Below, piece after piece: positions 1 through 64,000 of a stretch of DNA of 64,000 nucleotides. The position numbers and the translations under genes were made by a program. The notes below the pieces were generated by a model. That model was not told the origin of the DNA. It saw only the letters and a list, made by a program, of their open reading frames with translations, and searched no databases. The stretch comes from Acidithiobacillus sp. HP-2 (lineage in GTDB: Bacteria; Pseudomonadota; Gammaproteobacteria; Acidithiobacillales; Acidithiobacillaceae), in assembly GCF_015100155.1 (NCBI RefSeq), contig NZ_JACKZA010000011.1, positions 1 through 64,000 on the forward strand, in the 5' to 3' direction. Position 1 is the first letter of the stretch. Each line of letters opens with the position of its first letter.

Positions 1-372
1 TCCCAAGGCTGTGGCTAAACTGGAAAAAGATCGGGCTGAATTGCTCGCTTTCTATGATTTTCCGGCCGAACACTGGCGGCATATCCGGACCACCAATGCC
101 ATTGAGTCCACCTTCGCTACGGTACGCCACCGGACTACCCGGACGAAGAACTGTGTATCACGCAGCAGCTTTCTGGGATTGGGTTTCAAGATGCTGCAGC
201 AGGCTGAAAAACGCTGGATTGGGATTTATGCTCCAGAGAAAGTCCTGCAGCTTTTTGCAGGGGTGAAATTTATCGATGGCATACCGGCTAACCTAACCCT
301 GCCGGATGATCAACAGACCGCCGCCTGATCTATGTCAGAAAATGCTCATACACCAGATTTGACTATAGCTCG
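1..372 (+). mobile_element. Right end of an IS256-like insertion sequence
   Basis: The transposase stop is followed after about 20 bases by acaccagatttgactatagc (about 351-370), which resembles the terminal inverted repeats of IS256-family elements; the left end lies outside the window so the repeat pair cannot be compared. Between this end and 631 I see no gene, only a small inverted repeat ccatac-tgatct-gtatgg at about 388-405. Confidence 0.5.
2..328 (+). CDS. IS256-family transposase, C-terminal part (cut by window edge)
   Basis: This is the C-terminal ~108 residues of a mutator/IS256-type DDE transposase; the reading frame is open at the left edge, so the gene begins outside the window and the GTG at 11 is not a real start. 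Recognisable are the conserved stretch TTNAIESTFATVRHRT (around the catalytic-domain end, containing the family's N-A-I-E and R-x-R features) and the following helix FKMLQQAEKRW. It catalyses cut/copy-and-paste movement of its own element. The protein ends naturally (TGA at 326-328), so this end of the element appears intact. Confidence 0.9.
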   Translation, partial: PKAVAKLEKDRAELLAFYDFPAEHWRHIRTTNAIESTFATVRHRTTRTKNCVSRSSFLGLGFKMLQQAEKRWIGIYAPEKVLQLFAGVKFIDGIPANLTLPDDQQTAA

Positions 373-631
373 GCCACGACCGTCCATACTGATCTGTATG
401 GTGGACCCAAAGTGGTGCGCATTTGTTGCCGCAAACAAGGGTGCGGGTCCTGAATGATGATCTACGGAAAACTTTCATCCGCTGGTTCCCTGGGATGAGC
501 ACGGATGAGCAGGCAACATCAAAGGAAACAGCATAGGGGGGGAGCCCCCGGAATGGTTCACTCTCCCCGCAAGATACACCGCTCAGTTACCGGTTACCCA
601 TGCAACGGAATCGCTGTGCTAATCAGTTAAC

Positions 632-1414
632 TTATATGAAAAAATTTATTTCTTTGTATAACATATAAATGGCTACCAAAACTATGACACCGATAAAGAT
701 ATCATTCAACGCCGCTTTACGCTGTCCCAGTTTATCTGCACTCAGTGCTCCCAACCATCCTCCCAATATTCCCCCAGCTATGTATTCTGCAGCAATACGC
801 CAGTCTACGAGGCCGTTCAGCGAATAGCTGATGGCAGTCGCTGTACCTAGGGCCCCCACAGCTAACAATGAGGAAGCGACGGCATTCAAAATAGGCAAGC
901 GCCCAGAACGCATCAGTGCAGGAACAATGAGAAAACCACCGCCAATCCCAAAAAATCCTGACAAAATGCCAGTACCACCGCCATAAAAATATACACAAGC
1001 ATGCCGCTCGCATGTTTTATGCGCAACAGGCTGCTTATCTCGTGTTCGATACATAGTTAAGGCAATCCAAAGCATGAGCAGAGCAAAGAGAATCAATAGG
1101 TATTTTCCATTGATCGCCTTCCCTAATTCAGCACCGGCAAAAGCTCCAATAACACCCGCGATAGTAAAACGAATAGCGACTGCCCAGCGAACATTACCAG
1201 CACGCGCATGTGGAATCAGATTGATGAAAGCATTGATACCCACAGCCAGCGCCGTCGTGCCAATAACCAGATGAGGATTGTGTACACCGACCCAATAGAG
1301 CAACAACGGAACCGCCAGAATGGAGCCACCACCACCTATAAGTCCCAAGGAAAACCCTACGATCACACCAGCCAGGATGCAATCAATATTTTGGCCTAAT
1401 GTCAATGCAATCAT
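632..1414 (-). CDS. TSUP (TauE/SafE) family membrane permease
   Basis: A 260-residue inner-membrane protein with about eight hydrophobic segments and the duplicated TSUP signature: a glycine-rich GLIGGGGSILAVPLLL near residue 25 and a second copy GFFGIGGGFLIVPALM near residue 155. Family members export or import sulfur-containing anions (sulfite, thiosulfate, sulfoacetate). The substrate here cannot be read from sequence, but a rhodanese gene lies 0.5 kb away in the same direction, which fits sulfur metabolism. Start ATG at 1414; length is normal for the family. It is monocistronic as far as can be seen. Confidence 0.85.
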   Translation of the reverse strand: MIALTLGQNIDCILAGVIVGFSLGLIGGGGSILAVPLLLYWVGVHNPHLVIGTTALAVGINAFINLIPHARAGNVRWAVAIRFTIAGVIGAFAGAELGKAINGKYLLILFALLMLWIALTMYRTRDKQPVAHKTCERHACVYFYGGGTGILSGFFGIGGGFLIVPALMRSGRLPILNAVASSLLAVGALGTATAISYSLNGLVDWRIAAEYIAGGILGGWLGALSADKLGQRKAALNDIFIGVIVLVAIYMLYKEINFFI

Positions 1415-1942
1415 AAAGTTTCACCATGGTTAACAATTGAATAACTTTTTTTCTAATAGAAAGTAGAGCTCCCTCGTCATCTTAGGCGATGGATCTGAGA
1501 ATAAGCTTGGGCAGAATCAGGTAAGCCATACATAGTGGAGCGTTGACCATGTCTCCCATATATTTGGAGTTTATGGTTTTAATTACCGTATGTCCATGCT
1601 TCCTAATCATCTGTCTAACCCCAATCAATCAGCGGCTGCAATTCACAATTGCTGATCCCTAGCCGTGCAAAATCAAGAATATTTCCCGACTACGCCTCAA
1701 TAGCAAACTCTTTAATAATCATATAATCATTATTATTATTCAATATCCTTTATACCATGCCTGTCAAACAGCGGCTATAGTTGGTCTCATATAAGTAGAA
1801 GGCAGCACCAGAAATATTCACATTTTACTGTATAAATAATACAATCTTTCTAATCTTCAAGTATTTTAAATATCTTTATTCCACGACATGGTGTAGTAGA
1901 ACTGAAGCTGATAGTTGGCTTATAATTCATTAATTAAAATAA
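1415..1942. other. AT-rich intergenic region, possible 37-aa membrane ORF
   Basis: 528 bases without a clear gene. It should hold the promoter of the TSUP gene. One short plus-strand ORF at 1549-1662 (37 codons, preceded by tggag 9 bases upstream) encodes one hydrophobic segment (FMVLITVCPCFLIICL); this is compatible with a single-pass small membrane protein but could be chance in AT-rich DNA. I see no repeat or RNA gene. Confidence 0.3.
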
Positions 1943-2362
1943 TCATCTCCTTTTAACGCTAAAAATATTAGTCTGGATTTTATTTAGGTTATATCCGTCT
2001 GCTACCCAAAGAGGAATCCCTCCCTTTAAATAGCTGACATCGACAAATTCCATCTCTTTGAGCGCCAACGCTGCCAATGAAGATCTTCCTGCAGATGGAC
2101 AGTCACAGATGCAACAGATTTTCATCTGACGCGCGGAAACAAGCAATTTGTGGTGACCTCTGAATTTTAGATCAGCGGCCATCTCTATGATACCTCGGGG
2201 AATTGCTATAGCACCCGGAATACTCCCATGAGATAGCTCATCCGCTTCTCTGACATCTATCACGATTATGGCTTTGCAGAGGATCAGATGGTGCAGCTCG
2301 CTGGGCATCATCCCATGGATTGCTTCATGCGCCTCGTATATGAGGCTTTTCAACGTAGACAT
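1943..2362 (-). CDS. Single-domain rhodanese-like sulfurtransferase
   Basis: Rhodaneses move sulfane sulfur between a donor such as thiosulfate or a persulfide and a thiol acceptor through a cysteine persulfide. The family hallmarks are visible: IVIDVREADELSHGSIPGA (the substrate-binding/structural part), AIPRG, and the active-site loop CPSAGRSS with the catalytic Cys, followed by LKGGIPLWVADGY at the C-terminus. The frame is open to an ATG at 2452, but I prefer the ATG at 2362 (MSTLKSLIYEAHEAI), because related proteins begin with a similar short helix; the extra 30 residues are unlike the family. No clear Shine-Dalgarno decides it. Cytoplasmic by lack of a signal peptide. Confidence 0.8.
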   Translation of the reverse strand: MSTLKSLIYEAHEAIHGMMPSELHHLILCKAIIVIDVREADELSHGSIPGAIAIPRGIIEMAADLKFRGHHKLLVSARQMKICCICDCPSAGRSSLAALALKEMEFVDVSYLKGGIPLWVADGYNLNKIQTNIFSVKRR

Positions 2363-2525
2363 ATCATCACATAGGTAGTAGGATTCATTTGTAAATAGTA
2401 CAGGAAATAGAAAAATTTTTCGAGATGGTTGAATATCAAATTTAAGCATCATAATTTCGGTTGCTTACATACACTAGTTGCTCCTTATTTAGGTATTGTT
2501 CATTATTTTAAAAAAGGATGGCATC

Positions 2526-3086
2526 ATGAACACAACACCACCAGATTTAACGACGATTATCAAGTCAGAACAACATTATCTCGGAAAATATACTTTAGTG
2601 GTAGGTTTAATCTTGATTGTAATCGGCATTTTCGGCTTGCTCAGTCCCGTGATTCTTTCCGCAGCAACTGATGGCATCCTGGCGGGGGTTCTTATTCTTG
2701 GTGGCGCAGTATGGATAGCTCATAGCTACCAACTGCATGCGCATGGGCTTGGAGACTGGCTCAGACCGCTTCTTTTGCTGATAACCGGAGCTATTATGGT
2801 AGCCCTTCCGGCCGCTGGCATAGCCAGCATTGGCTTGCTTTTTATTCTGTATTTCTTTATTGACGCTTACCGTAATTTTACGCGGCCCAAGGTGTTGAGT
2901 GGAGTCGGACGTGGCTGGTTTTTTTTCAGCGGTATTATCGATGTGTTGATTGCGTTGCTTTTTATCGTCACCTGGCCGCAAGGTTCACTGATACTGGTCG
3001 GTATTTTTGTCGGGGTGAACCTTATTTTTGATGGAATAATCTTGATAATAGTGCGCAATGGTATCATCGGACTAACGAAGTCCTGA
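2526..3086 (+). CDS. HdeD-family (DUF308) acid-resistance membrane protein
   Basis: 186 residues with six predicted membrane segments arranged as a repeated pair, as in HdeD, an inner-membrane protein associated with acid resistance in enterobacteria. Segments include LVVGLILIVIGIFGLL, ILAGVLILGGAVWIA and SLILVGIFVGVNLIFDGI. The start at 2526 is chosen because aaaagga lies 8 bases upstream; an upstream ATG at 2496 has no ribosome site. The gene is followed after 31 bases by a ClC antiporter gene on the same strand, so the two may form an acid-stress operon. The exact molecular function of HdeD proteins is not established. Confidence 0.8.
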   Translation: MNTTPPDLTTIIKSEQHYLGKYTLVVGLILIVIGIFGLLSPVILSAATDGILAGVLILGGAVWIAHSYQLHAHGLGDWLRPLLLLITGAIMVALPAAGIASIGLLFILYFFIDAYRNFTRPKVLSGVGRGWFFFSGIIDVLIALLFIVTWPQGSLILVGIFVGVNLIFDGIILIIVRNGIIGLTKS

Positions 3087-3117
3087 AGAATAACCAACCA
3101 TTGTTGCATCTGGGCCA

Positions 3118-4839
3118 ATGAATAAACTTGTTCGTATTTTGCGGCAACTTTTTTATCCGCACGCTCACACTCTCGATTCATCAGGCATCAGTTTCAGTCC
3201 AAAATTTTGGCTGCTTATTGTTTTTACTGGTATCGGTGCTGGGTTGGGTGCGGATTTTTTGATGTTCCTACTCTCCACGGTTCAACATCTCAGCTACCAC
3301 TACGCACATGGATATTTTCAGGTGGCGGCAGAGCATGTCTCCGGCTTACATCGCTTGGGCGTATTAATTTCTGCCGGAGTATTAGCTACCTTTGCAGTCT
3401 GGCTGTTACGCAGATTGTCGCATGGTGCCAATAGTGATGTAGTTCACGCTATATGGTTTCAATCTGGAAGCGTGAATTTTTGGCATACCATCGCTCAGGC
3501 GATACTTTCCATGACCATCGTCGGCATGGGCGCTTCCCTTGGCAGGGAAGGAGCACCCAAACAGGTAGGAATGGCAATCGCTAGCCTGCTTTCACGGTGG
3601 GGAAGGCTCTCATCGACAGAGACGCGTTTCCTCGCCGCCTGTGGAGCCGGCGCAGGGATGGGAGCGGTTTATAATGTTCCACTCGGTGGCGCGCTTTTTG
3701 CGCTGGAAGTCCTGCTGGGTTCAGTGACTTTACCTCTTCTGTTGCCCGCCATTACCACGGCATTGATTGCTACTGTAGTATCCTGGATCACTCTTCCTGA
3801 CCAGCCCACGTACACACTTCCGATTTATACGTTTCATATCGGAGAACTGTGCTGGTCGCTCCTATTTGGACCATTAGCCGGCGTTATGTCTGTTTTGTTT
3901 GTTCGTCTCATTATATGGGCGGATCTCCATAAGCCTCAGTCGGGATGGTTTATGTGGGCACCCCTGCTTATGTTTACCCTGCTTGGGATATTAGCCATTC
4001 CTTATCCACAACTCTTAGGAAATGGAAAGGATGTCACTGAGTTTGCTTTTAATAGTCAACTTCCTTTACTTCTAATGCTTACTCTTGTCGTGTTAAAACC
4101 CTTGGTGACGGCAGGATGTCTTGGAAGTGGTGCCCCGGGTGGTCTTTTCACACCCAGTATTACCTATGGAGCGGTAGTTGGGGGATCAATGGGGGATTTA
4201 TGGTCTTTGATCTGGCCTGGAGCGGCTATTGGAAGTTACGCCGTAATTGGCGCGGGTGCTTTACTCGCTGCCACGATGCAAGCGCCTCTGGCCGCCATAG
4301 TTTTGCTGCTGGAGCTCACGCACAATACTATGGGCATTATGATTCCTGTTCTGTTAGCCATAGTATCCGCTGTTTTCACTGCTCGCCTGTTAGATAAGCG
4401 GTCTATTTATTCTGGCCCTGCCGGTATTGAGCCATTCATTGAGCAAGTCTCTACGCACCCAGTACATACTGCATTTGATGACCTGATCACGCCGTCATTT
4501 CAGAATATCGTGCCGATCTCTGCCAACTACAGCCACCTTGTAAAGTTGATGAGTACTGACGATCCCCCGCACAATTTCTATGTGGTGGATCACAGCGGTC
4601 AACTCGCCGGTATGATTTTTTCGAAAAATCTAAGAACTGCGGACTTGCTGACGCGTACCTTGAATGTTGCAGCGGCCGACGATTTGAAAACACCAATTAC
4701 CGCTATTCGATCCGATCAGAGCCGTAAAGAGGTCATCGATCTTCTTGATCAACCTTATTTTTCCGAGATGCCAGTGATTGATTGTGTCAGCAAACGATAT
4801 ATAGGTGTTGTCAGGCCATCTTCGATAATCTGTAAATAG
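3118..4839 (+). CDS. ClC-family chloride channel/antiporter with CBS region
   Basis: 573 residues. The first ~420 form the ClC membrane domain with the anion-filter motifs GREGAP (about residue 142) and GSGAPGGLFTPS (about residue 338); a C-terminal cytoplasmic part contains CBS-like segments (MIFSKNLRTADLL and the C-terminal MPVIDCVSKRYIGVV). ClC exchangers move chloride against protons and help bacteria survive extreme acid. The first-filter glutamate-containing motif matches the exchanger type, so 2 Cl-/H+ exchange is likely but inferred. Directly downstream of the HdeD-like gene on the same strand; start ATG at 3118. Confidence 0.88.
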   Translation: MNKLVRILRQLFYPHAHTLDSSGISFSPKFWLLIVFTGIGAGLGADFLMFLLSTVQHLSYHYAHGYFQVAAEHVSGLHRLGVLISAGVLATFAVWLLRRLSHGANSDVVHAIWFQSGSVNFWHTIAQAILSMTIVGMGASLGREGAPKQVGMAIASLLSRWGRLSSTETRFLAACGAGAGMGAVYNVPLGGALFALEVLLGSVTLPLLLPAITTALIATVVSWITLPDQPTYTLPIYTFHIGELCWSLLFGPLAGVMSVLFVRLIIWADLHKPQSGWFMWAPLLMFTLLGILAIPYPQLLGNGKDVTEFAFNSQLPLLLMLTLVVLKPLVTAGCLGSGAPGGLFTPSITYGAVVGGSMGDLWSLIWPGAAIGSYAVIGAGALLAATMQAPLAAIVLLLELTHNTMGIMIPVLLAIVSAVFTARLLDKRSIYSGPAGIEPFIEQVSTHPVHTAFDDLITPSFQNIVPISANYSHLVKLMSTDDPPHNFYVVDHSGQLAGMIFSKNLRTADLLTRTLNVAAADDLKTPITAIRSDQSRKEVIDLLDQPYFSEMPVIDCVSKRYIGVVRPSSIICK

Positions 4840-5039
4840 CTATTCATCGTAATCCATCTGGCTAGCCGCACCGGGGTGAACGTCAGTCAGTTTGTAGCGC
4901 GAGGAGATTCGACCGCTATCATCGTCCGCGACTACGTATGCATACACATCCCGCCACCTGAGCGCCCCAGTCAATCAGGTCCAGTCCGGAAGGTCGCAGG
5001 CGGGCTGAGCATAAAACGGCTTGCGGCCTGATTCATGGC

Positions 5040-5486
5040 TCATTCCGAACAGCGCATACACTGCACTCCATAGCGTTTGATCCAGGCCTCCAGTGCTTCA
5101 ATAGCCTCACTGCCGGTTTTCACGTTGTCCAGGGCATGTTGGGGATCATCCGGTTTGACGCGGGCAATCCAGGCGTCCTTGTAAGGATCAATATTGATCA
5201 GGTGCGGGTCTTCCAACAATTGCTCGTTGCGGGCAATGACTTCACCGGCAAAGGGCACGGGTACGCCGCCTGCCCACTTGCCACTTTCCAGCGTAGCCAC
5301 ATGCCGTCCGGCCTCCAGATGTGTGCCGATTTTTTTAATACGGGCTTTTTGCAGGCGGCCCGACATGGTCTGCGCCGGGTCTGTAACCCCAATTGTCAGC
5401 GTACCGTCTTCTTCCGGGCGCACCCAGACATAATCAAGATCATAAAACAGGTCTTCAGGCAGTTCACAACCATTATATTCGCTCAT
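5040..5486 (-). CDS. GcvH-like lipoyl-carrier protein
   Basis: A 148-residue biotinyl/lipoyl-domain protein. TLESGKWAGGVPVPFAGEVI contains the lysine (ESGK) expected to carry lipoate, in the setting of glycine cleavage H proteins. No gcvT or gcvP is nearby, so a role in glycine cleavage is not supported here. Sulfur oxidisers with the heterodisulfide-reductase-like (sHdr) pathway use related lipoate-binding proteins (LbpA) as carriers; that is a possible but unproven role. It ends in an unusual CMRCSE pair of cysteines. It overlaps the upstream hemerythrin gene by 4 bases (ATGA), so the two are translationally coupled. Confidence 0.75.
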   Translation of the reverse strand: MSEYNGCELPEDLFYDLDYVWVRPEEDGTLTIGVTDPAQTMSGRLQKARIKKIGTHLEAGRHVATLESGKWAGGVPVPFAGEVIARNEQLLEDPHLINIDPYKDAWIARVKPDDPQHALDNVKTGSEAIEALEAWIKRYGVQCMRCSE

Positions 5487-5941
5487 GATCCGACCTCCGC
5501 CTCAAAGTCGAGAATACGCTTTCCCGCAGCTTCACCCTGATCCGCCAATGCGCTAGCCAGATAGGGATAAAGTTCGGTTTCTTCCTTGGCATCGTGTTGT
5601 TTGAGAATGGTTTGGACGGTACTCAGCAGATCGTCAAAGGTCTCGGCGTCTTGGTCTGCAATGGCCTCCGCCATTTCTTCAAAAAACACCCGCAGATCCT
5701 GATGCCCCTTGCGGAGTAGTGCGGTCAGAGGATGATCTTCGCTGCCTTCCTGTAGCTCGAAGGCAGGGAATAAGGTGCCTTCTTCCACGACCATATGACC
5801 ATCAACAATGCCGTGGCGGAAGGCTTCCAGTAACTGCGCAGCTTCCTGCCATGCGCCTTGGCGGACAGCCTGGGCACTTTGCTCCAAAAGTTGATCCAGG
5901 CGTTCATGGTCATGTTGCATGATCTGATCTATGGGTGTCAT
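5483..5941 (-). CDS. Hemerythrin (HHE) domain protein
   Basis: 152 residues forming a four-helix HHE-cation-binding domain: QHDHERLD near residue 9, HMVVEEGTLFP near residue 53, HQDLRVFF near 80 and QHDAKEETELYPYL near 114 supply the histidine and acidic ligands of a non-haem di-iron site. Such proteins bind oxygen or nitric oxide or repair iron centres. It is the middle gene of a minus-strand trio (thioredoxin-like, hemerythrin, lipoyl carrier); its stop overlaps the start of the lipoyl-carrier gene. No signal peptide, so cytoplasmic. Confidence 0.85.
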   Translation of the reverse strand: MTPIDQIMQHDHERLDQLLEQSAQAVRQGAWQEAAQLLEAFRHGIVDGHMVVEEGTLFPAFELQEGSEDHPLTALLRKGHQDLRVFFEEMAEAIADQDAETFDDLLSTVQTILKQHDAKEETELYPYLASALADQGEAAGKRILDFEAEVGS

Positions 5942-6026
5942 GGCATTCTCCGAAAAGGTTGCAGTGCATTTCTATGGGACCTGAACGTGGCCGAAGCTTT
6001 GTTCAGGCGCATTCAGGAGCTTGTGT

Positions 6027-6275
6027 TCATTGGGCACCGAGCATTTTCAGCACTTCGCCCAGAGGCTGTGCGCCCACTGTCTTCAGGGCACCGTCCACGA
6101 CAATGGCCGGGACCGTTTTAATGCGCAGATTGCTGACGATTTCGCGCCCTTCGCGATCCGCCACATCCAGTACCTGCAGTTCCATCGGCACCTTTTCCGC
6201 AGCTTGTTTCCATACTGCTTCAGCCTGCGGGCAAACCGGGCACCATTTCGAGACCAGAATTTGTACTTTTATCAT
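6027..6275 (-). CDS. Small thioredoxin-like protein
   Basis: 82 residues: a beta strand QILVSKW followed by the redox pair CPVC at residues ~13-16, then KTVPAIVVDG with the cis-proline expected of the thioredoxin fold. Shorter than classical thioredoxin and similar to the minimal thioredoxin/glutaredoxin-like proteins. The ATG at 6275 is preferred over a TTG one codon earlier. Upstream of, and co-directional with, the hemerythrin and lipoyl-carrier genes, so it may reduce disulfides (perhaps the lipoyl group) of its neighbours; that partnership is inference. Confidence 0.8.
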   Translation of the reverse strand: MIKVQILVSKWCPVCPQAEAVWKQAAEKVPMELQVLDVADREGREIVSNLRIKTVPAIVVDGALKTVGAQPLGEVLKMLGAQ

Positions 6276-6549
6276 CAAATCCCCAACATAAAAAAGACGA
6301 TCATGTCGCGAATCAGCGTAGCATTGCTAACCATCGGGCGCAAAAACGTCAAAATGGATCTGTGCATGGAACAAACCCCTGTCCACCTGGCAACCACGAA
6401 GGGTTAAGAGGTATGAATAACAAGTAATCAATAAGGTATGACTTTTGGGTGACTAAAATACGAGATACGCTGACGCCTTATGACTGGTGCATTTTAGGAA
6501 ATCATATGCTGCAGATTGTGAGTTGTAGCAACTTCTGAGAAAATGAAAC

Positions 6550-7165
6550 ATGTGGAAATATATTTTTACCAAACATACACAACAACAATCCCCTCTCAGC
6601 GAACAACTGTATGCGCTGCTTGAAGTCTTTCCAGATGCGTTTTTTTTTCAAGGATGGCGCGGGTCGCTGGCAGATCATCAATGAACCCGCCAAACGCCTT
6701 TTTCACCTGGAAGGAATTCCATGGAAAGGCAAGACCGATATGGAACTGGCGGAACTGCATCCGGACTTTCGGGAGATTCACGAGGCTTACATAGCGGATG
6801 ACGAAAAAGCCTGGCAAGCCAAACAACTGATTGTTGTCGAAGAAAAAATGGTCCGTGAAGATGGCTATCAGGCGTTCTATGAAACGCGGAAACTGCCTTT
6901 GTTCAAAGAAAATGGTGAACGGGCGGGCATCATGATCATCGGTCGCGACATCACCGCACAAAAGGCGGCCGAAGATCGGATTAAGCAAATGGCATTTTAC
7001 GACGATCTGACCGCTCTCCCCAACCGACGTTTCCTGTAAACTCTGATGAAACAGGGCATGGCGCGTGCCAAACGTCATGATCGGCCCCTGGCAGTCTGCA
7101 TGACGGGTCTGGACGGCTTCAAACCCGTTAATGATATCTATGGCCACGAGGCCGGAGACGCCATC
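6550..7165 (+). pseudogene. Decayed PAS-GGDEF diguanylate cyclase
   Basis: The N-terminus starts at ATG 6550 (MWKYIFTKHTQQ) and runs into a run of nine T at 6640-6648; reading continues one frame over (from about 6611-7039), so one extra T has shifted the frame. The second frame encodes a PAS domain (DGAGRWQIINEPAKRLF ... GIMIIGRDITAQKAAEDR) and the linker FYDDLTALPNRRFL typical of GGDEF cyclases, then a TAA stop at 7037-7039. Translation beyond the stop in the same frame still reads as GGDEF sequence (GLDGFKPVNDIYGHEAGD) until it meets the truncated IS1595 transposase near 7165. Three independent lesions show it is dead. Confidence 0.85.
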
Positions 7166-7782
7166 AAGCCATCCGTGCGGGTAGTCTGCCAGGGGAGCAA
7201 ATAACGCTGAACGAACTGACGGATATTTCCAGCGGATACCGAAGGGATGGTTTCCATAGCCATGAAACCCGCCTTCTTATCCCGGCTTTCAATAGCTACC
7301 AGGATCGGTGTTTTCCCTTCTGCACCGTGTCCGCTTTTGCCTCCGGATCGACGTCCGCCCACGAAAGCATCATCCAACTCAACCAATCCACCCAGGCGGT
7401 AGATACTGTCCCAGTCCGCCATGGCGTGGCGCATCTTGCGCAGCATCCGGTGCGCAGTAATCCAGGAGACCCCGATCTGCTTGGAGAGGCGCAGGGCCGA
7501 CAAGCCACCTTTGTCGCAGACCATCAGATAGATGGCCAGAAACCACTGCACCAAGGGCAGATTGGTGGAATGAAAGAGGGTGCCAGCCGTTACAGAGGTC
7601 TGGCGTCGGCAATGATTGCACTGGTAGACCTTGCGAGACATTACCCAGTGGCCTTGATCGTGCCCACAATGCGGGCATTGAAAGCCATTGGGCCAGCGCT
7701 GTTGTTTCAGCGCTTCGGCACATTTCTCTTCCGTACCAAACCGCGCCTGCCATTGCAGCAAATTCATGGCTTCTGCTTTCAT
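7138..7782 (-). pseudogene. IS1595 (ISXO2-like) transposase, 3'-truncated
   Basis: 214 residues: an N-terminal zinc ribbon (CPHCGHDQGHW ... YQCNHC, residues ~36-60), a helix-turn-helix-like middle and the start of a DDE domain with GLVELDDAFVGG and TTRTDG carrying the first two acidic residues. Intact relatives continue for roughly 80-100 residues with the last catalytic residue; here the frame runs from TDG directly into antisense sequence of the adjacent GGDEF remnant and stops. The truncated copy is therefore inactive. A good ribosome site (ggaggtgc) precedes the start. Confidence 0.85.
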
Positions 7783-7972
7783 CTATGCACCTCCAACCAT
7801 ATGACTTATATGGAATTAGGCAATTAATGATGAGAAAGGCTCAGAGGCATGTATTGGAACAAGAAAATGACAGAGGAAAATTCGGTTCATCCTAAAAACA
7901 GCAGTTACCCCTACTGAAATAAGATTATCCATTTGATAAGATGAGGCTTTTCCTGCACATGGAGGCCACCCT

Positions 7973-8044
7973 ATGGGTGAAGAAGAAAAACACCCGCAAA
8001 AGGCCATTCCGGAGGCGGTACAGACCATAATCGTCGACGCGTGA
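7973..8044 (+). CDS. Possible 23-residue ORF with strong ribosome site
   Basis: ATG at 7973 is preceded by ggagg 7 bases upstream and opens 23 codons (MGEEEKHPQKAIPEAVQTII, then three more residues). The peptide is highly charged at its N-terminus. It could be a real small protein or the start of a gene whose remainder was lost when the IS1595 region was rearranged. No relative recognised. Confidence 0.25.
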   Translation: MGEEEKHPQKAIPEAVQTIIVDA

Positions 8045-8068
8045 CGCCCGGAAGGGATGTATTGACAA

Positions 8069-9601
8069 TCATGCTTTGTTTTTCATCAGTAACACAATCA
8101 ATATGACCGCTATAAAGCTCCAGAAAAGGAACGTGAATGCATCCAGTATCCCCCGCATTGCTGCGTGTTGCGCCAGAGTTTGTCCCAGTACCTGCCAAGC
8201 CAGCGTTCCCTGATGTAATCCCGCATCACGCATATAGCGGGGTAGTGCCGCGCTGAACGGATTGATATGTCCACCCATCTGATTCCAGGCCTCCTGGGCT
8301 TCTTCGGTCATAATGGTGGAAATGATAGCAATACCCACAGAGCCTCCCAGATTACGCATCAGATTGAATATCCCCGATCCTTCGGGTGTCTGTTCTTTGC
8401 TCAGGGTTGCAAAAGCCAGTGTGAATAGAGGAATGGATACCAGGCCGAGACCGAGGCCTCGGATGACGCCCGGCCAAATGATCCAGGCAGGACTTATCTG
8501 CAGGTTATAGGAGAGGCTCAACCAGGTGCCCGTGGCCCCCAGACCGATTCCCGCCAGAATCATCCAGCGCGGGTTGGCCCCGTGATTAAGTAGTCTGCCT
8601 GCCATCCACATGGAAACCCAGGAGCCTATCCCTTGCGGGGCCATGACCAGTCCTGCGGTTTGCGCTTCATAGCCCATATAATCTTGCAGGTAGATGGGTA
8701 AAATCACCATGGTTCCATAAAGCGCCAAGCCGAATAAACCGATTCCTGCACTGCCCAGAGTCAGGGAGCGATCTTTAAGGAGACGCAAATTCACCAGTGG
8801 ATGGGAAACATTGAGCGAGCGCAGTACAAACAGCAAAATCCCCATGCCCGCCAGCAGCATCAAAATGATGATGAAACGCGAACTGAGCCAGCCGTCCTGA
8901 TCTCCGAGGCTGAGCATCATCTGCAAAGCACCCAGACCAATGGCCATCCAGACAAAACCCAGCCAATCAATCGGCCGGGGATGCTCGCTTTTGCCGAAAC
9001 TGGGAATGTATAGCAACAGCATGGTGAACGCGATGAGGCCAATGGGAATATTGACGTAAAAACACCAGCGCCAGGAAAGGTCCTGAGTAAGATAGCCACC
9101 GAGCACGGGGCCAACAATCGGACCGAGCATGGTCCCCATGCCCAAAGTTGCCATGGCTACTCCTCGTTTTTCCCGGGGATAGGCTTCTACCAAAATCGCC
9201 TGTCCGACCGGTACGAGCGATGCCCCCAGAGCCCCTTGCATGAAGCGCCAAAAGACAATTTCCGTGAGACTGTGGGATTGTCCGCTCATGATCGAGCAGA
9301 CCAGGAAGCCGGCCACGCTCCACAGTATGAGCTGCCGTTGTCCGAAACGTTCGACCAGCAATCCGGTCAGCGGGGTCACGATAACCATGGCCAACATGTA
9401 GGTAGTGAGTGCCCAGGTAATCTGATTGCTGTTGGCGTGAAGCGATCCCTCCATATGCGGCAATGCCACGTTGACAATCGTGATGTCCAGGACATTCATG
9501 ATAATGCAAGCCATTACGGCGATGGTAATGGCAAGAAGATGTGGGCTCCCCGTTTCGTTGGAGTAACGGCTTTCCGACTTTGGTGTATCCATGCCATTCA
9601 T
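8069..9601 (-). CDS. DHA2-type MFS multidrug efflux transporter (EmrB/QacA-like)
   Basis: 510 residues with about fourteen membrane segments, the number typical of the DHA2 drug:proton antiporter family. Visible signatures include the motif DITIVNVALPHM in TM1, LVERFGQRQL after TM2 (motif A region), and GPIVGPVLGGYL in TM5 (motif C, antiporter type). It pumps lipophilic or toxic compounds out in exchange for protons. No membrane-fusion (EmrA) or outer-membrane partner gene is adjacent, so the natural substrate is unknown. Followed downstream by no gene on its strand; preceded by a hydrolase gene 70 bases away in the same direction. Confidence 0.88.
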   Translation of the reverse strand: MNGMDTPKSESRYSNETGSPHLLAITIAVMACIIMNVLDITIVNVALPHMEGSLHANSNQITWALTTYMLAMVIVTPLTGLLVERFGQRQLILWSVAGFLVCSIMSGQSHSLTEIVFWRFMQGALGASLVPVGQAILVEAYPREKRGVAMATLGMGTMLGPIVGPVLGGYLTQDLSWRWCFYVNIPIGLIAFTMLLLYIPSFGKSEHPRPIDWLGFVWMAIGLGALQMMLSLGDQDGWLSSRFIIILMLLAGMGILLFVLRSLNVSHPLVNLRLLKDRSLTLGSAGIGLFGLALYGTMVILPIYLQDYMGYEAQTAGLVMAPQGIGSWVSMWMAGRLLNHGANPRWMILAGIGLGATGTWLSLSYNLQISPAWIIWPGVIRGLGLGLVSIPLFTLAFATLSKEQTPEGSGIFNLMRNLGGSVGIAIISTIMTEEAQEAWNQMGGHINPFSAALPRYMRDAGLHQGTLAWQVLGQTLAQHAAMRGILDAFTFLFWSFIAVILIVLLMKNKA

Positions 9602-9671
9602 AGCTTATTTACGCATCTCGGCAATGCCCCTGCGGTCTCAGCCATAATATGTCGATTAAGCAGTCGTTGCG

Positions 9672-10310
9672 CTAAGCGTGACGCATTGGATTGTAGAGGC
9701 TGGCCAAAAAGTCCTGAATGACTGTCCTTACTTCAGGCCCGGAATCGGGATCATTCAACAGTTGGTGTGCATGCAGGCTGCCGGGCCAGCTACGCGTAGA
9801 AATAGGAAAAGGGGGGTGACTCGCGATTTCTCGGGCAGGGGCCGCATAAGCCTCATTTTCACTGAAAAGCAACAGGCCATGAGCCGCCTTGTTGGCCAGA
9901 AGTGGCAAATATTCCTCCCCTCCCGCAGGGGATAGCCATATGACGGCATCCACGGGTTTCTCCGTTTCTGCAAGCGCGGCGATAACGGCGATCCCGCCCA
10001 TGGAAGCGCCCAAAAGAACGATTGGATTGGCGCGTTCTCTGCGTGCATAGGTTATGCTGGCCAAGATATCCTGATCATAACTGGCATTATCTCCCCGTTC
10101 CGACAGACCATATCCTCTGAAATTCGGGGCCAGCACGGTCCATCCCCACTGTTGCATATCCACAGCCAAGGGTTTCCAGGCATTTTTATCGTAGGCTTTA
10201 CCATGGGCCATCACACACCAGGGATTCTGCGCAGGATAAATATCTGCCTCCAGTTTTACGCTATCGGTCGTGCAGAAAGAAATGGTTTGTGAAGAAAGAG
10301 AGGATGGCAT
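9672..10310 (-). CDS. Alpha/beta hydrolase
   Basis: 212 residues with an alpha/beta-hydrolase core: WCVMAHG near residue 32 (oxyanion region), LAPNFRGYGLSERG near 60 and the nucleophile elbow LLGASMGG near 100 (Ser as nucleophile). An Asp and a C-terminal His (LHAHQLL) could complete the triad. Substrate unknown; serine esterase/lipase-like or dienelactone-hydrolase-like. Cytoplasmic by lack of signal. It precedes the DHA2 transporter on the same strand with a 70-base gap, so co-transcription is possible. Confidence 0.75.
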   Translation of the reverse strand: MPSSLSSQTISFCTTDSVKLEADIYPAQNPWCVMAHGKAYDKNAWKPLAVDMQQWGWTVLAPNFRGYGLSERGDNASYDQDILASITYARRERANPIVLLGASMGGIAVIAALAETEKPVDAVIWLSPAGGEEYLPLLANKAAHGLLLFSENEAYAAPAREIASHPPFPISTRSWPGSLHAHQLLNDPDSGPEVRTVIQDFLASLYNPMRHA

Positions 10311-10354
10311 GGGATAATCTCCTTATAGAGAGTTAAATATCGATCTACAACCCA

Positions 10355-10708
10355 TTAAGCTGGCACAATTTGCCTTCGATAGCGATACCAACCCAACGGG
10401 ATAAGAATCATGAGAATTAAAGCACCTATCATGGCGGGAGCATAAATGTTCTCTGCCATATGTCCCGGAGGGATCAGGCCGATAAACAGACAGGCGAGTG
10501 AAGTCATAAAGCCAATTCCGGCAACCAGCCAGAGCCCCCAGTTGCGGCCACCCGGAACGCGATAGGGTCGCGGCACATCTGGATGCGTGTAACGCAATCG
10601 GATAGCAGCCGTAAAAAGTAACAGATACATGAAGCAATAGAGTACAACGGCCAGAGAGGTCAGCAGCAGAAATGCTGTATTGACCAGGATGAGCAGGTAT
10701 CTCGACAT
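10355..10708 (-). pseudogene. C-terminal fragment of an APC-family amino-acid permease
   Basis: 117 residues with three or four hydrophobic segments and the telltale linker HPDVPRPYRVPGGRNWG, found near the C-terminus of glutamate/GABA-type APC permeases (normally 450-500 residues). The first two-thirds are missing. It nevertheless starts cleanly: TAA of the hemerythrin gene, one base, then ATG (10708), so the fragment may be translated by coupling. Whether it retains a function as a small membrane protein is open; most likely it is debris from a deletion that joined hemerythrin and permease genes. Confidence 0.65.
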
Positions 10709-10709
10709 T

Positions 10710-11228
10710 TTAAGTGTGTGGCCCGACATGACGTGGTCGCATGGCCGCACCAATTTCGACCAGGGTATCTCTCGACAACAATTGTAGGGCTACGGGAAAG
10801 ATTTCATTGTTTTCGAGGATAATGTGGGCGCGATTCATAGTGATGAAAGCGGTTGGATAAAGATGAACTTCTTTTCCGGCCACTATCGCTTCCAGATCTT
10901 GAGAAAGTTTTGACCATGCTTTTTCTAGATCACGATGCTGTAGGCTCAGATTATGTAAGGGAGCGCGTAGGTTTTCTGGAAAATTGTGGTGAGCAGTGAG
11001 TAGAGGGAAAAGATTTTGTTCTTCATCGTCATGATGAAGGCGTTCAGCCTGACAGAAATATTTGAGGACACGCCCAGCAGCCTGCCTGGCTTCCTCATCT
11101 GGTCCGTGACTGACCAGATGTGCAGGCAACTGTTCCAGTGTTTCGCATTGGCTCAAAATTTTGTTATGACAGGCCAGCAGTAGACCAATAGGATCATCAA
11201 AGTCAGGAGCAGTAACAAAAAGTGACAT
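10710..11228 (-). CDS. Hemerythrin (HHE) domain protein
   Basis: 172 residues; second hemerythrin-like protein of the window. Candidate iron ligands: LLLACHNKI near residue 20, AERLHHDDEEQNLFP near 62, LQHRDLEKAW near 95 and HIILENNEIFP near 135. It differs clearly from the one at 5483-5941 and is probably of the oxygen/NO/iron-centre type whose physiological partner is unknown. Its stop codon is one base from the ATG of the permease fragment. Confidence 0.82.
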   Translation of the reverse strand: MSLFVTAPDFDDPIGLLLACHNKILSQCETLEQLPAHLVSHGPDEEARQAAGRVLKYFCQAERLHHDDEEQNLFPLLTAHHNFPENLRAPLHNLSLQHRDLEKAWSKLSQDLEAIVAGKEVHLYPTAFITMNRAHIILENNEIFPVALQLLSRDTLVEIGAAMRPRHVGPHT

Positions 11229-11357
11229 GATAAAGGTACTCCTTTGCGTCGGGAAAGAAGGAAAACGTCTGTGTTTCTCCCTGCGTCACGATTCTTAATC
11301 GTGCTAGCGGCAGGGGGGTGGTGATTACGTAGGTTTTGGGAACATTGCAACCAGGCC

Positions 11358-11915
11358 TTACATTTTGACTTCGGCCCAACCTTCATTATGACGTTTCATC
11401 AGCTCTGCCATGCCTCCAGCCACTACACTCACTCCGGGAGCCAACTGACGCGCCGTAATATGCAGTCGACGCATGGATGTTTGACAAGCTACGAAGCGGA
11501 CTCCACGCATCTGTAAAATGTTAATTTCCATGGCATCTGGAGCATTCTTCAAGAGCATTTGCAGGCCAGGCCCCCAGGCCAACACTTCCAACCGGGCAGG
11601 TGGAATGCCGACCTTGTGGACGATGTGAGCGACTGCACCAAGAGTCATCGACCATGCCGATGGTTTTGCTGAGTCGACTTCAAAGAGCATTCGGTAAGGT
11701 CCATGGCCCCAAGCAGGCGCATCGGCAGCCCACGCCACCCCATAACTGAGCAATAGTGAATAACAAAGCAGAATGGTTATAAGCCATTTCGTAGGCTTTT
11801 CTTTTGCGGCTTTGATTGTCGTTGCAGATCTGCTTCTACGTGTGAACGCTTGATTCAATACCTCAAAAGTACAAACTCTGTGCAGGCTGTTTAGTAAGTA
11901 ATTATTCCATATCAT
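11358..11915 (-). CDS. Exported DsrE-like sulfur-relay protein
   Basis: 185 residues. After a long 40-residue leader comes a signal-peptide core (WLITILLCYSLLLSYGVAWA) with a plausible cleavage site at AWA-ADA, then a DsrE/DsrF-type domain (YRMLFEVD ... GVRFVACQTSMRRLHI) with the conserved Cys that in cytoplasmic relatives carries a persulfide. The start at 11915 is supported by ggag 8 bases upstream, although it gives an unusually long n-region. Export would place sulfur handling in the periplasm. It neighbours hemerythrin and porin genes on the same strand. Confidence 0.7.
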   Translation of the reverse strand: MIWNNYLLNSLHRVCTFEVLNQAFTRRSRSATTIKAAKEKPTKWLITILLCYSLLLSYGVAWAADAPAWGHGPYRMLFEVDSAKPSAWSMTLGAVAHIVHKVGIPPARLEVLAWGPGLQMLLKNAPDAMEINILQMRGVRFVACQTSMRRLHITARQLAPGVSVVAGGMAELMKRHNEGWAEVKM

Positions 11916-12018
11916 CTTAAGGCTCCATTGTTAATGGGCAGTTTCGGTAAAAGATTAATCAAATACATCAATAGTAAGCGTTGTTTTGGCTCTTCTTAGG
12001 AGAAAAGCCATTGTCACA

Positions 12019-13320
12019 TCAGAATACATACTGCAACATCAAACGATCATCAATAAAGGTTCCCTGATAGTTCGCATAGGGATTGCTATGATCGATAGCC
12101 AGACGGTTACGCAGAGATAATCCCTTCCAGAATCCTCCCGGGGTATAGGTCACATCCAGATAGTTGGCGTCTACGTTCGGCAGGTAGGGATGCGTACAAT
12201 ACATGCTGTAGGAATACTTGATCCGCAATTGCCGTAGGGGATGGATCAAAAAGCCAAACTTCCAGGCATGTCCCGCCGCAGAAGATGAGACCAGCCCATA
12301 ATCCATGATGCTGGTGTACAGTGGATCGGCACTGTACTGTTGGGTATAGGGAGAAACAAATCCGCCGTTATACAAAGTCCGGCCACCCATGGAAAACGGA
12401 CTGCGACCGGGAATATCATCATAAGCCGCAAAAACCTGGCCCAAAGGCGTTTGCAGACCTACCATGCCACCAAATACGGTCGCGTTGACGGGACCCGCGT
12501 ATTGCGCGCCGTCCGCCCATTCCCGCGCATACTGAAAGTCGGCGAAGGGCTTCAAGCCATAGGGCAAGCAGGACACTCCATAATGGACAGTACCGTAAAA
12601 CAGATTCGCCAAATCATAAAACTTGTAGAACCAGGCGCTGGATTTCAAGCCCTGCCAATGCGCCTTCATCCCGAAAGCCAGTGTGCCATCCATATGATCC
12701 GGCATATCGGGATAAATGGGATTTTGATTCAGCAGGGTTTCTCGGTAGTAATTTTCCTGTATCCGGTTTTTGAAACGAAACTCGCGAATCCCGATCAGTT
12801 GCACGTTGTGAATGGGGTTGGCCTGCACGGTGACTGCCTGGAAGGTGCTTGGAATCATGAAAGCATCCGACGGATTCATCCAGGGGGTATGCAGCAACAT
12901 ATCGCCGGCTTTCACTTTCAGCCAGCGATCCTGATACTGCAAATAGGCTTGTCCGAGCACATTCAGACTGTCTTTTTCCCCCATCAAGAGCGCATCCAGA
13001 TGGGTATAACCGGGAGCATTCAGATCGTTGGCGCCCAGACTGTTGGCCGTATAAAAAGCCACACCGGCACTGAGACCATAGAGCGGGGCCGTTTGCACTT
13101 TCAACATGCCGCCCAGTGAATAGGCATACTTATTGGGTAATGTGCTACCGCCATAAAGCTGATTGACGTAGTAGGAACGGATATTCCCGGTGACCTTGCT
13201 GGCTTCCAGAAACTGTTGAATTGTCTGGTAATGCTCCGCATGGGGCATAGTATCAGCCTGGGCCACTAGAGGTCCCATCAGTAAAGCGCCTACAGCAGCA
13301 GCGATCATTGGATATTTCAT
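12019..13320 (-). CDS. OprD-type outer-membrane porin
   Basis: 433 residues with a signal peptide (MKYPMIAAAVGALLMGPLVAQA, cleavage near residue 22) and a beta-barrel-like alternation of aromatic and polar residues ending in the terminal phenylalanine (MLQYVF) expected for outer-membrane insertion. Features such as GNIRSYYVNQ near residue 45 and KVKAGDMLLHTPWMNPSD near residue 135 resemble OprD-family porins that pass small solutes. A strong ribosome site (aaggagatat) precedes the start. The substrate is unknown; it lies directly downstream of narK-I-J-H-G only in position, separated by 470 bases and reading the same way. Confidence 0.8.
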   Translation of the reverse strand: MKYPMIAAAVGALLMGPLVAQADTMPHAEHYQTIQQFLEASKVTGNIRSYYVNQLYGGSTLPNKYAYSLGGMLKVQTAPLYGLSAGVAFYTANSLGANDLNAPGYTHLDALLMGEKDSLNVLGQAYLQYQDRWLKVKAGDMLLHTPWMNPSDAFMIPSTFQAVTVQANPIHNVQLIGIREFRFKNRIQENYYRETLLNQNPIYPDMPDHMDGTLAFGMKAHWQGLKSSAWFYKFYDLANLFYGTVHYGVSCLPYGLKPFADFQYAREWADGAQYAGPVNATVFGGMVGLQTPLGQVFAAYDDIPGRSPFSMGGRTLYNGGFVSPYTQQYSADPLYTSIMDYGLVSSSAAGHAWKFGFLIHPLRQLRIKYSYSMYCTHPYLPNVDANYLDVTYTPGGFWKGLSLRNRLAIDHSNPYANYQGTFIDDRLMLQYVF

Positions 13321-13791
13321 GATTGATATCTCCTTTTATTTCGACAAAGTTCTGAATGATTTTTTCAGATCCTTCTAATCCCTCATTTCAAGGTCGTTTC
13401 CCGTAAGACACATGTAATTTGTGCAGTGTTCAACTGCAATAATCCCGCTGCCTCAGAAATACAGACGTCGTTTCACATGCAAACAAATTGGAACGGCTGG
13501 CATAACTCACTGATCTCTCACCTCCGTCAGCCTTCGACTAGAGATGTTGCACTTCATTTTAGAGCGCGCCATATAATAGAAAGAATCAAACAGCCAACTG
13601 TACGTCGGATCTTTTTGTTCGCGACGCTTTCATTATGTACGCATAAAAACTACTCCTGTATTTAATGAGCAATAAATCAGTTTAACACAGAGCCAGGAAA
13701 ACCATGGTTCAACGAGAGAGAAAATTTTCTTTTGTTCTTAAGCGGTAGTGGCGGACAGAATGATAGAAAAAGTACTTAATCACGAGAAATA
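13321..13791. other. Intergenic region between porin and narK
   Basis: About 470 bases without a credible gene; it should hold the porin promoter (minus strand) and the end of the nar transcript. A 79-codon plus-strand frame at 13426-13665 has no ribosome site or protein-like pattern and is not called. Confidence 0.5.
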
Positions 13792-15099
13792 TCAGCGACT
13801 GAGATGTGCCGTGAGATTTTCTCTGGTTCTATACAGCAACCAAACCAATAACAAACATAAGATGGATAATATAATATATATACCGAAACCTAAGGCGTAG
13901 CCGTTGATACCCACTAATGCAACGATATCTCCTAGTATCGGAGGAATTGCGAAACCACCAAGACACCCCAATCCTCCGACCCAACCCGCAGTACCACCTA
14001 CAGCATCTGGTACGTAATGTGGGACCAGTTTAAACACCGCAGCATTATTCACCCCCATACCCGCACCAACCAATATTTCCCCAATGATGGTTAACCATAA
14101 CAAGCTGGAAAAAGTCATAATTACAGACCCAACTAGCAATGCAATCAGTGAAATAACTGCGGTCTTTTCGCCACCCATCTCGTCAGACAATTTTCCGCCA
14201 TAAACACGAATAAATGCTGCAATTAATGAAAATACCGCAGTAAGCACTACGGAATGAAATGCGCCCACATGGAAATACGTTTGCCAGAAAATAGGCAACC
14301 ATGCAGTTAACGCAAGAAATCCGCCAAAATTTGTAAAATACAGAATAACTAGAGGCCAGGTCCGCCAATGCTTTGCCGATAAAAGGAGCGTATGCCAGGT
14401 CCCGCCAGTAGGAAAAAGCTCTTGACCGTACTTTTTGGCTTCCTCAGTAGCACGAGCAGTATCATGGTTTCGTTTATAGATTTGGTAATATGGTGCATTC
14501 AATCCCATGAGGTAATAAATTATTATTCCAACGATAATAATTGCCAAGGAAAACAAATACCCACCCCAAAGGCCGACGGTCATAATAACGGCCGGCAATA
14601 TCAAGACAACAAATCCTGGTGATGAATCACCGAGTCCACCAAAAACGGCGAGCGCCCATCCTTGTTTCTTTTTTGAGTACCAATACGATACCTGTCCAAT
14701 ACCAACAGAGAATGTGGCAATTCCACACCCTGCTAGTGCACCAAAGGTTAATAGCATCGGATAGTATTTTGCCGTAAGTTGATTCGGATATAGCGTCAGA
14801 AGCATCCAATAAAGCCCGGCAATACCAATAACGGATGCTATTAGCAATACAAGAAAGGGTAATCGACCACCATTCCTGTCAACAGATGCACCAAAGGGTA
14901 TGCGCAGCAGGGATCCAGTGAGCATAGGCATAGCTACCAATAGTCCCACTTGTTGGGGAGACAGGTGCATAGCTTTAAGAAAGATGTGTGCGGTTGGCCC
15001 AAACAGGGAAACAGACCCTGCACCAATAAAAAATCCTATGGTTGCGCCAATTAATGCGCGGTTGGCCGATCCGGTTACTGTGGGTTGAGTGGCTTCCAC
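13792..15099 (-). CDS. narK: Nitrate/nitrite MFS transporter
   Basis: 435 residues with twelve membrane segments of the nitrate/nitrite porter family. Glycine-rich signatures are present: FFIGAGSVSLFGPTAH in TM1 region, LLRIPFGASVDRNGGRLPF between TM2 and 3, and GAGMGVNNAAVFKLVPHYVP plus GGTAGWVGGLGCLGG in the second half (nitrate-signature type). It takes up nitrate and/or exports nitrite. It is the last gene of the narGHJI-narK unit, 83 bases after narI; in many bacteria narK precedes narG. Start ATG at 15099. Confidence 0.9.
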   Translation of the reverse strand: MEATQPTVTGSANRALIGATIGFFIGAGSVSLFGPTAHIFLKAMHLSPQQVGLLVAMPMLTGSLLRIPFGASVDRNGGRLPFLVLLIASVIGIAGLYWMLLTLYPNQLTAKYYPMLLTFGALAGCGIATFSVGIGQVSYWYSKKKQGWALAVFGGLGDSSPGFVVLILPAVIMTVGLWGGYLFSLAIIIVGIIIYYLMGLNAPYYQIYKRNHDTARATEEAKKYGQELFPTGGTWHTLLLSAKHWRTWPLVILYFTNFGGFLALTAWLPIFWQTYFHVGAFHSVVLTAVFSLIAAFIRVYGGKLSDEMGGEKTAVISLIALLVGSVIMTFSSLLWLTIIGEILVGAGMGVNNAAVFKLVPHYVPDAVGGTAGWVGGLGCLGGFAIPPILGDIVALVGINGYALGFGIYIILSILCLLLVWLLYRTRENLTAHLSR

Positions 15100-15182
15100 G
15101 TTACCTCCATTTTCATTTTAATGATAATTAAACAACCTTTTCTTTCCCCAACAAATTCGGTGAAATACCAAGGTCATCACTT

Positions 15183-15881
15183 TTATACGACGGAGCGAAT
15201 TTTTGAGCGTACCAGCTGATAAGGTCTGACAACATAATTTAATGGTGCAGTCCAAATATGCACAAGCCTACTGAAAGGAAAAAGGAGAAATACAGTAAAT
15301 CCACAAAACATGTGCACCTTATAGATCAATGGAATGTTTATAATGAGTTGCGGATTGGCTTGAAACTCGGCAATGCTTCGAACATAATGAATAAGTATTT
15401 CCATATTTTGGACATGATCATGAATCACTTCGGGCACACTGATGAATTGGGTGCCCAAACCAAAGCAAAGTGTTATCAATAACCATACCAATATAATAAT
15501 ATCCATAGGACGACTAGCGTAACGCACCTTTGGATCAAGCACCCTGCGTAATAAAAGCATGACTCCACCAACCATTGCCACCACTCCGGCTGTGATACCT
15601 GCGCTAGCAGCAAGCCATTGATGCTCGACAGGATCTAAACCTAGCCATTCCAGGATGTCGGTCAGAAATCCCGTAAAATGTCCGAGAAAAAGCGTCAGTA
15701 TGCCTATATGCCAGAGATTACTCGCCCACATCATATAGCGTTTCGATGCTAAAATCTGGCTGGAATAGCTAGTCCAGCCGGCTTGCTCACGTTCATAACG
15801 AATAATTGAACCCAACAAGAATATTGTTCCGGCTATGTAAGGATAGATGCCAAACAAGAAGGTATTCCAAGACCAGATCAT
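15183..15881 (-). CDS. narI: Respiratory nitrate reductase gamma subunit (cytochrome b)
   Basis: 232 residues with five membrane segments; it carries two b haems and passes electrons from quinol to NarH. Candidate axial histidines: NLWHIGILTLFLGH (two) and IYKVHMFCGFTVFLLFPFSRLVH (two). The start at 15881 is fixed by the ATGA overlap with the end of narJ; the longer open frame upstream is the out-of-frame shadow of narJ. Length matches the family (~225-240). Confidence 0.93.
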   Translation of the reverse strand: MIWSWNTFLFGIYPYIAGTIFLLGSIIRYEREQAGWTSYSSQILASKRYMMWASNLWHIGILTLFLGHFTGFLTDILEWLGLDPVEHQWLAASAGITAGVVAMVGGVMLLLRRVLDPKVRYASRPMDIIILVWLLITLCFGLGTQFISVPEVIHDHVQNMEILIHYVRSIAEFQANPQLIINIPLIYKVHMFCGFTVFLLFPFSRLVHIWTAPLNYVVRPYQLVRSKIRSVV

Positions 15882-16429
15882 ACAGAAACTCCTGATGAAA
15901 TAGGTGAAAGAAAATGACTGCGATACAGTACTGGTTCTAATAAACGGGCATAGGGACTCTGTATTTCTGAAAGATTGTTTCGCAATATCTGAATACTTTC
16001 GTCTGCGCTGCTCAGAAAGATGTAAGACTCCTCTATCTCTAAGGTTGCCGCGAAATCCAAAACAACAGGTAGGAAGTCTGGCAACGCCCGAGCACCTGGA
16101 GCCCATCCATAAGTAGAGTAGTATTCAAGAAGTCGGACGAGAACGTCGCCTCGGCCACGATCATCCTCAGGAAGGATGTGATTACTCAGATGCAGGTCGC
16201 AACTGGGATTCCAGTCAAATGTATTCACATATAAAGCTTCTAATTGCAAAGGGGCCAGACTTTGCATCCACTTTATATGATCGTGCAACATAATAACTTC
16301 TTTCTTGTGCGCATTGTCTAGTGATTCTAGTGCGAAGGCGATCTCTGGTAGGTTCTGTAGGAGTTCGTCGTCTGGATAATCCAGTAGCAGTGCCACAACG
16401 TGCAAAATGGGTTGATGAAAGATACTCAT
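15878..16429 (-). CDS. narJ: Nitrate reductase assembly chaperone (delta)
   Basis: 183 residues, all-alpha TorD/NarJ-type chaperone needed for insertion of the molybdenum cofactor and iron-sulfur cluster into NarG. Visible: LLDYPDDELLQNLPEI near residue 16 and the conserved HLSNHILPEDDRGRGDVLVRLLEYY near residues 80-105 (partly typical HVFEHVHGDSRDRG-like). It overlaps narH by 4 bases upstream and narI by 4 bases downstream. Slightly shorter than E. coli NarJ. Confidence 0.9.
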   Translation of the reverse strand: MSIFHQPILHVVALLLDYPDDELLQNLPEIAFALESLDNAHKKEVIMLHDHIKWMQSLAPLQLEALYVNTFDWNPSCDLHLSNHILPEDDRGRGDVLVRLLEYYSTYGWAPGARALPDFLPVVLDFAATLEIEESYIFLSSADESIQILRNNLSEIQSPYARLLEPVLYRSHFLSPISSGVSV

Positions 16430-17988
16430 ACGTTTCCCCGGTGCCGAACGAAATGGAGCGGCTGCACGTTCGCCGCTGGTGTTTCTTTGCGACGCCTTGG
16501 GAATAGCTCTCCAGCGCTGATACCCGCACTACTTTCGTTACCAAACACAAAGCCATTTTGTCCCTGAAAATCATATGGATCATCCATCATGGTTTCCTGA
16601 TGGCTGGTAGGGATCACAAACCGATCTTCATAATTGGCTATGGCCAGATACCGATACATATCCTGAGCGGTGGCCTCGTCCAAATCGGCTCCGTCTAAAA
16701 CCTCTGTATTAGGCACGCCTTGAACATGTAGACTGCGCTGATAGGCTCGCATTGCAATGAGTTTTTTCAACGATGCGATTACTGGCTTATGGTTCCCCGC
16801 CGTAAAAAGACTGGCTAGATAGTCGATTGGTATACGCAATGATTCCAAGCGTGGGATTATGTCCTCTGCCTTACTCGGAATATTTCGTGGTGATATTTCG
16901 CGCCCCATAGGTGATAAAGGTGGGATATACCAGACCATGGGGAGGGTTCGGAATTCAGGATGCAAAGGTAGTGCTATTTTCCAGTCCATCGCCATTTTGT
17001 AAATAGGCGAGCGCTGTGCTGCATCAATCCAGGAATCAGGAACGTCATCGAGGCGTGCTTGTGCGATTACCTCTGGATCGTGCGGGTTAAGAAAAATGTT
17101 CATTTGTGCTTCATAAAGATCCTTTTCTTCAGTCGTGCCGGCCAGTTCAGCAATGCGGTCCGCATCGTACAACATAATGCCATTGTACCGTATACGTCCC
17201 ACACAGGTGTCTGAGCAGATAGTTGGCAATCCTGATTCAACTCGGGGATAGCAAGCAATACATTTTTCCGATTTACCGGAGTCCCAATTGAAATATACCT
17301 TTTTATATGGGCACGCAGAGATACACATACGCCAACCGCGACAGCGATCCTGATCAATAAGAACAATGCCATCCTCTTCTCGTTTATAAATGGCCCCAGA
17401 AGGGCACGCAGCAACGCAGGCCGGATTTAAGCAATGGTTACACATGCGTGGTAAATAAAAAAGAAAGGTTTTCTCGAATTCCCCCAAAAGGTCTTTGCCT
17501 GGGACATCTCTAAGATTGTAATCTACAGATCGCGTTTGATAAGTACCACCCAATTGATCTTCCCAGTTCGCACTCCATTCAATTTTTTCCATAACCTGAC
17601 CGCTCACCAGTGAAACTGGGCGTGCGACCGGTGCTGTTTCTGATAATTGTGCATTGAGGAGATGTGCATAGTCGTACGTAAAAGGTTCGTAGTAGTCCAA
17701 AATCTCGGGTAAATGTGGATTGGCAAAAATAGTCATCAGCTCCCAGAAACGACCACCTTGTTTTAGGGATAACTTACCATTCTTCAATATCCACCCGCCA
17801 TGCCATTGGTCTTGATTTTCCCAGTTTTTGGGATAACCTATTCCTGGTTTGGTTTCGACATTATTGAACCAGATATATTCCGTTCCTCGACGGTTGGTCC
17901 AGGTATTTTTGCAGGTCACCGAGCATGTATGACAACCGATGCACTTATCTAGATTAAAAACGAGAGCAAATTGTGCACGTACTTTCAT
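16426..17988 (-). CDS. narH: Respiratory nitrate reductase beta subunit (4 Fe-S clusters)
   Basis: 520 residues with the four cysteine sets of NarH: CIGCHTCSVTCK near residue 17, CNHCLNPACVAACP near 190, CRGWRMCISACP near 220 (Trp replaces one Cys, marking the 3Fe-4S site) and the CIACYPR / CSDTC set near 245-270. It relays electrons from NarI haems to NarG on the cytoplasmic side. The true start is the ATG at 17988, which overlaps the narG stop (ATGA); the 22 upstream codons belong to the narG region. ATGA overlap with narJ at the other end. Confidence 0.95.
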   Translation of the reverse strand: MKVRAQFALVFNLDKCIGCHTCSVTCKNTWTNRRGTEYIWFNNVETKPGIGYPKNWENQDQWHGGWILKNGKLSLKQGGRFWELMTIFANPHLPEILDYYEPFTYDYAHLLNAQLSETAPVARPVSLVSGQVMEKIEWSANWEDQLGGTYQTRSVDYNLRDVPGKDLLGEFEKTFLFYLPRMCNHCLNPACVAACPSGAIYKREEDGIVLIDQDRCRGWRMCISACPYKKVYFNWDSGKSEKCIACYPRVESGLPTICSDTCVGRIRYNGIMLYDADRIAELAGTTEEKDLYEAQMNIFLNPHDPEVIAQARLDDVPDSWIDAAQRSPIYKMAMDWKIALPLHPEFRTLPMVWYIPPLSPMGREISPRNIPSKAEDIIPRLESLRIPIDYLASLFTAGNHKPVIASLKKLIAMRAYQRSLHVQGVPNTEVLDGADLDEATAQDMYRYLAIANYEDRFVIPTSHQETMMDDPYDFQGQNGFVFGNESSAGISAGELFPRRRKETPAANVQPLHFVRHRGNV

Positions 17989-20900
17989 TGACTTTCCTCC
18001 ACTGCTTGACGCAGTTCTGTCTCTAGATCCGAGCCTAACTGCTTTTCCATCCACGAGATTTGTGCATCGTTTACCTTGCGAATCAGTACTTCAGCATCGC
18101 GCTGACTTCCGACAGGTCCATAATAATTCAGTGTCCAGGCGAGTTGTGCATAGCCACCGATCATATGGGTCGGCTTTACAATTACTCGTGTAGCGCTGTT
18201 ATTGATGCCACCACGTTTACCTGTGCTTGGCGCACCTGGAACATTCAGTGTTTTTTCCTGTTGGTGATACATGATGGCCACCCCTTCTGGAATGCGTTGG
18301 CTCACCACCGCACGTGCCATAAGGGCACCATTTTCATTAACTGCTTCTAACCAGTCGTTGTCAGATATTTTAAGCTGATCGGCATCTTTCTCGCTGAGCC
18401 AGATATGGGGACCCCCTCGGGAAAGATGCATCATGCGCAAATCGTCATGATAGGTGCTATGAATTCCCCATTTGTCGTGTGGCGTAAGAAACCGTAATAC
18501 GATGCCACCCTGTTGGGCGATGGCCTCAGGCAAGCCTGCGACGGCGTGTGTGGTTAAAGGCGGGCGATAGGTACAAAGACCTTCACCAAAATCCAACATC
18601 CATTCATGATCCAGATAAAACTGACCACGTCCGGTGAGTGTTCTATAGGGCGTGGCATAGTGCACATTTACATATCCAGCATTGTAACTGACTTCTTCCG
18701 ACATCAGACCACTCCATGAAGGAGATGAAATCACCTTTCGGGGTTGTACTTGCAAGTCATGAAAGCTAAATTTCTCACCCCGGCGATCGTTGGCAAGTTT
18801 GGTTAGAGAAAGTCCAGTTTTGGTGCTCAACGACAGCCATCCTTTATGCGCCACTTCTCCGTTAGTCTCCGGGGAGAGATGAAGAACCATATTGCATGCG
18901 TTGATATCACTCTCAAGGGAGGGGCGAGCGTCTTCTTTACCCTTTCCTGAAGAAGGGAATGTTCCGTTAATCGCCAGCAATTCCGAAATTTCTTGCCCGG
19001 TCTCCCAATGCTCGCCCTTTGCACCATTGCCGTGAGTGGCCAGCAGCGGTCCAATGCTGCTGTACTGTTCATAAATATGCGGATAATCACGTTCCACAAT
19101 TTCAAAATTTGGACAAGTACGTCCAGGCTCTGGAATTTTTCCTTCACGTTTCCAATCGCTGACTCCCACAGCTTGTCCCAGCTCATTAGGGGTATCGTGA
19201 AGTAGTGAAATAGCAAGCAAATCCTTTCTTTTCCCGAGATGTTTTTCAGCAAGTGTTGAAAAACTTTTGGCTAAATGCCGAAAAATCTGCCAATCGCTGC
19301 GACTTTCCCAACCTGGATCCACTGCAGCACCAAGAGGGTGGATGAAGGGATGCATGTCTGTGGTGTTCAGGTCGTCCTTTTCGTACCATGTAGCCGTTGG
19401 CAGGATAATATCCGCATAGGCCCCAGTGCTATTTAACCTAAAGTTGATATCTATCATTAAGTCCAGCTTGCCAACGGGGGCTTTCTCGTGCCACTGGATT
19501 TCTTGCGAAGCTCTACCCGAGCCATCTTCTCCCAGCACGGCATTTTCGGCCCCGAGAAGATGCTTGAGAAAGTATTCATGACCTTTCGCGTTGGTACCGA
19601 TCAGGTTACTGCGCCAGACGAACAGATTGCGCGGCCAATTCTCTTGGTGGTCAATATCTTCACTGGCAAAAGTGAGATGTCCGTTATGAAGTTCATGAGC
19701 AACATAATCCGCAACACCTTTTGAATCCTGGCTGGCGGCTTCGGCGATATCTAATGGGTTACTTTGAAAGTGGGGTGCGGCGGGAAGCCATCCCAAACGC
19801 TCGGCCACAATATTGTAATCTGCCAATGTGTGGCCTTTGTAGCTGGCTTTTGCGGCAGGATGCATGAGGCTATCAGCGGTGACGCGCTCATAGCGCCATT
19901 GGTCCGTATGTAAATACCAGTAACTAGTCCCCGCTGCTTGGCGCGAGTGTAGATGCCAGTCGCCAGCAAAAGCCAAAGGTAACCACCCAGCTTGGGGTCG
20001 AAGTGCTTCCTGACCAACATAATGTGCCCAGCCTCCACCACTTTGACCAACACATCCACAAAGATGCACAAGATTAATAATTGACCGATAATTCATATCG
20101 TTATGGTACCAATGATTGGTTCCGGCACCGACAATCACCATGGACTTCCCTTGTGTAAGCACGGCGTTTTCCGCAAACTCTTGCGCGATTCTTATGCAAT
20201 TCTCTTGTGGAATACCGGTAATGCCTTGCTGCCAAGCTGGAGTGAAAAGCTGATTGCTATCTGTATAGTTTGCATCGGTCGTGCCTTCGATTTCGGCACG
20301 GTTGACGCCATATTGTGCAAGCAACAGATCAAAGACGGAACAAACAAATTGTTCACCATGCGTAGTTTGTAAACGGCGCGCCGGGATCTTGCGTTCAACC
20401 AGCTTTGCTTGGCCGTCACTATTGCCATAATCAGGAAAAACCACTTGGAGCACGATATCTTGTAAACCTAAGCAGGATAATTCTGCCTCAATGTATTCGT
20501 TCGTTGTCGCATCTTCTTGTAGCAGGTTCCAGTTACCCTCAGTTTGACTCCACCGAAAACCTATGGATCCTTTGGGGCATCGATAACTCTCGCTTTTCGA
20601 ATCATAAACGATAGTTTTCCATTCGGGATTTTCATTTTGACCTAGCTGATTATCAAAATCAGAGGCCCGTAAAAAGCGATCGCTGGTGTATCGGGTATCA
20701 TCCAACGGTCTTAAGAGTATTTGCATCGGCAGGTCAGTGAATTGTCTTGCATAATCTTGAAAATAGGATGCCTTTTTTTGCAAAAAGAATTCCTGTAATA
20801 CCACATGACCCATTGCTAAAAATAACGCAGCATCGGTGCCCGCTCGTACAGGTAACCACTCATCGGCAAATTTTACGTATTCCGCATAATCTGGGGCTAT

Positions 20901-21740
20901 CGCGACGACTTTGGTACCTTTATATCTGACTTCAGAATAAAAATGGGCATCAGGGGTACGTGTCGCCGGAATATTGGTTCCAGCTACGATGATATAGGTA
21001 GAATTATACCAATCGGCTGATTCTGGTACGTCGGTCTGCTCTCCCCAGACTTGAGGTGAAGATGGTGGGAGGTCGCAATACCAATCATAGAAACTCAGTG
21101 GTACGCCCCCAATCAATGAAAGATACCGTGTTCCAGCAGCGTAGCTGATCATCGACATTGCAGGAATGACAGAGAATCCAGCGATACGATCAGGTCCGTA
21201 ACGTAATATGGTATAAATATTCGCAGCCGCAATGATTTCGTTGATTTCATCCCAGCTACTGCGGACAAAACCGCCCAATCCACGCACCGCGATGTAACTA
21301 CTGCGTTTTTTTGGGTCTTCCTGAATAGCTCTCCAAGCTTCTACTGGATCTTTCCCCGTGGCTCTTTCATGGCGATATAGTTCCAGCAACCGTGCACGGA
21401 TCATGGGGTATTTGATACGATGAGGACTATATAAATACCAGGAAAAACTGGCACCTCGTTGACAACCGCGAGGTTCGTGGTTGGGTAGGTCTGGGCGCGT
21501 TTGCGGGTAATCATGTGCCTGCATCTCAAAAACAACCAGCCCGTTTTTGACATGGACATTCCAACTGCAACCGCCTGTACAGTTTACACCATGAGTCGTG
21601 CGCACTACCTTGTCATACCGCCAGCGATGCCGATATGCGTCTTCCCAGAGGCGATCATCCTGCAATTTGACACCATGTCCATCCGAGAAGGATTCGTGGT
21701 AACGAACTAAATACTTCAGGCGATCCAGCAAATGACTCAT
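17985..21740 (-). CDS. narG: Respiratory nitrate reductase alpha subunit (molybdopterin)
   Basis: 1251 residues, the normal length of NarG. The N-terminus carries the signature HGVNCTGGCSWNVHV around residue 50 (His-Cys ligated FS0 cluster), followed by QTRPDLPNHEPRGCQRG. It reduces nitrate to nitrite at a Mo-bis-MGD centre in the cytoplasm, coupled through NarH and NarI to the quinone pool. Preceded by a clear ribosome site (gaaggagttc). First gene of narGHJI-narK. No FNR or NarL box could be identified with confidence upstream, so oxygen/nitrate regulation is unproven from sequence. Confidence 0.96.
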   Translation of the reverse strand: MSHLLDRLKYLVRYHESFSDGHGVKLQDDRLWEDAYRHRWRYDKVVRTTHGVNCTGGCSWNVHVKNGLVVFEMQAHDYPQTRPDLPNHEPRGCQRGASFSWYLYSPHRIKYPMIRARLLELYRHERATGKDPVEAWRAIQEDPKKRSSYIAVRGLGGFVRSSWDEINEIIAAANIYTILRYGPDRIAGFSVIPAMSMISYAAGTRYLSLIGGVPLSFYDWYCDLPPSSPQVWGEQTDVPESADWYNSTYIIVAGTNIPATRTPDAHFYSEVRYKGTKVVAIAPDYAEYVKFADEWLPVRAGTDAALFLAMGHVVLQEFFLQKKASYFQDYARQFTDLPMQILLRPLDDTRYTSDRFLRASDFDNQLGQNENPEWKTIVYDSKSESYRCPKGSIGFRWSQTEGNWNLLQEDATTNEYIEAELSCLGLQDIVLQVVFPDYGNSDGQAKLVERKIPARRLQTTHGEQFVCSVFDLLLAQYGVNRAEIEGTTDANYTDSNQLFTPAWQQGITGIPQENCIRIAQEFAENAVLTQGKSMVIVGAGTNHWYHNDMNYRSIINLVHLCGCVGQSGGGWAHYVGQEALRPQAGWLPLAFAGDWHLHSRQAAGTSYWYLHTDQWRYERVTADSLMHPAAKASYKGHTLADYNIVAERLGWLPAAPHFQSNPLDIAEAASQDSKGVADYVAHELHNGHLTFASEDIDHQENWPRNLFVWRSNLIGTNAKGHEYFLKHLLGAENAVLGEDGSGRASQEIQWHEKAPVGKLDLMIDINFRLNSTGAYADIILPTATWYEKDDLNTTDMHPFIHPLGAAVDPGWESRSDWQIFRHLAKSFSTLAEKHLGKRKDLLAISLLHDTPNELGQAVGVSDWKREGKIPEPGRTCPNFEIVERDYPHIYEQYSSIGPLLATHGNGAKGEHWETGQEISELLAINGTFPSSGKGKEDARPSLESDINACNMVLHLSPETNGEVAHKGWLSLSTKTGLSLTKLANDRRGEKFSFHDLQVQPRKVISSPSWSGLMSEEVSYNAGYVNVHYATPYRTLTGRGQFYLDHEWMLDFGEGLCTYRPPLTTHAVAGLPEAIAQQGGIVLRFLTPHDKWGIHSTYHDDLRMMHLSRGGPHIWLSEKDADQLKISDNDWLEAVNENGALMARAVVSQRIPEGVAIMYHQQEKTLNVPGAPSTGKRGGINNSATRVIVKPTHMIGGYAQLAWTLNYYGPVGSQRDAEVLIRKVNDAQISWMEKQLGSDLETELRQAVEESQ

Positions 21741-21802
21741 AAAGAACTCCTTCGATAATGTTTCAGCCGCCTAAGCCTGTAGGATAGGCTTATAAACTTA
21801 AT

Positions 21803-21925
21803 TCATACGCACAACATGCTTTCTGACCACGCCTGAGTCTGCTTTGAAAATTTTTTATTCTTTTCGGTAGTAGAAACCTGTTCCTTAGATAATTTTCCTG
21901 TAGACACCAACTCAGTATGTAGCAT
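21803..21925 (-). CDS. Possible 40-residue ORF upstream of narG
   Basis: ATG at 21925 is preceded by gagggaga with good spacing and opens 40 codons ending 62 bases before narG, on the same strand. The product is hydrophilic, with charged and Ser/Thr/Gln-rich stretches (STGKLSKEQVSTTEKNKKFS) and a lone C-terminal Cys. I recognise no family. It could be a leader peptide or small protein of the nar operon; its position and ribosome site are better evidence than its sequence. Confidence 0.4.
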   Translation of the reverse strand: MLHTELVSTGKLSKEQVSTTEKNKKFSKQTQAWSESMLCV

Positions 21926-22178
21926 TGATTCTCCCTCGCAATAACGCAGAGTTACAGGCCGCCAGCATGAGAGCAGCCCAAAGAATGAGCATGTTGCGCA
22001 TTCAGACCAATGCAGAGGCTGAATACACAAAGCCTCTACTTGAATTTGAATTAATTCTGGTAAAAAAAACCGCTTCGCCGCCACAGGTGCAGCATATTGC
22101 TTTGATAATCATAGGCCTTATATCTTCAGGTAGACGTCAAAAACCACTAAACACTCCTAATTGTAGCAAAGTTTTGTT

Positions 22179-22339
22179 ATGGTGTGGGCTTTAGAGATTG
22201 AGTTTGTCCGCCACGGAGTTGAAGATTGGGCCGAAATCGGCTCCTTTACTTCGATGCCGACAACGTTCCTGCCACGATCATTGAAGCCTCCGGTTCAGGC
22301 ATGAAGGACCCGACGCCAGAGAATAACCTCACCGGATGA
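22179..22339 (+). pseudogene. Frameshifted remnant of a small protein gene
   Basis: The frame beginning ATG 22179 reads EFVRHGVEDWAEIGSF and then, one frame over, LYFDADNVPATIIEASGSG ending at TGA 22337-22339, just where a hairpin begins. The two halves read as one protein-like sequence broken by a frameshift near 22250. The style (VEDWAEIGSF, then a short acidic beta-like tail) vaguely resembles the C-terminus of glyoxalase/VOC-type proteins, but that is a guess. Confidence 0.3.
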
Positions 22340-22354
22340 AGCCCCCCGGTGAGG
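22327..22354 (+). terminator. Perfect 9-bp hairpin, likely terminator
   Basis: cctcaccgg (22327-22335) pairs exactly with ccggtgagg (22346-22354) across a 10-base loop; a run of five T follows 7 bases later (22361-22365). It overlaps the stop of the small remnant before it. Good stem, imperfect tail. Confidence 0.5.
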
Positions 22355-22365
22355 ACCATAGTTTT

Positions 22366-22878
22366 TGGGTGATTTGCACGATGATATAGCTGATGTGGAG
22401 TGTCAAGGGGGAGCGTCCAAGGGGCTGCTCCGCAGTCTGCCGAACCATCCGTAACCCTTTGCGAGTATTCTAGATCCCGCGTTCTACCTTGTTGTGTGGC
22501 ATGCATGAGTGTCAGGTAAATCTGAGTCTGACCCGCGCATGTTTCGTGCTCCGGCCTATGGCGGATAACAGCAATGGGCGGCTGGTGATGGCTTCTTTGC
22601 GGATATCCGGGAATAAATGACCGCTATCGGTCTGAACCAGCCCTTCAGTAGAAGAACTACAGGGCAGCCCAATCGGGCAGTGTCCAGTTAAAAGTTTAAC
22701 AAAGTGTTAACCATTTCACTCCCAACCCAAAAAGTATCAGCACCCCCTCCCTGCAGAAATTCATCGTCCAGACCAGACCATGGCGCAACAAATCTCGTCA
22801 GAGTTGTCGGCATTGATGGAAGAAGGAGCGGATTGTGCGTCTAACGAAAAAATAAAAACCGCGTGTTGTTATAGTACA
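22366..22878. other. Non-coding region between nar locus and AAA+ gene
   Basis: Apart from the hairpin before it, about 510 bases show no gene I can support. The minus-strand frame at 22246-22506 that spans its left end has no family features. The composition is mixed and resembles decayed sequence at the edge of an island. Confidence 0.4.
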
Positions 22879-22913
22879 GTACATTTGAAATCTATGTACA
22901 TATTAGATATACT
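22879..22913 (+). promoter_or_regulatory. Near-consensus sigma-70 promoter overlapping a palindrome
   Basis: TTGAAA (22885-22890), a spacer of exactly 17 bases, and TATACT (22908-22913) form a near-consensus promoter 36 bases upstream of the AAA+ gene start. The -35 box sits in the loop of the inverted repeat gtacat (22879-22884) / atgtac (22894-22899), so a repressor bound there would block the polymerase. Confidence 0.65.
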
Positions 22914-22948
22914 ACGCACTACTGTCATTCCACAAAAAGGAGGCTGAC

Positions 22949-24478
22949 ATGACTACACCCTACAAAGATCAACTCCTCGCACTCGGCGAAAAACTCAAAC
23001 AGGACGTGAAAGCCGCTGGTAAAAAGCGTTCAGAGGTTTTTCTGTCCATCTGGAATGGCATTGAACAAAACCTGCTGGACAAGGATTTCGACTCGATGTC
23101 CGCGCGTGATCCAAAAACGCCCGTCGAACTGAGCCTGCGCGAAGGCTTGGTGGATATCGGACGTTGCTATCTGGCAGATGATGACCGCCTGCCCAATGAC
23201 GCGCAGATTGCCGAACAGTGGTTGATGATCGGGGCAGAGTGGGGGTCCTTCATGGGTCAGATACTGCTGTTGCAGCTCCATATTGCTTCGGGCCAGACGG
23301 CCTACGATCCCCGCTGGTTACAGGCGTTCCGGAAATGGCAGAGCGAAGAGAAACGTGGGGATTTCCTCTGGAAGAACCAGAATCGGCGCTTCGAGAAGCT
23401 GTCTTCGGTGGCTTTTGAATTGGGTTTAAGAGCGGCTATTGCCCTACAGGACGCGGCCTTGGCGAAAGAAGTGTCGGACTGCATGCAGGCGGCCTCTTGT
23501 GATGAGCTGTCATTGATTGGTCTGCAATGGCAGGCAGAGCGGTTATTGACCCAGAATGAACCAATTCCAGAATACAGTCGGCAAATACTGGGTAGCATTA
23601 CCCCCGGAAATGATGCCAAGGAAAATCAGGCATTGTCCCGCTTCAAAACCTTGCTTGGCCCACTGCCTTTACAGACCTGGCCGGATAGCCCTTCCTGGGC
23701 GGAAGGTTTGCGCCAGGACTATCCCTGGATGGTGCCGGCCATAGACAAGCTTGAGAATGAATGGGCACTGCATCATGTGACGAGGCATCCGGTATTGAAA
23801 TTCCGCCCCCTCTTGCTGGTTGGCAATCCCGGACTCGGCAAAAGCCGCTTTGTGCAAAGTCTGGGGAAGACCCTGGGATTGCCCACGACCTTTTTGATGA
23901 TGGCAGGGATGAACGATAACATGATGCTCAAAGGCACGGCACGAGGGTGGAGTACCGCACGGGCAGGTTATCTGGTCGAATTCATGCGCGAAAACCGTCA
24001 GGCCAATCCGTTGGTCTGTCTGGATGAAATCGAAAAAGTCGGTACCAGCAAACACAATGGCCGCCTTTGGGAAACCCTGCTGACCATGCTGGAACCGACC
24101 ACCGCCCGCTGCGTCACCGATGAGTATTTGTTGGGACCGGTGGATTATTCGGCCGTCAACTGGGTGGCCACGGCCAATGACCTGCGTGATCTGCCCAAAC
24201 CCTTGCGCGCGCGTTTTACCATCGTTCGCGTGGACGAACCCGAAAGCCGGGACTTTGATCGTATTTTTACGAACACCCTCCAGGAAATTGCGCGGGATCT
24301 GGGCACGGAAACTTGGGCATTGCCTGCATTGCCACCAGAGATTGTCGAGGGCTTGCGGCGGCAGTTTCGGCGCAATCCCGGTTCACTACGGCAACTGGGG
24401 GTCACCACACGTTCTTTGCTGCAACTGGAAGCGAGGGCACAGATGGATAACGGAACAGCATCGCGATACTTCCATTGA
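22949..24478 (+). CDS. AAA+ ATPase (Lon-like ATPase core)
   Basis: 509 residues. The first ~270 are helical, without recognised motif; then a single AAA+ domain with Walker A GNPGLGKS (about residue 290), Walker B PLVCLDEIEK (about residue 353), a sensor-1 region VNWVATANDL and an arginine-finger region KPLRARFTIVRV. The core resembles the ATPase part of Lon but no protease domain follows. Excellent ribosome site (aggagg) at the ATG. The C-terminal ~10 residues run into sequence of a phosphoesterase remnant, so the natural tail may have been replaced by a deletion. Role unknown; it starts a plus-strand island. Confidence 0.8.
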   Translation: MTTPYKDQLLALGEKLKQDVKAAGKKRSEVFLSIWNGIEQNLLDKDFDSMSARDPKTPVELSLREGLVDIGRCYLADDDRLPNDAQIAEQWLMIGAEWGSFMGQILLLQLHIASGQTAYDPRWLQAFRKWQSEEKRGDFLWKNQNRRFEKLSSVAFELGLRAAIALQDAALAKEVSDCMQAASCDELSLIGLQWQAERLLTQNEPIPEYSRQILGSITPGNDAKENQALSRFKTLLGPLPLQTWPDSPSWAEGLRQDYPWMVPAIDKLENEWALHHVTRHPVLKFRPLLLVGNPGLGKSRFVQSLGKTLGLPTTFLMMAGMNDNMMLKGTARGWSTARAGYLVEFMRENRQANPLVCLDEIEKVGTSKHNGRLWETLLTMLEPTTARCVTDEYLLGPVDYSAVNWVATANDLRDLPKPLRARFTIVRVDEPESRDFDRIFTNTLQEIARDLGTETWALPALPPEIVEGLRRQFRRNPGSLRQLGVTTRSLLQLEARAQMDNGTASRYFH

Positions 24479-24659
24479 AGAAAATATGGCACGCTGCGGT
24501 GATCAGGATGTCGGGCTGTGGATGCATGGACATACCCACCATGCCGTGGATTACTCCATTGGTGCAGTGCGCATTTTGTCCAATGCCTTCGGCTACCCGA
24601 GAGAGGGGACCGGCGTACAGTTGGATCAGGTCATTGCCCTGGAGGAGAAAAATTCATGA
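24442..24659 (+). pseudogene. C-terminal remnant of a metallophosphoesterase
   Basis: In the frame overlapping the end of the AAA+ gene, sequence reads MARCGDQDVGLWMHGHTHH ... ILSNAFGYPREGTG and stops at 24659. GHTHH is the C-terminal metal-binding motif of calcineurin-like phosphoesterases; the N-terminal motifs are absent. A deletion seems to have joined it to the AAA+ gene. Its stop overlaps (ATGA) the start of the next phosphatase gene. Confidence 0.7.
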
Positions 24660-25555
24660 ACCCGCGTATCATCATGCACCCAGCCAATCTGCAGGGCCGG
24701 GACTTTATCGTCGGGGATCTGCATGGTCATCCCGATGTTCTCTATCGGCTCATGGATCAGGTGCGCTTTGATGTCGATACGGATCGCCTGTTCAGCGTGG
24801 GCGATCTGGTGGATCGGGGTCCAAACAGTGCCGCAGCACTGGATCTGTTGGATGCCCCCTGGTTTTATCCGGTGCTGGGCAATCACGACGCCATGCTGTT
24901 GGCGACCTTGAATCTGAGCTGTTTGCGGGAGATGGAGCGGGCTGAATCCCAACGGACGGCAGCCTACGCCGATCTTTTCAACCAAAACGGCGGATGGGAT
25001 TGGCTGCGTCTGTATCGCAGTGAGGAAGAACGCCTTGAACAGTGGCGATCAGCCCTTGCACAGGTGCCATTGGTCCGCATCGTTGACGCAGAGAATAGGA
25101 CACCGGCAGGGCGTTTTCAGGTGCTGCACGCCGATCTGGCTGCAGAACGGGAGAATATGATGGCCGTGTGCTGGAATGATACCGATCTCGCAGCAGACAC
25201 CCATCCCCGTTGGCAGGAGGCGCATCCGGTCATCGGTTATGACGCAACGGGGACTTAGGAAGATCATTTATTGTGGGGACGGAGTTTGCGTTATGCCCTG
25301 TCCCATGAAATCCCCATCGTTCCGAACGCGTTATCCCGGACTTATGTGGGTCATACCATCACGCCACCCCGGGAAGGCCGTTTATTGCAAGTCGCCGGAC
25401 ATGTGTTTCTGGATACGGGGGCCGCCCATCTGGACCAGCCCGAAAAATATCGCAATCAGGGTTTGACCCTGTTTTGCCATCAGGAACAGCAGGGCTGGAT
25501 GACTACGGCCACCGGGATGGAGCGCGTAACGCTGGGCAATGTGCCCGTGCTCTAA
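24656..25555 (+). pseudogene. PPP-type protein phosphatase interrupted by an amber codon
   Basis: The frame encodes a phage-lambda/PrpA-type serine/threonine phosphatase: DLHGH (residues ~22-26), GDLVDRGP (~46), GNHDAML (~77). At 25256-25258 an in-frame TAG interrupts it after about 200 residues; the same frame continues without gap (EDHLLWGRSLRYALSHEIP) to the C-terminal motif RTYVGHTITPP and stops at 25555, giving a normal length of ~299. A single nonsense change is the simplest explanation. The first fragment lacks the last metal-binding histidine (in GHT), so it should be inactive unless TAG is suppressed. Confidence 0.8.
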
Positions 25556-25577
25556 AGAAATAAGGGGGAGAAAGCAT

Positions 25578-26000
25578 ATGGATATCGCCTTGGAACAGGC
25601 CCTGCGGCGGGATTATCCCGTACTGTACAGCCACTACCGGGAAAATCATTTCTGGTGCGAAGACGGCTGGTATCCATTGCTTTGTACCTTGTCACAGACG
25701 CTGGAAACCTACGCTCAGGAGCATGGCATCCGTATTCACGTCCATGAAGTCAAACAGAAATTCGGGACAATGCGTTATTATTATGGCTATGACGGCGTGC
25801 TGCCGGACCGGCAGAAACATACCCTGTTTCAGATCGTCGAGGAATATGAGAATCGCTCCCGCCGGATCTGTGAGCACTGCGGTTTGCCGGGCACCTTATT
25901 GGTCCGTGACGGTTACTGGTATGTGGCCTGCCCGGAACATGCCAAGGACGGTCTCACGCCCGCTGCCTTTCAAAAGTTAGGGTGTACCAATTCGGTGTAG
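25578..26000 (+). CDS. Uncharacterised protein with CxxC zinc-binding-like region
   Basis: 140 residues; start ATG at 25578 behind ggggag. The N-terminal half contains WCEDGWYPLLCTLSQTLE and VKQKFGTMRYYY; the C-terminal half has ICEHCGLPG and later CPEHAK, a possible Cys-Cys-Cys-His metal site. Proteins with the same layout (GWY... KEKFG.LR.Y ... C.xCG.PG) occur as hypothetical proteins on phages and islands; function is unknown. On the plus strand after the damaged phosphatase genes. Confidence 0.6.
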   Translation: MDIALEQALRRDYPVLYSHYRENHFWCEDGWYPLLCTLSQTLETYAQEHGIRIHVHEVKQKFGTMRYYYGYDGVLPDRQKHTLFQIVEEYENRSRRICEHCGLPGTLLVRDGYWYVACPEHAKDGLTPAAFQKLGCTNSV

Positions 26001-26109
26001 CTGGCTCTTCCGACCAGCACCTATTCGGTGCACCCGTATCTATCTATTAATATATTTATTTATGGTAAGCGGTATAACCGGAATGAGCGTGACACCTCAC
26101 ATCAAAAAT

Positions 26110-26670
26110 TCAGTCCCATTTCCGCAATCGCAAAACATCTGCACGATGCCTCTTGGCGACTTCCGGATCAAAGGGTCCCAGCGCATCGCAAATATCGGCA
26201 AGTTGCACGGGCCTGCCACCCCAAACATCCGCACTGACTTCCATAGAACCCGGTTGCGGTTGGAAGTTGCCATGCACATGACCGTATAAATGAATCGTGC
26301 CATTCCACATGCCCGGCCATTCCCGCATCGGGTAATGGCACAGAAAAACGCTCTTTTCCTCTACATGAATCTTGGTCATTTCCTGTACGCTGGACCACCC
26401 CTTGATCTGATTGGAATGGACAGGATCGTGGTTTCCGCGAATCAGGTGTTTGGTGCCATTCAGCTTGTTCAGAAGCAGCGCGATTTGGTCTGGCTTGAGC
26501 ATGGAAAAATCGCCCAGGTGATAGACGGTATCCCGAGGGTCCACCACGCTGTTCCAGATACGGATTAATGCACTGTCCATCTCATCAGCATCTGCAAAAG
26601 GCCGCTGGCAATAAAGAATGATGTTGGCATGCCCGAAATGACTGTCGCTGGTGAAGAAGGTCCGCAGCAT
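26110..26670 (-). CDS. Calcineurin-like metallophosphoesterase
   Basis: 186 residues with a full set of metal motifs: FTSDSHFGH at the N-terminus, YHLGDFS near residue 47, LIRGNHDPVH near 74, LCHYPMREW near 107 and IHLYGHVHGN near 124. Close to the YfcE-/Ppz-like small phosphoesterases that act on phosphodiesters or dinucleotides; substrate not deducible. Starts at ATG 26670 (MLRTFFTSD); a start five codons upstream is possible. Unlike its neighbours it is on the minus strand. It is intact, unlike the two phosphoesterases at 24.4-25.6 kb. Confidence 0.85.
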   Translation of the reverse strand: MLRTFFTSDSHFGHANIILYCQRPFADADEMDSALIRIWNSVVDPRDTVYHLGDFSMLKPDQIALLLNKLNGTKHLIRGNHDPVHSNQIKGWSSVQEMTKIHVEEKSVFLCHYPMREWPGMWNGTIHLYGHVHGNFQPQPGSMEVSADVWGGRPVQLADICDALGPFDPEVAKRHRADVLRLRKWD

Positions 26671-26893
26671 GTATCCCAACCTCAATGCAAAAAATGCATC
26701 CTGTCACAACCCGATGAGGCTTTTCCAGATCTGTGGGTAAAAACCCATCCGGTCATGTGCATGAATCGGGATAACAGTAAAAGCTTATTTACGCCCACGT
26801 CCCAGATTTGTAAGATCATCAGTAAGGAAAGACTTCTGCTGCTTTCGCAGACTTGATTGTGTTGGCCTGCCCATAGAAAAAAGGATGCCGCTC

Positions 26894-27157
26894 ATGATGC
26901 ACTGGATGATGGATAGTCGCGCGGGTTTTCTGTTTTTGCTGATAACGGCCTTTGTCATCGCGGCACTGATCTATGCGCTTCCAATCTTTATGGCCTGGAC
27001 CATAGGCAGTCCATACCTCACTGCCATCACGCTCCTGGACCTCTTTCTGGGCTGGACGGTATTAGGCTGGATTGCCGCTTTAATCTGGGCCATGGCTTCG
27101 GGTAACGGCGGCACCTTCGATGAGGATGGTCCCTCCCGGCACAAACCCTCCTTCTGA
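26894..27157 (+). CDS. Superinfection-immunity-family small membrane protein
   Basis: 87 residues: two membrane segments, FLFLLITAFVIAALIYALPI and LLDLFLGWTVLGWIAALIWA, the second matching the N-L-F-L-G-W-T-x-x-G-W pattern of the superinfection immunity family (relative of phage T4 Imm, which blocks DNA injection by later phages). ATG 26894 is chosen because aagg lies 9 bases upstream; ATG 26885 directly follows the aagg. It stands just before the hsd operon, which suggests a defence or phage-derived role, though many family members are of unknown function. Confidence 0.7.
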   Translation: MMHWMMDSRAGFLFLLITAFVIAALIYALPIFMAWTIGSPYLTAITLLDLFLGWTVLGWIAALIWAMASGNGGTFDEDGPSRHKPSF

Positions 27158-27253
27158 ACCATTTCTGGTTTCTACATCCCTACAAAAATTGACGAAAGCC
27201 CCTGAAGCTCGCACCATGCACGGGAGTGTTTACAGGAAGCCGCATCCCGCAAC

Positions 27254-30220
27254 ATGACCGAACAAGAAATCGAAGAAGCCCTCATCCAGAAACTGGGCGA
27301 TTTGAAGTACAGCTATCGCCCGGATATTCATGATCGGGCCGCACTGGAAGCCAACTTCCGGCATCATTTCGAAGCCCTGAATCACGTTTCCCTGAGCGAT
27401 AGCGAATTTGCCCGATTGCTGGAGACGATTGTGACCCCCGATGTGTATGCGGCGTCTCGCATTCTGCGGGAACGCAACCATTTCGAGCGCGATGACGGTA
27501 CGGCGCTGCACTATACCCTGGTCAACATCAAGGACTGGTGCAAAAACACCTTTGAAGTGATTCATCAGCTGCGCATCAACACCGATTACAGCCATCATCG
27601 CTATGACGTGATGCTACTCATCAATGGCGTACCCGTCGTCCAGATCGAGCTCAAAACCCTGCAGATCAGCCCCCGTCGCGCTATTCAGCAAATCGTCGAA
27701 TATAAGCATGATCCCGGTAACGGCTATGCCAAGACCCTGCTCTGTTTTCTACAACTGTTCATCGTCAGTAACCGCAGTGATACCTGGTACTTCGCCAATA
27801 ACAACAGCCGACATTTTGCCTTCAATGCCGAGGAACGCTTTTTACCCCTCTACCAGTTCGCACGGGAAGACAACAGCAAGATCACCCATCTGGATGATTT
27901 TGCCGACGCCTTTCTGGCGAAATGCACCCTGGGAGAGATGATCAGCCGCTACATGGTACTGGTCGCGAGCGAACAAAAACTGCTGATGATGCGGCCGTAT
28001 CAAATCTACGCGGTTAAGGCGATCGTGGACTGTATTCACCAGCATCGCGGTAATGGCTATATCTGGCACACCACCGGCAGTGGCAAAACTCTGACCTCGT
28101 TCAAAGCCTCGACCCTCCTCAAAGACAACCCCGATATCGACAAATGCCTGTTTGTGGTGGACCGTAAAGACCTCGACCGCCAGACCCGCGATGAATTCAA
28201 CCGCTTTCAGGAAAACTGTGTAGAAGCCAACACCCACACCGGTACCTTGGTGAGCCGTCTGCTTTCTGACGACTATGCCGATAAGGTCATTGTGACCACC
28301 ATCCAGAAACTCGGTTTGGCCTTGGATGGGAATCATCGCTACCACTACAAGGACAAACTGGAACCCTTACGGCATAAGCGCATGGTCTTCATTTTCGATG
28401 AATGTCACCGCTCCCAGTTTGGCGAGAACCATCAGGCCATCAAGTCATTCTTCCCGAATGCCCAGCTTTTTGGTTTTACGGGCACCCCGATCTTTGAGCA
28501 GAACGCCAATTACCAGCAGATCGAGGGAGAACACGCTTCCTATCGCACCACCGCCGACATCTTCCAGCAGCAGCTTCATGCCTACACCATCACCCACGCC
28601 ATTGATGACCTCAATGTCCTGCGCTTTCATATCGACTACTACAAGCCCGAAGGGAAACAGGCACCGAAACCGGGTGAAGCCCTGGCCAAACGCGCCATCG
28701 TCGAAGCGATTCTCTCCAAGCATGATGCTGCTACCGCTGGACGCAAGTTCAATGCTCTGCTGGCCACCGCATCCATTGTCGATGCCATTGAATACCACAC
28801 CCTGTTCGAGACCATGCAGGCCGAGAAACAGGCCGAAAACCCCGACTATCAACCGCTGAACATTGCCTGTGTTTTCTCGCCACCACCGGAAGGGAATCAG
28901 GATGTCCTGCAAATCCAGGAAGACCTGCCCCAGGAGAAAGCCGACAATGCCCAGGATCCGGATCGCAAGAAAGCCGCCTTACAGGCCATTATGGCCATGT
29001 ACAATCACCGCTATGGTACGAGCCACCGTATCGGGGAATTCGATCTCTACTATCAGGATGTCCAAAAGCGCATCAAGGATCAGCAGTATCCCCATACCGA
29101 TCTGCCCCATACCCAGAAAATCGATATCACCATTGTGGTGGATATGCTCCTCACCGGTTTTGATTCTGCCTATCTCAATACCCTCTATGTGGACAAGAAT
29201 CTCAAGTACCACGGACTGATTCAGGCGTTCTCCCGCACTAATCGGGTGCTCAATGACACCAAGCCCTATGGGAACATTCTCGACTTTCGCCAGCAACAAT
29301 CAGCCGTAGACACCGCCATCAGCCTGTTCTCCGGACAATCCGGGGAACAGGCCAAGAAAATCTGGTTGGTGGATAAAGCCCCGGTAGTCATCGACCGTCT
29401 GCAAGGTGCTCTGGGGCAATTAGAGACCTTTCTGCAGTCACAGGGATTACCCGCTGCCCCTGAAGCCGTACCGCAGTTGCAGGGCGATGCAGCGCGCTGT
29501 CAGTTCATACAGTGCTTCAAAGAAGTACAGCGTTGCAAAACCCAATTGGATCAATACACGGATTTAACGCCCGAAGAACGGGAATGCATTGAACAGATGG
29601 TTCCGCCAGAAACCTTGCAGGGGTTTCGGGGGGTGTATCTGGATACGGCACAGCGATTACGCGAGCAAAGAGCACAAAACCGCGAGCAGACCAGTCCGGA
29701 AGTCGAGCAACTGGATTTTGAGTTTGTCCTTTTTGCCTCGGCCGTAATTGATTACGACTACATCATGACCCTGATCAGTCGTTACACGAACCCCACACCG
29801 GGCAAACAAACCATGAATCGGGAAGCACTGGTGGGATTGATTCAATCTGATGCCCAGTTCCTGGATGATCGGGAAGAGATCACCGCCTACATTGATACCC
29901 TGAAAGCGGGTAAGGGATTGGATGAATCGGCTATCAGGGAAGGTTTTGAACACTTCAAGAAGCAGAAGCAACAGCAGCGCGTACAAGAAATTGCCCAGGC
30001 GCATGGACTGGATGTCCAAGCCCTTCAGGACTTCATGGCGCAGACCCTGAGCCGGATGATTTTTGATGGGGAACAGCTCAGTGAATTACTGGCGCCGCTG
30101 CAGTTGGGTTGGAAAGCCCGCACGCAGAAAGAATCTGCCCTCATGCAGGATTTGATTCCCTTGCTGCATAAACAGGCTCAGGGACGGGAGATTTCGGGGC
30201 TGGAGGCTTATGAACAATAA
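27254..30220 (+). CDS. hsdR: Type I restriction enzyme, HsdR subunit
   Basis: 988 residues. The N-terminal PD-(D/E)XK nuclease is visible (YDVMLLINGVPVVQIELKT, residues ~116-134), followed by a superfamily-2 translocase with Walker A HTTGSGKTL (~271) and DEAH-box equivalent DECHRSQFG (~380), LFGFTGTPIF (motif III) and LLTGFDS / QAFSRTNRV (motifs V-VI). It moves DNA and cuts it far from unmethylated recognition sites, in complex with HsdM and HsdS. First gene of the operon hsdR-ORF40-hsdS-zeta-ORF72-hsdM; gene order with hsdM last is unusual. The end overlaps a 40-codon ORF. Confidence 0.95.
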   Translation: MTEQEIEEALIQKLGDLKYSYRPDIHDRAALEANFRHHFEALNHVSLSDSEFARLLETIVTPDVYAASRILRERNHFERDDGTALHYTLVNIKDWCKNTFEVIHQLRINTDYSHHRYDVMLLINGVPVVQIELKTLQISPRRAIQQIVEYKHDPGNGYAKTLLCFLQLFIVSNRSDTWYFANNNSRHFAFNAEERFLPLYQFAREDNSKITHLDDFADAFLAKCTLGEMISRYMVLVASEQKLLMMRPYQIYAVKAIVDCIHQHRGNGYIWHTTGSGKTLTSFKASTLLKDNPDIDKCLFVVDRKDLDRQTRDEFNRFQENCVEANTHTGTLVSRLLSDDYADKVIVTTIQKLGLALDGNHRYHYKDKLEPLRHKRMVFIFDECHRSQFGENHQAIKSFFPNAQLFGFTGTPIFEQNANYQQIEGEHASYRTTADIFQQQLHAYTITHAIDDLNVLRFHIDYYKPEGKQAPKPGEALAKRAIVEAILSKHDAATAGRKFNALLATASIVDAIEYHTLFETMQAEKQAENPDYQPLNIACVFSPPPEGNQDVLQIQEDLPQEKADNAQDPDRKKAALQAIMAMYNHRYGTSHRIGEFDLYYQDVQKRIKDQQYPHTDLPHTQKIDITIVVDMLLTGFDSAYLNTLYVDKNLKYHGLIQAFSRTNRVLNDTKPYGNILDFRQQQSAVDTAISLFSGQSGEQAKKIWLVDKAPVVIDRLQGALGQLETFLQSQGLPAAPEAVPQLQGDAARCQFIQCFKEVQRCKTQLDQYTDLTPEERECIEQMVPPETLQGFRGVYLDTAQRLREQRAQNREQTSPEVEQLDFEFVLFASAVIDYDYIMTLISRYTNPTPGKQTMNREALVGLIQSDAQFLDDREEITAYIDTLKAGKGLDESAIREGFEHFKKQKQQQRVQEIAQAHGLDVQALQDFMAQTLSRMIFDGEQLSELLAPLQLGWKARTQKESALMQDLIPLLHKQAQGREISGLEAYEQ

Positions 30221-30332
30221 ACAGTCCAAGAACGCGGCTACCACGCGTCTGGAAACAAAACTTTTGCAGATCGATGGATTAAGTGTGGATCACCCGCTAC
30301 GGCAGGAAGAACAGGGAAAACACAACGGATGA
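30210..30332 (+). CDS. 40-residue ORF bridging hsdR and hsdS
   Basis: ATG at 30210 lies inside the last codons of hsdR (11-base overlap), with ggag upstream, and the frame stops at 30332, overlapping the hsdS ATG by 4 bases (ATGA). The product is charged and lacks hydrophobic segments (MNNKQSKNAATTRLETKLLQ then GLSVDHPLRQEEQGKHNG). Such exact tiling is typical of translated genes, though the peptide may serve only to couple hsdS translation to hsdR. No family recognised. Confidence 0.55.
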   Translation: MNNKQSKNAATTRLETKLLQIDGLSVDHPLRQEEQGKHNG

Positions 30333-31618
30333 GCGGAACAAAACACAGTGAATTCTTGCCCAGGTTGCGGTTTCCAGAGTTTCGGGCAGCGGGAGAGTGG
30401 GAAGAAAAACAGCTTGGTATTGTCGCAAAAATTAGCGCTGAAAAGGTCAAAGATGCTTCCTGTATCCCCATGAGCATTACCTCTGGCGTTGGACTTGTTA
30501 GCCAGATGGAAAAGTTCGGGCGGATAATCGCTGGAAGTTCATATTCTAATTATCTAATTCTTAAAAAAAATTACTTCGCTTACAACAAGAGTGCAACCAA
30601 AGAGTATCCGGAGGGATTTATCGCATTGTATTTAGGCGACGAACTTGCTGCTGTACCAAACAGCATTTTCACATGTTTTCACATTAAAGGTGAGTCGCCT
30701 GTTCCACAATACATGAACTATCTATTTCTCGATAATCTGCATGGTAAGTGGTTACGGAGGTTTATAGAGGTCGGTGCTCGTGCTCATGGGTCGCTAAGTA
30801 TCACCGATGACGATTTACTTGCCTTACCAGTGCCGATACCTAGCGGTAAAACATCCATTCTCGAACAACAAAAAATCGCCGACTGCCTTTCCTCCCTCGA
30901 CGACCTGATCACGCTGGAGGCGCAAAAGCTCGATAGTCTCAAGGCCCATAAAAAAGGGCTGATGCAGCAACTTTTCCCCCGCGAAGGAGAAACACAACCC
31001 CGTCTTCGTTTTCCTGAATTTGAAAATGCTGGGGAGTGGGAAGATGGCACGTTGGACGATATAGCTACATTTAGGCGAGGGAGTTTTCCTCAGCCTTATG
31101 GGCTGCCAGAATGGTATGACGAAAAAAACGGGATGCCTTTCATTCAGGTTTTCGATGTTGGTGATGACTTTAGGCTTAAAGGTAAAACTAAAAATAGAAT
31201 AAGCAAATTAGCGGCTGAAAAAAGCGTCTTCATTCCAGAAGGCACATTAATTGTTACGTTGCAGGGCTCAATAGGCAGAGTTGCGATCACTCACTATGAT
31301 GCTTACATTGATAGGACACTGCTCATATTTGAGAGCTTTAGGAAACCCATAGAAAAAATCTTTTTTGCCCGCGTCATTCAAAACCTCTTTGATATAGAAA
31401 AGGAGCAAGCTCCAGGAGGGATTATCAAGACGATTACGAAAGAAGCACTGAGTGAATTTAAGGTTAAATTTCCGACGATCGATGAACAACACCGCATCGC
31501 CTCCTGCCTAACCAGCCTCGATGACCTCATCACCGCCCAAACCCAAAAGCTCGAAGCCCTCAAAACCCACAAAAAAGGCTTAATGCAGCAGCTATTCCCG
31601 CAGGTCTCTGAGGAATAG
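30329..31618 (+). CDS. hsdS: Type I restriction enzyme, HsdS specificity subunit
   Basis: 429 residues of two target-recognition domains and two conserved helical repeats: the segment PRLRFPEF occurs near the N-terminus and again near residue 226 at the start of the second half, and each half ends with a matching coiled helix (IADCLSSLDDLIT / IASCLTSLDDLIT, KKGLMQQLFP twice). Each TRD reads half of a bipartite DNA site. The TRD segments are clearly more AT-rich than the repeats, as usual for exchanged TRDs. Starts by ATGA overlap with the small ORF. Confidence 0.93.
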   Translation: MSGTKHSEFLPRLRFPEFRAAGEWEEKQLGIVAKISAEKVKDASCIPMSITSGVGLVSQMEKFGRIIAGSSYSNYLILKKNYFAYNKSATKEYPEGFIALYLGDELAAVPNSIFTCFHIKGESPVPQYMNYLFLDNLHGKWLRRFIEVGARAHGSLSITDDDLLALPVPIPSGKTSILEQQKIADCLSSLDDLITLEAQKLDSLKAHKKGLMQQLFPREGETQPRLRFPEFENAGEWEDGTLDDIATFRRGSFPQPYGLPEWYDEKNGMPFIQVFDVGDDFRLKGKTKNRISKLAAEKSVFIPEGTLIVTLQGSIGRVAITHYDAYIDRTLLIFESFRKPIEKIFFARVIQNLFDIEKEQAPGGIIKTITKEALSEFKVKFPTIDEQHRIASCLTSLDDLITAQTQKLEALKTHKKGLMQQLFPQVSEE

Positions 31619-31620
31619 AC

Positions 31621-32142
31621 ATGCCCACCCCCAAAATCATCATCATCGCAGGACCCAATGGCGCCGGTAAAACTACCTTTGCCCGCTCTTTTCTGCCCGA
31701 TGAAGCCCAATGCCCACGTTTCATCAATGCCGATCTGATCGCAGCCGGTCTGTCGCCCTTTGCCCCTGAAGTAGCCAACCTGCGGGCAGGCCGGTTGATG
31801 CTCGAAGAAATTGCCGCCTGCGTGCGTCGTCAAGAGAGCCTGGCCTTTGAAACCACCCTCTCTGGTCTCACTTATTTACGTCATATTCAACAATGGCGAT
31901 CACAGAGATATGACGTGGAACTGTTTTTTCTGGCCTTACCCAATGCCGAAACGGCCATTGCCCGAGTGGCCGAACGGGTGCGTCAGGGCGGTCACGATAT
32001 CCCTGAGCAGGTGATTCGCCGCCGCTTTGATTCAGGGTTGAAGCACTTCGAGCAATACTATCGATATCGCGTCAATAGCTGGGCGAAGTATGATAATAGC
32101 GGTCCAGAACCTTTACTGTTGGAATGGGGAGAAAATCCATGA
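31621..32142 (+). CDS. Zeta-toxin-like P-loop kinase
   Basis: 173 residues: IIIIAGPNGAGKTTFA (Walker A), then FINADLIAAGLSPF with the aspartate expected to act as base, ESLAFETTLSG, and an arginine-rich DSGLKHFEQYYRYRV tail. This is the COG4185/zeta-toxin group; classical zeta toxins phosphorylate UDP-N-acetylglucosamine and poison cell-wall synthesis. It starts 2 bases after the hsdS stop and overlaps the next small gene (ATGA), so it is embedded in the hsd operon. Whether it is toxic or a house-keeping kinase is not proven. Confidence 0.82.
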   Translation: MPTPKIIIIAGPNGAGKTTFARSFLPDEAQCPRFINADLIAAGLSPFAPEVANLRAGRLMLEEIAACVRRQESLAFETTLSGLTYLRHIQQWRSQRYDVELFFLALPNAETAIARVAERVRQGGHDIPEQVIRRRFDSGLKHFEQYYRYRVNSWAKYDNSGPEPLLLEWGENP

Positions 32143-32357
32143 ATACCGGCAAAGATATTGCCCAGGCCCGTAATCCGGATTTGCGTGCTTCCATGGCAGC
32201 CATGCGCCGCGCCGCCCAACTGGCCAGACAGATCGCCATACAAACCAATACCGGCATTGTGATGGTCCGGGATGGGCAGTGCGTCCGTATCTCGGCCCAG
32301 GAACTTCGCGAAGCCGATGCTGCGGCTCAGCAATCATCCGCAACCGCCGATGTCTGA
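32139..32357 (+). CDS. Small protein paired with the zeta-like kinase (candidate antitoxin)
   Basis: 72 residues, start at ATG 32139 overlapping the kinase stop by 4 bases. Helical N-terminus (DIAQARNPDLRASMAAMRRA, then AQLARQIAIQTNTG) followed by IVMVRDGQCVRISAQELRE. COG4185 kinases are often followed by a small gene of similar size; by position and coupling it may be an inhibitor or regulator. No DNA-binding motif seen. hsdM follows 35 bases later. Confidence 0.55.
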   Translation: MNTGKDIAQARNPDLRASMAAMRRAAQLARQIAIQTNTGIVMVRDGQCVRISAQELREADAAAQQSSATADV

Positions 32358-32392
32358 GCGACACGCTTTAACCCAAGGAATCCTCTGCCATC

Positions 32393-34000
32393 ATGACTGA
32401 AATCGACCAAAAACAATTGGGCAACACCCTCTGGGGTATTGCCGATCAACTACGCGGTGCCATGAATGCCGATGACTTCCGCGATTACATGCTTTCCTTC
32501 CTGTTTCTACGTTATCTGTCCGATAACTACGAAATGGCCGCAGCCAAGGAACTGGGGCCAGATTATCCACGACTGGAAGCCGGTGACCGCCGTACCCCAC
32601 TGGCCCTCTGGTATGCCAACAATCCCGAGGATATCGACGCTTTTGAAACGCAGATGCGCCGCAAAATCCACTATGTGATTCGCCCCGAATACCTCTGGGG
32701 CAGCATCTCGGAACTGGCCCGCACCCAAAACGCGGAATTGCTCCATAAGCTGCAAAAGGGCTTCGATTACATTGAGAACGAATCCTTCGCCAGTACCTTT
32801 AATGGCCTCTTTTCGGAGATCAATCTGAACTCCGAAAAACTGGGTAAGGACTACAGTGCCCGCAACCAACAGCTATGCACCGTTATTCAGGCCATCGCAG
32901 CAGGGTTATCGCAATTCTCCACCAATCAGGATGTCCTGGGCGACGCTTACGAATATCTGATCGGTCAGTTTGCCGCAGGATCGGGTAAAAAGGCGGGCGA
33001 GTTTTACACCCCGCAACAGATTTCCAGCATCCTCTCCGGCATCGTCACCCTCGACAGTCAGGACCCGGCTACTGGAAAGAAAAAACAACTGGACAGTGTT
33101 CTCGATTTTGCCTGTGGTTCAGGATCGCTACTGCTGAATGTCCGGCACCGTATGGGATCGCATGGCATCGGCAAAATCTTCGGACAGGAAAAGAACATCA
33201 CTACCTATAACCTGGCGCGCATGAACATGCTGCTCCATGGGGTCAAAGACTCCGAATTTGAAATCTACCATGGCGACACCCTGGCGAATGATTGGGACTA
33301 TCTCAGGGAAACCAATCCCGCCAAGGCCCCGCAGTTTGATGCAGTAGTCGCTAATCCGCCCTTCAGTTATCGCTGGGAACCCAACAGTGCGTTGAGTGAA
33401 GACATGCGCTTCAAGAACTACGGTCTGGCGCCCAAATCCGCCGCTGACTTTGCCTTCTTGTTGCATGGCTTTCATTTCCTCAAACCTGAGGGCGTCATGG
33501 CCATCATTCTGCCCCATGGTGTGCTGTTTCGCGGGGGTGCGGAAGAACGCATCCGCACCAAACTCCTCAAGGATGGAAACATCGACACCGTTATCGGTCT
33601 GCCCGCCAATCTCTTTTTCTCCACCGGCATTCCTGTCTGCATCCTCGTCCTGAAAAAGTGCAAGAAACCCGATGACGTGCTCTTCATCAACGCCGCCGAA
33701 CACTTTGAGAAAGGCAAACGCCAGAATCGCTTACGCCCTGAAGATATCGACAAGATCATCGATACCTATCAGTTTCGCCGGGAGGAAGATCGTTACGCCC
33801 GCAGAGTCCCCATGACCGAGATTGCGGACAATGATTACAACCTCAATATCAGCCGGTATATCAGTACAGCAACCCCCGAAGAGGAAATTGATCTGCAAAA
33901 AATTCACGCTGATCTAGCGTCCTTGAGTCGTGCCATTGATGCATCTAAAGAGAAACATAATGAGTTTCTTCGTGAGCTTGGGTTAGAGATTTTGCCTTAA
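32393..34000 (+). CDS. hsdM: Type I restriction-modification, HsdM methyltransferase
   Basis: 535 residues: N-terminal HsdM helical domain, S-adenosylmethionine motif LDFACGSGSLLL (about residue 238) and catalytic motif VVANPPFSY (NPPF, about residue 320) of N6-adenine methyltransferases. It protects the site recognised by HsdS and is needed for restriction. It is the last gene of the hsd operon, downstream of the zeta-like pair. The C-terminal part is helical and contacts HsdS. Confidence 0.95.
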   Translation: MTEIDQKQLGNTLWGIADQLRGAMNADDFRDYMLSFLFLRYLSDNYEMAAAKELGPDYPRLEAGDRRTPLALWYANNPEDIDAFETQMRRKIHYVIRPEYLWGSISELARTQNAELLHKLQKGFDYIENESFASTFNGLFSEINLNSEKLGKDYSARNQQLCTVIQAIAAGLSQFSTNQDVLGDAYEYLIGQFAAGSGKKAGEFYTPQQISSILSGIVTLDSQDPATGKKKQLDSVLDFACGSGSLLLNVRHRMGSHGIGKIFGQEKNITTYNLARMNMLLHGVKDSEFEIYHGDTLANDWDYLRETNPAKAPQFDAVVANPPFSYRWEPNSALSEDMRFKNYGLAPKSAADFAFLLHGFHFLKPEGVMAIILPHGVLFRGGAEERIRTKLLKDGNIDTVIGLPANLFFSTGIPVCILVLKKCKKPDDVLFINAAEHFEKGKRQNRLRPEDIDKIIDTYQFRREEDRYARRVPMTEIADNDYNLNISRYISTATPEEEIDLQKIHADLASLSRAIDASKEKHNEFLRELGLEILP

Positions 34001-34031
34001 GCTGAAACATTTTTGGTCGAAAGGAAATAAT

Positions 34032-34847
34032 ATGGAAAAAGAATCTCTTATCAAGGTTTTCAATGAAATGAAGTCTATCATTCCAGATTCTTCAGGAAAA
34101 GAAAATGAGTTCAAAATCGATGAATTCGAGAGCTTCTTGACAAAAATGCAAAAGAAAGCCATAGATAAAGCTCAAAAAATCAAGAATTCAATGAAAAATG
34201 ATCACCCGATGTTTGGGCCTATCAACTTGTTGCGCCCTATGGGTCGCCGGCACAATGAATTGTCTTATACAAAGCTTCTGGCCTATTTCCTTACTCCCAA
34301 TGAACCTCATGGCTTCGGAGACAAAATTACGCATGCATTATTGAATAAAATTTTTGGATCAGAATTTGAGTATGAGCAGATATTTGTTGACAGTGAGTAT
34401 TACTGCAACAAAGATTCAAGGATTGATCTTTGGATGACTGGAAAATATGGACATGAGTCCAGCAATAAACAAAAGTTTCTTGTAATCATAGAAGCAAAAG
34501 TAGGTGCCTCTTTCGGCGGAAACCAGTTAGCAAGATATTCTAAATGTGCCAGTAAATGGAAAAGAGAAAATAAATCAGAAATAGTGCATAAAATTCTATT
34601 GATTCCTGATAATAAAAGGTCATGGAATGCAAGGGAAAATGATTGGCAGGTTTTATTATTCTCAGACTTGTTTAATATAATCTGGAAAGTCATTGATGAT
34701 AATACAGATAAACCTGGATTTCATTATGCTAGATTCTATCTAACAAGCATCTATCAAGATGTTTTAGATTTAGATTTAAGCCCAGAACCTAAATGCGATC
34801 CATATCCATATTTACGATTTCCATTGGATTCAGAACAGGAGGATTGA
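34032..34847 (+). CDS. PD-(D/E)XK nuclease family protein
   Basis: 271 residues. Nuclease signature: RIDLWMTGKYG around residue 130 followed by KFLVIIEAKVGA around 150 (D ... E-x-K), preceded by RRHNELSYTKLLAYFLTP near residue 73, which matches the PDDEXK_4 type in which a conserved N-E-x-x-x-T-x-x-L-A element precedes the core. Function is unknown; relatives occur in defence islands. It is far richer in A+T than hsdM just upstream, so it was probably acquired separately. Followed after 2 bases by a partner gene. Confidence 0.75.
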   Translation: MEKESLIKVFNEMKSIIPDSSGKENEFKIDEFESFLTKMQKKAIDKAQKIKNSMKNDHPMFGPINLLRPMGRRHNELSYTKLLAYFLTPNEPHGFGDKITHALLNKIFGSEFEYEQIFVDSEYYCNKDSRIDLWMTGKYGHESSNKQKFLVIIEAKVGASFGGNQLARYSKCASKWKRENKSEIVHKILLIPDNKRSWNARENDWQVLLFSDLFNIIWKVIDDNTDKPGFHYARFYLTSIYQDVLDLDLSPEPKCDPYPYLRFPLDSEQED

Positions 34848-34849
34848 TC

Positions 34850-35455
34850 ATGGCTGGCGAATATTTAGCACTTTATGTAAAGCATCCATCGGATATAGAT
34901 TTCTGCTGGAATAATGATGATGATGAAGTATTCGATAACACTCTAAAAAAATTAAGCTTCAATGACGATGAAATAAATAACTATAAATCTCTTAAAACTG
35001 AATATATAGACCTTCTTAAAAAAGAATTAAAAACCTTATGGGATCTTGTTAATGGTAAAATGGTAACAATAGTTGAAAAAAATGGTTTTAAAAGGGTTAA
35101 TGAAAAAAATCACAAAGTTTATTTAATGCGGAGGATGGAGGAAAAAAAACATAAGATGTCACTTTACTTTCAAATTATTGCAATTGACAATAATGTGATG
35201 TGTCAATTTTGGATATGGTCAAAAGGAGGGAAGGCTGCGTCACAAGAAATGCTAAGAATTCTTAGTAATGAATCCTGGTATATTTTGTCCGATTGGCCCC
35301 CTGGCTATGTTGTTCACCAAGATATTATTATTAAAGATTTTATGGATATTGATCAAAAATCTGTCGATCTTCAGAAACTGGCTAAAGCAATTGTACAGCC
35401 ATTTAGAGATATTAATAAGGATCAGTGGAAACAAATCCTGACTATCGCAAATTGA
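34850..35455 (+). CDS. Unrecognised AT-rich partner of the PD-(D/E)XK gene
   Basis: 201 residues; ATG 34850 behind aggagg, 2 bases after the nuclease stop, so the two are an operon with the same AT-rich composition. Acidic and lysine-rich; segments DIDFCWNNDDDEVFDNTLKK and MCQFWIWSKGGKAAS are notable. No domain recognised. A restriction-like or inhibitory partner to the nuclease is possible but a guess. The WYL regulator converges on it from the right (stops 15 bases apart). Confidence 0.55.
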   Translation: MAGEYLALYVKHPSDIDFCWNNDDDEVFDNTLKKLSFNDDEINNYKSLKTEYIDLLKKELKTLWDLVNGKMVTIVEKNGFKRVNEKNHKVYLMRRMEEKKHKMSLYFQIIAIDNNVMCQFWIWSKGGKAASQEMLRILSNESWYILSDWPPGYVVHQDIIIKDFMDIDQKSVDLQKLAKAIVQPFRDINKDQWKQILTIAN

Positions 35456-35470
35456 TTGTGACAATTGAAA

Positions 35471-36505
35471 TCAAGCTTGGGCTTTTGGCAAACGGTTATA
35501 CATTGCTGCCATAGCCCCAGTGCGTTCGCGCAATTCCATAAAAAGTGCGGGTGGTTCAAGCACCCGCAGGTTTTCCCCAAAGCTCAGAATCCACCAGCGA
35601 AGGGCTTCTGTGTCCTCTACCTGCGCGCTGACTTCACACCAGCGTCTCCCGATCTTCCCTATGACCTGATCACTGGAGAGGGGGCGTTCCTGAATGAGCC
35701 GTAGGAGCGATTTGTCTATTTGTAAACGCAATAGAATCTTTTCTGAACCTCTGGATAGCTGCAAGCTACTCCGTACAAAATCCTGAAGTACAAAAGCGGC
35801 TGTTGGCTGGCTTGCGCTTTCTTGCATGATTTCAATATGGGCGATGCGATGGGCGGCGAATAACGCAGGTTCTGCGTGGTTCTGACTTTTCCCGACCATA
35901 TAGAGCACCCCATCTCTTAGCGCTAATCCCCAGATGCTGAGAACATGATTTTTGATTGATTGGTTCACGGCCCGATACTGGATGGTTACCTGTTTACTGG
36001 TTTCTATGGATTCAGCCAGTTGCATCAGTAAGTTGGGTGATAATCGGGGCGCTTTCTGTACGCTGTCTGACAAGACCACCACATGTTTGCGCCAGTTCGC
36101 CAATGTCGTACGCGCCAAGGCACGTTCTGCTTGTTGGCGATAAATTTCCAAATCTTCCAGCAGGCTCCTGGGCAACAAATACTGCATCTCCTCCAAACCC
36201 AAGAGAATCGCCAGTGCCGCAGATGGCTCAAGATATGGGGCCTGAATCCCTGGTGATTGATGTGCCCAGAACCAGCCATGCGGATTGCCATCATCGCACG
36301 CGATAGGGTAGTACCGCTCAAGCCAAATCAGATCGCGCTGAATGGTGCGTAAGGTTGTCTGCTGGTTCATTTCTGACAATCGTTTCTGCAATTGCATTAC
36401 CGTGCGCTTTCCATGCCCGGCCTGGGGCAGGTGTTGAAGGATGGCAAGTCTCCGAAAGAACTGCATTTCATCACGCATAAAAGCCCCCATCTGAAAATTT
36501 TGCAT
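35471..36505 (-). CDS. WYL-domain transcriptional regulator
   Basis: About 344 residues if started at ATG 36505 (MQNFQMGAF); other ATGs at 36490 and 36478 (MRDEMQFFRRL) are possible. N-terminal winged-helix (FFRRLAILQHLPQAG ... LSEMNQQTTLRTIQRDLIWLER), then a WYL-type ligand domain (IQYRAVNQSIKNHVLSIWGLALRDGVLYMVG) and a C-terminal extension. Such regulators (BrxR, CapW group) repress defence operons until a nucleic-acid signal appears. It is divergent from the double AAA+ gene and a palindrome lies at its start, consistent with it controlling both. Confidence 0.8.
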   Translation of the reverse strand: MQNFQMGAFMRDEMQFFRRLAILQHLPQAGHGKRTVMQLQKRLSEMNQQTTLRTIQRDLIWLERYYPIACDDGNPHGWFWAHQSPGIQAPYLEPSAALAILLGLEEMQYLLPRSLLEDLEIYRQQAERALARTTLANWRKHVVVLSDSVQKAPRLSPNLLMQLAESIETSKQVTIQYRAVNQSIKNHVLSIWGLALRDGVLYMVGKSQNHAEPALFAAHRIAHIEIMQESASQPTAAFVLQDFVRSSLQLSRGSEKILLRLQIDKSLLRLIQERPLSSDQVIGKIGRRWCEVSAQVEDTEALRWWILSFGENLRVLEPPALFMELRERTGAMAAMYNRLPKAQA

Positions 36506-36523
36506 GCGACGATTATGGTCGCA
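36505..36523. promoter_or_regulatory. Palindrome between WYL regulator and AAA+ gene
   Basis: TGCGAC (36505-36510) and GTCGCA (36518-36523) are exact inverted copies separated by 7 bases. It lies in the 60-base divergent control region (or at the very start of the regulator gene if the first ATG is used). A symmetric site of this size suits a dimeric winged-helix repressor such as the WYL protein. Confidence 0.5.
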
Positions 36524-36565
36524 ACGTGCTGATAGCATAGTTCTCATTCGCCAGGAGAACCAGTC

Positions 36566-38659
36566 ATGTCCAAAAAATCCAAGCCTATCCATAAATCTCG
36601 TCCATCAGCTGCAATTGACGACGCTTGCGATTGGGATTGTGAACCAGATGTCCCGGTCTTCATTTCTTGGGAAGACCCGCATTATCTTTGGGCATGCCAC
36701 TATGCCCTGCGGATACTCAGTCACGACGGCCACCGATTAGGGAGTCATTGGTGGTTTATGAAGGATGATTTTGCTCACGAACTCTTGGAGTGGGACGAAC
36801 ATCGCTATCAAAAACATTCAATTCAAGGACGCTTGCGTCGTGCCCGCAGCCTATTGAGGCGCAAAAAAATACCAGAAACCGCCTGTGAGCTGGACCGGAA
36901 TGTCGATGCCCTAGCTTCCCGTTTGGGATTCGGTAACGTAGAACAAAAAATCATCCACCTGGCCGCTTTGGTCGATGAATATCCCATCCTGGGAATATTT
37001 TTTGAGGATACGGATGATTGGAATACGCACCAGAACCATACCCGCATCGCCATTGCTTTGGATCTTGATCCATCCCGGATATTACAAGCTTTAGGACCTC
37101 GTGAAGGGCTGCGTAGCAGTGGGCTTTTAAAACATCTGGAACGCGATGGTTTTGGGTTGATGCCGGGACTTGCTACCGCGTTGCTGCAGGAACAGACGGA
37201 TGAAACGCAATTGTTTTCTGGGTTATTCCAGAGTCTACCGCCCTCAGCCTTTAATTTGGCGGATTTTCCCCACCTGCAAGCGCATAGCCGTATCTTGACG
37301 CGCATATTGACTGGTGCCCAACAAGATCAGACGCAAGGTGTGCATATTCTCCTGCACGGTGCCCCTGGAACCGGTAAAACCGCCTACGCTCGGGCACTGG
37401 CGGCAGCTATGGAATGGTGTGTTGTAGAAGTTCGACATGAAGACGCCAAGCAGGAACCCCTGGAAGGAGATACCCGTTTTCAGGCCTTTGCTCTCTGCCA
37501 GCGGGCTTTGGCCAAACAAAGTCAGACGCTTGTTCTTTTCGATGAAGTGGAAGATGTATTTGGTGAGCCCCACCCCTGGTTTCCGCTGCCACCCCGACAT
37601 AAAGCCTGGACCAATCATCTGTTGGAACAGGCCAAGGTGCCGACAGTCTGGATTACCAACCGTATCGAGAGTATTGACCCCGCTTATCGCCGTCGATTTC
37701 TCTACACCCTGGAATTTCGCAATCCTCCCAAGCGCGTTCGTCAGAAAATGCTGGATGCCCAAATGCAATCAGTTGAACTACCTGAGGGGCAAACCGCACT
37801 TTGGGCAGAGCGTAGCGATTTATCGCCTGGGCGCATCCAGCAGGCATCCACAATTGCTACGCTCTGCAGACCAGAATCGGCTACTGAGAGTGCGGAACTC
37901 ATTGAGCACGTCTGGTCTCTCCATCAGTCAGCCCAAATTCCTGACGCGTGGACTGCCTTTGACCCGACCCTGATTGAATCGGATACTGACTTGAACAGCG
38001 TGCTTTCTTCCTTACAAAAGCACCAGAATGCCACGCTCTTGTTTCATGGCCCTTCTGGTACTGGAAAAACTGCGTTCGCACGTCATCTGGCGGATCAGTT
38101 GGGGAAAACTCTCTATACCCGCAGCCCCTCCGATCTGCTCAGTAAGTATGTCGGAGACAATGAACAGAATCTGGCAGCGGCTTTCCGAGAAGCTCTGGGA
38201 GAAATCCTTTTTCTGGATGAAGTCGATAGCTTTCTGCAGGAGCGCGCGCATGCCCAGCATAACTGGGAAATCAGCATGGTCAACGAACTGCTACAACGCA
38301 TGGAATCCTTCGCCGGCATACTGATACTGGCTACTAATCTCCCAGAGACACTGGATCGCGCAATGTATCGACGCATGGACCTGAGTATTGGATTCCAGCC
38401 GCTGGGTAAAGCCAAACGTCAGTATCTCTGGCAACAATTGCTCAAGGTGCTGGAAATTCCTGATGCGCCCGATTACGTGCGGAAAAACGCAGGATTAGCG
38501 CATCTGGTACCCGCCGATCTGGCTCGGGTCATTCGGCGCCACCGATTCCAACCGTTTCGGGAAGGCAAAGACCTTTGGCAGTTTCTGGAACAAAGCGAAA
38601 CCCAGCGGCGGAGGGGTGCCCTCCAGGAGGTAGGATTCACAGCCCATTTAACCTGCTGA
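36566..38659 (+). CDS. Tandem AAA+ ATPase
   Basis: 697 residues with an N-terminal helical part (~260), then two AAA+ modules: Walker A HGAPGTGKT (~264-272), Walker B LVLFDEVEDVF (~321) and a second HGPSGTGKT (~494-502) with Walker B ILFLDEVDSFL (~545), both with downstream NLPE/YRRR regions containing arginine fingers. The second module resembles FtsH/Cdc48-type cores. No protease or nuclease domain attached. Divergent to the WYL regulator, and heading a plus-strand series. Its task is unknown; a remodelling ATPase of a mobile-element or defence locus is a reasonable guess. Confidence 0.8.
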   Translation: MSKKSKPIHKSRPSAAIDDACDWDCEPDVPVFISWEDPHYLWACHYALRILSHDGHRLGSHWWFMKDDFAHELLEWDEHRYQKHSIQGRLRRARSLLRRKKIPETACELDRNVDALASRLGFGNVEQKIIHLAALVDEYPILGIFFEDTDDWNTHQNHTRIAIALDLDPSRILQALGPREGLRSSGLLKHLERDGFGLMPGLATALLQEQTDETQLFSGLFQSLPPSAFNLADFPHLQAHSRILTRILTGAQQDQTQGVHILLHGAPGTGKTAYARALAAAMEWCVVEVRHEDAKQEPLEGDTRFQAFALCQRALAKQSQTLVLFDEVEDVFGEPHPWFPLPPRHKAWTNHLLEQAKVPTVWITNRIESIDPAYRRRFLYTLEFRNPPKRVRQKMLDAQMQSVELPEGQTALWAERSDLSPGRIQQASTIATLCRPESATESAELIEHVWSLHQSAQIPDAWTAFDPTLIESDTDLNSVLSSLQKHQNATLLFHGPSGTGKTAFARHLADQLGKTLYTRSPSDLLSKYVGDNEQNLAAAFREALGEILFLDEVDSFLQERAHAQHNWEISMVNELLQRMESFAGILILATNLPETLDRAMYRRMDLSIGFQPLGKAKRQYLWQQLLKVLEIPDAPDYVRKNAGLAHLVPADLARVIRRHRFQPFREGKDLWQFLEQSETQRRRGALQEVGFTAHLTC

Positions 38660-38717
38660 ATTCATCAACACCGGATACAGTTTGTTTACATTGTGTTTTT
38701 TTAAGAAGGAGTTTTCC

Positions 38718-39044
38718 ATGAAAAAATTGATCCGTTTAATTGCCGAAGCCAAAGAACTGGAGGACTGCAAAATGATTTTGCAGTTGGTGGTCGAAGACGA
38801 AAAACTGGTTGCCCAGGATCATTTTGGTTACCAAAATGAAGAAGGCGATATTTACCCGTTAATTTTGTATGCCCCGGACTCTACTCATGAGGTCATGCAA
38901 AAAATGGAATTTGGTGCGTGTTGCGATATTGTTGCCACGACCAATTTATTTACCAAACGCATCATCGTCGGTGAGTATTTCACGTTGATCGAGGATAAAG
39001 ATGAGTACACCTACCAAATCACGCATGTGACGGAAATGATGTAG
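38718..39044 (+). CDS. Small unrecognised protein after the tandem AAA+ gene
   Basis: 108 residues, start ATG 38718 behind aaggag (9 bases). Begins LIRLIAEAKELEDCKMILQL and contains a compact hydrophobic beta pattern (DIYPLILYAPDSTHEVMQKM). No domain recognised. It lies 58 bases after the AAA+ gene and may be its accessory. A strong hairpin follows. Confidence 0.55.
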   Translation: MKKLIRLIAEAKELEDCKMILQLVVEDEKLVAQDHFGYQNEEGDIYPLILYAPDSTHEVMQKMEFGACCDIVATTNLFTKRIIVGEYFTLIEDKDEYTYQITHVTEMM

Positions 39045-39061
39045 TTGCACCTCAAGTTGAT

Positions 39062-39090
39062 GCACTGCCAGCACGCTGGGCTGGCAGTGC
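39062..39090 (+). terminator. Perfect 11-bp stem hairpin
   Basis: gcactgccagc (39062-39072) pairs exactly with gctggcagtgc (39080-39090) around a 7-base loop. No T-run follows, so it may be a Rho-independent terminator of weak tail, a processing site or an mRNA-stabilising structure between the AAA+ unit and the next gene. Confidence 0.5.
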
Positions 39091-39139
39091 CTTCATCCAT
39101 ATCCGTCGATTACCCACGATATTGCCCAAGGAGGACATA

Positions 39140-39316
39140 ATGGCTCAATGCCGATATTGCAAAGCGATTGGCATCAACATGAAACGTTGTAAGGTTTGTG
39201 GTAGTTTTTGGTGTGCTTGGTGTTCGCGTCAGGGGCGCGGACCTTACCCTCAGGAGACTGCTGTTAACCGCTGTCCCTATTGTGGGAAATACAATTGCAT
39301 AGAAACCATGCGATAG
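39140..39316 (+). CDS. Small zinc-ribbon-like protein
   Basis: 58 residues, start ATG 39140 with aaggagg. Cysteine pairs CRYC, CKVC, CAWC and CPYC are spaced as in two zinc ribbons (MAQCRYCKAIGINMKRCKVC ... RCPYCGKYNC). Probably nucleic-acid or protein binding; partner unknown. On the plus strand between the AAA+ unit and the ADP-ribosylglycohydrolase gene. Confidence 0.6.
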   Translation: MAQCRYCKAIGINMKRCKVCGSFWCAWCSRQGRGPYPQETAVNRCPYCGKYNCIETMR

Positions 39317-39403
39317 AAGCGGGTCGTGTTCAGGTTCTATGAAACAAAAAAGAGCGAAAGAACTGCGCGCATGTTTTCCACTTGTTATCAGGAGAAGGAC
39401 AGC

Positions 39404-40435
39404 ATGAATCCCACCATTTCACCTACGCCAGAAGACCGTATTCTGGCTGGTTTCATGGGAGGTGCATTGGGTGATGCTTTGGGGGAGCCGGTAGAATTTC
39501 TGAGTGTTGAGAATCGGCTAAGTCGCTGGGGACATCAAGGCGTAATGGAGTTTGTGCATCCAGGTCAATGTGGGCATTTTACGGATGATACGCAACTGAC
39601 TTTGTTTACCGCCGAAGCGTTGATTCTGCATGCCAGCACAGGGGAACCTTTGCAAATTGCCCTGCATAAAGCCTACATGCGCTGGTTATTGACCCAGGAA
39701 GTGCCCTGTCGTTTACCTGCTGATGATTTCAGTAGTGAGGGGTTTTTGCTGGATGAGCTAGTGTTACATCAGCGAATGGGACCTGGACGGACTTGTTTGA
39801 CTGCGTTGGCGCAGGCAGCAGATTGGGGCATACCTGCCATCAACAATAGTAAGGGATGCGGTGGGTTAATGCGGGTAGCTCCCATTGGTTTCTGGGCAGC
39901 TATACACCCAGAACATTGGCCATTACAACGTACCTTTCAGGTGGCAAGCAGCGCTGCGCAACTCACCCATGGTCATCTCTGTGGTTACCTTTCTGCAGGG
40001 ACTTTCGCCGTTCTATTACAGGAAATTATCTCGGACACACCACTTAATGAGGCCTTGGCCGTGGTGATGGATATATTGTCAGAACTTGAGGAAACAGGTC
40101 AGAACGTATTGTCTGCATTGCAGCAGGCCAACGATCTGGCGGAAAAGGGAGTAAACTGGTCCGCTGCCTCTATGCTTTTAGGAAAAGGGTGGGTTGCAGA
40201 AGAGATATTGGCCATCAGCATTTATTTGGGATTGACCGCGCCAGACTTTTTAACCGGTATCCGTTGGGCAGCCAATCATCCGGGTGATGCGGATTCCATT
40301 GGGGCTATCAGCGGCCAATTGTTGGGTGCAATTTGGGGGATTCAGACTATTCCGGAAGACTGGATAGAACGACTGGATGGCAAGGGAGTTATCTACTTAT
40401 TGGTTTCGCAGTTCCTGAATGGGACCCAATGGTAG
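39404..40435 (+). CDS. ADP-ribosylglycohydrolase family protein (DraG-like)
   Basis: 343 residues; start ATG 39404 behind aggagaagg. Family motifs: MGGALGDALGEPVEF near the N-terminus, HFTDDTQLTLFTAE (first metal site), NNSKGCGGLMRVAP and the C-terminal HPGDADSIGAISGQ (second metal site). Such enzymes remove ADP-ribose from proteins, nucleic acids or small molecules. No ADP-ribosyltransferase gene is seen adjacent. The nearby Xre-RES pair also concerns NAD+/ADP-ribose chemistry (finding below). Confidence 0.85.
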   Translation: MNPTISPTPEDRILAGFMGGALGDALGEPVEFLSVENRLSRWGHQGVMEFVHPGQCGHFTDDTQLTLFTAEALILHASTGEPLQIALHKAYMRWLLTQEVPCRLPADDFSSEGFLLDELVLHQRMGPGRTCLTALAQAADWGIPAINNSKGCGGLMRVAPIGFWAAIHPEHWPLQRTFQVASSAAQLTHGHLCGYLSAGTFAVLLQEIISDTPLNEALAVVMDILSELEETGQNVLSALQQANDLAEKGVNWSAASMLLGKGWVAEEILAISIYLGLTAPDFLTGIRWAANHPGDADSIGAISGQLLGAIWGIQTIPEDWIERLDGKGVIYLLVSQFLNGTQW

Positions 40436-40601
40436 CGTGAGGAGTATCAAGCTTGAATAGTTTGAATAAACAAGTAGCTTGCTTTCGAATGGACGGAGTG
40501 GGGAAGCAAGGAGCGTCGTTCTTCCAGCGCCACAATAGTTGTCTGGCCATTTTTTGGGGAAACGCTGAGCGGTTGCGTTATACTCCGGAAAGTAACTTTC
40601 G

Positions 40602-41060
40602 ATGAAAAGGAACTTGATTTTGAGTCTATGGCGAATTTGGTGCGATGGCTCTTGTGGCCCTACCAATCCTGGCCCCTGTGCCTGGGGTTCTGTTATTCAA
40701 TCTCCCGATGGAACGCGCACAGAGCATTGCGGTTTTATCCAGAAACAGGGGACCAACAACATCGCGGAACTGACCGCCGCCATTGAATCTTTGCGCAAGG
40801 TTCCCGAAGACGCTGAAGTCATCCTTTGCTCGGACAGCCAGTATGTCCTGAAAGGCCTGAATGAATGGATCCCCGGTTGGATTAAAAAAGGCTGGAAAAC
40901 CGCCGCAGGAAAACCGGTCATGAATCAGGCACTGTGGCAGCAGCTCTATGCCTTGTATAGCGCCCGTAAAGTCCAGGTGGAGTGGGTTCGTGGACACAAT
41001 GGGCATCCGGAAAACGAACTAGCCGACCAACTGGCAAATCGGGGATTGAGCATGGGGTAA
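40602..41060 (+). CDS. rnhA: Ribonuclease HI
   Basis: 152 residues with the RNase H fold and its four acidic residues: WCDGSCGPTNPG, NIAELTAA, CSDSQYVLKGLNEW and the terminal ELADQLAN. It cuts RNA in RNA:DNA hybrids. Start ATG 40602 is written here; a TTG at 40617-40619 with aaaagg upstream is an alternative that would shorten it by 5 residues. As an island-borne copy it may serve plasmid- or phage-type replication; the host will have its own copy elsewhere. Symbol assigned by family. Confidence 0.85.
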   Translation: MKRNLILSLWRIWCDGSCGPTNPGPCAWGSVIQSPDGTRTEHCGFIQKQGTNNIAELTAAIESLRKVPEDAEVILCSDSQYVLKGLNEWIPGWIKKGWKTAAGKPVMNQALWQQLYALYSARKVQVEWVRGHNGHPENELADQLANRGLSMG

Positions 41061-41136
41061 ACTATCGAAAAAGGCACCAGACCCATGGTGCAGGGTGGCT
41101 TATCCCGAAAGACGTATAACAACCTACAGAGAGATC

Positions 41137-42126
41137 ATGAAAAAACGTAGTGGAAGAATTAATGCCATCCTCGGAGAAATCATGCCCATCGCACATGCCG
41201 TGGGAAATCCGCTGTCGTTGGATACTGACCTGAGTCGCATTCAGACCATACTGTATAATCTCTTATGCGAACGTGACGAAGAAGCTTTTCAGGCCGTTCT
41301 GGAAACCTTCCGCGCAGAAGGATTGGTCGATCTGTGGCAGTTCTGCTGGAATCAAGCCACGGAAATGGCCTGTGCCAAGTCCTATGAAAACGGTTTTCGG
41401 AGTCTCCTGATTGCCGTGCCTTTCCTGGCAAATTGGTCCGGAGAATGCAACGCGACTGACCGCAAAACACTGACCAAGGTGTTGAAGCAACACCAATTGA
41501 TTCCGCCACGGGGCAAGCTGCAATGGCTGCTGCAACCCCAATCGATTTATCACTTGCGCGCCAACAGTCCCCTGCAGTTATGGATAATGAATACGCCCGG
41601 AGCGAACGCACCTTATCCTTGGAATTACAACCGGATGACGGTTCCAGGCATGTACCTGCTGGTAGGCCGATTGGAGTTTCCCGAACAGAATACGCCCCAA
41701 TGGCCCGATCCTGAACAGCTCGCCCGCGATCAACGTGAAGCCCTGGGATGGCCAGAAGGATCACTGGACGCTTGCGCGCCCTTACATTTCTTTTTGGAAA
41801 TCGGTCAGGATGAACCAGAAACCGAAGAGGATCACCTGCTGGAAATCAGCTTTACGGTCTTGGGCGCCCTCAAAAAACAGCTCGAAGAAGAACAGCTTTC
41901 TGCAGAAGACTGCACGGTTTGTGTGGAGGCCAGAAGCGATAATCACTTAACCGTGACGCTTCAGCCCAAGTATCACCGTAAAGCGCTGCTGTGTAATGTC
42001 GAGTACAACGCCACCCGCATTCATCGCCTGGCACTCATGCACAAGATCGAACAGGTTTTGACCGATTACGGGTTTTCTGTAGAAGCAGGCGCGTCTTTGC
42101 TTTCACAGCCGACACGCCTGCATTAA
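41137..42126 (+). CDS. Uncharacterised acidic protein, distant paralogue of the 43.1-kb gene
   Basis: 329 residues, start ATG 41137 behind gagaga. Rich in Glu/Gln; contains ERDEEAFQAVLETFRAEGL and VDLWQFCWNQATEMACAKSY followed by LLIAVPFLANWS. The gene at 43115-44128 has the same order of elements (VEEDEETLQTISLLL, DASEDFWDYARERAEMF, STLFAVPVRHP), so the two look like distant paralogues. No catalytic motif recognised. Confidence 0.55.
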   Translation: MKKRSGRINAILGEIMPIAHAVGNPLSLDTDLSRIQTILYNLLCERDEEAFQAVLETFRAEGLVDLWQFCWNQATEMACAKSYENGFRSLLIAVPFLANWSGECNATDRKTLTKVLKQHQLIPPRGKLQWLLQPQSIYHLRANSPLQLWIMNTPGANAPYPWNYNRMTVPGMYLLVGRLEFPEQNTPQWPDPEQLARDQREALGWPEGSLDACAPLHFFLEIGQDEPETEEDHLLEISFTVLGALKKQLEEEQLSAEDCTVCVEARSDNHLTVTLQPKYHRKALLCNVEYNATRIHRLALMHKIEQVLTDYGFSVEAGASLLSQPTRLH

Positions 42127-42177
42127 ACGGAGAGAAAAGCGCCCTATGGATGCCCAATTTCACCGGAAGGCTGCCCG

Positions 42178-42759
42178 ATGACCCGCAATATGATTGATCG
42201 ACTGCCCCTTCCGCCGAGACAAAAACAGGCCCTGCGGCAAGCCCGAATCAGCGAGAAAATGCTGGCAGATGCCATCGTGCAACGAGATCAGATGAGTATG
42301 GAAGAGAAAGCCATACTGATAGACCGCATCGCAGAAATCCAGCCACAACTAATAGGCAGTATTGTGGTCCTTTTCCGTATGGGCATTCCAGAGGCCCGTC
42401 TGGAAATGCTGGTGGATTTATTGCTGATGCTGACCTTGGCACTGGATCAGGGAGGCATCACCTTGCCCGCAGCCGATGAGGATCTGGTAGAGCAGTGTTA
42501 TGAACGGGTAACCCGTCGAATGACCCAGGAAACAGACCTCCGCGTACTTCCCATGGAAAGGCAGCGTGTTTCCCAGGACTACATCGAGCAACATCCTGAG
42601 CAATGGTTACTGAGCTATGTATTTCATCTGATTAATCCGCTGACCCAATCCAGCGAGGAGGATCGCGTTGTTACCCTACTTGTGACCACGGCCCTCAATT
42701 ATGTTGAAATAGTCACCGAACTGCTGCATCCCCGATGGGAACGGAAGCAGGCCCATTAA
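42178..42759 (+). CDS. Uncharacterised helical protein
   Basis: 193 residues, largely alpha-helical and Leu/Gln/Glu-rich, with one hydrophobic stretch (LEMLVDLLLMLTLALD) that is probably a buried helix. ATG 42178 has no strong ribosome site. It lies 51 bases after the 41.1-kb gene and 24 bases before the H-NS-like gene, and may belong to the same operon. No family recognised. Confidence 0.5.
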   Translation: MTRNMIDRLPLPPRQKQALRQARISEKMLADAIVQRDQMSMEEKAILIDRIAEIQPQLIGSIVVLFRMGIPEARLEMLVDLLLMLTLALDQGGITLPAADEDLVEQCYERVTRRMTQETDLRVLPMERQRVSQDYIEQHPEQWLLSYVFHLINPLTQSSEEDRVVTLLVTTALNYVEIVTELLHPRWERKQAH

Positions 42760-42783
42760 CGCCCACCCTGAGAGAACGAAACC

Positions 42784-43110
42784 ATGAGCATCTTGCAAGA
42801 ATTGGAAGCCGCCAAAAAAGCCAAAGAAGCCGCTGATAAACGGGTGGAGGAGCTTCTCAAACAAGCCAAGGACGAAGGATTGGCAGAAATACGCCGGATC
42901 GTCGAGGACTTGGGATTGACGGCCAAGGACCTCCTGAAACTGGTTCCTTCTGAGCCGCAGAAAACGCGTCGCGTGCGCAAGTCCCCAGCCTTTTGGTATC
43001 AGCATCCAACGGATCCCCATCTGGTCTGGAAAGGGGCAGGACCCAAACCTGCCTGGTTCAAGGCGTTGGGTGAAGAAGCCCAACAAGCCTGCAAAAAAGC
43101 GGCGGGTTGA
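42784..43110 (+). CDS. H-NS family histone-like protein
   Basis: 108 residues: an N-terminal coiled-coil oligomerisation helix (SILQELEAAKKAKEAADKRV) and a C-terminal DNA-binding domain with the H-NS hallmark of basic residues around aromatic/glycine positions (HPTDPHLVWKGAGPKPAWF). Mobile elements often carry H-NS homologues that silence AT-rich genes of the element. It lies between the two distant paralogues and shares their strand. Confidence 0.82.
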   Translation: MSILQELEAAKKAKEAADKRVEELLKQAKDEGLAEIRRIVEDLGLTAKDLLKLVPSEPQKTRRVRKSPAFWYQHPTDPHLVWKGAGPKPAWFKALGEEAQQACKKAAG

Positions 43111-43114
43111 ATCG

Positions 43115-44128
43115 ATGAAAGCCTCTACCGGCAGTAACGTGGCCTCTCCGCAGGCGCTTGCCATCACCGCACTGGCAACGCGCTATCTGTTGGACAATGA
43201 ATTTTCTGTGGAACCCCAATTGGGGGAAGCTGTGGACGCATTACTCGTCGAAGAGGACGAAGAAACCCTGCAAACCATTTCCCTGCTGCTGTATGAAAAA
43301 GATCCGGATGCCTCTGAAGATTTCTGGGATTATGCGCGGGAACGTGCAGAAATGTTCCTGACCGAAGAAGGGCAGGTCAGCACCCTGTTTGCCGTACCGG
43401 TACGCCATCCAGCATTCATTCAGGGATTTTCGGCAGAACGGGCTGCGGCTTCCTTTTTTACGCAAGGACTTGTCTGCGCAAATGCTAAAGTCACCTTTTA
43501 TCCCGCCCCGGTAGATGGCGGGCAACTGCTGAATATGTCTCCGGTAGAAGTGTTTCGCCTCCATACGGCACTGGGCCAGGACTATCGGGAAGCCGCTACC
43601 TTGCTCAGTACACAAACCTATGCTGAAGGCACGCATCCCTATATTTGCTTCATCGGTATTGTCAGCTACTCCGCGCAGATGCCGGGGCATTGTGTGGCTT
43701 GGGAGTTACCTTCGGATGACTTTGTGCGCCGCATTCAAAACTGGACCGAACAATCGGATCTGGCCGTGTTGGGTCTTAATAGGCAGCAAAACGCGCTGGG
43801 ATATCCGGGTCGAATGGTGTTTGCGGTTCGCGAAGGGGCACAGGAATATCAGGATATCGTTCTGGAAGAATTCGTAACCCGAGTGGTTGGGGAAAAGTCG
43901 GGCCAGATTCTCGCCCGTCTGCAGGATCACCCGATTATGGAAGGGCTCACGCTGGAACTGTATGATGCCGCCCAAGAGTATGGGTCACTCTATATACCCT
44001 GGAAGCAGTTGGATCAGACGCGTGCGGATGTCATTGAGCGGATATTCGATTTACTCCGAGAATCGGGTGTCATGGGCCTCATGTTTCAGGACTACGAGGC
44101 GGGTGAAATATCCCGAGTGCAGCACTAA
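43115..44128 (+). CDS. Uncharacterised protein, distant paralogue of the 41.1-kb gene
   Basis: 337 residues, start ATG 43115, 4 bases after the H-NS-like stop, so translation is likely coupled. N-terminal half shares element order with the 41.1-kb protein; the C-terminal half (VVGEKSGQILARLQD, ELYDAAQEYGSLYIPWKQLD) is specific. Overall acidic, globular, no signal or membrane segment. Function unknown; the duplicated arrangement around an H-NS-like gene suggests a conserved module. Confidence 0.55.
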   Translation: MKASTGSNVASPQALAITALATRYLLDNEFSVEPQLGEAVDALLVEEDEETLQTISLLLYEKDPDASEDFWDYARERAEMFLTEEGQVSTLFAVPVRHPAFIQGFSAERAAASFFTQGLVCANAKVTFYPAPVDGGQLLNMSPVEVFRLHTALGQDYREAATLLSTQTYAEGTHPYICFIGIVSYSAQMPGHCVAWELPSDDFVRRIQNWTEQSDLAVLGLNRQQNALGYPGRMVFAVREGAQEYQDIVLEEFVTRVVGEKSGQILARLQDHPIMEGLTLELYDAAQEYGSLYIPWKQLDQTRADVIERIFDLLRESGVMGLMFQDYEAGEISRVQH

Positions 44129-44359
44129 TGGAATGGGTCAGCCTGTGGGTAATCCGGAGGGCGTGCATTTACCCAACAGAGGTGATGATGCGTGATCTGC
44201 GACAGGCTGGTGGCATTTTACCTCTCGAAAAGTGGCGTAATAGGGCGGTTTCAGTGCTATCTCATGCTTGGATGGCAAGCGCATAAACTACTCGGTATTC
44301 CTTCAGTCCATTGAGAATTCTCGGGCACGTATCATGGGTCTGACCGCTTCGATTGCGGG

Positions 44360-44917
44360 ATGATTGGGAAAACTCTATGGTTCGTAAAAAAGAGGAAACT
44401 TTATGCTACGATGCGAAAAACCTCCATTCATGAAAAAGTTGCAACCTGCATGACCGTGACATCGTTAAAAAAACGTCCTCTGTCCTCTGAGGCATCGTTG
44501 CAAAGCCCTTTGGTGATTATCACGATCGGGGCCACAGCTTCCGGAAAAAGCACCTGGGCGCAGCAGATGCAGAAAAAGTACAGCACACTGGATATAGCGA
44601 TCATTCAAACGCCCGAAGCATCTGCCAGGAACCAAACACAATGGCTCAACACGGTGAAAGCAGCCCTGCATCACGCCGTGATCATATTGGACGGCAAAAA
44701 TTTGGATGATGCTCAATTCTGCCGAGACCTTCAGGCACTCAACGCATTGGGTGTCAAGGAGGTTGTCATCCAGTATTTTGCGCCGGAAAGCCTGTTTGTT
44801 CTTCTGTCCAGAAGTAAGGGCGTCGGTGGCGAACAAATTCGCCATGAACTGCAGACCATCCAAAGTCAGGCGCATTATCTGAACCTGCTAGATGCAGAAG
44901 GGTATACATCTGACTAA
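44360..44917 (+). CDS. Small P-loop NTPase/kinase-like protein
   Basis: 185 residues with one clear Walker A, IITIGATASGKSTWA (residues ~53-67), and a Walker-B-like VIILDGKNLDDAQF near residue 110. The N-terminal ~45 residues before the core are atypical, so a later start (ATG 44411 or 44450) is possible. Looks like a small kinase or nucleotide hydrolase of the zeta/AAA_33 type; substrate unknown. It follows a 230-base gap with no gene. Confidence 0.6.
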   Translation: MIGKTLWFVKKRKLYATMRKTSIHEKVATCMTVTSLKKRPLSSEASLQSPLVIITIGATASGKSTWAQQMQKKYSTLDIAIIQTPEASARNQTQWLNTVKAALHHAVIILDGKNLDDAQFCRDLQALNALGVKEVVIQYFAPESLFVLLSRSKGVGGEQIRHELQTIQSQAHYLNLLDAEGYTSD

Positions 44918-44952
44918 AAACGGTTATCTATTTTCCGTGTAAAGAATTGGAC

Positions 44953-45504
44953 ATGTCGATAGAACGGGGAAAAATGCCACAGGAAACTGCCAGCAACTCC
45001 GAAGCAGATTATGGAATGACCCGACTGGATTATGCGAAATCGAAAGGGTGGTGGGTAAGGCTGTATCGCCCAGGATCGAAAAAACCGGATGCCAGCAAGC
45101 TCTTTTCTGACTCCGCGCATAATGGTTACGAAGCAGCGCGCATCGCTGCTCGAACATGGCGGGATGAAAAAATGGCAGAACTGGACATTCAGCCCAGACA
45201 GCGGGATGGAAACGGCCATTTTACGACGTATAGCCGCAACCGATCAGGAAAAATTGGGGTGCGGTTATGCCATGATTACACTGCGGACGGCAGTATTTCC
45301 CGGATCTACTGGGAGGCCAAATTCATGGTGAATGGCAAGCAGCGGGTGCGCTCTTACTCGGTGTGGAAATATGGCTATGAATGTGCCTGGAGATTGGCGA
45401 TTGCCGAACGCCAGCGGCATGACGGTGAACCGGTTCGGGACACGGTTCCAGAACGTCCGGACTGGTTGGTGGCACTCGCTGTTACGCACGGTTTAACGTT
45501 ATAA
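44953..45504 (+). CDS. Tandem AP2-like DNA-binding protein
   Basis: 183 residues, ATG 44953. Two segments look like AP2-type three-stranded-sheet plus helix domains: residues ~24-75 (GWWVRLYRPGSKKP ... NGYEAARIAARTWRDEKM) and ~90-155 (SGKIGVRLCHDY ... YWEAKFMVNGKQRVRSYSV and KYGYECAWRLAIAERQ). AP2 domains in phages and bacteria sit in HNH homing endonucleases and integrases, but here no nuclease domain is attached. A degraded second copy lies at about 47530-47605, with the C-terminal sequence DWLVAFAVSQGLAL versus DWLVALAVTHGLTL here. Confidence 0.6.
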   Translation: MSIERGKMPQETASNSEADYGMTRLDYAKSKGWWVRLYRPGSKKPDASKLFSDSAHNGYEAARIAARTWRDEKMAELDIQPRQRDGNGHFTTYSRNRSGKIGVRLCHDYTADGSISRIYWEAKFMVNGKQRVRSYSVWKYGYECAWRLAIAERQRHDGEPVRDTVPERPDWLVALAVTHGLTL

Positions 45505-45561
45505 CGGGCTTACTGCACTACTGCAGCTGACGCGTGGACCATTCCAAGAAGACCAAGGTAG

Positions 45562-45589
45562 TTGCAGATGCAGCATTATTTGTTATAGT
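45562..45589 (+). promoter_or_regulatory. Putative promoter of the Xre-RES pair
   Basis: TTGCAG (45562-45567), 16 bases, TATAGT (45584-45589), about 25 bases before the ATG of the antitoxin gene. The match is moderate. Such pairs are usually autoregulated by the antitoxin, but I saw no clear operator palindrome. Confidence 0.4.
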
Positions 45590-45614
45590 TGTTTCATGAA
45601 GTGGGGGATCGCTC

Positions 45615-46016
45615 ATGACGCAAACCGCAGTCATCTCAGACAGAGAAAACAAAATCCACGATCGCATAGTCTTGGCAAAGATGCTCATGAAGGCCTTTGA
45701 GCTCTGGATGGTGGACAATGAAGGGCAACTTGCCTTACTGGGTTTGGCGGCCGAGAACCGCGCAGCCCTCAGTCGCTATCGCAAAGGGGAACCCTTAGGC
45801 GCAAATAGGGATCTGCTTGAACGTGCGGGCCATTTACTTGCTATCCATAAAAATCTACGATTGCTTTTTCCGCATGACCGGGATTTGGCTTATCAGTGGA
45901 TGACCACCCGTAACCGTGCGTTCGATTATCGGACTCCCGTAGAAGTGGTTCGCGAGTGGGGATTTACCGGATTGTTGATGGTTCGAGCCTATCTGGATCA
46001 TGCCAGGGGCGGATGA
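45615..46016 (+). CDS. Xre/MbcA/ParS-type antitoxin of a RES toxin
   Basis: 133 residues: helical N-terminal DNA-binding part and a C-terminal toxin-binding domain of the MbcA/ParS/Xre family ([15 protein letters not shown] ... [18 protein letters not shown]). It neutralises the RES protein encoded by the overlapping downstream gene (ATGA overlap at 46013-46016) and normally represses its own promoter. Good ribosome site (gggggatc). Confidence 0.82.
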
Positions 46017-46759
46017 TTGTGGCGGAGTCATTTTATGACGGTCTTACCCTGGCGGATACGCACCATACCTTGATTCGCAATATCATCAGTTTGCGGGTAT
46101 CGGAAGACCTGTTTAACGATCTGTCGGTTAGCCCAGAAGACTGGACTGTGGCACAACAGTACGAAGCCGCTGCCAAGCCGCCCCACTATACTTCCCAGGC
46201 GCCGGCCATTAACCGACCCTTCGAGGAAGCGGAATGGTTCGCTGCTATCTGGTTTCCATTTAAAAACTGGACGGTAAGCCGATACAGCGATGGTTCCTTT
46301 GGCGTTTGGTATGGTGCGGATACGGTGGAAACCTCCGTTTACGAAACGGTACACCACTGGAGGTCACGGCTGTTGCGCGATGCAGGCTTTGAGCAGATGG
46401 TGATTTCTGGTGGTCGGGAAAGCATTACCGTGGATCGTTTATTATATGGGGTCCGTTGTGACGCTGCTTTGGTGGACCTGCGCCCACATGTCGCAGAGTA
46501 TCCCGCGCTGGTAGATGCAGAAAGTTACCATTTTACGCAGCCGATAGGAATCCGATTCAAGACTGAAGGACACCCCGGGCTGGTTACCATCTCCGCACGA
46601 TGTATCGGGGATGTGTTTGCTGTGCTGAATCCGGAGGTGTTATCGCATCCCAAAATTCAGTCCTATTTGACGTATCGACTGACGCTACATGGAGTGCAGG
46701 TGAATCGGGAAGCTGGCGATTCGAAAGGGGCGGATGCGGCATGGATGTGTGTCCCCTAG
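46013..46759 (+). CDS. RES-domain NAD+-consuming toxin
   Basis: 248 residues. The RES core is visible: [20 protein letters not shown] (conserved Arg and Tyr) and [19 protein letters not shown] (Tyr and Glu) near residues 70-115, followed by the family tail. Known RES toxins degrade NAD+ and stop growth. Expressed from the Xre antitoxin gene with a 4-base overlap. It sits in the same island as the ADP-ribosylglycohydrolase. Confidence 0.85.
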
Positions 46760-46852
46760 CGAGATCGCGAAAACCGCAAAAAAAATGTTGAAATGGGGCA
46801 AGATGCCTTATCCTCCAAAACCTATTCGCTGCCGGTTGTAAGGACTTAAATT

Positions 46853-46882
46853 ATGCAACTGTTCCTGACCAAAGAAGAATTA
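46853..46882 (+). pseudogene. 5' end of a second copy of the 47.7-kb gene, cut by an IS3 remnant
   Basis: ten codons (MQLFLTKEEL) match the start of the 92-residue protein at 47701 (MHLFLTKEEL); immediately after codon 10 the sequence changes to TGGTGGACCC, the end of IS3-type debris. A transposon seems to have split a duplicate of that gene. Confidence 0.6.
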
Positions 46883-47215
46883 TGGTGGACCCATGAGCCA
46901 AGACAAATGAGCGAGAGTTTAAGCTAGTCTGGTTTCTAACCTTGCAGCAGAATGGTGCTGCCCCAAATCGTCCCTGAGTGATGGTCATGCTGCAACCCTT
47001 CGGATAGCGGTCCACAATGCAGGCACAGCCCTCTTGCCCTGTCAGGTATCCCTGATCTGGTGTCAGATAGCCAAGGGACTGATGCGGGCGCGACTATTGT
47101 AAAATACAAAGTGGGCAGTCAGCCCATCCATCAGTTCTGGTACATGAGCATAGCCCCGCAGGGAAATATCCTCATGCTTCACACTGCGCCAGAGCCGCTC
47201 CACAAACCCCCTAGA
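46883..47215 (-). mobile_element. IS3-family transposase remnant
   Basis: Read on the minus strand from 47215, the sequence encodes part of an integrase-core transposase (RLWRSVKHEDISLRGYAH, then HFVFYNSR) and, one frame over, RPHQSLGYLTPDQGY, the conserved C-terminal motif of IS3-type transposases; one base is missing between them. The upstream catalytic half is absent. It ends on the plus strand at TGGTGGACCCATGAG, a terminal-repeat-like edge. The element is dead. Confidence 0.75.
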
Positions 47216-47248
47216 TGCAAATGCATATGCATTTGCAATGCATTTGCA
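47216..47248. repeat. Triple 11-bp repeat forming a 22-bp palindrome
   Basis: TGCAAATGCAT (47216-47226) is followed by its exact inverse ATGCATTTGCA (47227-47237) and a direct copy of that (47238-47248), then an A-run. The first two make a perfect 22-base palindrome. It lies right at the edge of the IS3 remnant. It may be an operator, a recombination or replication site, or part of an IS end. Confidence 0.6.
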
Positions 47249-47340
47249 TAAAAAAACCTAATAAATTCAATGGGCGTTTTTCAATATTTTATTTGGCTAC
47301 TTATGAGCGCGATTTTTTAACGATATGAGGAAATAGCCCC

Positions 47341-47475
47341 ATGCCCCAAATCTCTGTTGAACGTCAGACCTCCTATCGTGCCAGACGGCCCTTTGCAGGT
47401 ACTGACAACAAATGGAGAACGCCAAATCAACACCTGGGTGAAAACGGGGACGTATCTGCCGACTGGACAAGATAA
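47341..47475 (+). CDS. Possible 44-residue ORF
   Basis: ATG 47341 behind gaggaaat opens 44 codons (arginine- and Gln-rich, MPQISVERQTSYRARRP ...). No relative recognised and it lies in debris, so it is only a candidate. Confidence 0.2.
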   Translation: MPQISVERQTSYRARRPFAGTDNKWRTPNQHLGENGDVSADWTR

Positions 47476-47529
47476 TTGTCGCTGAGCACAGGGCTCTATG
47501 TCAGATTAAGTGGGCTCAGGGGTAGAATC

Positions 47530-47605
47530 TGGGGTATGTGACGCATGAAGACGAGGACTGGATTGGCTTGTGGCGTTCGCTGTTTCGCAAGGACTGGCGT
47601 TATAA
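47530..47605 (+). pseudogene. C-terminal remnant of a second AP2-like gene
   Basis: From 47561 the frame reads DWLVAFAVSQGLAL and stop, nearly the C-terminus of the 44953 gene (DWLVALAVTHGLTL). The words ACTGGATTGG just before suggest a local duplication that shifts the frame. The rest of the gene is gone or unrecognisable. Confidence 0.6.
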
Positions 47606-47700
47606 TGGGCATGGTAACTTCATCAAAGCATACCCAGAAGGCTAGGCAAAACGGCAATGTGCCTTGCCTTTCGAAATCATCTCACTACAGGATTTGAACG

Positions 47701-47979
47701 ATGCATTTGTTTCTAACGAAGGAAGAATTACGCAAATCCGGCAAGGTCTTTTGTGAGGATTGCCAGCATTTTGAATCGGGCTCCACCTTGGGCGGTCTGG
47801 GTTTTTGCGCGCTCACCAAAAACCGACAGGCGAGGGTGGAAGAAACCGGTAAAACCGTTTCGGACCGCCAAGGGTTGCCACCCGACACAACCCCAGAACT
47901 GGGTTGCGCCGCGTGTTATCCTATGGCACCCAGAGTGTGCGGTAAATTTCGGGATAGAACGGCAGTAGCCGCGTTATAA
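47701..47979 (+). CDS. Cysteine-rich small protein
   Basis: 92 residues with CEDCQHF near residue 18, FCALT near 35, GCAACYP near 70 and VCGKF near 80: eight cysteines in pairs, consistent with a zinc or Fe-S site. No family recognised beyond plasmid/phage hypotheticals. A truncated copy of the gene lies at 46853-46882. Confidence 0.55.
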   Translation: MHLFLTKEELRKSGKVFCEDCQHFESGSTLGGLGFCALTKNRQARVEETGKTVSDRQGLPPDTTPELGCAACYPMAPRVCGKFRDRTAVAAL

Positions 47980-48066
47980 TTGTTATAATGTATGTCTAAT
48001 GGATGTTGACATTGATGCGTGAAAAGGCAGTGTGGTGCTGGTTTCTATTCGGGAAAGGGGTGAAAA

Positions 48067-48258
48067 ATGCTGAACGGAAATGACAAGGAACGTCTCGAAA
48101 AAGCGGCTCAATCGGCTGATTTATTTGTACAAGACCTGCAGGATTTGGCGAAGGCCGAGGATGTTCTTTTGGCGAATATTGCAGAGGAGCTGCTCAAACA
48201 TGCGGCAGTCCTTGAACAAAGGTTGTGCCGGATCGAGCATGTAACCAATACAGAGTGA
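48067..48258 (+). CDS. Small helical protein
   Basis: 63 residues, helical, heptad-like leucines (KAAQSADLFVQDLQDLAKA, ANIAEELLKHAAVLEQRL), suggestive of a short coiled coil. Start ATG 48067 behind aaggggtg. No relative recognised. Confidence 0.45.
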   Translation: MLNGNDKERLEKAAQSADLFVQDLQDLAKAEDVLLANIAEELLKHAAVLEQRLCRIEHVTNTE

Positions 48259-48373
48259 GGTGATGGGGCATTTTCCCGTAGTGAATCGGTAAATGACCTC
48301 AAGATTCTATGTGAAGGCTTGAAGCAGCAATTCAATGTGCTGAATTAAATGTTTTTTGTAAACCCACATCCGC

Positions 48374-49111
48374 CTACACCCACCAAATCAGTGCAGAATC
48401 GAACGGCGCCGCGTTCCCTGCCTTCCCGTCTTGACCGACAAAACGCAACCTTCCACGTAAAAACTCCGGTTTTCCACCGCCTTCGAGAGCTTTGTGCCAC
48501 CAGTTCGTTCCAGTCCTGGCCGGCACGAGGGCGATCACTTTAACCCCCAATATGGCTTCTGCGACCATTTTATCAATCCATAGTGACAGTGCTTTACCGT
48601 ACGGTGGATTCACCCATACCACAGAGCCAGAATCGCCCCAGGAGCGGGATAAACCATCATCGGCCAGTGCATAGCGATTGACACACGGGATAGACCTCTG
48701 TCCATCGTCAGGAGAACAGGGATCCAGATCGAATTGCTGAATACCTAAGCGTGACAATACGTTTTGCCATACCTCTGGTGGCGTTTGCCATGTCATATCT
48801 TTTGAAGCATGCAGGGTTTTCCAGCGCGCACTTTTGCCTTCGGTAAGCACAACCCGAAAGTCAGCCGCTTCAGCAAGCTTTTTGTAGCTCGCAATAGTCC
48901 CGCCACCATACTGAAGCAGGCGATAAACCGTATCAAAACCGATACCAGAAGCGCGACATGCGGCTCGGATCCCGCCTAACGCGTCAACAATCTGGGCGGG
49001 CGACGGATTTGGTGCATGGACGGCAACCATGCTGCCAATGCCGGATAGCGCGCGTCTGCGAGTATGGGCTGCTAGATTAGGGCGGATTTTCAGTGTAATG
49101 GTGCGGGTCAA
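48374..49111 (-). CDS. Phage-type DNA N6-adenine methyltransferase with HTH-like N-terminus
   Basis: About 245 residues: the C-terminal half is the Dam-like methyltransferase of phages (FDLDPCSPDDG then VVWVNPPYGKALS, NPPY catalytic motif); the N-terminal half (IVDALGGIRAACRASGIGFD and LLQYGGGTIASYKKLAEAA) looks like a repressor-type helix-turn-helix. The first in-frame start is TTG 49111 (gggaaag upstream); ATG 49030 would remove 27 residues. Such enzymes modify GATC-like or other A sites of the element, but the target here is unknown. Confidence 0.8.
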   Translation of the reverse strand: MTRTITLKIRPNLAAHTRRRALSGIGSMVAVHAPNPSPAQIVDALGGIRAACRASGIGFDTVYRLLQYGGGTIASYKKLAEAADFRVVLTEGKSARWKTLHASKDMTWQTPPEVWQNVLSRLGIQQFDLDPCSPDDGQRSIPCVNRYALADDGLSRSWGDSGSVVWVNPPYGKALSLWIDKMVAEAILGVKVIALVPARTGTNWWHKALEGGGKPEFLRGRLRFVGQDGKAGNAAPFDSALIWWV

Positions 49112-49385
49112 AATTGGTACTTTCCCAATATTGGACAGTGACAGATTCGGGAGCGAATTATTACAGATTCAGGAACGCAGAACAAGATGATGTGCGCTTT
49201 TGACGACTCCAGCCAAGAAAAAGAAAAAAAGACTAAAAGAACGTTTGCCATTCATGGTATTATTCGGAGGGCAATGCCTTGAACCGAAAGGGTGTAACTT
49301 TTAGTCAAGACCTGAACCGGTCTGGGGTATCCGTATCTATCTTTATTTTATCTTTATAGAATACAGATAAGAATATTCTGCTTCA
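49112..49385. other. Control region between two divergent or adjacent genes
   Basis: About 270 bases between the methyltransferase start and the end of the 462-aa gene; holds the direct repeats at 49141-49177 and AT-rich TATCTTTAT-like repeats at ~49340-49365. No gene seen. Confidence 0.4.
49141..49177. repeat. Two 15-bp direct repeats 22 bases apart
   Basis: ACAGATTCGGGAGCG (49141-49155) and ACAGATTCAGGAACG (49163-49177) match at 13 of 15 positions, with starts 22 bases apart (about two helical turns), just upstream of the methyltransferase TTG start. This phasing suits a regulator binding one face of the DNA. Confidence 0.5.
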
Positions 49386-50774
49386 CTAAGAAATCTCATT
49401 TTCTCGTAGGATTTGTCGAACTCGTGTTGGGGAGCAGTCAAACTCTTCTGCAAGTTGTTTTATGGCTTGAGCCTTAGTCATTTTGTCATTTCTCCGAAGT
49501 GATTGCGCTACTTGAAGCATTTCTACCTTGTCAACTTTGATTGGTCGGCCTTTTCCCTTGCCTGAGTGGTAATAATCCGGAGCGTTATTCTGGGCATACC
49601 AGGACTCTTCTTGGAAAAGGCACATATATATGGCGACAATGGTGGGATGAAAAGGGATATCTTTATCGAAAACAAACTGCCCCACAAGCTGGATTAGGTT
49701 CATTGGGGAGTGCTGCGATGAATCAATGAGAGACTGGACCATTTTTACGAACTTTTCTGGTCTAGAGATTGGTGGGTAGGATCGCTGAATCTCATCAAGT
49801 AGCCGTTGCAAGGAGGGCGTGTCAACAGGCTGATTTTTTTTAGACGAAAATAAGGTTTTAGTAATACTAAATAAGTTATCTCCGATTATTTTAACCTCAT
49901 TTAAATTATCCAAATTCAAGCGCATCAGGAGGTTTGTTTTCCACGGTATCAGTTCCGGATCATTTGCATTACGCGCTACATTTATTGCCTTTTCCTTTCT
50001 TTGCCGGACCAGTTTCTTTTCTTGGGCGATGTACCGCTTGCGGGCTGCCAGATAGCGACTCATATTTTTCTGTGGGTCGTGCAAAGCGCAGGTTTTACCA
50101 GTAGATGATTTCGTTTCTCCTGAGCGCTCCGGTATTAATCTAAAGCAAAACTGGCAGTGTTTTCTGGCAAACAACTCTTTTAAGTTCGGGTCTCTCTTGT
50201 GCGAACGCTCAATGTGCTCATTCTCAAATTTTTCGCGTGACTCGCTTTCCCGCCGTGAAAGAGCCAGCGCTTTGTCGTCCTCGTGCCGACGTAACAACGT
50301 GGCAAGACCGTTAAAAAAATTATTTAACTCGCTACAAATGAGGTCGGGACCATGTTGACCATAATCTTCTCCCCAAACATCGAAGTCAGCGATGGGACTA
50401 TCGCCAAAACCTTTTCGCCGATAGGCCTCTTCCAGTTTTTCGGCCAGTTCGACAGGGCCGAATTCTTCGTCTTTGCAATCTGTTGGTTTAAGTATAAAAA
50501 AGATACGCCCAGTACCATGAAACGTTTTAGTGGGTTCAACTTTGTGAATTTTCTCAGCCAATCCCTCCGAAAACCTAGAATCAAGATTCCCAGGATTATG
50601 CTCAAAATCAGCTAATACCTTATCCAGTACTTGCCAACGCTCGTAATAATGTAGTTTGTCCGTAGGAATGTGCATGCGGGGTTCCAATGTCAATTTCAGG
50701 AATCCACGAAGACTACGACAGTGGTCTACAAGTTGTGTACGCAATAAATTCTTATTGGAACGAGTTTTTGCCAT
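49386..50774 (-). CDS. Uncharacterised protein with zinc-finger-like and C-terminal HTH
   Basis: 462 residues. Middle part carries HCQFCFRLIPERS ... TCALHDP (Cys-Cys ... Cys-His, a possible zinc site) embedded in basic, helical sequence (KRYIAQEKKLVRQRKEKA), and the C-terminus ends in a helix-turn-helix-like AIKQLAEEFDCSPTRVRQIL. Likely a nucleic-acid-binding protein of the element; role unknown. It is divergent from alpA. Confidence 0.55.
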   Translation of the reverse strand: MAKTRSNKNLLRTQLVDHCRSLRGFLKLTLEPRMHIPTDKLHYYERWQVLDKVLADFEHNPGNLDSRFSEGLAEKIHKVEPTKTFHGTGRIFFILKPTDCKDEEFGPVELAEKLEEAYRRKGFGDSPIADFDVWGEDYGQHGPDLICSELNNFFNGLATLLRRHEDDKALALSRRESESREKFENEHIERSHKRDPNLKELFARKHCQFCFRLIPERSGETKSSTGKTCALHDPQKNMSRYLAARKRYIAQEKKLVRQRKEKAINVARNANDPELIPWKTNLLMRLNLDNLNEVKIIGDNLFSITKTLFSSKKNQPVDTPSLQRLLDEIQRSYPPISRPEKFVKMVQSLIDSSQHSPMNLIQLVGQFVFDKDIPFHPTIVAIYMCLFQEESWYAQNNAPDYYHSGKGKGRPIKVDKVEMLQVAQSLRRNDKMTKAQAIKQLAEEFDCSPTRVRQILRENEIS

Positions 50775-50901
50775 TGTTTCTGCCTTTATATCTCCTATCC
50801 ATTCAGTATGACATGAAATGAAAAAAAATGAAAAAGTTGCAGCGTGATGGAGTTACGTTATCCCGACATAATGCAATCCGGTTGAACACAAGGAGGTACA
50901 C

Positions 50902-51120
50902 ATGGACACAGTTGTTACGAAACAGCAGCCACACAGGCTACTTAGATTTAATGAGGTCAAGTACCGAACCGGTCTCTGTCGGACCAGTATTTACAATCGC
51001 ATCGCGAATGGTGAATTTCCATCGCCCAGAAAACTCGGCCGCATATCCGTGTGGTTAGAGGCCGAAATAGACCAATGGGTTTTAGATATAGCCCAGACGC
51101 AGAAAGGAGGAAATCTGTAA
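50902..51120 (+). CDS. AlpA-type small DNA-binding regulator
   Basis: 72 residues; a MerR/AlpA-like winged helix (LLRFNEVKYRTGLCRTSIY then NRIANGEFPSPRKLGRISVW). AlpA proteins activate integrase or excise functions of integrated elements. Ribosome site aaggagg. It starts the plus-strand replication cluster and stops directly before the next gene (TAAATG). Confidence 0.8.
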   Translation: MDTVVTKQQPHRLLRFNEVKYRTGLCRTSIYNRIANGEFPSPRKLGRISVWLEAEIDQWVLDIAQTQKGGNL

Positions 51121-51981
51121 ATGTCTAACTATTGGAATAAAAAATCGAAAATTTTAGCTAAACGAGGAAAAAATATGAAAATGGATCAAGCTAAACAGGC
51201 TCCCAATCAAGAACCTTTTGATTTTATGTCTACAGCTCAGGTGAGTCCTGAATCTGACGCAAGCTCCTGCATAGCGCTTAATCCGGTTGTTGGTCTGTCT
51301 GCTTTGGAAAGTATGAGTGAAGTCGTAACTAAAGATGCGGACAAAACGACACAGGTTCCCACGCCGGAAAATGTTGATGTCAAGACTCCCGAACGGACGA
51401 TACCTGAAGCTTATTCCCATTCTAGTACCGCCCCAAATCCCTTTGACCCGAGCCATTTTGCAGTACCGACCACGGTGACGGGGGCGTTCGATGTGGTTAA
51501 GCAACTGGTAACTTGTCCGGTTCGCAAGCCCAATCGCAGGGAGTTTGTGCGGATTCACCCAGAATTTTCTCTCAGGGTGTTTATTCTGGAACTGAAAGAG
51601 GAACGCGAAACTTATCTGGTTGAGCCATCAGTGGTTGCAGGTCTGTCAGACGAAACACGCATCGTGACTTTGCATCTCGCTGTTAATCGGCAAGGGGCAA
51701 TATTTTTGTGGCCGGTGCCGGAGCCCAGCTTAGATGGAAAGGAAAACGACTGGTGGACTTCTACCCGAATTGCTGCGCAGCGCGCGCGGACGGATTGGAT
51801 CCGCATGGTCGCCAATATGTCACTGGGCGCTTACGATGTTTTTGTCGCAGCGGGTGCACTGGGAAACCCGATATGGCCAAACCAAACGATGGCGGAGATT
51901 TTACAAGTAGCCTTCGGTGATAGGTACATCATCCGGGATCTCGACCATCCGGTTGTTCGCCGTCTGCGCGGCCTGGAATGA
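51121..51981 (+). CDS. Uncharacterised protein between AlpA and DNA polymerase
   Basis: 286 residues; ATG immediately after the alpA stop, aaggagg upstream. N-terminal ~120 residues low in structure and Ser/Thr/Pro-rich, then a globular part (IHPEFSLRVFILELKEERET, TRIAAQRARTDWIRMVANMS). No motif recognised. Located in an apparent operon alpA - this - polymerase. Confidence 0.5.
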   Translation: MSNYWNKKSKILAKRGKNMKMDQAKQAPNQEPFDFMSTAQVSPESDASSCIALNPVVGLSALESMSEVVTKDADKTTQVPTPENVDVKTPERTIPEAYSHSSTAPNPFDPSHFAVPTTVTGAFDVVKQLVTCPVRKPNRREFVRIHPEFSLRVFILELKEERETYLVEPSVVAGLSDETRIVTLHLAVNRQGAIFLWPVPEPSLDGKENDWWTSTRIAAQRARTDWIRMVANMSLGAYDVFVAAGALGNPIWPNQTMAEILQVAFGDRYIIRDLDHPVVRRLRGLE

Positions 51982-51984
51982 GCA

Positions 51985-53757
51985 GTGGGATTCAATCTTC
52001 ATTATCGCGCCATCTGGATACTCGATTTCGAGTACACAGCAAGTGTAGGTGATTGCCCAGAGCCCGTTTGTATGGTCGCCCACGACCTGGTTTCTGGGCA
52101 ATGGATTAAGTTATGGCAGGATGCACTGAACAAAGAGCCGCCCTTTGATTTAGGTGCCGATAATATCCTGTATGTGGCCTTTGCGGCCCAGGCTGAATGG
52201 TCATGTTTTTTGCAACTGGGTTGGCCTATGCCGGTAAGGTGTCTGGATTTGTATGCGGAATTTGTCTGTTTGCACAATGGTAGTGTGAACGGCCAGTTCT
52301 ACCCGAGCCTGCTTGCAGCTGCAAGACATTATGGCATTTCCAGTATGGTTGCTTCGCGGAAGGAATTTATGCGGGATCTGATCCTAAGCGGTGGCCCTTG
52401 GACCAGTGCCCAACGCGCTGACATTCTGGACTATTGTGCCGGCGATGTTCAAGCCACCACGGATTTGTTGCGAATCATGCTTCCGCAAATTGCAGAGAAT
52501 CCCCAGCGATTGGGGCAAGCTTTGCTCCGTGGTCGTTATACTTGTGCAGTATCCAGAATGGAACGAAACGGCGTACCCATTGATGTTGTGTTTTATCGAC
52601 GATTGCAAAAGGGGTGGAATGAAATAAAACTTAAGCTCATCGCGGAGATAGATCGGGACTTTGGCGTCTTTAATGGAGCGACATTTGTGGCTGACCGTTT
52701 CGCCGATTTTCTCCAACGCGCTCAAATACCGTGGCCGCGACTACCCAGTGGTCGACTGGCTTTAGATGATGGCACATTTAAAAAGCAGGCTAAGGCACAC
52801 CCAATGATCGCTCGATTACGGGAGTTGCGTCAGGCTTTGGCAAAACTGCATCAGGCGGATTTTCCCATTGGTTCTGATGGTCGTATGCGTACTAGCTTGC
52901 ACCCGTTTGCGAGTAAAACCGGAAGAAATCAACCCAGTAACTCAACATTCATTTTCGGGTCAGCGCGATGGTTGCGCAGCCTGATTAAACCTGCACCAGG
53001 ACGTGCACTGGCCTATGTCGATTGGTCGGCGCAAGAGATCGCCATCGCCGCTGCGCTGTCCGGTGATCATGTCATGTGGGAAGACTATATTTCGGGCGAT
53101 CCGTATCTTGCATTTGCTAAAAAAGTAGGGCTTGCACCAGCCGATGCCACTTGTTACACCCATAAATCTGAACGACAACGTGCGAAGGCTATCGTGCTTG
53201 GGGTCGGATACGGCATGAGCGCTGAATCCATTGCGCTGCAAGCCGGAGTGCATTTTGAAGAAGCACGCACGCTGTTACGTCAGCATCGGGAAACCTATAA
53301 GGCTTTTTGGCAGTGGGTCACAAATAATCAGAATGCGGGTCTACTCGGGCTGCCCTTGCAAACCACTTTTGGCTGGACTTGGCGCGCGGGTCATGGTGCC
53401 GAACCCAATCCCCGATCATTATTGAACTGGCCCATGCAATCAAACGGCGCTGAAATGCTGCGGTTGGCATGTTGTGAGTTGACGGAAAACGATATCCAGG
53501 TATGTGCGCCTGTGCACGATGCACTTCTGGCCGAAGCAGATATTGCTGAGATAGATGATGTCGTGAAGCGGACACGGTCGGCGATGGATCACGCGAGCGA
53601 ATTAGTTTTAGGAAAGGGGCGAGTTGTGCGTACCAATGTCGATGTGGTGTGCTTCCCCGATCGTTATGTGGAGGAGGCCGGTAATGACTTATGGCATCGG
53701 ATCACAATGCTTCTGAATGAATTGCCAATGAATGATGATGGCGTCGTCTCAAAATAA
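51985..53757 (+). CDS. Family A DNA polymerase with 3'-5' exonuclease
   Basis: 590 residues. N-terminal DEDD exonuclease: WILDFEYTA (D-x-E), and DYCAGDVQATTDLL (Y-x3-D); C-terminal polymerase: motif A LAYVDWSAQEIAIAAALSGD, motif B RQRAKAIVLGVGYGMSAES and motif C CAPVHDALLAEAD. In motif C the usual HDE is HDA, a loss of one acidic residue. GTG start at 51985 three bases after the previous stop; no strong ribosome site. Phage- or plasmid-type replicative or repair polymerase. Confidence 0.82.
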   Translation: MGFNLHYRAIWILDFEYTASVGDCPEPVCMVAHDLVSGQWIKLWQDALNKEPPFDLGADNILYVAFAAQAEWSCFLQLGWPMPVRCLDLYAEFVCLHNGSVNGQFYPSLLAAARHYGISSMVASRKEFMRDLILSGGPWTSAQRADILDYCAGDVQATTDLLRIMLPQIAENPQRLGQALLRGRYTCAVSRMERNGVPIDVVFYRRLQKGWNEIKLKLIAEIDRDFGVFNGATFVADRFADFLQRAQIPWPRLPSGRLALDDGTFKKQAKAHPMIARLRELRQALAKLHQADFPIGSDGRMRTSLHPFASKTGRNQPSNSTFIFGSARWLRSLIKPAPGRALAYVDWSAQEIAIAAALSGDHVMWEDYISGDPYLAFAKKVGLAPADATCYTHKSERQRAKAIVLGVGYGMSAESIALQAGVHFEEARTLLRQHRETYKAFWQWVTNNQNAGLLGLPLQTTFGWTWRAGHGAEPNPRSLLNWPMQSNGAEMLRLACCELTENDIQVCAPVHDALLAEADIAEIDDVVKRTRSAMDHASELVLGKGRVVRTNVDVVCFPDRYVEEAGNDLWHRITMLLNELPMNDDGVVSK

Positions 53758-53826
53758 CCCATTGGAGTGTTCTCGGCTTCATCCAACCCGTTTGTTACCA
53801 TTAATGATTAGGACTTGATTAGAACC

Positions 53827-54255
53827 ATGACCATCAAAAAATTCAATCGAACTCAATTTGATTGCAGACAGATGTTGCCGCAAGGAGATCCAGATTTGGA
53901 CTTGTTGTCTTCCGCTGTAAAACTGGCGGTGCCGAGCATTAGACAACGCGAATATTATATCCCGGCGATCCCATTGCGTTTTTTGAGAGAAGCAGCCACT
54001 GCTGGGGATGCTTTGCCTGTGCTGCTGGTGGCATTGGCTATGATGCGAATGAAGGATTTGAATGAAATAGCATTGGGGCCAGCTCTTTGGTCGATGATTG
54101 ACAATCCCGGCCCGCGTGTTCGAGCACGCTTACTGAAGCAGATTGCGGCGTTGCCAGAAGAATTGTGTACACTAGAACCCCGTCGTGGCAGGCCGTATTT
54201 GCTTAGAACTGGTCCGGATTGGCCTAAAAAAATGACGCGCCGGAAACAGGAATAA
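53827..54255 (+). CDS. Unrecognised small protein after the polymerase
   Basis: 142 residues from ATG 53827. Contains SIRQREYYIPAIPLRFLREA and VALAMMRMKDLNEIALG, helical; C-terminus basic (PRRGRPYLLRTGPD). No motif recognised; it follows the polymerase gene on the same strand. Confidence 0.5.
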   Translation: MTIKKFNRTQFDCRQMLPQGDPDLDLLSSAVKLAVPSIRQREYYIPAIPLRFLREAATAGDALPVLLVALAMMRMKDLNEIALGPALWSMIDNPGPRVRARLLKQIAALPEELCTLEPRRGRPYLLRTGPDWPKKMTRRKQE

Positions 54256-54374
54256 ATTAATCCAGTTTCGGGGGAGGGTAGGAGACTTGCCGTGCAATCT
54301 GTGATGGACTGCTGGTCGTTCTATAATCAGTAGCTGCGTTAGTCACCCTGCAGAGTATGCCAACCTCAAAAAAT

Positions 54375-54791
54375 TCAAGCCACAAGCCCCTTAAAAGCAC
54401 GAATGGCCGCATGAGGATCGACGGCCACAATCTGTAAAAGTGCCCTGGCTGGTCCCGCAGGTCGTACCCGTTTTTGTTCCCAATTCTGCAGTGTCTTGAG
54501 CTTTACCCTGATCATCAGAGCGAACTGCGACTGTGAAAGGCCTGTGGTTTCACGGATGGCTTTTACGTCGGGATCCGGAATGTGGGTAGTCCGCGTATAG
54601 GCAATTACCTGGTCGGCTTGTTCCTCGCCAACTTCTCGTACTAACCACTTCGATAGCTCCAGTTGCACAACCGTGGGGACGATACAATGTGATTTTTCTG
54701 GAAACTGTTTTCCCAGACGCCTACCGGTGGGCGTGTCAGCAAGCCATTCAATCCATGCTGAGGTATCGACCACGCAAGGCACTAAATCCAT
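54375..54791 (-). CDS. PIN-HTH chimera (PIN N-terminus, Xre-type C-terminus)
   Basis: 138 residues. The first ~65 are a VapC-like PIN domain start (CVVDTSAWIEWLADTPTGR, PTVVQLELSKWL with the first Asp and a Glu), and the last ~60 are an Xre/HigA-like HTH (IRETTGLSQSQFALMIRV, LKTLQNWEQKRVRPAGPARA). The PIN part lacks the C-terminal half with the remaining acidic residues, so it probably cannot cut RNA. It overlaps the AbrB antitoxin gene by one base (TGATG). Looks like a deletion fusing two toxin-antitoxin genes. Confidence 0.75.
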   Translation of the reverse strand: MDLVPCVVDTSAWIEWLADTPTGRRLGKQFPEKSHCIVPTVVQLELSKWLVREVGEEQADQVIAYTRTTHIPDPDVKAIRETTGLSQSQFALMIRVKLKTLQNWEQKRVRPAGPARALLQIVAVDPHAAIRAFKGLVA

Positions 54792-55003
54792 CAGAATCGA
54801 TCCTGGCGATCACGCCAATCGTCAATGCGAGCCCCTTTAGCAAGGCCGACTAACTGTTCCTTCTCGGGCACGGGTAGCACCAGAACACCCTTACCTTTGG
54901 GGATGAAGACAAACTCTTGTCCGGCTTTCCAGTGCTGTTCATCCCGCAGAGCCTTGGGAATGGAAATCTGGAACTTGCTCGACAAGGTAGCGGTGATTTT
55001 CAT
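54791..55003 (-). CDS. AbrB/MazE-type antitoxin (VapB-like)
   Basis: 70 residues with a swapped-hairpin AbrB DNA-binding domain at the N-terminus (TATLSSKFQISIPKALRDE) and a short acidic tail. It would normally neutralise a VapC (PIN) toxin; its present partner is the chimeric protein. Ribosome site aaggagta. Confidence 0.85.
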   Translation of the reverse strand: MKITATLSSKFQISIPKALRDEQHWKAGQEFVFIPKGKGVLVLPVPEKEQLVGLAKGARIDDWRDRQDRF

Positions 55004-55190
55004 GGCTCGTACTCCTTAATGATCGATGCATTTCTGGTAAGGCTAGCTGATATCAACTCGCCATGCCACGCAAATTCACAGAGCAAGCAGGGTCATATTT
55101 CAATCAACCTGACCTATAAGTAATGGAATATTTTCATGCTGCAACCGACACACGCTTCATCATCTGTCAATCGCCCGATATGCAATACTA

Positions 55191-56375
55191 TTATTGGTCG
55201 GTAACATCCACAAAATCTGCCCACATCTGCATTAACTTCCGTCGTAGCTCAAATAGATCTGAACGTTGGTATGCAGCCTCGACCTTATTCGGATTGGTGT
55301 GGGCAAGTGCTTGTTCCAATACTGCAGCAGGAAAATTGGTCTGCTCGGCACCCCAGTCTCGAAACGAACTGCGAAACCCATGTACCGTCACATCAGTGAT
55401 TACGCTGTGAAGTGTTTTGTTCACGGCCACATCCGATAACAATCCGCCACGAGCGCCGGGAAAGACTTTGGGATTATTCCGCATCCTCCATTCTTGCATA
55501 TTGGTTAAAATCTTCATGGCTGCATCAGAAAGGGGAACTCGGTGAGGTTTTGCGGCTTTCATGCGAACACTGGGTATCGTCCAAACTCTTGCATCTAGAT
55601 CAACCTCATCCCATGTGGCGCCGCGTGACTCCCCAGAACGGGCGGCCGTCAGGATCGTAAATTGCAAACAATAGGCCGATACATGCGATTTTTCACGCAA
55701 TGCTGCCATGATACGGGGAATGTCGGTGTAGGCTGAAGCGGCGTGATGTTCGCGCTTACTCACCTTGCCCGGTTCTGGCAACACTTTGTTCAGTATCCCT
55801 TTCCATCGCGCTGGATTACGGGTGCCATCACATAGATCGTGCACGGCGGCATAATCCAAAACTGCCTCAATTCTCTGACGTACTCTGGTTGCTGTTTCTG
55901 TTTTGGTGGTCCAGATAGGGAGCAAGATTGACTTTACATCGGCCAGAGTCACATCTGCAGGAGCTTTAGTCCCGATAACAGGGAAGGCATAGTCACGCAG
56001 AGTGTTAATCCATTGTTGTGCATGTTTGACGTTTTTCCAGCCGGACCGCTTGGCTTCGAGCAAATCTTGTGCGCATTGCTCAAAAGTCATGGATACCGTC
56101 TCAGTGGGATCATTAACACGCAGTAATTCACCAGGATCACGGCCGTCCGCTTGGGTTTTGCGCATAGCTTCTGCCAGGACACGAACCTCTTTTAATTTGC
56201 GAATGGAAGTAGGTCCCAGACCAATCTCTCGTACTCGCCCTTTGTCTTTGTAGCGAAAGACCCACGCGCGACTGCCGCCTTTTACACGCAGATAAAGATT
56301 GCCACCGTCGCTGTGAAATCCTTCGGGCAGGGTGTCTACCTGCCGTACGGTGAGTTTTCCAATGGTCGTCGCCAT
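55191..56375 (-). CDS. Tyrosine integrase (P4/DUF4102 type)
   Basis: 394 residues: N-terminal DUF4102-type arm-binding part (LPEGFHSDGGNLYLRVKGG and VFRYKDKGRVREIGLG), core-binding helices and a C-terminal catalytic domain with ILTAARSGESRGATWDE (Arg), MKAAKPHRVPLS, VHGFRSSFRDWGAE (HxxR) and the tyrosine in VEAAYQRSD. It integrates the element at a chromosomal attachment site, most likely beyond its 5' end where the tmRNA-like sequence lies. Its 5' region holds repeats. Confidence 0.92.
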   Translation of the reverse strand: MATTIGKLTVRQVDTLPEGFHSDGGNLYLRVKGGSRAWVFRYKDKGRVREIGLGPTSIRKLKEVRVLAEAMRKTQADGRDPGELLRVNDPTETVSMTFEQCAQDLLEAKRSGWKNVKHAQQWINTLRDYAFPVIGTKAPADVTLADVKSILLPIWTTKTETATRVRQRIEAVLDYAAVHDLCDGTRNPARWKGILNKVLPEPGKVSKREHHAASAYTDIPRIMAALREKSHVSAYCLQFTILTAARSGESRGATWDEVDLDARVWTIPSVRMKAAKPHRVPLSDAAMKILTNMQEWRMRNNPKVFPGARGGLLSDVAVNKTLHSVITDVTVHGFRSSFRDWGAEQTNFPAAVLEQALAHTNPNKVEAAYQRSDLFELRRKLMQMWADFVDVTDQ

Positions 56376-56416
56376 CGTGCGATCCTCCGAAAAAGTGATA
56401 CTCCGCCAAACTTTTC

Positions 56417-56437
56417 TATCTTACCGTTTATCTTACC
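56417..56437. repeat. Direct repeat TATCTTACC upstream of the integrase
   Basis: TATCTTACC occurs at 56417-56425 and 56429-56437, a 12-base period, about 40-60 bases upstream of the integrase ATG. Candidates: arm-type integrase sites or binding sites for AlpA. Confidence 0.4.
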
Positions 56438-56545
56438 CGATGACATGGCTCATGGCGAATACCGCTGGACTTCGTTGGACTGTTGTGTTTATAACTAGCT
56501 GAATAATTTATTTATAATGGAAACACCTGAACGCTGGTGGACAAT

Positions 56546-56570
56546 GGTTTGTATTTCACCGCCTCCGCCA
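56546..56570 (+). other. Possible attachment-site remnant resembling a tmRNA/tRNA 3' end
   Basis: ggtttgtatttcaccgcctc followed by cgcca reads like the T-arm and acceptor end of a tmRNA or tRNA (compare GGTTCGAATCCC then ACCGCCTCCGCCA), and its position just outside the integrase is where an element's att end is expected. The T-arm does not pair well, and no full-length tRNA or tmRNA was found in the window, so it could be chance. Confidence 0.3.
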
Positions 56571-56590
56571 CTATCAATAGCAAAAGTCGT

Positions 56591-57079
56591 TCAGCAGTTC
56601 TCCTGCAAAGCTTTTTCAATAGCTTTGCATAATCTCTCGGGTTTCTTGTTGGGCGCATAGCGGGCAATGGGTTGTCCACTTCGGTTCAACAGGAATTTTG
56701 TAAAATTCCAGCGTATTTTGCGGCCGAAAAAGCCTGGGCGACTTTTGGTTAGCCATTGGTAGAGGGGATGAGCATCCGGTCCATTGACATCCATTTTCTC
56801 AAACACCGGAAAATGGATGTCAAAATGTTGGGAGCAGAATAGTTGAATGCTTTGGTTGTCTCCTGGTTCCTGTTGCCCGAACTGATTGCAGGGGAAACCT
56901 AACACCGTGAATCCTTGAGAAACATAGGTTGTGTATAATTTATTCAGTCCAGCATATTGCGGAGTGAATCCGCACGCGCTGGCAGTGTTGACGATCAAGA
57001 CAACCTGCCCCTTAAAGCGGCCAAAACTTATTGCTTCTCCGGTAATGCTGCGGCCCTGCATATTATAGAATGGGCTCAT
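56591..57079 (-). CDS. Glutathione peroxidase-like thiol peroxidase
   Basis: 162 residues; catalytic Cys36 in NTASACGFTPQYAGL, FPCNQFGQQEPG with the partner Gln and a second Cys, and WNFTKFL with the partner Trp. Reduces hydroperoxides; bacterial members mostly use thioredoxin rather than glutathione. Its start is 50 bases before the PilZ gene's end; the two are on the same strand. Cytoplasmic. Confidence 0.9.
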   Translation of the reverse strand: MSPFYNMQGRSITGEAISFGRFKGQVVLIVNTASACGFTPQYAGLNKLYTTYVSQGFTVLGFPCNQFGQQEPGDNQSIQLFCSQHFDIHFPVFEKMDVNGPDAHPLYQWLTKSRPGFFGRKIRWNFTKFLLNRSGQPIARYAPNKKPERLCKAIEKALQENC

Positions 57080-57130
57080 TTCAGTGCGGTTCTCCTCAAA
57101 TTATGCTAGTACCCAATTTTTAACATTTAA

Positions 57131-57904
57131 TTATAGCGGTTCAATGCTACCTTCAAGAAATTTCCCAAGCGTTTCTGACTCCTGCCTGTCCTTAAAAATA
57201 AAGGCAAAACCCAAAAGAGTAAAGCCGTTATGGTCGACGGTCACGCCGTCAGAATCGGATGGATTTTGTGTTACCAGTGCCGAGCGCTGCAGTTCAGCCT
57301 GGCTTTTCCAACTGCTGCGATCAGATTTGAGCAGAATGATTTCTCCATGCTCATGCAGGTGTAAGTTCAGTTTGCCATCATCATAGGCAGCCATATGCAT
57401 GCCACCCAGAAAGCCACCATAACTCACATCCATGACCTGTCCATACATGGGTTCATCCAGTTGTGGGTTACTCCAGTAGGCGGTCATATTAACCGTTAGG
57501 CTGAAACGTTCATGTTTTCTGGTATTTCGAAGCCATAACTGTTTTGGATAGTCGATATACATTCCTGAGGCGTCGATTGCCCTGATGGTAGAGAGGAATC
57601 CCAGGGACTGGTCTGTACCGTAGTACACACAGAGTACTTTTTCCCTGATTTGTCCGAGAAGACTCAAGGGGTTGTCCGTGTTTATCTGAATAGAGGTGGG
57701 CGTCATTTTTGTAATGGCAATTTGCTGGGTGAGGGCAGTTTGTTCGCGAAACAGAGTCAGATATTTATTTTGTAGGCGCAGTTCAATCAGCAATTCCGGG
57801 ATATTTTCGGAATCTGCGGTGTTCCAGGAAAGGAACAACTCCTGCGCGTGTTCGTATAGAGGTTTGTTAATCATGACAGACACTCTGGTGGATTTTGTAA
57901 GCAT
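57131..57904 (-). CDS. PilZ domain protein (c-di-GMP binding)
   Basis: 257 residues: N-terminal YcgR-like region (KVLCVYYGTDQSLGFLSTIR) and a PilZ domain with NTRKHERFSLTV (RxxxR type) and VMDVSYGGFLGG (DxSxxG). Binding of c-di-GMP likely changes its interaction with motility, pili or polysaccharide machinery. Start ATG 57904 or 57874. Upstream of and divergent from the cyo operon. Confidence 0.82.
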   Translation of the reverse strand: MLTKSTRVSVMINKPLYEHAQELFLSWNTADSENIPELLIELRLQNKYLTLFREQTALTQQIAITKMTPTSIQINTDNPLSLLGQIREKVLCVYYGTDQSLGFLSTIRAIDASGMYIDYPKQLWLRNTRKHERFSLTVNMTAYWSNPQLDEPMYGQVMDVSYGGFLGGMHMAAYDDGKLNLHLHEHGEIILLKSDRSSWKSQAELQRSALVTQNPSDSDGVTVDHNGFTLLGFAFIFKDRQESETLGKFLEGSIEPL

Positions 57905-58198
57905 ATCATGGTTAGCGATATTCGCTAATCAAATAATCACATTTTAATTATATTAAATATTAATAATATTAATTTTATCCACTTTTAATAAGAAAGGCGA
58001 TCCCATAGATTTTTTATAGTTGTTCTACAGATAGTAGTAATGTATATATCGCATAACACTATCCAATATAAATCAGGATTGAGAGTATAAAGAGTAGAGC
58101 TAATTATTTAACCTGATGAATATAATTATAAATTTTCACATTGGAATAGTGGTTTAGTACCTTTTTCTAATAAATACCTCATTGAAGGAGAGGTGAAT

Positions 58199-59167
58199 AT
58201 GTTGAAGAAAGCAAAGCTAAGTCATTTGCGTTATTTGGCGATTGTTCCGTTACTGCTGTTATTGAATGGCTGTGCAAAACATTCCATCTGGTGGATATTT
58301 AATCCCAAGGGAGTAGGTGCCAAAGCCAGTTATGATTACATGATGATTGATGTGGCCGTCATGCTGGCGATTGTTGGAATTACGGCCATTTTGATTGTCT
58401 GGTTCATGTGGAAGTACCAAAAAGGCAAGAATCGTGGCACCTATGATGGGAAATGGGAGCATTCCAGAAAACTGGAGGTGGCATTCTGGGGGATCCCGAT
58501 CGTTGCCGTTGCTTTTCTTTCCTGGGCCGTAGCCATACATGGCAGTTTCGCGGTCAATCCCTACAACCCTACCATCATTACCAAGCACATGAAGCCGAAA
58601 GGCGATCCCATACAGGTCGATGTTATTGCGACGGATTGGCAATGGCTGTTTATCTATCCTCAGTTTAACAACATGGCCGTCGCCAATGAACTGGTCGTGC
58701 CAGCCCATACGCCGGTGTTTTTCAAGTTGACCTCTACGGCGGTCACTACGGACTTTTTTGTACCCCAGTTGCTGGGCATGATTGATGTGATGCCGGGCAT
58801 GCGCACTAAAGATGCTTTAGAAAGCAACAATCTCGGGACCTATCAAGGGATTGCTGCAGACTATTGCGGGGCAGGGACTTCGTGGATGCTCTTCAAAACC
58901 AAAGTGGTCAGTATGGCCGATTTCAAACAATGGGCTGAGGGTGTTGAAAATAACCCGAATACCATGGATTACGCAGAGTTCAACCGTTTTGCTGAGCCCT
59001 ATATCAATGTAAAGGATAAAACCCCGGTTTATGGGCATGTTGAGCATGGTCTTTTTAATCATCTGCTACTGGAGGTAATGGACGGTAAAAAATGGCCTTT
59101 ACCGATGTTTATGACTGAAAACATGTTTCACTACTTAAAACTGCAAGCCGCAGAACATCGCGCCTGA
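58199..59167 (+). CDS. cyoA: Quinol oxidase subunit II (cyoA)
   Basis: 322 residues from ATG 58199 (gaaggagagg 6-8 bases upstream; GTG 58193 is the longer frame start). Lipoprotein-type signal (YLAIVPLLLLLNGC), two transmembrane helices and a cupredoxin domain. The CuA ligands of cytochrome c oxidases are missing: the aligned stretch PQLLGMIDVMPGMRTKDAL and YCGAGTSWMLF has no C-x3-C pair. So the enzyme takes electrons from quinol. First gene of cyoABCD; about 290 AT-rich bases upstream hold its promoter. Confidence 0.9.
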   Translation: MLKKAKLSHLRYLAIVPLLLLLNGCAKHSIWWIFNPKGVGAKASYDYMMIDVAVMLAIVGITAILIVWFMWKYQKGKNRGTYDGKWEHSRKLEVAFWGIPIVAVAFLSWAVAIHGSFAVNPYNPTIITKHMKPKGDPIQVDVIATDWQWLFIYPQFNNMAVANELVVPAHTPVFFKLTSTAVTTDFFVPQLLGMIDVMPGMRTKDALESNNLGTYQGIAADYCGAGTSWMLFKTKVVSMADFKQWAEGVENNPNTMDYAEFNRFAEPYINVKDKTPVYGHVEHGLFNHLLLEVMDGKKWPLPMFMTENMFHYLKLQAAEHRA

Positions 59168-59196
59168 TAACTACAGACTCGCAATGGAGAACCGCT

Positions 59197-61347
59197 ATGC
59201 TGGTTAACGTACCTGGACCCTGGAGTCCTTTGCTGGGGCGTCTCGCCCTGTCCGAGATCCCTTACACCAATCCCATTCTTGCGCCGCTCTTTGTGGTGAT
59301 CGTTCTCGCTGGAATAGCGCTGGTGGCAGCTATCACTTATTACGGAAAATGGGGTTATCTCTGGAAAGAATGGTTTACCACGGTAGATCACAAGAAGTTG
59401 GGTGTCATGTATATCATCCTTGGTCTGGTTATGCTTTTTCGAGGATTTATTGATGGTCTGATGATGCGTACCCAACAAATGCTGGCGGTGGGGCCTGGTG
59501 ATAATGGTATGAAAGCCATGGGTGCAATTCACGGCTATTTGACCCCATTTCATTTTGGTCAAATATATAGTGCGCATGGATTAATCATGATTCTGCTGGC
59601 GGCTACACCACTATTGGTAGGCATCATGAATATTATTGTCCCTCTGCAAATTGGTGCTCGGGATATGGCTTATCCCTATCTGAATGCTTTGGGTTTATGG
59701 ATTACTGCCGCCGCTGTGTTTTTGATCATGATTTCTCTCTTTGTAGGGGACTTTTCGCACAATGGCTGGTTTGGCTATGCGCCGATTTTTGAACTGGCCT
59801 ATAGTCCGGGTGTAGGGGTAGATTACTGGATATGGACACTGGAACTGGTGGCCCTGGGTACGACGCTGGGCAGTATTAATTTTCTGGCTACCGTAGTCAA
59901 AATGCGGGCACCTGGAATGACCTGGAGTCGTCTGCCAATTTTTACCTGGTCTGCTGTTTCGGCCAATATTATTGCTTTAACTTCCTTTCCCTGTTTGCAG
60001 GTGGCCTTGGCACTGGTGGGTGCGGATCGCTATCTGGGTACTCACTTTTTTACCGCCGGATTTGGTGGAAATTTGATGTTGTACACCAACCTGTTCTGGC
60101 TCTGGGGTCATCCAGAAGTTTATTTCGTCATTCTTCCGGCTTTTGGCATGATTTCTGAAATTATTCCTGCTTTCTCCGAAAAGCCGATTTTCGGTTATAC
60201 GGCTATGGTATTGGCTACTTTTGCCATTGCTGGCGTGTCCTGGATTGTCTGGCTGCATCACTTTTTTACCATGGGTATGGGTCCTTATGTCAGTACGGAG
60301 TTTAGTATTGCGACTATGCTGGTAGGTATTCCTACGGGTGTAAAAGTGTTCAATTGGGCAGCAACCATGTACAAGGGAAGGCTCACTTTTAGCGCAGCCA
60401 TGCTCTGGGCCATTGGTGCTTTGTTCCTGCTGTTGATTGGTGGTCTGACCGGAATGATGCTTTCTATTCCAGCGGTTAACTACATGGTGCACAACAGTGT
60501 ATTTGTGGTGGCGCATTTCCATATGATGCTGCTTTGTATTGTCTATGCGGTTTTCGGTGCAGTGATTTTCTGGTTTCCCAAGGTTTTCGGTTTCAAGCTC
60601 AATGAAGCCTGGGGAAAAATCATGTTCTGGTTATTTAGTGCCGGTACTTTCCTGGTTTTTTTCCCGATGTTCATGCTGGGCTTTATGGGCGAAACACGGC
60701 GCCTGGATTGGCCCTTTGATCCGCATTGGGCAGTATGGTTTGATGTTCAGGAAATCGGCATCGTCGTTTATGTACTGTCAGTACTGGCATTTCTTTGGAT
60801 GATTTATGTCAGTATTCGGGATCGGGCGCATCATCGTGTGGGTGCAGATGCCTGGGGTACTTCCCGGAGTCTGGAATGGCTGACCGATTCACCTGTGCCT
60901 TTTTATAATTACGCTATGGTTCCTCATATCAATGCTCGGGATGAAGCGGCCTGGCGTCGGGAACACGGTTTTTCACAAAGTCGGCCAGATCACTTTGCTG
61001 CCATACATATGCCCAATAACACAGGCGTAGCCGTTTATATTGGTGCATTAACCTTTGTCATAGGTTTTGGACTGACCTGGCGGATCTGGTGGTTGACCGT
61101 TGCGGCGTTGATTTTAACGGTACTGATCATGATTTATCGTTCCGGTAAAGGTGATCCGGGTTACGTTATTTCTGCAGAAGAAATGGAAAAGCTGGATCGG
61201 GAATCCCGGCAGAACATGTCTGATGGTCAACAACATCTCCCCAAAGGCGGTGGTTATACCGGAGGAACAGTAACGGCTTATTCCGCCGCAGCAAGTGATC
61301 AAAGACCTCAGGGTACTCCGCCTGGAAATTCCCGACCGTTGTCTTGA
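59197..61347 (+). CDS. cyoB: Quinol oxidase subunit I (cyoB)
   Basis: 716 residues, about 15 membrane helices. Metal ligands of the haem-copper centre are visible: WGHPEVYFVILPAFGMISEI (His, cross-linked Tyr), LHHFFTMGMG (His pair) and VHNSVFVVAHFHMML (haem ligands). The C-terminus is hydrophilic (about 75 residues, 61137-61347). It reduces oxygen to water and pumps protons. Ribosome site ggaga. Confidence 0.95.
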   Translation: MLVNVPGPWSPLLGRLALSEIPYTNPILAPLFVVIVLAGIALVAAITYYGKWGYLWKEWFTTVDHKKLGVMYIILGLVMLFRGFIDGLMMRTQQMLAVGPGDNGMKAMGAIHGYLTPFHFGQIYSAHGLIMILLAATPLLVGIMNIIVPLQIGARDMAYPYLNALGLWITAAAVFLIMISLFVGDFSHNGWFGYAPIFELAYSPGVGVDYWIWTLELVALGTTLGSINFLATVVKMRAPGMTWSRLPIFTWSAVSANIIALTSFPCLQVALALVGADRYLGTHFFTAGFGGNLMLYTNLFWLWGHPEVYFVILPAFGMISEIIPAFSEKPIFGYTAMVLATFAIAGVSWIVWLHHFFTMGMGPYVSTEFSIATMLVGIPTGVKVFNWAATMYKGRLTFSAAMLWAIGALFLLLIGGLTGMMLSIPAVNYMVHNSVFVVAHFHMMLLCIVYAVFGAVIFWFPKVFGFKLNEAWGKIMFWLFSAGTFLVFFPMFMLGFMGETRRLDWPFDPHWAVWFDVQEIGIVVYVLSVLAFLWMIYVSIRDRAHHRVGADAWGTSRSLEWLTDSPVPFYNYAMVPHINARDEAAWRREHGFSQSRPDHFAAIHMPNNTGVAVYIGALTFVIGFGLTWRIWWLTVAALILTVLIMIYRSGKGDPGYVISAEEMEKLDRESRQNMSDGQQHLPKGGGYTGGTVTAYSAAASDQRPQGTPPGNSRPLS

Positions 61348-61416
61348 TTCCACCGGATAGCGTGGCGGGTTGAATACTGCCACGCATTGGCCCAGCACTT
61401 AATGAAGGAGTTTGAT

Positions 61417-62055
61417 ATGAGTTCTTCTCATGATAAGCCTGTAGATCCCAACCAGGTGGTTTTGTGGTCGGATGATTACGAAGGGCATGATGTAATTTCA
61501 ACCCGAACCTTCGGGTTCTGGATGTATATTTTAAGTGACGGAATGTTGTTTGCGACACTTTTCGCAGCTTATGGCGTGCTGAGTTATTCTCATAGTTATT
61601 ATACCGGTCCGACACCGGCACAATTTGTTGCTCCATGGTACACCTTTATTCAGACCATGGCCTTGTTTCTGAGTGTGCTGGCTTACGGGTTTTCCATGGC
61701 TTCACTGAAAACCGGCAGTAAGGCCGGCGTTATCAATGGAATAATGGCCTCCATGGTTTTGGGTATCGTCTTTGTTGGTCTGGATATTCATGACGTGTTG
61801 CGCATGATCAGCATCGGCGTAACGCCGGAAGTCAGTGGCGGTCTTTCCGCCTTTTACGCCCTGACCCAGGTCCACGCCGCCCACATTTTTGTAGGCCTGA
61901 TCTGGATGCTGGTGATGTTGTATCAAATCTTGAGAAAAGGCTTTACGGAAGATGTGGTTGGACGTCTGATCAGTTTGCGCATGTTCTGGCAGTTTCAGGC
62001 GGTAATGTGGGTCTTTATTTATGTGTTTGTTTATTTGTGGGGGTATATGTCATGA
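61417..62055 (+). CDS. cyoC: Quinol oxidase subunit III (cyoC)
   Basis: 212 residues from ATG 61417 (gaaggag, 7 bases). Five membrane segments including RTFGFWMYILSDGMLFATLF with the family's FGFWxYLxSD start and HAAHIFVGLIWM. Overlaps cyoD by ATGA. Confidence 0.92.
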   Translation: MSSSHDKPVDPNQVVLWSDDYEGHDVISTRTFGFWMYILSDGMLFATLFAAYGVLSYSHSYYTGPTPAQFVAPWYTFIQTMALFLSVLAYGFSMASLKTGSKAGVINGIMASMVLGIVFVGLDIHDVLRMISIGVTPEVSGGLSAFYALTQVHAAHIFVGLIWMLVMLYQILRKGFTEDVVGRLISLRMFWQFQAVMWVFIYVFVYLWGYMS

Positions 62056-62417
62056 GTCATGGTCATAGCAATCCGATTGAACATCCGGAAGTACAGATGG
62101 CGAGTCGTGGGAGTTATTTGACAGGATTTATTATTGCATCTTTATTGATGCTGGCTGCTACCATTCTGGTCAGTGGTCAGGTCCTGGCACCTTTCCCCCT
62201 GTTGCTGACCATTATGGGTTGTGCGGGTCTGGCGGCCATCGCCCAGATTTATTTCCTGCTGCATATCGACATTTCTGAACACAACATCTGGAATACGGTG
62301 GCTCTGGTAATGTTCATTCCCTTGTTTGTCATCACGATCGGACTGACCTGGTGGATGTTCTCACAGTTATACCTGCGCACTATGCCGATGATTCCGGGTA
62401 TGCCAGGCATGCACTGA
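62052..62417 (+). CDS. cyoD: Quinol oxidase subunit IV (cyoD)
   Basis: 121 residues, three membrane segments (GSYLTGFIIASLLMLAATIL, CAGLAAIAQIYFLLH, NTVALVMFIPLFVITIGL), His-containing HIDISEHN between. ATG 62052 overlaps the cyoC stop. Small accessory subunit of bo3-type oxidases. Confidence 0.88.
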   Translation: MSHGHSNPIEHPEVQMASRGSYLTGFIIASLLMLAATILVSGQVLAPFPLLLTIMGCAGLAAIAQIYFLLHIDISEHNIWNTVALVMFIPLFVITIGLTWWMFSQLYLRTMPMIPGMPGMH

Positions 62418-62428
62418 AGGGTGACTAT

Positions 62429-63379
62429 ATGGGTGAGAAAATCATGAGACAAGCTGCTGAGTTAGGTGGGGCAGGCGGGGAAGGGCAGCTCCCCCACGCC
62501 ATAGAAGGGGAGATGACGCCGGTAGTGCGTTGGATTGGCCGGATGATCACCGCAGCCCTGCTGCTGGCGGTGGCGGCGGGCCTGTGGCAGGGCTTCAGCA
62601 GTCACGGACTGCTGAATGGCCTGGTCAACGGCCTCAAGGCCAGCGAAGTCGGCTTTGCCATCGTCCTGATCCTGCTCGGCAGCATCGTTGAAGGCTTTGG
62701 CTATGGCCTGTCTCTGGGGACCAAATGGCCCTACACCCGCAATATTGTGGTGCTGATGGTCCGGGGTGACCCGGAAGCCGCCCATCGGGTCGTCGCCACC
62801 CTGGTCGGACTGGTTGCCCTGGCACTGGTCATTCTCGCCCCCACGGTCACCACCATCAGTGGTCTGATTCTGATTATCGTGACCGCCCTGTTCGGCATGG
62901 GCACCCTCTACGTGCTCGCCGGCCGGGCCCCGGCTTTTGTGCACGGCACCCATGGCCTGCTGGCTTATGGCGTGTTTCTGATTTACCTCACCGGGCTGGC
63001 CTATCCCGGTCTCAATTTCTGGACCTATCTCGGTGCCATGGGCGCGCTCCATGCGCTGCTGCTCGCGGTCTTTCTGGGGGGCATGACCACCGGACAACGC
63101 GGCTTCGGCACCGCGATCGGCGCCTTCGTACAACCCCGGAAAGCCTCGCAGTGGACCGTTGCCGCCCACATCACGGCGGGCCTGATTCTGGTCGCCACCC
63201 TGGGCTACATGATGCCCGCCTACCCGATTGCCTTCTATCTGGCCGTCGGGCAGTTCGCGGTTGGATTTTTACTTTTTCACGCCGTCAGCCTCAAACCCAA
63301 GGACCCCGGCATCATGGTCGCCTTTCACCAGAGCATGGTACTGCTCATGGCCCTGGCCATTGTCCTGGTCTGGCGCTGA
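62429..63379 (+). CDS. CtaA-like/haem-A-synthase-related membrane protein
   Basis: 316 residues from ATG 62429 (gaagggtg; ATG 62444 also possible). About eight membrane segments with histidines at conserved-looking places (AHRVVATLVG, VHGTHGLLAYG, AAHITAGL, LFHAVSL), as in haem A synthase (CtaA/COX15), but I cannot align all ligands. Between cyoD and cyoE, so probably supplies or inserts the oxidase haem. GC-rich. Confidence 0.55.
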   Translation: MGEKIMRQAAELGGAGGEGQLPHAIEGEMTPVVRWIGRMITAALLLAVAAGLWQGFSSHGLLNGLVNGLKASEVGFAIVLILLGSIVEGFGYGLSLGTKWPYTRNIVVLMVRGDPEAAHRVVATLVGLVALALVILAPTVTTISGLILIIVTALFGMGTLYVLAGRAPAFVHGTHGLLAYGVFLIYLTGLAYPGLNFWTYLGAMGALHALLLAVFLGGMTTGQRGFGTAIGAFVQPRKASQWTVAAHITAGLILVATLGYMMPAYPIAFYLAVGQFAVGFLLFHAVSLKPKDPGIMVAFHQSMVLLMALAIVLVWR

Positions 63380-63400
63380 GACACGGCCACAGGAACCCCC

Positions 63401-64000
63401 ATGAAAAGTCACGTGATCACCGCTACCCCCACCGACCCCGACGGCATTCTGCCCGCCGCCAGCTCGGCACAGAAAAACCCCTTCCGCCCCGGCCTCTTTC
63501 TCCATGACCTCTGGGTCCTGGCCAAAGCCCGGGTCGTCTCCCTGCTGGTATTCACCGCCGCCGTCGGCGAAATACTCGCCCCCAACGCCCTGATCCACTG
63601 GCAGTCCGCTCTCGCCGGACTGTTCGGCATTGCCCTGGCCGGTGGCGCGGGGGGCGTGCTCAACCAGATCGTCGAACCGGACCTCGACCAGCACATGCGC
63701 CGCACCCTGCACCGGCCGCTGGCCGAAGGGCGCATCAGCCGCCGGGGCGCCATCGTCTACGCGGCTCTGCTCATGAGTGCCGCCATCGCCATTCTCGCCT
63801 GGGGCACCAACCCCCTGACCCTGATTCTGACCCTGGCCGGCACCGTCGGCTACGGCGTGGTCTACACCCTCTACCTCAAACCCAGCACCCCCTGGAACAT
63901 TGTCTGGGGTGGACTGGCGGGTGCCCTGCCTCCCCTGATTGGCTGGACCGCCATCACCGGCAGCATCGCCGCCCTCCCGGTGGTTCTGGTCCTGCTGGTG
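63401..64000 (+). CDS. cyoE: Protohaem IX farnesyltransferase (partial, runs off window)
   Basis: 200 residues are visible from ATG 63401 (aggaa upstream). Prenyltransferase motif NQIVEPDLDQHMRRT followed by HRPLAEGRIS corresponds to the NxxxDxxxD and RPL elements of CtaB/CyoE. Converts haem B to haem O for the quinol oxidase. The 3' end is outside the window. Confidence 0.9.
   Translation, partial: MKSHVITATPTDPDGILPAASSAQKNPFRPGLFLHDLWVLAKARVVSLLVFTAAVGEILAPNALIHWQSALAGLFGIALAGGAGGVLNQIVEPDLDQHMRRTLHRPLAEGRISRRGAIVYAALLMSAAIAILAWGTNPLTLILTLAGTVGYGVVYTLYLKPSTPWNIVWGGLAGALPPLIGWTAITGSIAALPVVLVLLV

Follow-up and report, generated by a model that had tools for sequence, protein, structure and literature searches.

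The locus lies in a 64-kb stretch of DNA (the window) and is organized around two divergent genes, as the sequence-only reading had proposed. On the minus strand, positions 35471 to 36478 code for a 335-residue WYL-domain regulator of wHTH-WYL-WCX architecture that resembles DriD and PafBC; on the plus strand, positions 36566 to 38659 code for a 697-residue tandem AAA+ ATPase. The start codon of the regulator gene was fixed as the ATG at 36478 using its homologues, which open with M-R-E-E-x-Q-F-F-R-R or similar. The supported start codons are separated by 87 bp, not by 60 as first thought, and the gap contains an exact 6-7-6 inverted repeat, TGCGAC-GATTATG-GTCGCA, at 36505 to 36523, hereafter the operator, common to the divergent genes, and a weak −10-like element, gaTAGCAT, at 36531 to 36538 on the plus strand, which would serve the promoter directed towards the ATPase gene. 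Downstream on the same strand, and found where the earlier reading had placed them, are a gene for an orphan 108-residue protein (38718 to 39044), which is probably cotranscribed with the ATPase gene across a 58-bp gap, a hairpin without a T tract (39062 to 39090, fold z of −2.35) that was not called terminator-like, and a gene for an orphan 58-residue CxxC zinc-ribbon-like protein (39140 to 39316). That reading had overlooked an ADP-ribosylglycohydrolase (ARG) gene (39404 to 40435, plus strand; PF03747, 1.7e-56) just 3′ of the zinc-ribbon gene. A plus-strand gene for a PD-(D/E)XK nuclease (PDDEXK_4; 34032 to 34847; PF14281, 4e-17) is a possible accessory, although its membership in the locus is uncertain. 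An integrase gene (55191 to 56375) and a type I restriction-modification (R-M) system place the locus in a mobile context.

The ATPase consists of two full AAA modules (PF00004 in two stretches, 1.4e-40), both of which contain Walker A and B motifs, a sensor-1 Asn, and two Arg fingers, all of these residues being invariant or nearly so among 34 relatives, confirming the two sets of Walker motifs described before. An aromatic pore loop, KYVG, is present in D2 only. Residues 102 to 676 matched phrog_10401 (8e-79). The best Foldseek matches of an AlphaFold model (pLDDT 85) were Rix7, Cdc48, NVL, and p97, with a Z of 19 for p97. The N-terminal domain, approximately residues 38 to 217, is all-helical in the model; the N domain of the p97 type is a double-psi barrel. 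Judging from the model, the protein resembles Cdc48 and p97 and carries an apparently new helical domain at its N terminus.

The regulator matched the WCX (9e-15) and WYL (6e-9) families of Pfam. It had been likened to the BrxR/CapW type, but this label was not borne out by profile comparisons, in which the same profile scored 7e-18 to 3e-17 against DriD, the best match among solved structures, and 1e-16 against PafBC, compared with 1e-4 against CapW and 1e-3 against BrxR. Close similarity in sequence to either BrxR or CapW was accordingly rejected. Both its domain architecture and its best sequence matches are DriD-like, and by sequence and predicted binding site the protein is nearer to DriD and PafBC than to BrxR and CapW. 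It is the only WCX-type WYL protein of its genome. DriD, a transcriptional activator, binds the consensus ATACGAC-N7-GTCGTAT over the −35 element at a fixed distance from the −10 element and is activated by single-stranded DNA (ssDNA) (PMC12340889); its targets are didA, bapE, recJ, and dnaG.

On its own the palindrome is not significant, as one as good (arm of at least 6, gap of at most 12) arose in 17.5% of the dinucleotide shuffles made from the gap sequence. Its significance comes from conservation. All four divergent loci (that of the window and those denoted L090, L016, and L017) have the same site in the same position, although their WYL proteins are only 41 to 45% identical. Among 54 WYL-linked loci, GCGAC-N7-GTCGC ranked first of all 1024 half-sites at a gap of 7, with 14 loci against four for the next. 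Of the 41 close WYL-linked loci, 26 have an operator site near the start of the ATPase gene, compared with 1.8% of random segments. The operator (score 21.6) is the sole site above 11 bits in the window. The genome itself contains just three exact GCGAC-N7-GTCGC sites, fewer than of the reversed control pattern, and control thus looks local, with no genome-wide regulon.

Alignment of 40 promoters of the family revealed a −10-like element phased 17 to 19 bp downstream of the operator center, an arrangement that none of 2000 shuffles equaled; the phasing holds at the family level, the element of the window being a weak match. A sigma-70 scan of the intergenic gap called no promoter, as would be expected if the operator stands in for the −35 element. 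The operator core CGAC-N7-GTCG and the promoter layout are those of DriD. The proposal that this is a regulated locus was thus upheld, with the conserved palindrome very probably the route of control, and the WYL protein encoded next to it is predicted to bind there. The position of the operator would suit either sign of control, as BrxR also sits over the −35 element but acts as a repressor.

The pairing of regulator and ATPase is real. Within 6 kb of an ATPase gene, WCX-type WYL genes were observed 13 times against 0.17 expected (P ~ 1e-20). In genome contigs, a single-sequence scan gave nothing and a profile scan gave matches. An ATPase found mostly alone had been named as evidence against the earlier reading. 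This applies in part: when the phylum was sampled evenly, most ATPase copies had no WYL gene nearby. These copies belong to other subfamilies, e.g., the Variovorax type, which also lack the operator. The locus is patchily distributed, two of the 27 other genomes in its family having it, and its nuclease and protease neighbors are exchanged rapidly between loci. Co-occurrence of the pair with the 108-residue protein had been put forward as a check, and this protein is not a conserved partner: no relative of it turned up in 57 close genomes, 398 genomes of the phylum, plasmids, or viral contigs. Its single-sequence fold was uninformative (pLDDT 41), and homology to the c95 proteins, whose genes lie 3′ of the ATPase gene in L090 and L017, was not supported (hhalign probability 0.4%). 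The zinc-ribbon protein likewise has no relative in 40 relative genomes and no Pfam match at the cutoff.

The ARG belongs to the locus, as in two of three relatives translation of its orthologue is coupled to that of the WYL gene. In L016 and L090, whose ARGs are 62% and 61% identical to that of the window, the ARG start codon overlaps the WYL stop codon (ATGA). The ARGs of three of the four clade members are 61 to 71% identical, and in comparison with their counterparts in the window the ARGs (61 to 62%) are more alike than the ATPases (44 to 46%). Across all genomes, proximity of ARG to ATPase genes is modest, with three cases against 0.1 expected (P ~ 1e-4). The window ARG gene has no operator of its own. 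No ADP-ribosyltransferase gene was found among the adjacent genes scanned, and a gene with a RES domain (45956 to 46759) is 5.5 kb distant. Phosphatase genes are located behind operators in loci L105 and L060; none is beside the window ARG gene, and calcineurin-like genes lie some 13 kb away. The PDDEXK_4 nuclease of the window also lacks an operator of its own and matched the PADLOC candidate PDC-S26 (2e-16); relatives of it adjoin the ATPase in L090 and follow an operator in locus L018.

Elsewhere, the operator fronts genes for Sir2, RtcB, PTP-type phosphatase, ARG, PDDEXK_4, and BrxA/BrxB proteins. The last case, in genome G303, involves a 71%-identical WYL paralogue, for which the same operator precedes, by 49 bp, a gene followed by brxA and brxB; a BREX-adjacent location was seen for this paralogue only. 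At the window locus, the reported absence of BREX and CBASS core genes was confirmed: the ten locus proteins gave no match except a weak one to PglZ (0.017), and none was found among the R-M and other neighbors tested. A role in defense, as suggested earlier, is plausible, given the same operator before a BREX operon in one genome and PD-(D/E)XK nucleases behind it elsewhere, with defense itself read from these associations.

The control site is kept across many bacteria, where it also precedes ADP-ribose, nuclease, and phage-defense genes, and this suggests a modular emergency response that can be switched rather than a chance neighborhood. We favor, with moderate confidence, a DriD-type switch for an unfoldase-centered stress or defense module on an integrative element, overlapping the predicted ARG-WYL systems. 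A DriD-type WYL dimer would bind the GCGAC-N7-GTCGC operator, which occupies the place expected for a −35 hexamer in the ATPase promoter, and would most likely sense ssDNA or a similar nucleic-acid cue arising from damage or phage replication. It would then drive, or less likely release, transcription of the Cdc48-like hexameric AAA+ unfoldase and the cotranscribed genes. The unfoldase might thread or remodel protein targets, e.g., phage proteins or damaged or ADP-ribosylated host proteins, the linked ARG would strip ADP-ribose from macromolecules, and the exchangeable nucleases or proteases would be the effectors.

The regulator might instead silence an ATPase-effector pair until infection, in the manner of BrxR and CapW, with the ATPase as a sensor or motor. 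BrxR has the same wHTH-WYL-WCX architecture and likewise occupies a palindrome over a −35 element, and in G303 the operator linked to the paralogue precedes a gene followed by brxA and brxB; set against the much closer profile match to DriD and PafBC, the DriD core of the binding site, and the lack of an adjoining BREX or CBASS core gene in the window, this appears unlikely. A regulon with no antiviral role, serving housekeeping or the stress of a mobile element through an SOS-independent damage response, RNA repair or ADP-ribose removal, and protein quality control by the unfoldase, would suit the fact that DriD and PafBC are DNA-damage regulators, the RtcB, Sir2, phosphatase, and ARG genes behind the operator, and the ATPase subfamilies devoid of WYL and operator. 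It fits poorly with the patchy distribution (2 of 27 other family genomes), the integrative elements, the fast turnover of nuclease and protease neighbors, and a BREX operon under the same operator, and we regard it as improbable.

The neighbors are so variable that a defense island with unrelated cargo could yield part of the pattern. That only the regulator and the ATPase form a unit, the rest being passengers and the ARG present by chance, would also explain why two small genes are orphans, but ARGs conserved at 61 to 71% in three of four clade members, two of them overlapping the WYL stop codon, and more similar to that of the window than the ATPases are, make this quite improbable. Beyond the DriD-type switch that we favor, we tentatively raise a broader possibility, an undescribed mobile and modular immune regulon. 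One DriD-type WYL protein and one operator (TGCGACa-N5-tGTCGCA) would join a Cdc48-like bacterial unfoldase to interchangeable partners (ADP-ribose hydrolases, Sir2, RtcB, nucleases, proteases, and BREX as well), and ssDNA from phage replication or damage would switch on a protein-unfolding defense. The defined operator, searchable in any genome, turns a vague picture of a WYL gene beside an ATPase gene into a testable regulon. The pattern suggests reuse of the ssDNA-sensing mechanism of DriD, first described in a chromosomal DNA-damage response, for mobile defense-type loci, including BREX in one genome, and it would put a Cdc48-like unfoldase, together with the removal of ADP-ribose, at the center of such loci. 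This connects with systems predicted to act against viral ADP-ribosylation, of which we found no experimental test in the literature searched.

The D2 module of the ATPase resembles the IetA ATPase (PADLOC, 1e-38), but IetA models span about 260 to 395 positions and the match is confined to one module. Membership in IetAS was rejected, with 114.6 bits against a cutoff of 510, and no protease match corresponding to the IetS subtilase was obtained among the neighbors of the ATPase. With Cdc48, p97, Rix7, and NVL the ATPase shares two classic AAA modules, Arg fingers, the KYVG pore loop in D2, and the fold match, but identity is about 20% and, in the model, a helical domain takes the place of the p97 N domain. 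The BrxR/CapW regulators share the domain architecture and a palindromic operator near the promoter; they differ by the weaker sequence match and the adjoining BREX or CBASS core, and the half-sites of BrxR are 5 nt apart. DriD shares the wHTH-WYL-WCX protein, the CGAC-N7-GTCG core over the −35 element, and the fixed distance to the −10 element; here, in contrast, the regulator would act on a mobile-element locus that encodes a Cdc48-like ATPase, and a response to ssDNA is predicted. The ARG-centered defense systems predicted by Iyer et al. (2022, section 3.8; PMC9503650) include small peptide-binding chaperones, with no AAA protein mentioned; they are characterized by an ARG that has no coupled ADP-ribosyltransferase, a WYL or Nudix regulator, and a rhodanese-type or other phosphatase coupled to the ARG. 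They share with our locus an ARG with a linked WYL regulator (coupled in L016 and L090, in the same locus in the window), variable genes of the restriction endonuclease fold, and, in relatives, phosphatases, whereas our locus centers on a tandem AAA+ unfoldase and a defined operator.

The WYL regulator gene (35471-36478, minus strand, start set by homologues) and the gene of the 697-aa tandem AAA+ ATPase (36566-38659, plus strand) are divergent, and their gap holds the palindrome TGCGAC-GATTATG-GTCGCA (36505-36523). The sequence-only reading had described this arrangement correctly, together with the 108-aa gene, the hairpin and the 58-aa CxxC gene that follow the ATPase gene in that order, but it gave the gap as 60 bases when it measures 87 bp. 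It also made no mention of the next gene, at 39404-40435, which codes for an ADP-ribosylglycohydrolase (ARG).

Taken alone, a 6-7-6 repeat is not unusual for a gap of this length: arms of 6 or more bases, no more than 12 apart, turn up in 17.5% of dinucleotide shuffles of the 87 bp. We compared four divergent loci: that of the window, L090 from an Acidobacteria MAG, and L016 and L017 from the window's own bacterial family. The ATPases of the other three are 44-46% identical to that of the window, and the WYL proteins, in an alignment without that of L090, 41-45%. GCGAC-N7-GTCGC lies between the two start codons in all four, while the remaining gap sequence has diverged, and this conservation argues that the palindrome is real. 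Counting all 1024 half-sites in 54 loci where a WYL gene lies no more than 6 kb from the ATPase gene gave exact GCGAC at gap 7 in 14 loci; no other half-site exceeded 4 (mean 0.07), and GCGAC at other gaps occurred in none (3-6, 8 and 10), two (9) or one (11). By a matrix built from these sites, 26 of 41 close WYL-linked loci and 11 of 66 loci that lack a nearby WYL gene have an operator close to the start of the ATPase gene, against 1.8% of segments drawn at random from the same loci; in the window, 36505-36523 is the sole site above 11 bits. Operators also lie upstream of the ATPase gene in L056 and L057, from different genomes of one family, neither of which yielded a WCX-type WYL gene. Independently of the matrix, a -10-like hexamer lies in phase with the operator in 40 aligned promoters, 17-19 bp from the centre of the site (mean best match 4.08 of 6, against 3.02 for the best of 2000 shuffles), which places the operator in the -35 position.

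The sequence-only reading had pointed to WYL repressors of the BrxR/CapW type as the known parallel. The profile comparison did not support that label: the family profile matched CapW at 1e-4 and BrxR at 1e-3, against 1e-16 for PafBC and about 1e-17 for DriD structures (7u02, 7tzv, 9pfq, 8tp8). We take 7u02, 8tp8 and 9cu3 to be DriD from their near-identical alignments. The DriD paper (PMC12340889) confirms this identity for 7tzv, 9pfq, 9pfv and 9pga. According to it, the site of DriD, ATACGAC-N7-GTCGTAT, lies over the -35 element with constant spacing to the -10, and DriD activates transcription when ssDNA in its WYL domain switches it on. The palindrome core and the promoter layout thus agree with DriD. 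The sites of BrxR, a repressor, also overlap the -35 element, so that either sign of control is compatible with this position; the ligand of the WYL protein and the direction of regulation are inferred.

In 47 ATPase-carrying genomes, a WCX-type WYL gene was counted 13 times at 6 kb or less from the ATPase gene, against 0.17 expected (P about 1e-20). The window's own genome and the genomes G022 and G026 each have one WCX-type WYL gene, which adjoins the ATPase gene. ARG genes are also enriched within 6 kb (3 against 0.1 expected, P about 1e-4). In L016 and L090 the WYL stop and ARG start codons overlap in ATGA, and the three ARGs (window, L016 and L090) are 61-71% identical, exceeding the ATPase and WYL identities to the window's proteins; ARG is therefore a genuine member in this clade. 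No ARG gene is present at L017; the one in its genome, of a different subfamily, is some 79 kb distant. The position directly 3′ of the ATPase gene varies, being held by the 108-aa orphan in the window, a 245-aa protein in L016 that matches PADLOC candidate PDC-M15A, a trypsin-like protease in L017 and a c95 protein in L090. The ATPase family occurs in 44 of 397 genomes evenly sampled from the phylum, and in just 2 of 27 other genomes of the window's own family. Many of the 44 carry other subfamilies, with neither WYL nor operator nearby.

Walker A/B motifs, sensor 1 and Arg fingers are intact in both ATPase modules; D2 has a KYVG pore loop, and D1 lacks an aromatic pore loop. The predicted model (pLDDT 85) matches Rix7, Cdc48, NVL and p97, and residues 38-217 form a helical domain where p97 has its N domain. 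The likeness to IetA is limited to D2. PHROG 10401 spans residues 102-676, and relatives of the ATPase therefore occur in phages.

In other branches, the operator fronts genes for Sir2 (L049, L120), RtcB (L060), a PTP-type phosphatase (L105) and ARG (L135), as well as calcineurin-like and PP2C phosphatase, tubulin-like and PD-(D/E)XK genes. Genome G303 has a second, 71% identical WYL protein, with the operator 49 bp upstream of a gene that BrxA and BrxB follow; one WYL type and operator thus serve two different systems in one genome. At that locus (L213, G303:C1:3104001-3116000; 3287-6770), the WYL paralogue and a 25.6-bit operator copy precede the BREX operon (BrxA, BrxB). In L018 (G029:C6, 9242-12364), the ATPase is split into two overlapping frames, by pseudogenization or frameshift, and two operators are kept, one preceding a PD-(D/E)XK gene. 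In L006, L093 and L172, ATPase-WYL pairs precede or lie close to genes for a PLD-like protein, an SNF2 helicase and an unknown protein some 410 aa long; L005 and L010 have similar sets, and the whole is a candidate multi-gene system that recurs. Cluster c24, a conserved protein some 220 aa long, recurs near the pair in L120, L139, L128, L049 and L072; the one member scanned had no Pfam match.

With a tyrosine integrase (55191-56375) and a type I R-M system (27254-34000), the region around the locus looks like an integrative element. The same element holds a toxin-antitoxin pair (45615-46759) made up of an Xre/MbcA antitoxin and a RES-domain gene, the RES type being NAD-degrading. At 22949-26685, two calcineurin-like phosphoesterases accompany an AAA (AAA/AAA_5) ATPase, possibly as a separate conserved unit. 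Two proteins of about 350 aa (41095-42126 and 43070-44128), neither with a Pfam match, appear similar at the N-terminus and are perhaps paralogues.

Systems centred on ARG, with control by WYL or Nudix proteins and with small chaperones, phosphatases and nucleases that vary, have been predicted to act against viral ADP-ribosylation (Iyer et al. 2022, PMC9503650, section 3.8); AAA proteins are absent from that text. The window locus overlaps this class, and we infer an antiviral function for it. It goes beyond the predicted systems in having an unfoldase and an operator of the DriD type.
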